From a virus: DNA of 22,284 bases. The notes under the pieces are model-generated. The model ran no database searches, was not told where the DNA came from, and was given only the letters and a program-made list of their open reading frames with translations. How positions within the stretch are numbered: position 1 is the stretch's first letter; every line of letters begins with the position of its first letter. Location of the stretch: positions 1 through 22,284 of IMG/VR virus record IMGVR_UViG_3300020463_002616, one strand, 5' to 3'. This document shows, one piece after another, positions 1-22,284 of the stretch. The translations under genes were made by a program, and so were the position numbers.

Positions 1-1
1 T

Positions 2-82
2 CCTAGTTTTATAGAACACTTTGTGATGCCGGGTAACACAGGCACAACAATAAGTGGAAATATTTATATGGATTTTGCATAA
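2..82 (+). CDS. C-terminal end of a 2OG-Fe(II) oxygenase-like protein (truncated by window edge)
   Basis: An open frame enters from the left edge and stops at the TAA of 80-82, which overlaps the next ATG by one base (TAATG). The 26 visible residues end in a pattern PSFIEH-x-V-x-P followed by TISGNI. This matches the C-terminal strand pair of the oxygenase encoded at 585-1202, which has PSWISHYVLP and then TIAANF. The His would be the distal iron ligand. The Arg that usually binds the 2-oxoglutarate carboxylate a few residues later is not seen here (Thr-Thr instead). The assignment rests on this short similarity and on the neighbouring oxygenases, so it is moderate. Confidence 0.5.
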   Translation, partial: PSFIEHFVMPGNTGTTISGNIYMDFA

Positions 83-585
83 TGAAAAAAACATCAGTAG
101 TAATAGATAACTTTTTACCTAAACCGGATTTAGTAAGAGAGCAAGCAATTAGTTTAGAATATCCTACTACAGGCTCATTTCCCGGAATGAGAAGTCTAGC
201 CTGCGACGATGACTATCAGATGTTTATACATCATAGATTCCAAGAAATATTAGGTGTGAATATAACAGAATTTACTATGGATAGTTTTTGTTTTCAATTA
301 TGTTATGAAGGTGCAGATACTTGGATACACAAAGACGGAGTTGATTGGGCAGGAGTGCTATATCTAAATCCAGATGCTCCTTCAGAAGCTGGTACAGGTC
401 TTTATCTGGAAAAAAACGGAGATTATGATCTGGTCAACGTAATTGGTAATGTGTATAATAGGCTTGTAATTTATGATGGTAACATGGATCACGCAAGTTT
501 AATTGCTGGATTTGGTGATTCTCCAGAAAATGGCAGACTGACACAAGTATTCTTCTTTAACGCACAACCTGAGGCTTGGGAATAA
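82..585 (+). CDS. 2OG-Fe(II) oxygenase-like protein (167 aa)
   Basis: Probable iron- and 2-oxoglutarate-dependent dioxygenase, a family that hydroxylates proteins or small molecules. The core shows the HxD iron motif at H83-K84-D85 inside a WIHKDG segment, a strand pair GVLYLNP, a distal His at H137 (NMDHAS) and an Arg at R152 (GRLTQVFFFN) in the position expected to bind 2-oxoglutarate. This arrangement resembles the small DUF6445-type oxygenases, a recollection I could not check. It is the first complete gene of a co-directional block; ATG overlaps the upstream stop and its own stop overlaps the next start (TAATG). No clear Shine-Dalgarno is visible, consistent with translational coupling. 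Substrate unknown. Confidence 0.72.
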   Translation: MKKTSVVIDNFLPKPDLVREQAISLEYPTTGSFPGMRSLACDDDYQMFIHHRFQEILGVNITEFTMDSFCFQLCYEGADTWIHKDGVDWAGVLYLNPDAPSEAGTGLYLEKNGDYDLVNVIGNVYNRLVIYDGNMDHASLIAGFGDSPENGRLTQVFFFNAQPEAWE

Positions 586-1202
586 TGCGTGTTGATTTGT
601 GGGACACACATTTTTATATAGGAAAAATGGCTGAAGCTGACGACATACTAAAAGAATGGGATCCTTATCTGCAAGATGATAGTTATATTAGTGACAGCAT
701 GTGGACTATGGCTGAAACTAAAAGTAGTATTAGAAACGAAAAAAACAAAGAGTTGCCTTGGAACATATTTTTTGAGTCAGTTCGTCCTCATATGAATACA
801 TTTTTAGAGAGTTTAGATCCACAAGTTGCTTACAATGTATACTGTGACGAAATGTGGTTTAACAAATATGAAAAAGGTGATTATCAAGAACCGCATGATC
901 ATGCTTTTCCAGGACGCGGAGTAAGTGTAATTTATTTTTTAGATTTTCCAGATCAAGAAAAAGATCCCGGAGGCACGCTTGTATTTGAATGTCCGAATTT
1001 TCAAATGATTAGAGCTACTGGTATGGATAGAATATTTAACGATTATAATTATCAACATATTACACCACCTCTAAAAAAAGGCAGTCTAATTATTTTTCCT
1101 AGCTGGATATCTCATTATGTGTTACCTAACAAGACAGATAAGAGAAGAGCAACAATAGCCGCAAATTTTGTGATCACGGCTGCTGATAAAAAAGATGAAT
1201 GA
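585..1202 (+). CDS. 2OG-Fe(II) oxygenase-like protein, HxH variant (205 aa)
   Basis: Putative 2-oxoglutarate/Fe(II) oxygenase of the type annotated as 2OG-FeII_Oxy_5 (TIGR02466). Visible motifs: a jelly-roll core with EPHDHAF (H104, D105, H106), then a VSVIYFLDFP strand, a distal His at H177 (PSWISHYV) and Arg187/188 before TIAANF. In this subfamily the usual HxD is often written H-x-H, as here. I chose the ATG at 585 rather than an in-frame TTG at 576, because 585 makes the common TAATG overlap with the upstream stop. The 3' end overlaps the next gene by 8 bp. Substrate is not deducible; a protein target or a sugar intermediate are both possible. Confidence 0.7.
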   Translation: MRVDLWDTHFYIGKMAEADDILKEWDPYLQDDSYISDSMWTMAETKSSIRNEKNKELPWNIFFESVRPHMNTFLESLDPQVAYNVYCDEMWFNKYEKGDYQEPHDHAFPGRGVSVIYFLDFPDQEKDPGGTLVFECPNFQMIRATGMDRIFNDYNYQHITPPLKKGSLIIFPSWISHYVLPNKTDKRRATIAANFVITAADKKDE

Positions 1203-1743
1203 CACTTTATACATTGGAAATAACAATCAGTGGTTAATAGAAACATACGTGCCTATGTGGCAAGAATATGAACATCTATTTGAAAGCAACCATCCCAACC
1301 TAGTAGAACCAGGAAAAAGTACTACAGTCAATGGCTATCAAATACCACACACATTGCAAGAAACAAAAGATGTAGCTGATTTTATCATAGATAAAACAAA
1401 CAGTATACTCCTAGAAGGAGAAGTTTCATGTAATATACATGATCACATTCAGACCTGGAGTATAAGGTACTATCCAGGAGGTTGGAAAGGCCTACACAAT
1501 CATACAAAAGGACGTACAGGTTGCACAGCAGTTTTATATTTTGATGATATAGAAAAGCAACCAAACGATGAAGGTGCGTTTTACGCTATAATACAAGATG
1601 AAAAAGGTGATACACATGTAAATTGGTGGCAACCAAAAAAAGGATTGTTACTTATTATGGATGCTCGTATATGGCACGGTGTTTATCCTACAGTTGACGA
1701 ACGTAAAGTAATGGTGTTTGATTTTGAGGCAACACATGGGTAG
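1195..1743 (+). CDS. 2OG-Fe(II) oxygenase-like protein, HNH-type metal motif (182 aa)
   Basis: Third consecutive oxygenase-like gene. Near residue 92 the sequence reads YYPGGWKGLHNH, followed by TAVLYFDD, then a late segment ARIWHGVYP with H161 and R170 ahead of KVMVFDF. This is the spacing of a double-stranded beta-helix oxygenase with metal ligands H101/H103 and H161 and 2-oxoglutarate Arg170. H101-x-H103 replaces the classical HxD, as in the preceding gene, so the two may be diverged relatives of one subfamily. The ATG overlaps the previous gene by 8 bp and the end overlaps the next start by 8 bp. Activity is inferred, and a non-catalytic cupin-like role is possible. Confidence 0.62.
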   Translation: MNDTLYIGNNNQWLIETYVPMWQEYEHLFESNHPNLVEPGKSTTVNGYQIPHTLQETKDVADFIIDKTNSILLEGEVSCNIHDHIQTWSIRYYPGGWKGLHNHTKGRTGCTAVLYFDDIEKQPNDEGAFYAIIQDEKGDTHVNWWQPKKGLLLIMDARIWHGVYPTVDERKVMVFDFEATHG

Positions 1744-2542
1744 AACACTTTTTGTAGGTTGTAGTCATACAATGGGCTACAGAGAAGATGCTCCAACAGA
1801 TGAACCCAATGTATGGCGTGACAATAATTACGCAGAAATATACAGCCAAATTTTTGATAAAAAGGTTGTTATTATGGCAAGTGCAGGAGCAGGAAATAGA
1901 GCATATCATAGGTTTATATCCTATGCTTTTGAAAAATATAACGATATAGATGAAGTTTTTGTTCAAAGCACTTATTGGGGTAGATTTCCCATAGCAATTA
2001 ATCCTGACTTAGACGAACAAAATATATTTAACAAAGATTTTTTTATAGATAAAAACGTCTGTGATGATCTTGTTGATAGATATAGTATTGCTCTTTCGCC
2101 AAATAATAAATATTTAGAAACTTATTTAAAACCTTGGTCCAGCGATTATGATAATTTTCCTTACATGAAAGATACAAAGGTTTGGGAATCAGAACCAGAT
2201 ATAAGAAGAACTTCTCATGTTTATATGCAAATGTGGCATTACAGTAATACACATTTAGTGCAAGAAGATTATTTTACATATATGGCAATGTGTAACATGT
2301 TATGCGAAAAAAATAATGCAGAAATGTATCTTTGGAATATAAATGACAGATGCTATATACCTAAAGAAACAAAAAATTATTATGTAAAACTAAACAATAC
2401 AAAAATTGCAGATATAGATGCAGAAAATTATTTAAAAAAATATATGGATATTGAAAAAGTAGACGGAGAACACTATTCAACAAGTGTCCATGGTGCTATT
2501 GCAAAGAGATATATACCATATGTAAAGGAGAAAGCATGGTAG
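1736..2542 (+). CDS. SGNH/GDSL hydrolase-like protein (268 aa)
   Basis: Likely SGNH-superfamily enzyme (esterase, acyltransferase or deacetylase). The N-terminus after a short beta strand is LFVGCSHT, giving nucleophile Ser10. A second block ASAGAGN (residues 48-54) supplies oxyanion-hole Gly and Asn54. Near the C-terminus DGEH (D243, H246) fits the catalytic DxxH block. The middle of the protein is rich in Tyr, Trp and Asp and lacks recognisable motifs. ATG at 1736 is preferred over an in-frame TTG at 1718 because homologous SGNH proteins begin at this strand and the resulting 8 bp overlap matches the neighbouring junctions. Lying between oxygenases and a heptose pathway, it might add or remove acyl groups on a sugar; this is inference. 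Confidence 0.68.
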   Translation: MGRTLFVGCSHTMGYREDAPTDEPNVWRDNNYAEIYSQIFDKKVVIMASAGAGNRAYHRFISYAFEKYNDIDEVFVQSTYWGRFPIAINPDLDEQNIFNKDFFIDKNVCDDLVDRYSIALSPNNKYLETYLKPWSSDYDNFPYMKDTKVWESEPDIRRTSHVYMQMWHYSNTHLVQEDYFTYMAMCNMLCEKNNAEMYLWNINDRCYIPKETKNYYVKLNNTKIADIDAENYLKKYMDIEKVDGEHYSTSVHGAIAKRYIPYVKEKAW

Positions 2543-3129
2543 AAAAAACATATGAAGAGTATAGCGGAATCGAAGAATATCATAATGCTTTTGACAAAGA
2601 CTTTTGTGATGAAGTAATTAGACACTTTGAGACACTAGATGACAATCGAGTAATAAATCCTAATAGGCAAGGACATGGATTTGTAACTGATGATCGAATT
2701 GTGTTTGATTGGGCATATACACAAGGTGTATATCATTACGATTTTAAGATTTGCGATTATTTTTATGAAAGATTAAAAGAAATTTACAAAAGCGAATACA
2801 TGCAAAAGTATAGTATACTTCAACATAGTAAACAACACAGTGCTAAAGGTATGAATGTGCAACGTACAAGTCCACATCAAGGATATCATGCCTGGCATGC
2901 AGAAGCCGCATGTAAAAGTAGTGCCTGTAGAGTTGTAAATTATATGGTATATTTGAATGATGTAGAAGAAGGTGGCGAGACAGAATTCCTTTATCAAGGG
3001 AAACGACTTGCTCCTGAACAAGGTAAACTAGTTATTTTTCCTACATCATTTACACATCCGCACAGAGGTAACCCTATTTACAAAGGACAAAAGTACATCA
3101 TCACCGGATGGTACACTTATGACGAATAA
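2536..3129 (+). CDS. Prolyl 4-hydroxylase-type 2OG-Fe(II) oxygenase (197 aa)
   Basis: Resembles the P4H family of 2-oxoglutarate/Fe(II) dioxygenases. The core has WHAE (H121, E123), then VVNYMVYLNDVEEGGETEF, then KLVIFPTSFTH (distal H174) and GQKYIITGW with Lys186 in the position that binds 2-oxoglutarate in P4H enzymes. Glu123 in place of the usual Asp of HxD is a noticeable substitution, although WHxE also occurs in related phage proteins as far as I recall. A good Shine-Dalgarno (AAAGGAG at 2524-2530) precedes the ATG, which overlaps the SGNH gene stop by 7 bp. The 3' end overlaps the GmhB-like gene by 11 bp. The substrate is unknown; phage structural protein is one option. Confidence 0.78.
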   Translation: MVEKTYEEYSGIEEYHNAFDKDFCDEVIRHFETLDDNRVINPNRQGHGFVTDDRIVFDWAYTQGVYHYDFKICDYFYERLKEIYKSEYMQKYSILQHSKQHSAKGMNVQRTSPHQGYHAWHAEAACKSSACRVVNYMVYLNDVEEGGETEFLYQGKRLAPEQGKLVIFPTSFTHPHRGNPIYKGQKYIITGWYTYDE

Positions 3130-3676
3130 GACATTTATTGGATTAGATAGAGATGGTGTAATTAATACTGATCTCGGACAATATTGTACCCATCCTCAAG
3201 ACTTTGAACCTATTCCTGGCAGTTTAGAATCTATTGCCAATCTAAGGCACAAAGGTTATGGCATTGTTATAATAACGAATCAAGGAGGCATAGCCAAAGG
3301 ACAAATGTCCATAGAAGATGTAGAATCTGTAAACAATTATATGCTAGATTTGCTAGGAAAAGCAGGTTGTACAGATATAGACGGAATATATTTCAGTGAA
3401 ACAAGCGAAAAAAACGATCCATACGCAAAACCAAATGCAGGAATGTTTAAAATTGCACAAAAAGAAATTAAAGAACTTAAATGGAATAACGGATTTTACG
3501 TAGGAGATAAAATGACGGATTTGAAAGCGGCAATGAAAGTAAATGCTCGTCCTGTCTTAGTTAGGACCGGATATGGAGAGCAAACAGAACAGGATTTGAA
3601 TAAATATACATATAAAAATATTAAACGACGTACATACGTCTTTGACTCATTGCAAGATTTTGCAGAGAATTTATAG
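3119..3676 (+). CDS. gmhB: D-glycero-D-manno-heptose 1,7-bisphosphate phosphatase-like HAD enzyme
   Basis: HAD-superfamily phosphatase of the GmhB/HisB-N type. It would remove the C7 phosphate from heptose 1,7-bisphosphate, the middle step of ADP-heptose synthesis. Motif I is GLDRDGVIN (D10 nucleophile, D12 acid/base), motif II ITNQGG (T53-N54-Q55), motif III Lys104-Pro105, motif IV VGDKMTD (D130, D134). At 185 aa the length is that of the family. The zinc loop of E. coli GmhB (two Cys/His pairs between motifs II and III) is absent; residues 91-108 contain no Cys. A related histidinol-phosphate phosphatase is an alternative, but hldE and hldD downstream favour the heptose role. Confidence 0.82.
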   Translation: MTNKTFIGLDRDGVINTDLGQYCTHPQDFEPIPGSLESIANLRHKGYGIVIITNQGGIAKGQMSIEDVESVNNYMLDLLGKAGCTDIDGIYFSETSEKNDPYAKPNAGMFKIAQKEIKELKWNNGFYVGDKMTDLKAAMKVNARPVLVRTGYGEQTEQDLNKYTYKNIKRRTYVFDSLQDFAENL

Positions 3677-3685
3677 GAGATAAAA

Positions 3686-4018
3686 ATGCCATTCGCAGTT
3701 AAAAAACCGCACCCAAAGCATTCTAATGTAAAAGTCTGGCACTCGTGGGATCCAGACGGTGATGGTTACGAAGAAATTAGAAAGTTTAAGACTCAGGAAA
3801 GAGCCCAACAGTGGATCAACGAAAACCACCCATCAAAAAATTGTGAAATTGTTGAAATTGCACACGAAATTGGCCAGGATGATGACGAAGTAGAACGTAA
3901 AGATCAACTAGCCGAAGATGCTACAACGCCAAATGGTGTAATGAGTAATCGTGATAGAGATACAGTAAAAGTAGGTAAACTTACAAATTTCACTGTAGAC
4001 GGCGAAATAGAAGACTAA
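3686..4018 (+). CDS. Small acidic hypothetical protein (110 aa)
   Basis: No family recognised. It has a strong Shine-Dalgarno (AGGAGA at 3675-3680) and ATG at 3686, ten bases after the gmhB-like stop, so it is probably co-transcribed. The N-terminal half contains VKVWHSWDPDGDGYEEIRKF and a helix with RAQQWINENHP, which looks like a small alpha/beta domain in which W-x-x-x-x-DGDG could be a surface loop. The C-terminal half is rich in Asp and Glu with few hydrophobics and is probably disordered. Its last bases overlap by 4 bp the 3' end of the convergent parvulin gene. It may be virion or regulatory; nothing decides. Confidence 0.62.
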   Translation: MPFAVKKPHPKHSNVKVWHSWDPDGDGYEEIRKFKTQERAQQWINENHPSKNCEIVEIAHEIGQDDDEVERKDQLAEDATTPNGVMSNRDRDTVKVGKLTNFTVDGEIED

Positions 4019-4359
4019 CCAGTTCTCACTAAAATATGTAAACCGTATGGAGTTTGTATAGGTTCTTCCAATAGTTGATCTTTTGGTGCATTCAATACAC
4101 TGTAGTAAAGTTCTGGTACAACTCCATCCGTAACATCAAACCAACCTAAATCACCATCTCTATACCAACTGTGGGGACAGGCGCTGTGTTCTTTAACAGC
4201 AGTTGCCCAAGAAATACCACCTCTTAAAAGTTCACCTATTATCATTTTAGCGTCATGTACAGCAAAATATAACTGTCTACTGTGGCTTGATTCTATTGCA
4301 TCTTCGTGGCTTATTAATATATGGCTACAACGTACTTTTGGAAACGTGGGTTTAGGCAT
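4015..4359 (-). CDS. Parvulin-type peptidyl-prolyl cis-trans isomerase (114 aa)
   Basis: Stand-alone rotamase of the parvulin/PpiC family, which catalyses cis-trans isomerisation of Xaa-Pro bonds during folding. Motifs: CSHILI near the N-terminus (H13), a catalytic-loop cysteine C61 before a GDLGWFDV segment (69-76), VPELYYSVLNAP, and the final strand PIQTPYGLHILVRTG with H108. These are the family signature, and the length is that of a bare catalytic domain. There is no signal peptide, so it acts in the host cytoplasm. An AAAGGA Shine-Dalgarno lies six bases before the ATG. It is the only minus-strand gene in the left block and converges on the small acidic gene. A late-promoter-like GTAAATA occurs about 35 bases upstream but is weak. 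Confidence 0.88.
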   Translation of the reverse strand: MPKPTFPKVRCSHILISHEDAIESSHSRQLYFAVHDAKMIIGELLRGGISWATAVKEHSACPHSWYRDGDLGWFDVTDGVVPELYYSVLNAPKDQLLEEPIQTPYGLHILVRTG

Positions 4360-4418
4360 GATGTTCCTTTACTATCTTCAAAACTCATGCTAATATTTAC
4401 ACCAGTTAATTAAATAAC

Positions 4419-4447
4419 TTGCATAAAAAGGCTAATGGTGTTATAGT
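4419..4447 (+). promoter_or_regulatory. Candidate sigma70-like promoter upstream of hldE
   Basis: TTGCAT (4419-4424) and TATAGT (4442-4447) are separated by 17 bases, a canonical spacing with two mismatches to consensus. Transcription would start about at the hldE ATG (4454). A late-like TTAAATA lies at 4410-4416, and either could drive the heptose genes. No Shine-Dalgarno precedes hldE, which fits a leaderless message but may also mean the promoter call is wrong. Confidence 0.4.
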
Positions 4448-4453
4448 AAAAGT

Positions 4454-5707
4454 ATGATAAAAGTATATGGCGACATAATGCTAGACAGGTGGATTGTTGG
4501 TAAAGCAAAGAGAATAAGTCCAGAAGCTCCTGTACCTGTGTTAAAAGAAATAGAACAACAATTTTGTCCTGGCGGAGCAGGCAATCTTGCAGTAAATATT
4601 GCCAATCTTAATGGAGAAATTGGAATATATGGAAGTATCGCATCTGACAAAGAAGGATATCGTGTAATAGAGTGTTTTTCAAACTTTAAAAAGATTAATT
4701 TTAGAGCAAGTGTGGACAGTAAATTAACTACAACCAAGAATAGACTAGTAGGTCAAGGCGGTCAGCACATTTGTAGGTGGGATAGAGAGGAAAAATACAC
4801 CGGTAAAGATGCATTTCATAGATTATTAGAAGAAGTACAAGCGGAAGATATTGTCTGTGTAAGTGATTATGCTAAAGGCACAGTGAGAGAAGGTACAATT
4901 CAAAAATTATTGAAGAGAAACTGCAAAATTTTGGTAGATCCCAAGCAAGATGCTGAATTATACCGCGGTGCATACCTAGTCAAGCCAAATTTCCGTGAAT
5001 TTAAGAACTGGTTTGGAAAATTTAGCAAAGAAAAAGCACAAAAAGCAGTAAAAGACTATAATTGGACCTGGTTAGTGGTTACAGCAGGTGCAAATGGTAT
5101 GCATGTGTTTAATAATAAAGGTGAATACAAGCATTTTCAAGAACCTGCTCAAGAAGTTGCCGATGTTACTGGTGCAGGTGACACTGTGTTGGCTGTTCTA
5201 GCCTATCTTATCGACGAAGGGTATGATGTATTTGATGCATGTGAAAAAGCATGTTATGCCGCCGCTAGAGCAGTAGAACACAGAGGTGTTCATGTAGTAT
5301 CTAAAGAAGATATCCAACGTGAAGTCGTGTTTACAAACGGAGTGTTTGATGTACTACATGCAGGACACTTGAAATTGCTCAAATATGCAAAAGGAAAAGG
5401 AAATAAATTAATTGTTGGTATAAACAGTGACGCAAGTGTACAAAGAATAAAGGGTAATGACCGTCCTATTAATGATATCGGCTCAAGAATAGCACAACTT
5501 GAAGAGTTGCCTTGGGTCGATGAAGTAAAAATATTCTCAGAGGATACTCCATACAAACTTATTCAAGAAATTAAGCCAAATTTAATTGTGAAAGGCGGAG
5601 ATTATCAACCAAAAGATGTAGTAGGTGCTGATATTGCTGAAGTAGATATATTTCCACGTGTAGATAACTTCAGTACAACAAAAATTGTGGAGAAAATTAA
5701 TGAGTAG
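4454..5707 (+). CDS. hldE: Bifunctional heptose 7-phosphate kinase / heptose 1-phosphate adenylyltransferase
   Basis: Full-length two-domain HldE. The N-terminal ribokinase/PfkB domain (about 1-285) has VYGDIMLDRW, SPEAPVPV, the substrate-loop PGGAGN, and the anion-hole/catalytic DVTGAGD (D243 base). It phosphorylates D-glycero-D-manno-heptose 7-phosphate at C1. The C-terminal nucleotidyltransferase domain (about 288-417) has FTNGVFDVLHAGH (HxGH at 301-304), RPIND and VKGGDY (378-383), and transfers AMP to heptose 1-phosphate. The protein is 417 aa against about 477 in E. coli; the missing part is an N-terminal extension and loops, not a motif. ATG 4454 gives the expected start just before the first strand. 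The stop overlaps the cupin start by 8 bp. An upstream sigma70-like box is listed separately. Confidence 0.95.
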   Translation: MIKVYGDIMLDRWIVGKAKRISPEAPVPVLKEIEQQFCPGGAGNLAVNIANLNGEIGIYGSIASDKEGYRVIECFSNFKKINFRASVDSKLTTTKNRLVGQGGQHICRWDREEKYTGKDAFHRLLEEVQAEDIVCVSDYAKGTVREGTIQKLLKRNCKILVDPKQDAELYRGAYLVKPNFREFKNWFGKFSKEKAQKAVKDYNWTWLVVTAGANGMHVFNNKGEYKHFQEPAQEVADVTGAGDTVLAVLAYLIDEGYDVFDACEKACYAAARAVEHRGVHVVSKEDIQREVVFTNGVFDVLHAGHLKLLKYAKGKGNKLIVGINSDASVQRIKGNDRPINDIGSRIAQLEELPWVDEVKIFSEDTPYKLIQEIKPNLIVKGGDYQPKDVVGADIAEVDIFPRVDNFSTTKIVEKINE

Positions 5708-6062
5708 ACACACAGGCAAGGTAGAAAAAGGATGGGGTAGTGAAACTATATTTGCTACAAACGATTTATACTGCGGAAAATTACTAAATTTTAACAAAGG
5801 AGCAAAATTTAGTATGCACATGCATAAAGATAAAGACGAAACTTGGTATGTCTTATCAGGAAAATTTGTTGTGAAAACAATAGATACAACAAATGCTGAT
5901 ATTTTAGCCGATCCACTTGAAGAAGGCGATACCTGGCATAATCCTCCTATGCTTCCACATCAAATTTTATGTCTCGAGGCTGGCTGTATTATTGAAGTAA
6001 GCACTCCTGATAGTATAGAAGACAATTATAGGGTAGATAAAGGAGATAGTCAACAATTATGA
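5700..6062 (+). CDS. Metal-binding cupin, phosphomannose-isomerase-like (120 aa)
   Basis: Single-domain cupin resembling the isomerase-type cupins of the ManC/phosphomannose isomerase group. It opens with KGWGSE, has YCGKLLNF, then cupin motif 1 with metal ligands H40, H42 and E47 (SMHMHKDKDETWYVLSGKF) and motif 2 with PPMLPHQ (H87), a complete four-ligand site. The ATG at 5700 overlaps the hldE stop by 8 bp, and the gene overlaps hldD by 4 bp (ATGA), so it is embedded in the heptose operon. This placement suggests it acts on a pathway sugar. Because GmhA, the ketose-aldose isomerase, is absent from the visible pathway, this protein is a candidate replacement. That role is inference; a 3,4-ketoisomerase or epimerase role is also possible. 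Confidence 0.82.
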   Translation: MSRHTGKVEKGWGSETIFATNDLYCGKLLNFNKGAKFSMHMHKDKDETWYVLSGKFVVKTIDTTNADILADPLEEGDTWHNPPMLPHQILCLEAGCIIEVSTPDSIEDNYRVDKGDSQQL

Positions 6063-6871
6063 AGATATTAGTAACCGGACATGAAGGATTTATAGGACAG
6101 AATTTTGTAAACTCTGTAATAGATAAACATGAAATAGCAGGTTGGGAATGGAACACCAATAAATTACCAGATGTTAAAGGGTTTGATTGGGTGGTTCATT
6201 TCGGCGCAGTAAGTAGCACAGAAGAAACAGATGTAGATAAAGTTATTTTACAAAATTACGAATTCTCAAAATGGTTATACAACGAATGTAATCATACTGG
6301 TGCAAATTTACAATATGCAAGCAGTGCTAGTGTATATGGAAAGACTGACCATTTCACTGAAAACGGAAAATTACAACCAGAAAGTCCCTATGCCTGGTCA
6401 AAGTACCTATTCGACCGTTGGGTACACCAACAAAGGCATAACATTCATGTACAAGGGTTTAGATATTTTAATGTGTATGGTCCAGGTGAAGCACATAAAG
6501 GTAATCAAAAAAGTGTTTTTCATAAATTTAAAGACCAAGCAGAAGAAAATGGAGAAATTTTAGTATTTGAAGGTAGCAAAGAAATTAAAAGAGATTTTAT
6601 ATGTGTTGCTGATGTAGTAGAAATCCATAAAAGATTTTTTGATATTAAACAATCTGGTGTTTGGAACATTGGAACAGGTTCTGCAACTAGTTTTTATGAT
6701 ATTGCAGAGAAAATTGCTGAAAAGCATGATGCTAAAATTACCGAAATTCCTATACCAGAGAATATACAAAAACAGTACCAATACTTTACACAAAGTAACA
6801 ATACAAATTTACAAGTTGCTATGGGAGATTATAGATTTATATCACCCCTTGACTATCTTGATATGGCATAA
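6059..6871 (+). CDS. hldD: ADP-L-glycero-D-manno-heptose 6-epimerase
   Basis: Extended short-chain dehydrogenase/reductase of the HldD (RfaD) family, which converts ADP-D,D-heptose into ADP-L,D-heptose using bound NADP. Seen: the N-terminal dinucleotide motif VTGHEGFIGQN, GAVSSTEET (HldD-specific), SSASVYG with the catalytic Ser/Thr region, YAWSKYLFD with the YxxxK pair, then FRYFNVYGPGEAHKGN, FEGSKEIKRDF, WNIGTG and QYFTQSNNTNL. These are the blocks of E. coli HldD in the same order. At 270 aa it is shorter than the roughly 310 aa of E. coli, mainly from loop shortening. ATG 6059 overlaps the cupin stop; an AGGAG lies about 14 bases upstream. The C-terminus lies at a late-promoter-like motif for the next gene. 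Confidence 0.93.
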   Translation: MKILVTGHEGFIGQNFVNSVIDKHEIAGWEWNTNKLPDVKGFDWVVHFGAVSSTEETDVDKVILQNYEFSKWLYNECNHTGANLQYASSASVYGKTDHFTENGKLQPESPYAWSKYLFDRWVHQQRHNIHVQGFRYFNVYGPGEAHKGNQKSVFHKFKDQAEENGEILVFEGSKEIKRDFICVADVVEIHKRFFDIKQSGVWNIGTGSATSFYDIAEKIAEKHDAKITEIPIPENIQKQYQYFTQSNNTNLQVAMGDYRFISPLDYLDMA

Positions 6872-6874
6872 ATA
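6867..6874 (+). promoter_or_regulatory. Late-promoter-like motif CATAAATA before the cupredoxin-domain structural gene
   Basis: CATAAATA overlaps the hldD stop codon, 21 bases upstream of the next ATG (6896). It matches the motif before gp13, gp18 and gp19 except C for G at the first position. A Shine-Dalgarno AGGAAGA (6884-6890) follows. Confidence 0.5.
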
Positions 6875-6895
6875 TGTTATATTAGGAAGATATAA

Positions 6896-9094
6896 ATGGC
6901 ACAAAATGATCCAGTTGTAAACCGCATACGAATTATTCCACGCAAAGACGATTTCTTAGATAGAAATGTTGGCTCAAGTGGAGAAATTTATTATAGTAAA
7001 GACACTAATGCCTTACGGCTTTACAGTGGTAACAACAAAGGCGGATTTGAAGTTGTTACAGAACAAAATGTACGTAGAAATATTGCAAATCAAGAAGTTG
7101 CAACAATTACATATGCAGTAACAATTCTTAATGATAATGATGTAGCAAATAGATACGTTCTTAACGGTGATTATCATCCAGCACCTAATTTTACAGTTGG
7201 ATACACATATGTTTTTGATCAGTCTGATCAAACCAATGTTTATTATCCTAATGCCGTAGGCACAGTAATAAATGCCCATCCTTTACTTTTTAGTACTACT
7301 GCTAACGGAATACATGCTACACCTACAGCAGGCGTACCTTACGAAACAGGTGTAATTTATCTTCTTGAAGACTTGCCAGTTACTAGACAAAGATACGTTC
7401 AAAAATTTACTTCAAGTATAAGTAGAAAAGTACAAATTACAATTACAGCAACAACACCAACAACCTTATATTATTACTGTCAATACCATGCTAACATGGG
7501 AAATACAATTAGTATTTCATATCCTGGCACAGGCTCTTACAATGACTTAACAAATAAACCAACTATACCTGCTGATGTGAGCGATCTTACTGATACTACT
7601 TCGTTGCTATTTGACGGTACATACGCTAGTCTTACAGGACAGCCGACCATTCCTTCTACAATATTAGATTTAGGCATAACTGATGGTAATGCAGATCAAG
7701 TTTTAAAAACAGACGGTGCTGGTAACTTTAGTTTTGTTGATCAAACAGGTGGTGCAGGTAGCGGTGACACATTTAAAACTATTATAAGTGATGATGGACA
7801 AGTAATTGCATCAGGAGAGTCTACACTTAATGTTCTAGGCGGCACTAACATAGCAACGGCTATTGCAACAGACACATCAAATGTAACAATTAATTTAAGT
7901 GCATTTAGTGTAGATTTTTTAAGTGATGTAGACACAACTACAGTAACACCTTCAACAGGACAGGTTTTAAAATGGGACGGATCAAAATGGGCACCAGGTA
8001 CAGATGCAACAACAGGCGGCGCCGGAACTGATGCTGATACTTTAGATGGTTTCGACGGCTCATACTACTTAGATTATAGTAATTTTTCTAATACACCCAC
8101 TGTTGCAACATTATCTAGTTTCAGTGTAGGTAATGAGTTGGTTGCAAGCGGTAATGGTGCAATAGGTTATGATAATACTACAGGTGTGTTTAGATACACT
8201 CCACCTACTGCCGCCGGCATAGGTGCAATTACAGCAGAAACAAATGACCTTACATCTGCGGTTGTTTGGGCAAGTGTGCCTAACGACTATATTACACAAA
8301 GTAGTGTTGTACAACACCAAACTGCTTTAAGTATTACAAGTGATCAAATTATTGATAGAGATGATTCTATTATATTTGTGGGCGACGATAGTACAGGAAG
8401 CAGTGTGCCTGTAGGCAGTACAATTCAATTCACAGGTTCAGGCGGAGCAAGTGTCCAAGTTTCTAATGGTGTAGTCACAATAGCCGCAAGTGGAGGTGGT
8501 GCAGCTTCTAATAGTTTTGCAACTATTTCCGCTGACGGAAATAATGTCGTCGCAGCAAGTGCAACTGATACATTGACACTTACTCCTGGCTCAAACGTAA
8601 CCTTTAGTGTAGATACAGGTGCAAAACAGATTACTATCAACAGTAGTGCAACTGGTGGCGCAACAGATTTTGATGATTTACAAGATGTTACTACAGCAGC
8701 CTTAAAGATTGACTTAATAGCAGAACCAGCAATAGCAAGACTAGACGTGTCTGCAAGCCAAACTAACGGTTATAGATTTGACAGTCATTATAGCACACTT
8801 AATCCAACAATTTATGCTATATCTGGTACCACTATTGCATTTAACTTAAATAGTGGCACAATGGGCAGTCATCCTTTCCAAATACAAGATAACACAGGTA
8901 CACAGTATGATACAGGATTAGTTCATTATACACCTAGTGGTACAAAATCTACAGGATCTAATGCACAAGATAAAACATCTGGTACATTGTACTGGCATGT
9001 GCCTTTTGGAATAAGCGGAAACTGGAGATATCAGTGTACATCACATGCTCCTATGGTAGGAACAATTACTGTTAAAGCGTTTAACGCATTATAA
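6896..9094 (+). CDS. Large virion protein with two cupredoxin-like domains (732 aa)
   Basis: Long Thr/Ser/Gly-rich protein, probably a tail-fibre or baseplate-associated structural component. The N-terminus GEIYYSKDTNALRLYSG is a strand-turn module common in virion proteins. Residues about 100-212 form a domain with H128, C195, H198 and M201; the last three lie in CQYHANM. Residues about 635-729 form a second with H659, C714, H717 and M720 (CTSHAPM). This His...Cys-x2-His-x2-Met pattern is that of type-1 copper cupredoxins of amicyanin type. Between them are a KWDGSKW module (359-365) and repetitive linkers with poly-Gly. ATG follows AGGAAGA with five bases spacing. The last 14 bp overlap a convergent gene. 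No signal peptide. That the domains bind copper is not proven. Confidence 0.8.
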   Translation: MAQNDPVVNRIRIIPRKDDFLDRNVGSSGEIYYSKDTNALRLYSGNNKGGFEVVTEQNVRRNIANQEVATITYAVTILNDNDVANRYVLNGDYHPAPNFTVGYTYVFDQSDQTNVYYPNAVGTVINAHPLLFSTTANGIHATPTAGVPYETGVIYLLEDLPVTRQRYVQKFTSSISRKVQITITATTPTTLYYYCQYHANMGNTISISYPGTGSYNDLTNKPTIPADVSDLTDTTSLLFDGTYASLTGQPTIPSTILDLGITDGNADQVLKTDGAGNFSFVDQTGGAGSGDTFKTIISDDGQVIASGESTLNVLGGTNIATAIATDTSNVTINLSAFSVDFLSDVDTTTVTPSTGQVLKWDGSKWAPGTDATTGGAGTDADTLDGFDGSYYLDYSNFSNTPTVATLSSFSVGNELVASGNGAIGYDNTTGVFRYTPPTAAGIGAITAETNDLTSAVVWASVPNDYITQSSVVQHQTALSITSDQIIDRDDSIIFVGDDSTGSSVPVGSTIQFTGSGGASVQVSNGVVTIAASGGGAASNSFATISADGNNVVAASATDTLTLTPGSNVTFSVDTGAKQITINSSATGGATDFDDLQDVTTAALKIDLIAEPAIARLDVSASQTNGYRFDSHYSTLNPTIYAISGTTIAFNLNSGTMGSHPFQIQDNTGTQYDTGLVHYTPSGTKSTGSNAQDKTSGTLYWHVPFGISGNWRYQCTSHAPMVGTITVKAFNAL

Positions 9095-9359
9095 TACCCA
9101 TTTCTTGAAACTTTTGATATAACTGTTGACGTACTTCTTGTATTTTAAGTCTGGTATCAACTAATCCGTGAGGATTGATATATCCGTTAAAGTCAGAATC
9201 GTGACCAACATCAATTTTTTTTACAAGATCTTTTAATTCTTCCATTAGAACATTAATATCATAAGCATATTGTTCATTTTCTACTTGCTTTAATCCCTTT
9301 GTAAACTTTTTCCACTCGTTAACAAATTTAGGTTCAGTTGATAAATTAAATCTGTCCAT
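9081..9359 (-). CDS. Small hypothetical protein, probably helical (92 aa)
   Basis: No family recognised. The sequence is rich in Lys, Glu, Gln and Leu with long stretches compatible with amphipathic helices (residues 10-48 and 68-90), separated by a loop around DSDFNGYINPHG. It is the last gene of the minus-strand gp14-gp15 operon: its start lies inside the end of the degenerate cupin gene (14 bp overlap), and its end overlaps the convergent virion gene by 14 bp. Its place downstream of neck genes could point to a tail or head accessory role, but nothing in the protein says so. Confidence 0.6.
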   Translation of the reverse strand: MDRFNLSTEPKFVNEWKKFTKGLKQVENEQYAYDINVLMEELKDLVKKIDVGHDSDFNGYINPHGLVDTRLKIQEVRQQLYQKFQEMGIIMR

Positions 9360-9720
9360 CTTCGTCCCACTTATCTGCTGGTATTACATGAAAAATATCA
9401 TACTCGTCGTATCCATTACTAGCTTCTGTAATACTTGAATTATCTATTAATGCTTCTAACTGCACAGGCATTAAAGGAGGTACATTAAATACTTTACCTT
9501 CTTCTAGCTCAGCTTCATACATACGTCCGTCTTTTACATCAATATATCTAAGCCTAAATTTTCCAGCATTACAAAACCAAGTTTTATCTGTATTTTTATG
9601 AAAATACATACTTGTCCTGTTTTTTGCTTTGTTGAATACTAAAATTTTACAAGCATAATCTGCATGATTTGCCCACAACAAATCCATACCATATGCAGTA
9701 TCTACCATAGAGTCGCTCAT
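9346..9720 (-). CDS. Degenerate cupin paralogue (124 aa)
   Basis: Aligns along its length with the heptose-operon cupin at 5700: YACKILVFNK against YCGKLLNFNK, then SMYFHKNTDKTWF against SMHMHKDKDETWY, then a LEEG block and a PPxxPxQ block. In this copy the metal site is mostly lost: His40 is Tyr39, Glu47 is Lys46 and the motif-2 His is Val86; only His41 remains. It is therefore unlikely to be a metalloenzyme and may be a binding or structural protein. The start overlaps the Nudix stop by one base (TAATG) with GGAG six bases upstream. An alternative start is Met5. It ends overlapping the small helical gene. Confidence 0.7.
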   Translation of the reverse strand: MSDSMVDTAYGMDLLWANHADYACKILVFNKAKNRTSMYFHKNTDKTWFCNAGKFRLRYIDVKDGRMYEAELEEGKVFNVPPLMPVQLEALIDNSSITEASNGYDEYDIFHVIPADKWDEDGQI

Positions 9721-10154
9721 TATATCTCCATCAAATCTACAACTTTAAATACTGTTTCTAGTTTGCTTAAATTTACTTTGTTAGTAAGAGTGTTTTTTAG
9801 CCCGTTGTGTAAAGGCTTTGGCCAACAACTAAATGCACACCAAGCGTATCCGTTGTGTTCGCTATTTAATTTAGGCAAAAATTCGTTTTCTACTACACAT
9901 AGATATGTATGGAATTTAAACTTCTGATCATTACTTACAAAAGTTTCTAAAGGTATAGTCTTCTTTATATCAATGTGGCCTATTTCTTCATCGATTTCTC
10001 GCTTCAATCCTTCCCAAGGAGTTTCTGTACCTTCATTGGTACCACCAACAAGACCCCATGTGCGGTTAGTTTTGCCATTTGTTCTATGTAAAAATAAAAA
10101 TCTTTGGGTGTCTAATGTATAGATTATTGCACCACTGCAAACTATTTCTTTCAT
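9720..10154 (-). CDS. Nudix hydrolase (144 aa)
   Basis: Hydrolase of nucleoside diphosphates linked to another moiety. The Nudix box G-x5-E-x7-REIDEEIGHI is complete at residues 38-61 (G38, E44, R52, E53, E56, E57). The domain begins at once with EIVCSGAIIY and includes TWGLVGGT before the box. I place the start at 10154 because it opens the domain and lies eight bases after the gp15 stop. An in-frame ATG at 10187 would add 11 residues and overlap gp15 by 25 bp; its upstream AGAGG is only three bases away. Third gene of the minus-strand operon. Substrate unknown: nucleotide-sugars, ADP-heptose included, dNTPs, NAD or capped RNA are all possible. Confidence 0.85.
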   Translation of the reverse strand: MKEIVCSGAIIYTLDTQRFLFLHRTNGKTNRTWGLVGGTNEGTETPWEGLKREIDEEIGHIDIKKTIPLETFVSNDQKFKFHTYLCVVENEFLPKLNSEHNGYAWCAFSCWPKPLHNGLKNTLTNKVNLSKLETVFKVVDLMEI

Positions 10155-10162
10155 ACAAATAG

Positions 10163-11602
10163 TTAGCCTTCTAGTGCAAGCCTCCATGTACCTCTTGGAT
10201 ACAAGCCGTCAACACTTTTAAGCCAATCATTTCCGTCCCAACGATATTGTACATTTGTTGTAAGATTTGTTATGTAGGTTATTGTTGCTGTTTCAGACGC
10301 ATCAAACACTATTTGCCATTTTGATCCAGTCCATTCAATTATATCATTTGCAGACGCAATTAAATCTTCACCATTTGTTGCTTTCCAAGCATCTGGACCA
10401 TCTGTATTATTTGCATTTCCTATGTCAGCAAGTAAAAGCATTCTTACACCAGTGGCTTTAATTTCAGATGGGTTAAACGTAGTAGGATCTATAATAAAAT
10501 CTATAGAGGTAAAACTATTTGTATCTCTTGCTGGGCCATTTATTACAGAATTACTCGGAAAACTATCAGTATCCCAATTTACAATTAATTGTCTTGGATT
10601 AAGTTCGTTAATAGCAATACTACCAGTTATAGTTGAATCAGTATCTAATTTTGTAAAATGTATGCGACTTATATCTGCTTGATATTGACCTGGTAGAGCT
10701 TCTAAAAGTTGATCCCATAAAGCATTTCCAACTGTTCCTCTATGCACAAGCTGAACAACGTTACCATCTACATACGCACCGTAATTTTTATGTGTAGTTG
10801 TGACTACAGTGTCTTCAACATCTGTGTTTATATCTCTATCAGTATCATTGCCTTCACTTACTGTACCTACTTTGATAGCATCATCAAATCTATTAAGATC
10901 AGGACCGCTTAACCCTAATTCTATATCACCTTTTGATTCATCAAAAATACTTGTAATTATGTTTGCAATTACTCCTAGTCTTTTTACTTTTACTGGTGGT
11001 GAAATGTATATAGGAGTAGTAAATGTCATGTCTGCTATATCTATTTCACTATCCACGCCTACTGGAATAGAACGTGAACTAAATGTCACTGAATCTAAAT
11101 TTACTACACTCAAACTTGTCCAATCAATGTAGTTATCCGTTGTTTGTATTTCTAAACTTGGATTAAAAAGAGTAAGAATTTGTTCAAGAATTTGTAGTTT
11201 TTGTTCTGTATTTGTACTCCAAATATCTACTTTCATTGTAAGATTATAAGGTGTAGGCATTAAACGTTCGACTGTGTAATTTTTACCTTGAAAATTTAAA
11301 TATTCTCCACCATCTTTATCATAAGCACGTTCACGTATATTCAGTTTATTAACATAGCTACTATCACTTGTTCGTGTTCTATCCATTTCAAGTCCTGTGA
11401 CATACACAGCCATACGTGGTGCACTTGGTATTTTGTTTTCTGAATTGTCCCGTATAATACTTGATACTTGACGTGTTAGATCACCATACATAACAGGTAC
11501 TTGCACTAGTTTACCTTTGCCATCTTTATAACTAAAATTACTCATCAGGCGTATCATCTGTGTGATATATCGTCTTATTTGTCCGTCATAAAAGTGTTGC
11601 AT
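10163..11602 (-). CDS. gp15: Tail sheath stabiliser / proximal tail protein gp15 homologue (479 aa)
   Basis: Homologue of T4 gp15, which caps the contractile sheath and tube and links the tail to the neck. The N-terminal part shows the T4 landmarks in order: FYDGQIRRYITQM (4-16; T4 has FYNSSFRRYATLM), VQVPVMYGD (33-41), MPTPYNLTMKVDIW (115-128) and QILEQILTLFNPS (137-149). T4 gp15 is about 272 aa; here an additional roughly 200-residue C-terminal part follows, with aromatic modules EWTGSKW and YRWDGNDW between 423 and 460. Start ATG overlaps the gp14 stop by one base (TAATG), as expected for gp14-gp15 coupling. The gene is on the strand opposite gp13. Confidence 0.85.
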   Translation of the reverse strand: MQHFYDGQIRRYITQMIRLMSNFSYKDGKGKLVQVPVMYGDLTRQVSSIIRDNSENKIPSAPRMAVYVTGLEMDRTRTSDSSYVNKLNIRERAYDKDGGEYLNFQGKNYTVERLMPTPYNLTMKVDIWSTNTEQKLQILEQILTLFNPSLEIQTTDNYIDWTSLSVVNLDSVTFSSRSIPVGVDSEIDIADMTFTTPIYISPPVKVKRLGVIANIITSIFDESKGDIELGLSGPDLNRFDDAIKVGTVSEGNDTDRDINTDVEDTVVTTTHKNYGAYVDGNVVQLVHRGTVGNALWDQLLEALPGQYQADISRIHFTKLDTDSTITGSIAINELNPRQLIVNWDTDSFPSNSVINGPARDTNSFTSIDFIIDPTTFNPSEIKATGVRMLLLADIGNANNTDGPDAWKATNGEDLIASANDIIEWTGSKWQIVFDASETATITYITNLTTNVQYRWDGNDWLKSVDGLYPRGTWRLALEG

Positions 11603-12762
11603 TAGTTGTCTGCCTTAGGTCTAAGTGCTTTAGATAACGACTGACGTTCTTTAGTTTCTTCGCCACCAATTTTACTACTTCTAGCATTATTGATAAAGCC
11701 TGTTTTCTGCGTGTTTCTTTCGTCTGTATTTGTAAGTGTTACTCTTACATCATCTTGTACTTTCACCCATCTATTCCCATCATATTTAAATAACCTTTTT
11801 GGCATAAAATCTGTCCTAAGAAAATAATCACCTTCTTGGTTAGTTGCCGGAAAACTAATCCCCATACCATAAGGTGCACCATTTGGCGATTCACTTGTGC
11901 CTAATAAGTATCCGTTATATCCAGATCTATCTGGATTATCTGTTTGTTGATCTACAGATGTAGCACCACTTGCTTCTATTTCTCCAGAATCAGCTGTTTT
12001 TAATGCAACACTGCCGTCATCGTTAGTTGCTAATGTATAGTAATGACTTATGTCATAACCACTTTTAGCAGCATCTGCTTCTGCTTGATTAATCACTGCA
12101 TCGTTTATTTGCATTTCTTTTTCATAAGTTGAAAGTAAATCTCTCAAAGTATCGTTACCTGGATTATCTGCATCTGCAGGTAAATCAAGTATTTCTTTAA
12201 ATTCTTGTCCATCGTATATTTGTTTTAGTTTTAGTCGATATAGATGAGGATACCAAGTCATTGAAAAACCTTCAGCGGCTCTGTTTATATCTTCGATTAC
12301 ATAAAATCTTTTCAATGCCATTTGTAAATCGTTGAGAGCATATTCATCTTTCAAGTGCGGAAGTTCTATGACATCGCCGGGCATAAGTTTTCTTCCTAGC
12401 GTTTTTACACTACTGTTTATATGTACAGTCATAAAAAGAGTATCATTTGTTAAAAACAAACCAAATTGACTAAGATCAAAATCAATGTCTTGGACATTGT
12501 AGATAGCTCTCATGTTGTAAATGTCAGGATCATATTTCCTATCACGGTTTTCCATAAACAGCATATCTTGTATGTTAGTTTCTTTGACTGCATCGTATTG
12601 TGGCTTATCAGCTGTTGCTTCTGCATCTGTAGGATTTACAGGACCTAAATACTTGTGAACATTTATGTCTGTACCACCAACAGTAAACATTTCAAGGACT
12701 TGTTTGTCTATGAATTCATAATCTTTTGTTTTTTCTGGTCTGTATAAAGATATTCTTGGCAT
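11602..12762 (-). CDS. gp14: Neck protein gp14 homologue (386 aa)
   Basis: Neck protein that closes the head-tail connector; T4 gp14 is about 256 aa. The N-terminal region, MPRISLYRPEKTKDY and later VGGTDINVHKY, NIQDMLFMENRDRKYD and LGRKLMPGDVIELPHLKD, matches my recollection of gp14 in marine T4-like phages; adjacency to gp15 and gp13 supports it. The C-terminal 150 residues are an extension with a GDYFLRTD ... KYDGNRWVKV module (about 305-335) and a charged tail. I choose ATG 12762 (MPRIS) over 12768 (MYMPRIS). A late-promoter motif ends five to six bases before 12762 and there is no Shine-Dalgarno, so the message may be leaderless. First gene of the minus-strand operon. Confidence 0.82.
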   Translation of the reverse strand: MPRISLYRPEKTKDYEFIDKQVLEMFTVGGTDINVHKYLGPVNPTDAEATADKPQYDAVKETNIQDMLFMENRDRKYDPDIYNMRAIYNVQDIDFDLSQFGLFLTNDTLFMTVHINSSVKTLGRKLMPGDVIELPHLKDEYALNDLQMALKRFYVIEDINRAAEGFSMTWYPHLYRLKLKQIYDGQEFKEILDLPADADNPGNDTLRDLLSTYEKEMQINDAVINQAEADAAKSGYDISHYYTLATNDDGSVALKTADSGEIEASGATSVDQQTDNPDRSGYNGYLLGTSESPNGAPYGMGISFPATNQEGDYFLRTDFMPKRLFKYDGNRWVKVQDDVRVTLTNTDERNTQKTGFINNARSSKIGGEETKERQSLSKALRPKADN

Positions 12763-12767
12763 GTACA

Positions 12768-12776
12768 TATTTATCG
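12768..12776 (-). promoter_or_regulatory. Late promoter motif CGATAAATA for gp14
   Basis: Read on the minus strand, CGATAAATA ends five bases before the gp14 ATG (12762). It is a T4-late-like -10 box with no -35. Transcription would start at or beside the ATG. It is the mirror image of the gp13 promoter three bases away. Confidence 0.6.
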
Positions 12777-12779
12777 TAA

Positions 12780-12788
12780 CGATAAATA
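12780..12788 (+). promoter_or_regulatory. Late promoter motif CGATAAATA for gp13
   Basis: CGATAAATA followed by CTATT, ahead of a GGAG Shine-Dalgarno (12794-12797) and the gp13 ATG (12806). The same motif precedes gp18, and similar ones precede gp19 and others. Confidence 0.65.
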
Positions 12789-12805
12789 CTATTGGAGAAA
12801 GATTT

Positions 12806-13564
12806 ATGGCTAGTTTGCAAACACAAAAACAAGAAGTTTTCGATTATGTATATGCACTATTAGGTGGTGGTATGATCGATGTTGAATTAGATCCAGTGCA
12901 TTACGAAACTGCGTTGGGCAAAGCACTATCTAGATTTAGGCAACGTTCTGATAATTCAGTAGAAGAAAGTTATGTGTTTCTTGAACTTGTAATAGATCAA
13001 AATGATTATATATTACCCAGTGAAGTTGTAGAAGTAAGACAAGTATATAGAAGAAGTATTGGTTCTAGAACTGGTGGCGGCGATGGAGGATCATTGTTCG
13101 AACCATTTAATCTTGCTTATACAAATGCTTACTTACTAAGCACACAAAACATGGGCGGATTAGCAACATATGATATGTTCTCTCAACGCCAAGAATTAGT
13201 TGGAAGAATGTTTGGTAGTTTTATTGAATTTAAATGGAATCCTACAACCCATAAATTAACACTACTACAACGTCCTAGAGCAGATGAAACAATTCTAATG
13301 GAATGTTATAATTACAGACCTGATTCGCAATTATTAGAAGATTATCTAGCCAAACAGTGGATTAAAGATTATACGTTAGCAGTTTGTAAATACATGCTAG
13401 GTGAAGCACGTAGTAAATTTGCAACTATTGCTGGACCACAAGGAGGCGGTCAGCTTAATGGTGATACACTGAAAGGTGAAGCCCAAGCTGAAATGGAAAA
13501 ATTAGAATCAGAAGTAGCAACACAAATACCTGGCGGCATGGGATATAGCTTTACTATAGGCTAA
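12806..13564 (+). CDS. gp13: Neck protein gp13 homologue (252 aa)
   Basis: Head-completion neck protein. T4 gp13 (about 309 aa) forms the ring below the portal to which gp14 binds. Recognised by the pattern VFDYVYALLGGGMIDVEL, a helix TALGKALSRFRQRSDN, YVFLELV, YILPSEVVEVRQVYRR, the FIEFKWNP/LTLLQRP strands, and a C-terminal helix QWIKDYTLAVCKYMLGEARSKF before a Gly-rich stretch, as I recall it in marine T4-like phages. I chose ATG 12806, with GGAG eight bases upstream, over an in-frame ATG at 12761 that lies upstream of the promoter. Its partners gp14 and gp15 are divergently transcribed, unlike in T4. The end is followed by a sigma70 promoter for the next gene. Confidence 0.82.
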   Translation: MASLQTQKQEVFDYVYALLGGGMIDVELDPVHYETALGKALSRFRQRSDNSVEESYVFLELVIDQNDYILPSEVVEVRQVYRRSIGSRTGGGDGGSLFEPFNLAYTNAYLLSTQNMGGLATYDMFSQRQELVGRMFGSFIEFKWNPTTHKLTLLQRPRADETILMECYNYRPDSQLLEDYLAKQWIKDYTLAVCKYMLGEARSKFATIAGPQGGGQLNGDTLKGEAQAEMEKLESEVATQIPGGMGYSFTIG

Positions 13565-13571
13565 AAAGTAC

Positions 13572-13600
13572 TTGACAAATCATTAAAAATTTATTATAAT
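13572..13600 (+). promoter_or_regulatory. Consensus sigma70 promoter for the dNMP kinase gene
   Basis: TTGACA (13572-13577) and TATAAT (13595-13600) with exactly 17 bases between them, a perfect consensus pair. The expected start is near 13607, leaving a short leader with AGAGG (13612-13616) before ATG 13624. This suggests early or middle transcription by host RNA polymerase, in contrast to the late motifs around it. Confidence 0.85.
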
Positions 13601-13623
13601 AATACGAACAAAGAGGATGTCGT

Positions 13624-14217
13624 ATGATAGTAGGAATGTGTGGATTAATCGGTACAGGCAAAGACACAGTTGCAGATATTCTAGTACACAATTATAATTT
13701 TAAAAAAATAAGTTTTGCAGATAAACTAAAAGATGGCGTAGCTACAGTTTTTAGTTGGGATAGGCAGATGTTGGAAGGAACAACAGATGAAAGTAGATCC
13801 TGGAGAGAACAAAAAGATGAATTTTGGAGCAGAGAAACCAATGAGCACATTACCCCTAGGCTGGTCCTTCAAATGTTTGGTACTGATTGTATGCGTAATG
13901 GTTTTTATAATGGTATTTGGGTCAGTATAGTAAAGCAACAAATTTTAGAAAATCCTAATCAAAATTTTGTTATTCCTGATGTGCGTTTTGAAAATGAAGC
14001 AGTAATGATAAATGAAGTTGGCGGTGAAGTATGGAGAATATGTCGCGGAGAAGATCCAACCTGGTTCACTAGATATATAACAGATGATGTAACACCCGTA
14101 GATGTTCATGAAAGCGAATGGCGTTGGGCCAAGTTAAATTTTGATTTTATTGTAAAAAATAATGATACAATAGTAGATCTTAAAAGTCAGGTATCAAATC
14201 ACCTTGCTTCCATTTAA
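13624..14217 (+). CDS. Deoxynucleoside monophosphate kinase, T4 gp1-like (197 aa)
   Basis: P-loop kinase that would phosphorylate dNMPs to dNDPs for phage DNA synthesis. Walker A is GLIGTGKDT (7-15, K13, T15), followed by a helix and KKISFADKLKD, a typical dNMP-kinase/gp1 arrangement. A later FVIPDVRFENEA segment (about 115-126) carries the strand and acidic-Arg pattern of this family, and VWRICRG follows. T4 gp1 is about 241 aa, so this copy is compact. Driven by its own sigma70 promoter, so probably expressed before the structural genes around it. The 3' end overlaps the convergent HNH-type gene by 38 bp. Confidence 0.85.
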   Translation: MIVGMCGLIGTGKDTVADILVHNYNFKKISFADKLKDGVATVFSWDRQMLEGTTDESRSWREQKDEFWSRETNEHITPRLVLQMFGTDCMRNGFYNGIWVSIVKQQILENPNQNFVIPDVRFENEAVMINEVGGEVWRICRGEDPTWFTRYITDDVTPVDVHESEWRWAKLNFDFIVKNNDTIVDLKSQVSNHLASI

Positions 14218-14518
14218 CACCTTGCTTTTGCATTAATCTTTGACAATTAGCACAGATTGTTTTTAAATTATTAGGCGATGTATTTTGCAAGTGTCCGTCT
14301 ATGTGAAACACATTGAACTGTTCAGGATACTGACTTTTGTATCCGCATTTTTCACATTTATTTTTCTTTTCATATCCATCTAATTTCCATTGGGGTATAC
14401 CTTTACCTACAGTGCCGTACTTATTACAAGACTCGCATTTACGACGGTAAAAGGTTTTTCCGTTTTTTTTATAATTTATGGCCGCAGGACGTTGTCCACA
14501 TAAACATAAAGGTCTCAT
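14180..14518 (-). CDS. HNH-type zinc-finger protein, putative endonuclease (112 aa)
   Basis: Small zinc-binding protein with eight cysteines in pairs: C5/C7, C28/C31, C55/C58 and C89/C92. Between the last two pairs is VFHIDGHLQN (H72, D74, H76) with N83/N84 before LKTICANC, the beta-beta-alpha arrangement of an HNH nuclease whose fold is held by CxxC pairs. The first two pairs form an additional zinc ribbon. It may be a homing or accessory endonuclease; similar proteins occur, as I recall, near structural genes of marine T4-like phages. It is the only gene in the block transcribed against gp18, and it converges with the dNMP kinase (38 bp overlap). A GGTAAATA motif lies four bases upstream of its ATG. 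Confidence 0.72.
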   Translation of the reverse strand: MRPLCLCGQRPAAINYKKNGKTFYRRKCESCNKYGTVGKGIPQWKLDGYEKKNKCEKCGYKSQYPEQFNVFHIDGHLQNTSPNNLKTICANCQRLMQKQGVKWKQGDLIPDF

Positions 14519-14522
14519 AATG

Positions 14523-14530
14523 TATTTACC
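14523..14530 (-). promoter_or_regulatory. Weak late-promoter-like motif before the HNH-type gene
   Basis: GGTAAATA on the minus strand ends four bases before ATG 14518. It differs from the GATAAATA set at the second position (G for A). No Shine-Dalgarno is seen. The call is weak. Confidence 0.25.
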
Positions 14531-14584
14531 GTACCTTTACCGCCCCTTTTTGTAGGTGTATAACAGTGTAAATTAAAATCATTA

Positions 14585-14593
14585 CGATAAATA
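14585..14593 (+). promoter_or_regulatory. Late promoter motif CGATAAATA for gp18
   Basis: CGATAAATA, identical to the gp13/gp14 boxes, 35 bases upstream of ATG 14629. AGGAG (14616-14620) follows as ribosome binding site with eight bases spacing. Confidence 0.65.
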
Positions 14594-14628
14594 AGTATAA
14601 CAGACTAATACCTTTAGGAGAAAATAAA

Positions 14629-17600
14629 ATGGCATTAACATCACCAGGTGTTCAGGTATCCGTAATAGACGAAAGTTTTTACACCCCTTCGGAGCCAGGC
14701 ACCACACCAATGATTTTCGTTGCCTCTGCGAGTAACAAAGCAAATGCAGGCGGCACAGGCACAGCACAGGGTACACTAAAAAGTACAGCTGGCAAACCAT
14801 ACTTGCTAACATCACAACGTGACTTAGCAGATACATTTGGAGATCCAGTTTTCCAAATTGATTCTAATAACAATCCAATACATGGTTCAGAATTAAATGA
14901 ATATGGATTACAGGCTGCATATTCGTTGCTAGGTGTAAGCAATAGAGCATATGTTGTGAGGGCAGATGTTGATCTCAATGAACTGAAAGCAAGTGCAACA
15001 GCACCAGCGGCAGATCCAAAAGATGGCACATACTGGTTTGACACAGATGATTCATTGTACGGTATACAGCAGTGGAACGGCGAAGCTATTACAACTACAG
15101 GTGGACAGCAGTTTACTAACAAGGTACCTTACGTAATAACAGATGCAACTGAAACTGAAGATGGTTCATTAGTTGTAAACGGATTCGAAGGTAAAAAGCC
15201 AAAAAGCACAGTTGGTGCAATAGGCGATTATGCTGTAGTAGCAACTTCAACTCTAAACAGAATTTACTACAGAAACAAAAACGGCGTTTGGGTATTAGTT
15301 GGTAGTGATGCTTGGACAAAGAGTTGGGCTACTGTAAAAGGTACAAAATCAAACCCGACTTTTGCAAGTTCACGTAACATAACAATTAACGGAACAACAG
15401 TAGCAATTGGTTCAAGTGATACAGTAACAAATGTTGTTTCAACAATTAACGGTTTGCTTATACAGGGTGTAACGGCAGCAGTAGTTGATACAAGACTAGA
15501 AATTTATAGTGATGGCACAGGAAGTGCAAGTCAAGATAGTACACTAGCTGGTGATATTTTAATCGGAGGTGATGCCGATGGATTGACAGAGCTAGGTATA
15601 ACAGCTGGCACATACTTTCCTCCTGCACTTGCAATAGATCCGCACACAAGCGTTCCAGAATGGAAAACAGCTGATACATATACACGCCCAAGCGGAAGTG
15701 TATGGATTAAAACTACAGAGCCAAATGCTGGTGCAAAATTAAATGTTAAAGAATGGAGTGATTCAGCAAAGACTTGGAATAAAATTGTTTCGCCTATGTA
15801 TGCATCAAATGCAACAGCGTTATACAATTTAGATAGAACAGGTGGTGGAGCAAATATTGCAATAGGTGCATTATATGCAAAAACTAATGTAGCCGCTGAT
15901 TCAAGCCCATTAGGTACATTTAAATTATACAGAAGAGAAAGTGTAGGATCTACAACTATTACATCTGCAAAAATTACAGGAAGTACATTCTCAGCAGGTG
16001 CACTTAGCTTTAAAATGTCCTCAACTAAAAAAGGACAATTAACTTTTGAAAGCGAAGCTACAGTTGGATTTACTGCAACAGGCGCTACAACAGATGCTGG
16101 TTTGTTAGCTGAAGCAATTACAAACCAAGGAATGAATGGTGTAAGTGCAGAAGTAAATGCACAAAACAAAGTTATAATTAAGCACTCAGAAGGTGGTGAA
16201 ATTAAATTTACTGACACTGATGGCGCACTTACATCCGCAGGGTTTGCACCGTTCGTAAGTGCAACAAGTGGTACTGCTAATCTTTACTATCAAGATGGTA
16301 CAGATAACACAACAAGTCCGCTACAACTACAAGCATCGAGCTGGAAAGTCCTAGTGTACACAGCAAGTAATTCGGCTGTGACGCAACTTGCAACACAAGG
16401 ACAATTATGGTACAGTTCTGTAGTTGACGAAATTGACATTATGATCCATGACGGAAGTAAATGGGTAGGATATCTATCAAGTACTTCTCCATTTTATCAA
16501 GCGGCAGCTGATGATCAAACTGATCCAGCAGGACCTATTGTAAGTGCAACAAGACCAGAAAAACAGTCAGACGGGTCATTATTGAAAAATGGCGATATTT
16601 GGATTGATACTTCCGACTTAGAAAATTATCCAGGGATATACAAATTCAACGCAAACTTAACAAACACACCATTAGCAAACAGATGGGAACTTGTTGACAA
16701 GTCAGATCAAACTACAGAATCAGGTATATTATTTGCTGATGCACGTTATAACACAAGCGGTGCTAATTCAAATGAAGCAGGTGATATAGATACACTTTTA
16801 GAAAGTGACTTTGTAGATTTTGATTGCCCAGACCCGGCACTATATCCAAAAGGTATGCTACTTTGGAATCTGCGTAGAAGCGGATTTAATGTAAAACGTT
16901 TTGAGCGTAACTACATTAACACAGCAAGTAATAATATACGTTTTGGTTCAGGTGATGGCGAGTCTATGGAAAACTATTATGTACATCGTTGGGTTACTGA
17001 ATCAGGAAATCAAAATGATGGATCTGGTAGCTTTGGTAGAAAAGCACAGCGTAAAGTTATAGTACAAGCACTACAAGCAACAATGAACAGTAATGATGAA
17101 ATTAGAGATGATGAGTCAAGACTATTCAACGTAATGGCTACACCAGGTTATCCAGAACTAATTGGAGAAATGATTAGTCTAAACTTTGATAGAGGACTTA
17201 CAGCTTTTATCCTAGGTGATTCACCAATGAGACTTACACCTGATGCTACTTCATTAAATGAATGGGCAACTAATGTTAATTCTGTGGTAGAAGATAATGA
17301 TGATGGACTAATTAGTAGAGACGAATACTTGGGTGTATTTTATCCATCAGGATTTACAAGTGACAATGCAGGTAACAATGTTGTAGTTCCAGCGTCGCAC
17401 ATGATGCTACGTACATTGGCACTAAGTGATCAAGTATCGTTTCCATGGTTTGCACCTGCAGGAACTAGACGAGGCGGTATAACAAATGCTTCTTCAACAG
17501 GTTTCTTAAATGCAGAAGGCGAATTTATAGCTACTGCACTAAACGAAGGACAAAGAGACACATTGTATTCAAACGCAGTCAATCCAATTACGTTTATTAC

Positions 17601-17976
17601 AGGTGCAGGACTTGTTAACTTTGGACAGAAAACTCGTGCAAGAGGTGCAAGTTCACTAGACAGAATTAACGTAGCACGTTTGGTTATCTACTTACGTAGT
17701 CAACTTAATAAACTTGCAAAGCCTTATATCTTTGAGCCTAATGATAAAATCACACGTGACGAAATCAAACAAGCTGCAGAAAGTTTAATGCTTGAACTTG
17801 TAAGTCAAAGAGCACTTTACGATTATCTTGTTGTGTGTGACGAATCAAACAACACACCGTCAAGAATAGACAGAAATGAACTATACTTAGATATTGCTAT
17901 CGAACCAGTAAAAGCAGTGGAGTTTATTTATATTCCGCTACGCTTGAAAAATACTGGAGAAATAGCAGGACTATAA
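14629..17976 (+). CDS. gp18: Tail sheath protein gp18 homologue, very large (1115 aa)
   Basis: Contractile sheath subunit. The N-terminus SPGVQVSVIDESFY and the C-terminal third, GLVNFGQKTRARGASSLDRINVARLV followed by LNKLAKPYIFEPND and the final VKAVEFIYIPLRL, are diagnostic of gp18. T4 gp18 is 659 aa; this one is about 450 residues longer. The extra mass lies between roughly 120 and 700 and contains modules with GTYWFDT ... WNGE (about 134-155), VWIKT ... WNKIV (about 358-388), IHDGSKW (near 611) and GDIWIDTSD ... RWELVD (655-694). It also contains two alpha/beta segments resembling the flagellin IN motif (251-295, 467-530). They should lie on the outer sheath surface. Start chosen by SD AGGAG. 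Confidence 0.95.
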   Translation: MALTSPGVQVSVIDESFYTPSEPGTTPMIFVASASNKANAGGTGTAQGTLKSTAGKPYLLTSQRDLADTFGDPVFQIDSNNNPIHGSELNEYGLQAAYSLLGVSNRAYVVRADVDLNELKASATAPAADPKDGTYWFDTDDSLYGIQQWNGEAITTTGGQQFTNKVPYVITDATETEDGSLVVNGFEGKKPKSTVGAIGDYAVVATSTLNRIYYRNKNGVWVLVGSDAWTKSWATVKGTKSNPTFASSRNITINGTTVAIGSSDTVTNVVSTINGLLIQGVTAAVVDTRLEIYSDGTGSASQDSTLAGDILIGGDADGLTELGITAGTYFPPALAIDPHTSVPEWKTADTYTRPSGSVWIKTTEPNAGAKLNVKEWSDSAKTWNKIVSPMYASNATALYNLDRTGGGANIAIGALYAKTNVAADSSPLGTFKLYRRESVGSTTITSAKITGSTFSAGALSFKMSSTKKGQLTFESEATVGFTATGATTDAGLLAEAITNQGMNGVSAEVNAQNKVIIKHSEGGEIKFTDTDGALTSAGFAPFVSATSGTANLYYQDGTDNTTSPLQLQASSWKVLVYTASNSAVTQLATQGQLWYSSVVDEIDIMIHDGSKWVGYLSSTSPFYQAAADDQTDPAGPIVSATRPEKQSDGSLLKNGDIWIDTSDLENYPGIYKFNANLTNTPLANRWELVDKSDQTTESGILFADARYNTSGANSNEAGDIDTLLESDFVDFDCPDPALYPKGMLLWNLRRSGFNVKRFERNYINTASNNIRFGSGDGESMENYYVHRWVTESGNQNDGSGSFGRKAQRKVIVQALQATMNSNDEIRDDESRLFNVMATPGYPELIGEMISLNFDRGLTAFILGDSPMRLTPDATSLNEWATNVNSVVEDNDDGLISRDEYLGVFYPSGFTSDNAGNNVVVPASHMMLRTLALSDQVSFPWFAPAGTRRGGITNASSTGFLNAEGEFIATALNEGQRDTLYSNAVNPITFITGAGLVNFGQKTRARGASSLDRINVARLVIYLRSQLNKLAKPYIFEPNDKITRDEIKQAAESLMLELVSQRALYDYLVVCDESNNTPSRIDRNELYLDIAIEPVKAVEFIYIPLRLKNTGEIAGL

Positions 17977-17978
17977 AC

Positions 17979-17987
17979 TGATAAATA
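17979..17987 (+). promoter_or_regulatory. Late promoter motif TGATAAATA for gp19
   Basis: TGATAAATA then CTATTAAC, three bases after the gp18 stop and 21 before the gp19 ATG. AGGAG (17998-18002) follows. gp19 may thus be transcribed on its own as well as by read-through from gp18. Confidence 0.6.
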
Positions 17988-18008
17988 CTATTAACTTAGG
18001 AGCAATAG

Positions 18009-18635
18009 ATGGCAATTTCAACTTTATCAAAAATCACAGTACCGTTAGCTAGTGGTGATTCCGCAAGCAATCAGGGACTGCTTATGCCAAAGCTCCAGTA
18101 TCGCTTTAGAGTGAGCCTGGAAAACTTTGGTGTTTCTACACCGACAACAGAGCTTACAAAGCAAGTAATTGATATTACTAGACCTAACGTAAGTTTTGAA
18201 CAAATGACTATAGACATATACAATTCAAGAGTATACCTAGCGGGTAAACATACTTGGGAACCACTTTCATTGAACTTACGTGAAGATGTAAACAATAATG
18301 TGCAAAAACTTGTAGGCGAACAGCTACAGAAGCAATTTGATTTCTTCGAACAGTCAAGTGCAGCATCTGGATTAGATTATAAATTTACAACACGTATTGA
18401 AATTTTAGATGGTGGTAACGGTATTCATACTCCAAATATACTAGAAACATTTGAAGTATATGGTTGTTACTTAGAAAGTGCAAACTACAATACACTCAAC
18501 TACGCTACAAACGAACCAGTAACAGTTGCATTGAGCATTAGATACGATAATGCAATACAAACACCAGCTGATACAGGTATTGGTACAGCAGTAGGAAGAA
18601 CACTTAACACAGCCGTAACAGGTGGCGGCGCCTAA
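18009..18635 (+). CDS. gp19: Tail tube protein gp19 homologue (208 aa)
   Basis: Inner tail-tube subunit that polymerises inside the sheath. Seen: MPKLQYRFRVSLENFG, EQMTIDIYNSRVYLAGKHTWEPLSL, a mid helix QKLVGEQLQKQFDFFEQ, and the strand pair ILETFEVYGCYLESANYN followed by PVTVALSIRYDNA. This is the tube-fold pattern of gp19; T4 gp19 is 163 aa, and here there are short extensions at both ends. The N-terminal Ser/Gly-rich arm and the C-terminal GGGA tail are probably flexible. It follows gp18 as in T4, and a strong terminator closes the unit 26 bases after the stop. Confidence 0.92.
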   Translation: MAISTLSKITVPLASGDSASNQGLLMPKLQYRFRVSLENFGVSTPTTELTKQVIDITRPNVSFEQMTIDIYNSRVYLAGKHTWEPLSLNLREDVNNNVQKLVGEQLQKQFDFFEQSSAASGLDYKFTTRIEILDGGNGIHTPNILETFEVYGCYLESANYNTLNYATNEPVTVALSIRYDNAIQTPADTGIGTAVGRTLNTAVTGGGA

Positions 18636-18661
18636 GACATTTATCAGTTAGTCTTGTAATT

Positions 18662-18690
18662 AAAAGGGGTCGTTTACGGCTCCTTTTTTA
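18662..18690 (+). terminator. Rho-independent terminator after gp19
   Basis: Arms AAAAGGGGTC (18662-18671) and GGCTCCTTTT (18678-18687) pair over ten positions (two G-U), with loop GTTTAC. A run of six T (18684-18689) follows. It should end high-level gp18-gp19 transcription. Confidence 0.85.
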
Positions 18691-18713
18691 TTTTATACGC
18701 ACATTATTAGTTA

Positions 18714-18722
18714 GGATAAATA
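18714..18722 (+). promoter_or_regulatory. Late promoter motif GGATAAATA before the tube-family gene
   Basis: GGATAAATA ends five bases before ATG 18728. No Shine-Dalgarno lies between motif and ATG; an AGGA at 18713-18716 overlaps the motif itself, at 11 bases from the ATG. A start at the ATG would give a leaderless message. Confidence 0.6.
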
Positions 18723-18727
18723 TTAGT

Positions 18728-19939
18728 ATGGCAGATAAGTTTTCAGGTTTCGCAGATAATTTAATTAATGGTGCTCTTAATCCAAAGGGTAACTTAGCCG
18801 ATTGGCAACATGCAAGCAGAATGTTTGTAGCCGATGCTTTGCGATTAGCCCCTAAATCAAAATTTCTTTATCATGTAAATTTTAATGTTAATTCTACAGC
18901 TGGAAGTATACTTCCAGACTTTACACGTAAACATGTAAATGAAGTTGGTATGCTAGTCAAACGTGCAGATTTGCCAAAGTTTAGTGCGGCTATAGTAACA
19001 AAAAACAAATACAATAGAAAAAAGAATATACAAACCAACATTCAATATGACCCAATCACAATAAGTTTTCATGATGATAATTTAGGCATTACAAGTGTCT
19101 TACTAGAAGCATATTATAGATATTATTTTGCAGACGGAAACCAAGGATGGGACAGAGGCAGAGCGGCCTATAAGCGTGGCAACAGTGATGCAACTTATAG
19201 AGGTAGTCAAGACAATGGATGGAAATTTGGTTTAGATAATAATAATCCTGGTTTTCCATTTTTTGATGATATTACAATTACACAGTTTGCTCGTAAAAAA
19301 TTTACAAGTTTTACAATAGTAAATCCTATTATTACAAATTGGCAACATGATTCTGTAGATGCTGGCGATGGCGCGGGTATGATGGAAAATACAATTACAG
19401 TTGCATATGAAGCAGTGTTTTACAACAGAGATAATGTTGCTTATGATAATCCAAAAGGTTTTGGTGATACTGCACATTATGACAGAACTCCTAGTCCAAT
19501 ATCTCCGTTAGGTGGTAGTGCTGGCGGATTAGGTACTGCAATAGGTACTGCAATAAGTTTAGCACAGTACATTGCAGGTGGACAAAATTTTAACAATCCC
19601 CTTGAAGCAATTTTAGCTGGTGCAAATTTATTAGGCAACATAAGAAGTCTTTCAAAAGAAGGCTTACGTCAAGAAGGATTTAGCATACTTAAAAATGCAA
19701 TAGGTCAAGCGGCAGGCATTGATGTAAGTGGAGTATCCGGAGCATTTTTTCCAAAAGGTGGAGGAAAAGGCAGTTTAACTACTGCGGCGGCGGCAGTTGG
19801 ATTAGGGCTTGCGGCCACAAGTGCAATATCAAGGGCTAGAACAGCAAACACAAAAGCATTTCAAAATGCAGGTGGTGATTTGAAAAATGCTTTATCTCAA
19901 GGACAACAAGATTTATTTGGAGGTAATAACGCAATATGA
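18728..19939 (+). CDS. Tail-tube-family protein, probable baseplate tube initiator or cap (403 aa)
   Basis: Structural protein of the tube family. Residues about 40-240 contain SKFLYHVNFNVN, LVKRADLPKFSA, KKNIQTNIQYDPITISFHDDN, LEAYYRYYFADG, and later FARKKFTSFTIVNPIITNWQHD and MENTITVAYEAVFYNRDNV. This tube-like domain pattern is what I associate with the gp48/gp54-type proteins that nucleate the tube on the baseplate; I cannot decide which. The C-terminal 150 residues are Gly/Ala-rich and hydrophobic (ALIGTAI-like repeats, a 12 bp tandem duplication at 19531-19554) and could line or plug the tube. It has its own late motif and follows the gp19 terminator. Confidence 0.72.
   Translation: MADKFSGFADNLINGALNPKGNLADWQHASRMFVADALRLAPKSKFLYHVNFNVNSTAGSILPDFTRKHVNEVGMLVKRADLPKFSAAIVTKNKYNRKKNIQTNIQYDPITISFHDDNLGITSVLLEAYYRYYFADGNQGWDRGRAAYKRGNSDATYRGSQDNGWKFGLDNNNPGFPFFDDITITQFARKKFTSFTIVNPIITNWQHDSVDAGDGAGMMENTITVAYEAVFYNRDNVAYDNPKGFGDTAHYDRTPSPISPLGGSAGGLGTAIGTAISLAQYIAGGQNFNNPLEAILAGANLLGNIRSLSKEGLRQEGFSILKNAIGQAAGIDVSGVSGAFFPKGGGKGSLTTAAAAVGLGLAATSAISRARTANTKAFQNAGGDLKNALSQGQQDLFGGNNAI
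19531..19554 (+). repeat. Perfect 12 bp tandem duplication inside the tube-family gene
   Basis: AGGTACTGCAAT occurs twice in direct succession, encoding the repeated residues GTAIGTAI. It keeps the frame and lies in the Gly/Ala-rich C-terminal region, so its length may vary between related phages. Confidence 0.75.
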
Positions 19940-20283
19940 GCGAATTAACAAATGACCAAAAAGTAAATAAAGTTTTCGATCAATATTTTACAGCAAGTCA
20001 AAACTTTCCTAGTAATGAAGTTGATGCTGTAGTTGGATTTTTTGAAAACAGAGGATTTGAAAAAACAGCGGCAATAAGCACAGCTACTATACTACTATCT
20101 CAAGCACGTTTAGATGACGTAAAAGTATTTGAGTTGCTAGACACATTGAAAGGCTTAGAAGCCGTTCAGTTATCCGCAGTAGTAGCACAAGTAATAAATT
20201 ATAATAGACCTAGCACAAGCACAATTGGCTTTAGAAGAGATAGACAAGATAATCTTACCGAAAAAAGAAATATTTTGGAATAA
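19936..20283 (+). CDS. Conserved small virion-associated protein (115 aa), function unknown
   Basis: Acidic, mostly helical protein: NDQKVNKVFDQYF, a segment VDAVVGFFENRGFEKTAA, ISTATILLSQARLDDVKVFELLDTLKGLEAVQLSAVVAQVINYNR, then a charged tail GFRRDRQD. I recall very similar proteins next to gp4 in marine T4-like phages, usually annotated as structural or hypothetical, but could not check. The ATG overlaps the preceding stop (ATGA) and a strong GGAGGT (19919-19924) lies 11 bases upstream. The end overlaps the next start by one base (TAATG). Placement between tube and head-completion genes favours a role in tail or neck assembly. Confidence 0.65.
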   Translation: MSELTNDQKVNKVFDQYFTASQNFPSNEVDAVVGFFENRGFEKTAAISTATILLSQARLDDVKVFELLDTLKGLEAVQLSAVVAQVINYNRPSTSTIGFRRDRQDNLTEKRNILE

Positions 20284-20717
20284 TGGCACGTTTTGCACAA
20301 GGCAAATTTAGATTAAAGTTCCCTGAAAAATATGCTGGTAACAGAACACCAACGTATAGAAGTAGTTGGGAATATACTTTTATGAAGTTTTGTGATGAAC
20401 ATCCTAACGTAAGTCAATGGGCAAGTGAAGCTGTAAAAATACCATATAGGAATCCTTTGACAGGAAAATACACTGTATATGTGCCTGATTTTTTTATTGT
20501 GTATGCAGACAAAGGTGGTAAGCAAAAAGTTGAACTTATAGAAGTGAAACCTGCTAACCAAGCAGACAGAAAAAAATTAGGTAGAAGTAGATCTAATCAA
20601 GCACACTATGTAATGAACATGGCAAAATGGGAAGCCGCAAAAGCGTGGTGTAAACAAAAGGGCATTTTCTTTAGAGTTATTACAGAACAAGACATCTTCC
20701 ATCAGGGTCGACGCTAA
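20283..20717 (+). CDS. gp4: Head completion protein gp4 homologue, nuclease-like fold (144 aa)
   Basis: Homologue of T4 gp4, about 150 aa, needed to finish the packaged head before tail joining. Seen: MARFAQGKFRLKFPEKYAGN, SSWEYTFMKFCDEHPNV (E30), WASEAVKIPYRNP, VPDFFIVY (D69) and VELIEVKP (E87, K89), then a helix and a Trp/Cys segment KAWCKQKGIFFRVIT. E-x-D-x-ExK is the active-site pattern of PD-(D/E)XK nucleases of the TnsA-like group, intact here. T4 gp4 shares SSWE and the WGSEVVAIPYKHNP block. It forms a one-base TAATG overlap with the small protein upstream. Catalysis may trim packaged DNA; this is inference. Confidence 0.88.
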   Translation: MARFAQGKFRLKFPEKYAGNRTPTYRSSWEYTFMKFCDEHPNVSQWASEAVKIPYRNPLTGKYTVYVPDFFIVYADKGGKQKVELIEVKPANQADRKKLGRSRSNQAHYVMNMAKWEAAKAWCKQKGIFFRVITEQDIFHQGRR

Positions 20718-20720
20718 ATA
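20713..20720 (+). promoter_or_regulatory. Late-like motif GCTAAATA before gp16
   Basis: GCTAAATA then GTTTTAAC, overlapping the gp4 stop and 22 bases before the gp16 ATG. It differs from the GATAAATA set at two bases. AAGAGG (20729-20734) provides the ribosome site. Confidence 0.35.
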
Positions 20721-20742
20721 GTTTTAACAAGAGGTTTGTGTA

Positions 20743-21231
20743 ATGACCAAGAAATTAGAAGATTTGTTGAATATGCCTGATAGTAAAGAAATAATCAACG
20801 ACGACAAGAAAAAAGAAAAAGTAAAGACAGCAGTAGTTGAACAAGAAGAAACTATGCGGTCTATGGCCGAGTTCGATAAAATTACAGCCGCACTACCACA
20901 AGTAAAGGGGTTGGGTGATAAAGCTGACGGAGAACTTGAAGACATAGCTGATCGTGCTTTACAAAGTTATGAAGACCTAATGGATTTAGGCATGAATGTA
21001 GAAAGCCGTTATTCAGGAAGGGTATTTGAAGTAGCAGGTAGTATGCTTAAAACAAGCCTGGATGCAAAAGTTGCAAAGATGGATAAAAAATTAAAGATGA
21101 TTGAACTGCAACTTAAAAAAGAAAAGCAAGATAAAGACAATATCGACACAGGAGATATAGTAAACGGCGACGGATATGTCATTACAGACCGAAACAGTTT
21201 ATTAGAGAAACTTAAGAATATGGATAAATAG
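20743..21231 (+). CDS. gp16: Small terminase subunit gp16 homologue (162 aa)
   Basis: Terminase small subunit, which recognises DNA and stimulates the large motor gp17 during packaging. T4 gp16 is 164 aa, the same size. The central helical region IADRALQSYEDLMDLGMNVESRYSGR and VFEVAGSMLKTSLDAK is the oligomerisation core as I recall it in marine T4-like phages; KMDKKLKMIELQLKKEK (113-129) is a long charged helix, likely coiled coil. The N-terminus is acidic and Lys-rich. Preceded by AAGAGG with eight bases spacing. In T4 gp16 lies directly before gp17 and after gp15; here it follows gp4, and two further genes stand between it and the window edge. Confidence 0.8.
   Translation: MTKKLEDLLNMPDSKEIINDDKKKEKVKTAVVEQEETMRSMAEFDKITAALPQVKGLGDKADGELEDIADRALQSYEDLMDLGMNVESRYSGRVFEVAGSMLKTSLDAKVAKMDKKLKMIELQLKKEKQDKDNIDTGDIVNGDGYVITDRNSLLEKLKNMDK
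21222..21230 (+). promoter_or_regulatory. Late promoter motif GGATAAATA before the CTS-like gene
   Basis: GGATAAATA overlaps the gp16 stop (TAG at 21229-21231) and is followed by GAGTATAAC. It lies 21 bases before ATG 21252, a typical distance. A weak CGGGA sits in between as ribosome site. Confidence 0.55.
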
Positions 21232-21251
21232 AGTATAACGGGAATAATGCT

Positions 21252-21812
21252 ATGAGAACATTTAAAGAAATATTAAACGAATCACAAAAAACCTACGAGT
21301 TTTGTATTAAAATGGCAGGCGAATTATCCAAGGATAATAATGATAAATTAGAATCTTGTCTCCAAAAATATCAATTAGTCAAACTAGGACCTGGCAAAAC
21401 TACACCAATTACGGAACGTCCATTAGATTTCCCCCAGTTACAAAATATGGAAGTTACAATTTATGAAGCAGAAGTAGCATATCCTGTTACACCAAACGTT
21501 CTTGCTACATATATTGCAAGTTGCTGTGATTGTGATGAAAAATATGTCAGGGTAAACACAGTAGGACATGATATTGATATATTACAAGAACCTGCTGATG
21601 ACAAACCATATGAAGCGATGTTGAACACAGAGGACATGGGCGGAGAAGATGGCCAACAACTTGCAGGAACAAATAGAGTGATGGACTTACTTAAAGAGCT
21701 TGAAGATGCACGTAAGGATAGAGAAATAGATCCAACAGAAGGCGTTAAGCCAGGTGAATCACAAGATATAAAAGATGAAACAGCTGACGCAAAGTCGCCG
21801 ATAGGAAGTTAA
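21252..21812 (+). CDS. Hypothetical protein with a capsid-targeting-like N-terminus (186 aa)
   Basis: No enzymatic family recognised. The N-terminus MRTFKEILNES resembles the T4 capsid-targeting sequence (MKTYQEFIAEA type), with an LNE|S site that fits the gp21 protease rule L/I-x-E|A/G/S. The middle contains KTYEFCIKMAGELS, ITERPLDFPQLQNMEVTIYEAEVAYP, then a Cys-rich ASCCDCDEKYV and a charged C-terminal tail GEDGQQLAGTNRVMDLLKELEDARKDRE. I recall relatives between gp16 and gp17 in marine T4-like phages without a known role. An acidic tail of about 60 residues is probably disordered. Its own late motif lies upstream. It could be a prohead-core or DNA-ejected protein. Confidence 0.6.
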   Translation: MRTFKEILNESQKTYEFCIKMAGELSKDNNDKLESCLQKYQLVKLGPGKTTPITERPLDFPQLQNMEVTIYEAEVAYPVTPNVLATYIASCCDCDEKYVRVNTVGHDIDILQEPADDKPYEAMLNTEDMGGEDGQQLAGTNRVMDLLKELEDARKDREIDPTEGVKPGESQDIKDETADAKSPIGS

Positions 21813-21814
21813 AA

Positions 21815-22284
21815 ATGAATAACATGAGATCATACCTAGATATTTTGAACGAAGCTCCTGCTAGAGGACTTTCGAGCGATGGAGGATTAGTAAATTTTAA
21901 TGTAGATAAAAGTTTGCCAATTACTAAAATAAAAGATGATGCAGGCAAAGTATTTGATTTACATGCGTCAGAAGAAGATGCACAAAAATTTATTGATGGT
22001 AGCAATGCCTATGAAAAATTTGATAGTAGTACTGCACAAGATGTATCAGGTGGTAATGAAAAATTAGATGCTATTGTTAAAAAATATGCTAAGCCAGGTA
22101 TGAGTGTAGCGGACATTGCGGCTGCTGAAAAAGAAGCTGGTAATGATAATGATTCTAGATATGTACTTGCATACATAGCAAAGTCTTTAGGAATGGAAGG
22201 TATGTATAGAGCAGATGGTAGCTCCTATATATTCCTTGATGGCGATGAGGTTAAAAGTGCCAGAGGGGGCAACATGGATCAGGC
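21815..22284 (+). CDS. Hypothetical protein with a second CTS-like N-terminus (3' end outside window)
   Basis: Open frame starting at ATG 21815, two bases after the previous stop, with AGGAA (21803-21807) as ribosome site. It is still open at the right edge after 156 codons. The N-terminus MNNMRSYLDILNEAPARG contains YLDILNEA, again an LNE|A cleavage-like site like that of the gene before it. The body has KVFDLHASEEDAQKFIDG, VKKYAKPGMSVADIAAAEKEAG and YVLAYIAKSLGMEGMYRADG, mixed helices and small strands without a recognised family. It probably belongs to the same unit. gp17 may lie beyond the window, but I cannot see it. Confidence 0.58.
   Translation, partial: MNNMRSYLDILNEAPARGLSSDGGLVNFNVDKSLPITKIKDDAGKVFDLHASEEDAQKFIDGSNAYEKFDSSTAQDVSGGNEKLDAIVKKYAKPGMSVADIAAAEKEAGNDNDSRYVLAYIAKSLGMEGMYRADGSSYIFLDGDEVKSARGGNMDQ

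Follow-up and report, generated by a model that had tools for sequence, protein, structure and literature searches.

A cupin protein proposed to replace GmhA in heptose gene clusters of phages and archaea

We analyzed a complete viral record of 22,284 bases, IMGVR_UViG_3300020463_002616 (the whole stretch is referred to hereafter as the window), in which the gene for a small cupin protein lies among heptose genes. Computation placed this gene in an operon of the heptose pathway and revealed that the active-site residues of its product are invariant among heptose-linked relatives, that HldA in one phylum of archaea is accompanied by the cupin or by GmhA but in no genome by both, that the two share an operon slot and a fusion position, and that one has been switched for the other repeatedly. 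From these observations, we infer that the cupin is very probably a metal-dependent sedoheptulose 7-phosphate isomerase that replaces GmhA, because the archaeal cupin repeatedly takes the place of GmhA in otherwise identical gene sets. Non-orthologous replacement of GmhA was the original prediction made from the letters of the window, and the viral gene context, the mutual exclusion in archaea and the shared slot and fusion position now support it.

The cupin gene within the heptose cluster

The features of the window that concern the argument are the following.

3119..3676, plus strand: GmhB-like HAD phosphatase (heptose 1,7-bisphosphate 7-phosphatase), by NCBIfam NF006506 (137 bits; cut-off, 178) and Pfam HAD families
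4454..5707, plus strand: HldE, heptose 7-phosphate kinase and heptose 1-phosphate adenylyltransferase; best matches, PRK11316, TIGR02198 and TIGR02199
5700..6062, plus strand: cupin, the proposed metal-dependent sedoheptulose 7-phosphate isomerase in place of GmhA, by Pfam Cupin_2 and MannoseP_isomer, gene context, exclusion, slot-sharing, fusions and lyxose-isomerase residues
6059..6871, plus strand: HldD-like ADP-heptose 6-epimerase, by TIGR02197 (225 bits; cut-off, 274.6)
9346..9720, minus strand: second, paralogous cupin with a broken metal site, not the proposed enzyme, by PHROG 7851 (61.8 bits)

The cupin gene had been described as wedged between hldE and hldD with overlapping ends, and the coordinates confirm both overlaps: the reading frame opens with ATG at 5700, ahead of the end of hldE (stop codon TAG, 5705-5707), and closes with TGA at 6060-6062, overlapping the hldD ATG at 6059. 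The identification of the neighbors as gmhB-like, hldE and hldD stands in part. Heptose-pathway NCBIfam models rank best for all three products, but every score lies under the curated equivalog cut-off; HldE, in which both the kinase and the adenylyltransferase domains are present, reached 360 bits against 521 with PRK11316, 241 against 345 with TIGR02198 and 156 against 181.5 with TIGR02199. A profile search detected no SIS_2 domain in the 22,284-base record, which is a viral fragment and not a complete genome. Its tail sheath is closest to those of jumbo phages (for example, Agrobacterium phage Atu_ph07, 41%), so the window is a fragment of a probably much larger genome.

Several genes upstream of the heptose genes (82-3129) read as oxygenase-like from the sequence, one of which, at 576-1202, was confirmed by Pfam as a 2OG-Fe(II) oxygenase. 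A parvulin-type PPIase gene (4015-4359, minus strand) lies on the opposite strand within the heptose cluster.

Fold and active site of the cupin

The cupin has 120 amino acids and carries the two-motif metal site (H-x-H...E...H) and the double-stranded beta-barrel that define the cupin superfamily. It exceeded the Pfam cut-offs of Cupin_2 (32.4 bits), Cupin_1 (27.2 bits) and MannoseP_isomer; the last of these (PF01050, mannose-6-phosphate isomerase C-terminal; 25.9 against 23.6 bits) bears out the phosphomannose-isomerase-like features ascribed to the protein earlier. The cut-offs for D-lyxose isomerase (PF07385; 12.0 against 20.8 bits) and for WbuC cupins (TIGR04366; 20.7 against 42 bits) were not reached. 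Only cupin families of Pfam and NCBIfam matched, with no SIS domain, and an AlphaFold2 model (pLDDT 94.7) predicts an all-beta protein of the cupin fold.

We then compared the protein with characterized cupins. The lowest E-values in a PDB profile search belonged to quercetinase and oxalate decarboxylase, which matched in the core only. Nearly full-length matches, obtained with query profile A3, were to the D-lyxose isomerases 2y0o (E 1e-9) and 7nzo (TsLI; E 1.6e-6), and a cupin phosphoglucose isomerase matched the cupin profile at E 0.008. Fold searching with the model returned an archaeal phosphomannose isomerase (7zvm; Z 14.7, 12% identity) and D-lyxose isomerase (Z 14.0). The scores of CapF, KdgF and quercetinase equaled or exceeded those of the isomerases, and fold searching cannot discriminate between cupin functions. 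The profile of PHROG 7851, labelled 'cysteine dioxygenase', matches the cupin at 132 bits.

According to the excerpts of its published description, TsLI contacts its sugar through K62, H75, H77, K86, E88, H143, E156 and D163, and activity is abolished when the equivalents of K86, E156 or D163 are changed (PMC8378251). Transferring these positions through the alignment with 2y0o, whose numbering was taken as six lower than that of TsLI, we found that K62, H75, H77, K86, E88, H143 and E156 correspond to K27, H40, H42, K45, E47, H87 and E99 of the cupin. All of these residues, including the four ligands H40, H42, E47 and H87 at the very positions claimed beforehand, are invariant in a 68-row alignment, as well as in all 18 archaeal HldA-linked cupins. 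D108 is conserved, and its tentative pairing with TsLI D163 needs a two-residue shift and falls outside the HMMER alignment. Among the 193 viral rows above 100 bits, H40, H42 and E47 were each lost in one. An archaea-weighted profile, meant for residue alignment with 7nzo, returned quercetinases only.

The D-lyxose/D-mannose isomerases (2y0o and 7nzo; excerpts of PMC8378251) share with the cupin the fold, the metal site, residues of the K27/K45/E99 type and a profile match over nearly the full length. They differ in size (about 175-200 amino acids, against about 120), the cupin lies below the family cut-off, and they act on free sugar, whereas the context of the cupin is a phosphorylated heptose. 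The archaeal phosphomannose isomerase 7zvm and the phosphoglucose isomerase 1j3p are cupin isomerases of phosphosugars, with low sequence identity to the cupin. In position the cupin resembles GmhA, in active site D-lyxose/D-mannose isomerase; it is no member of the GmhA family.

With HldE, GmhB and HldD, the cupin would complete a cassette that draws on the pentose phosphate pathway to make ADP-heptose. If the mechanism parallels that of D-lyxose/D-mannose isomerase, a metal held by H40, H42, E47 and H87 would polarize the sugar, E47 and K45 may help to form and stabilize a cis-enediol, and the substrate would be held by K27, E99 and probably D108. The configuration at C2-C4 is identical in D-lyxose, D-mannose and D-glycero-D-manno-heptose, so that the same chemistry would serve the heptose.

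Divergent copies of the cupin were also encountered. The second cupin of the window, in which H40 is replaced by Y, E47 by K and H87 by V, adjoins a Nudix gene (9720-10187, minus strand), and this pair of broken cupin and Nudix recurs in relatives (for example, L017, L019, L116, L117, L120 and L123). A 280-kb viral contig (L054:7614-8357) has a tandem cupin pair, one member of which is without the HxH and the Glu. In Lachnospiraceae and an archaeon (L105-L115 and L238), divergent cupins form the C-terminus of long proteins; those of L105 and L238 we take by their motifs to be NeuB-like. The lyxose-isomerase residue set is kept in those of L105-L115 that were aligned.

Viral and cellular relatives

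The cupin was found by tblastn in 36 of 50,697 phage records (35 cyanophages or marine single-cell viruses and 1 bacterial contig), 31 of which also contain HldC. In the 11 phage regions that we read, the cupin is accompanied by homologues of HldC, HldA and HldD and often by a small protein labelled 'phosphoheptose isomerase'. We rejected this protein as a cyanophage gmhA beside the cupin: the copy of L011 (L011:6652-6996; PHROG 1238) is a 114-amino-acid HAD protein, whose best NCBIfam match is EcbF-BcbF capsule phosphatase (35 bits) and which hhalign assigns at 68% to GmhB against 0.3% to GmhA. The copies read are 102-116 amino acids long and show the HAD motif pattern DxDxT...T...K...DD. Judged by sequence, the label 'phosphoheptose isomerase' of PHROG 1238, a family that fits HAD phosphatases, looks wrong, as does the label 'cysteine dioxygenase' of PHROG 7851, which contains the window cupin; PHROG 14703, labelled 'unknown', looks like the true SIS GmhA family.

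The cupin of Bellamy and that of SynMITS9220M01 are each flanked by genes of the GDP-heptose branch, an HddA-like kinase (278.8 bits in Bellamy) on one side and an HddC-like transferase on the other, which suggests that the cupin goes with the step common to the ADP- and GDP-heptose branches. The SIS_2 profile gave a single, weak match among 11 complete cyanophage genomes; this SIS GmhA, in SynMITS9220M01, is separated from the cupin by about 6 kb and accompanied by a second HddA-like kinase. Caulobacter phage Cr30 has GmhA beside an HddA-like kinase and has no cupin.

To survey a larger viral sample, we combined two scans of IMG/VR (47 loci and the best 80 of 591 relatives, 2 of them shared) into 125 loci. 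Within 4 kb of the cupin, HldC was present in 105, HldA in 98 and HldD in 78 of these, at least one of the three in 113, and an SIS protein in none. Whole contigs with relatives likewise yielded no SIS-type GmhA, either with SIS_2 (0 of 47) or with TIGR00441 (0 of 23, including contigs of 355, 328, 327, 320 and 296 kb). Since most of these loci had been picked by the cupin, we picked 80 further loci by HldC alone (the best 80 of 202), among which 66 had the cupin, none GmhA and 14 neither. Less than 3 kb is available on one side of HldC in 13 of these 14; the exception (L305) is a 296-kb phage contig with HldA and HldC and neither cupin nor GmhA anywhere. The GmhA profile matched at more than 100 bits all 12 loci (L196-L207) that had not been used in building it; at two further SIS_2 loci, it matched L195 weakly and missed L194. 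A scan of viral contigs for the HldE kinase returned only 3 loci.

Searching genome contigs with the window cupin alone as the query found no relatives; query A2 found 53 loci, 41 of which scored above 100 bits with the cupin profile. HldA or HldC is in the locus for 26 of these 41 close cellular homologues. Counter to the possibility, raised with the original prediction, that homologues would mostly lack hldE/hldD, heptose partners accompany the cupin both here and in the 113 of 125 viral loci. The 15 homologues with neither gene in the locus include Marinoscillum (L066) and Planctomycetota and have unchanged key residues; as the same residue set occurs outside heptose operons, members of the cupin family may differ in function.

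Ten loci, nine from archaea by title and one (L080) titled Nomurabacteria, have an archaeal-type operon of cupin, HldD, HldA, GmhB and HldC, with no GmhB match at L084. At L089, HldA (380.9 bits; cut-off, 345) and HldC (182.1 bits; cut-off, 181.5) pass the curated cut-offs, and HldD (265.6 bits; cut-off, 274.6) falls just under. In seven of the ten genomes, SIS_2 matched only frames of 324-760 amino acids, too long for GmhA. The other three have a GmhA-sized SIS_2 frame, which in two (L204 and L207) sits with an HddA-like kinase and a gene that we take to be transaldolase-like.

Exchange of the cupin and GmhA in DPANN-type archaea

We examined 371 genomes from the phylum of DPANN-type archaea to which the genome of L085 belongs, at thresholds of our own choosing (HldA, E<=1e-40; cupin, E<=1e-25; GmhA, E<=1e-8; adjacency, less than 5 kb). 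HldA was present in 87, the cupin in 31 and GmhA in 96. Anywhere in the 87 HldA genomes, the cupin occurred in 26, GmhA in 50 and both in 7; 3 of these 7 have the cupin beside HldA. Beside HldA itself, we found the cupin in 18, GmhA in 37, neither in 32 and both in none, and an adjacency limit of 3 kb gave identical counts. Two-sided Fisher tests gave 1.8e-5 for adjacency and 2.9e-4 at the genome level, values that overstate the exclusion because the genomes are related and shared ancestry is ignored. A single class of 188 genomes, examined earlier (HldA, E<=1e-20; cupin, E<=1e-12) and with members in the phylum sample, had given weak evidence alone (adjacency, p 0.14; genome level, p 0.12).

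Gene order was then compared over all 55 regions in which the cupin or GmhA lies beside HldA. The order was cupin-HldD-HldA-GmhB-HldC in 6, gmhA-HldD-HldA-GmhB(-HldC) in another 6 and other or partial in 43; GmhB and HldC are often one protein in these operons. HldA carries a C-terminal cupin in 6 genomes and a C-terminal GmhA in 4, and further fusions join GmhB-cupin-HldC in 1 genome and cupin-HldD in 1. An HldA tree, built by a quick method with no bootstrap from 54 of the 55 domains (one, below 100 bits, was left out), requires no fewer than 8 switches from cupin to GmhA or the reverse, 4 of them forced by well supported branches. The same slot, the same fusion position and the changes on the tree together indicate that the swap happened in place, repeatedly. 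GmhA (SIS fold, TIGR00441) is like the cupin in operon slot, in having HldA as a fusion partner and in the proposed reaction, but its fold is unrelated, and the SIS domain is its alone. At L402, HldA has as its neighbor a GmhA-HldC fusion of 355 amino acids, and HddA and another GmhA lie upstream.

These distributions bear on what else the cupin might do. It could be another enzyme of the heptose cassette, such as a heptose-phosphate mutarotase or anomerase or a sugar-tailoring isomerase, with the host GmhA supplying the isomerase. Phages often depend on host enzymes, cupins catalyze many reactions, and SynMITS9220M01 has both the cupin and a weak SIS GmhA. An enzyme for an extra step should, however, co-occur with GmhA, whereas both stand beside HldA in 0 of 87 genomes, against 18 for the cupin and 37 for GmhA, and the two share both operon slot and fusion position; we consider this explanation unlikely.

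It seems quite improbable that another phosphosugar is the substrate, with the cupin acting as an isomerase of phosphomannose-isomerase-like or lyxose/mannose type in a cassette that makes a different NDP-sugar. The MannoseP_isomer match, the similarity to 7zvm and the scores of phage HldE, HldD and GmhB under the curated cut-offs would agree with such a role, but HldA and HldC of L089 pass theirs, with HldD nearly doing so, and in sister operons the slot of the cupin is occupied by GmhA. A role as cysteine dioxygenase or as some other oxygenase of small molecules, which the PHROG 7851 label and the 2OG-Fe(II) oxygenase gene upstream might suggest, is made very improbable by the retention of the sugar-isomerase residues K27/K45/E47/E99 and by the fusion of the cupin to heptose enzymes. 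Finally, that the cupin serves HldE as a regulator or a non-catalytic subunit, as the HldA fusions and the broken paralogue of the window might bring to mind, is scarcely conceivable, since the metal ligands and catalytic positions, needless for a structural subunit, are invariant in the heptose-context copies.

Cyanophage sugar-cluster 'cupin fold sugar isomerases', the same kind of gene, have been named as possible sugar isomerases (PMC7824862); the excerpts of that paper give no substrate or link to GmhA, and the words heptose and ADP-heptose are absent from its main text. Among the matches listed from the open-access literature, to which the search was confined, we found by title or opening of the abstract no proposal that a cupin replaces GmhA or isomerizes sedoheptulose 7-phosphate, and the excerpts of PMC2876114, on the topic of cupin, sedoheptulose and isomerase, do not name the case. 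The same literature yielded nothing on ADP-heptose in DPANN archaea or on phage hldE with a cupin, and for phage-encoded ADP-heptose genes the matches listed included, by title, no phage paper.

More broadly, it is likely that sedoheptulose 7-phosphate is isomerized by two unrelated kinds of enzyme, of which the cross-domain cupin family is the second. Such a family would have displaced GmhA on several occasions in DPANN-type archaea, taking over its operon slot and fusion position, and in phages would serve both the ADP- and the GDP-heptose branches; it would also have given rise to broken phage paralogues and NeuB-fused relatives, pointing to a wider class of cupin isomerases that feed activated-sugar pathways. 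GmhA is pursued as an antibacterial target, according to the excerpts of PMC11056994, which makes a second, unrelated enzyme for its reaction worth knowing. If our proposal is true, public labels that point at the wrong gene would be corrected, GmhA would gain a non-homologous counterpart, and the missing first step of heptose activation would be filled in many phages and archaea.

Follow-up and report, generated by a model that had tools for sequence, protein, structure and literature searches.

Gene content of the window and layout of the tail protein

The window analyzed here is an entire IMG/VR record (IMGVR_UViG_3300020463_002616; 22,284 bases), which covers only a fragment of the virus. 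It carries a gene for a tail/baseplate fibre-like protein that appears to contain two cupredoxin domains, together with several genes for tail components (Table 1). The window begins with a series of small genes typical of marine myoviruses (82-3129), 2OG-Fe(II) oxygenase-like and related, in which 1195-1743 and 2536-3129 match PHROG 2OG-Fe(II) oxygenase families; the match of 82-585 is to a family of minor coat proteins. Immediately upstream of the two-cupredoxin gene lie an HldE-like fusion of a sugar kinase and a cytidylyltransferase (4454-5707; ADP-heptose pathway), an adjoining gene of cupin type (5685-6062) and one resembling NAD-dependent sugar epimerases (6059-6871), which together may form a glycan modification set. 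The tail sheath protein is unusually long (1115 aa) and is closest to those of the jumbo phages Atu_ph07 and Phosso and of the PA5oct group, rather than to those of cyanophages, its nearest relatives being found in jumbo myoviruses that infect Agrobacterium, Sinorhizobium and Pseudomonas.

Table 1. Features of the window and of the two-cupredoxin tail protein. Ligand counts are raw fractions of aligned relatives, which are inflated because most metagenomic relatives were retrieved by patterns overlapping part of the motif.
Feature	Position	Strand	Basis
Tail/baseplate fibre-like virion protein, two cupredoxin domains, 732 aa	6896..9094	+	PHROG 677, 708, 9729 (tail)
N-terminal 60 aa, possible anchoring segment	6896..7075	+	Without PHROG match
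Domain 1, predicted cupredoxin fold, aa 61-215	7076..7540	+	AF2, Foldseek
H128, putative Cu ligand 1, domain 1 (HP motif)	7277..7279	+	47/48 in alignment
C195, putative Cu ligand, domain 1	7478..7480	+	48/48
H198, putative Cu ligand, domain 1	7487..7489	+	48/48
M201, putative axial Cu ligand, domain 1	7496..7498	+	46/48, Gln in the remaining 2
Repetitive fibre-like linker/shaft, aa 216-609	7541..8722	+	Partial tail-fibre matches, PHROG 677, 9729, 32829
Domain 2, predicted cupredoxin fold, aa 610-732, extreme C-terminus	8723..9091	+	AF2, Foldseek, PDB profile search
H659, putative Cu ligand 1, domain 2 (SHPFQI)	8870..8872	+	68/68; aligns with first ligand His of amicyanin and plastocyanin
C714, putative Cu ligand, domain 2	9035..9037	+	68/68; aligns with amicyanin C92
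H717, putative Cu ligand, domain 2	9044..9046	+	68/68; aligns with amicyanin H95
M720, putative axial Cu ligand, domain 2	9053..9055	+	68/68; aligns with amicyanin M98
Tail sheath stabiliser-like protein	10163-11602	-	PHROG 11196/227
Virion structural protein	11602-12768	-	PHROG 11591
Head-tail adaptor/neck protein	12761..13564	+	PHROG 211
Tail sheath	14629-17976	+	Pfam and PHROG
Tail-tube-like protein	18009-18635	+	Pfam and PHROG
Tail-tube-like protein	18728-19939	+	Pfam and PHROG

The preliminary description of this DNA took the product to be a virion protein, an assignment supported by homology and gene context, as the protein matches PHROG tail families and its gene lies in a structural neighbourhood with sheath, tube and stabiliser genes. 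Its further designation as a phage fibre holds in part: the PHROG matches and the gene context point to a fibre-like protein associated with the tail or baseplate, while identity as a fibre is only partly established. Among the tail families, phrog_708 matches around domain 1, phrog_9729 in the shaft, which is built of repeats of the types YNDLTNKPTIP and GQVLKWDGSKWAPG, and phrog_677, the baseplate wedge tail fibre connector, in the C-terminal part. The latter match spans only profile positions 180-411 of 412, and the protein was thus not assigned to gp9 proper, of which it shares the C-terminal part rather than the full length. Cyanophage gp9 (phrog_677) shares domain 2 and gp10-like proteins (phrog_708) share domain 1, whereas in the window protein the two types are combined in a single chain and the N-terminal part of phrog_677 is missing. 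The two domains are homologous to each other (hhalign probability 98.5%, E 3.5e-15).

Predicted fold and relationship to known cupredoxins

The preliminary description proposed that both domains are cupredoxins and named structure prediction as a check, an unrelated fold counting against it; the predictions agree with the proposal, since both domains are modelled with confidence as Greek-key β-sandwiches of the cupredoxin kind, and copper proteins make up nearly all of the solved structures closest to them. The AF2 model of domain 2, built from an alignment of 68 relatives, has a pLDDT of 97.0 and a pTM of 0.90, and that of domain 1 (48 relatives) a pLDDT of 90.9 and a pTM of 0.86. In Foldseek searches of the PDB, domain 2 matches rusticyanin, laccases, nitrite reductase, plastocyanin, auracyanin and amicyanin, and domain 1 has rusticyanin and multicopper oxidases as its top hits and also matches AcoP; judged by protein names, 49 (domain 2) and 48 (domain 1) of the 50 PDB matches listed are cupredoxin-fold proteins. 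The individual matches are modest, with a best E value of 7e-5 and TM-scores of about 0.4-0.6, so that in these models the fold is the same as that of solved cupredoxins, at a distance and with no close relative.

Sequence comparison leads to the same family for domain 2. Its profile of 68 relatives gives 57 PDB matches at E ≤1, 56 of which are cupredoxins (best E 0.002), and in these alignments its first His pairs with the ligand His of plastocyanin and amicyanin and the phage C-T-x-H-x-x-M pairs with C92-T-P-H95-P-F-M98 of amicyanin. The Pfam family Copper-bind (PF00127) is matched by 29 of the 68 domain 2 relatives at E up to 0.05 (best 1.4e-5). The window protein itself scores 11.2 bits against this family, below the gathering cut-off of 21.2, and has a weak match to the NCBIfam plastocyanin model. 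As a single sequence the whole protein retrieves nothing useful from the PDB, cupredoxins being reached by profiles only, and the domain 1 profile finds no significant match among PDB sequences, which is why a fold search was needed for this domain.

The fold and the ligand order are those of amicyanin and plastocyanin (PF00127), with which the phage domains also have an HxM-G-x-I/V end strand in common (YQCTSHAPMVGTITV versus YHCTPHPFMRGKVVV), and the C-x2-H-x2-M loop is the same as that of amicyanin. In contrast to these proteins, the phage domains sit inside a multi-domain fibre protein without a signal peptide and have an HP motif after the first His. They are not filed as amicyanin proper; the methylamine dehydrogenase partner was looked for in the 22 kb window, where no gene for it is present. 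Among solved folds, both domains come closest to rusticyanin and to the type-1 domains found in laccase, multicopper oxidase and nitrite reductase. HPFHLHG is the type-1 His motif of laccase, and the phage H-P-F motif resembles it. Unlike laccase, multicopper oxidase and nitrite reductase, the phage domains have neither trinuclear centre ligands nor an enzyme partner domain, and contain one copper-type site each.

Putative ligand residues and their conservation

The two ligand sets named in the preliminary description, H128/C195/H198/M201 and H659/C714/H717/M720, are all present at these positions and are conserved in independent alignments; the amicyanin-type spacing claimed for them is likewise exact in the C-x2-H-x2-M loop of both domains. 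Each domain presents the type-1 order: a His after the middle strand and then, close to the C-terminal strand, Cys-(x)-His-(x)-Met. In the AF2 models the Cys lies at the end of a strand (E100-106 in domain 2, E130-135 in domain 1) and the His and Met in the loop that follows. C195 and C714, both putative ligands, are the sole cysteines of the protein. With one Cys per domain a CuA-type site is ruled out, and so is a chance motif, by the conservation and by 20,000 shuffles of the protein, among which a single C..H..M arose in one and two arose in none.

As the patterns of several scans overlapped the motif, the HMMs were rebuilt so as to omit the Cys-His-Met segment and to mask the first His. 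Among 190 non-redundant domains from all loci, 178 have the complete set (HCHM), two have HCHQ, one has NCHM and six have lost the site, the other three being truncated or unalignable and hence unscorable; the exact C-x2-H-x2-M spacing is found in 179 of the 190. Domains that fall outside all scan patterns keep C..H..M in 29 of 40 cases. In isolate phages, searched with whole domains by tblastn, HCHM is present in 17 of 23 domains and the site is lost in six. Five of these six losses concern the second gp10 domain in Kyanoviridae, from which all four ligands are absent although the neighbouring domain of the same protein has the full set, and the sixth is the PSS2 protein, in which only the Met position is kept. 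The losses are confined to two lineages and therefore reflect few independent events. The gp10-type loci with an intact first and a ligand-free second domain are L020:8280-12437, L186, L190, L191 and L192. The two viral domains with Gln in place of the axial Met (L005:4273-4722 and L151:6554-7000) read CHFHLNQ and CHHHTNQ. Gln is the axial ligand in stellacyanin and a natural replacement at the type-1 axial position.

These patterns bear on whether the fold serves solely as a structural or adhesive scaffold, the ligands being kept for packing or through recent descent and the virion being devoid of copper. The fold does outlive loss of the site, as the PSS2 protein and the second domain of gp10 show, and ephrins are cellular cupredoxin-fold adhesion domains that have lost copper. 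However, no alignment columns vary less than the four ligands, even when relatives with as little as about 30% identity are included, these residues are nearly always kept or lost together although distant in sequence, and the rare single changes include the Met-to-Gln replacement. A scaffold devoid of copper is for these reasons considered unlikely, if the most substantial of the alternatives. Near all-or-none retention, together with the lack of all four ligands in the second gp10 domain beside an intact first one, suggests instead selection for metal binding beyond the fold alone.

Distribution in phages and cells

Domain 2 occurs in 225 sequenced phage records, nearly all of them from Synechococcus and Prochlorococcus phages, and domain 1 in 71. 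Almost all of these records are marine cyanophages, and the proteins are annotated, for example, as 'baseplate wedge tail fiber connector', copper never being mentioned. Within marine phages the domain is carried by the C-terminus of Kyanoviridae "gp9", by gp10-type baseplate proteins and by the tail fibres of T7-like pelagiphages, and a search with a related query also located it in Methylophilales and Pelagibacter phages. The gp9 of S-SSM5 has an N-terminus like those of T4 gp9 and gp10 and a cupredoxin C-terminus, and on this sequence evidence the cyanophage domain takes the place of the different C-terminal domain of T4 gp9. Likeness was also seen in predicted viral structures, namely those of the P-SSM2 and S-SCSM1 tail-fibre proteins and of β-sandwich proteins of giant viruses.

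When cellular genomes were searched narrowly with domain 2, no match was obtained, and a profile scan with relatives of domain 1 gave 41 loci. Not all of these are cellular, as at least one looks like phage DNA: in a SAR11 genome record (L199:2711-4471), a tail fibre of T7 type (PF03906) ends in the cupredoxin domain. The related tail fibre of the isolate pelagiphage HTVC028P contains a stretch that is 66% identical. The domain is furthermore carried by surface-type proteins of Photobacterium and, in an archaeal record of Marine Group II, by a protein with collagen repeats. Other arrangements include a YHYH domain (PF14240) directly after the cupredoxin domain in a baseplate protein of S-SSM4 (L021:7047-10508) and three tandem copies in the proteins L217:3542-4687 and L141:325-1959.

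The preliminary description regarded a copper-binding or redox-active phage fibre as unusual. Full-text searches of open-access literature turned up no paper on cupredoxin domains in phage virions (baseplate, tail, tail fibre, cyanophage), and while the fold and the site are already known, their place in virions appears to be undescribed. The protein is no isolated oddity: the domain recurs in marine phage baseplate and fibre proteins and in some cell-surface-type proteins. The best supported conclusion, drawn from sequence and predicted structure, is that marine phages repeatedly use a cupredoxin module with a complete putative type-1 copper-type site in their tail, baseplate and fibre proteins, where it usually stands at or near the tip; the reading frame ends within 15 aa of the domain in 121 of 224 domain-bearing ORFs.

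Possible role of the copper-type modules

In the explanation we favour, to which we give a probability of roughly two in three, the window protein is a tail/baseplate fibre-like protein with two cupredoxin modules of the type-1 copper kind that serve as a metal-stabilised connector or in adhesion. One module would lie near the N-terminus and the other would form the C-terminal tip, with the repetitive shaft between them. Each would bind a single copper ion, acquired either in the host envelope or, after lysis, from seawater. With its compact β-sandwich locked by the metal, the module would act in adhesion or as a connector at the junction of the tail with the fibre or with the host surface. 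Copper binding by both domains is likely, given their homology and the co-conservation of the ligands. We infer that the metal is probably copper, and the same probable standing applies to its source, to its part in stabilising the domain and to contact of the module with the fibre or a receptor. The reducing cytoplasm in which phage proteins fold contains little copper, so the sites in the virion could also be apo or zinc-bound.

A metal site has been proposed before in a marine phage fibre, that of an Alteromonas phage, for which an iron version of the Trojan horse strategy (the Ferrojan Horse hypothesis) has been argued; that fibre has six conserved HxH iron motifs, whereas the window protein has a type-1 copper-type cupredoxin site (PMC11705849). 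By analogy, a copper-uptake or redox-active surface receptor of the host might recognize a copper-loaded tip, a proposal that gains from this iron counterpart (PMC11705849) and from the C-terminal tip position of the domain in gp9-type and pelagiphage-type fibre proteins. Nevertheless, domain 1 of the window protein is internal and the gp10 copies are not tips, there is no known receptor, and the hosts (cyanobacteria, SAR11, OM43) presumably have no obvious copper receptor in common, which makes such a copper Trojan horse improbable.

The complete type-1 site with its amicyanin loop raises the question of redox activity, since a site of this loop type is normally an electron-transfer site. In a redox-active fibre the copper centre would swap electrons with the host surface, or change state on contact and so help to trigger the tail. 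Yet the Pfam- and PHROG-annotated genes of the 22 kb window include no partner protein or second redox centre, and electron exchange between two sites a long fibre shaft apart is unlikely. This role is accordingly regarded as very improbable; redox activity as such may be possible, but the favoured explanation does not need it, and the simplest role is probably that of a metal-stabilised connector or adhesin.

Implications for marine phages

Because hundreds of sequenced marine phages carry the domain, many ocean virus particles probably hold copper. A far-reaching extension, which we consider quite improbable, concerns the phages that dominate the sea (cyanophages, pelagiphages and OM43 phages): their virions would be copper metalloproteins with tens of type-1 centres on baseplate and fibres that engage a copper-dependent or redox-active host receptor, in a copper analogue of the iron Trojan horse, and the phages would constitute a biological copper ligand in seawater. 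Cultured isolates that carry the domain (P-SSM2, S-TIM5, S-RIM2 and HTVC028P) make these ideas directly testable. If metal is indeed bound at the sites, some of the ocean's most abundant viruses would have tails that are copper proteins, with a bearing on host recognition, on virion stability in seawater and on the binding of copper in the sea.
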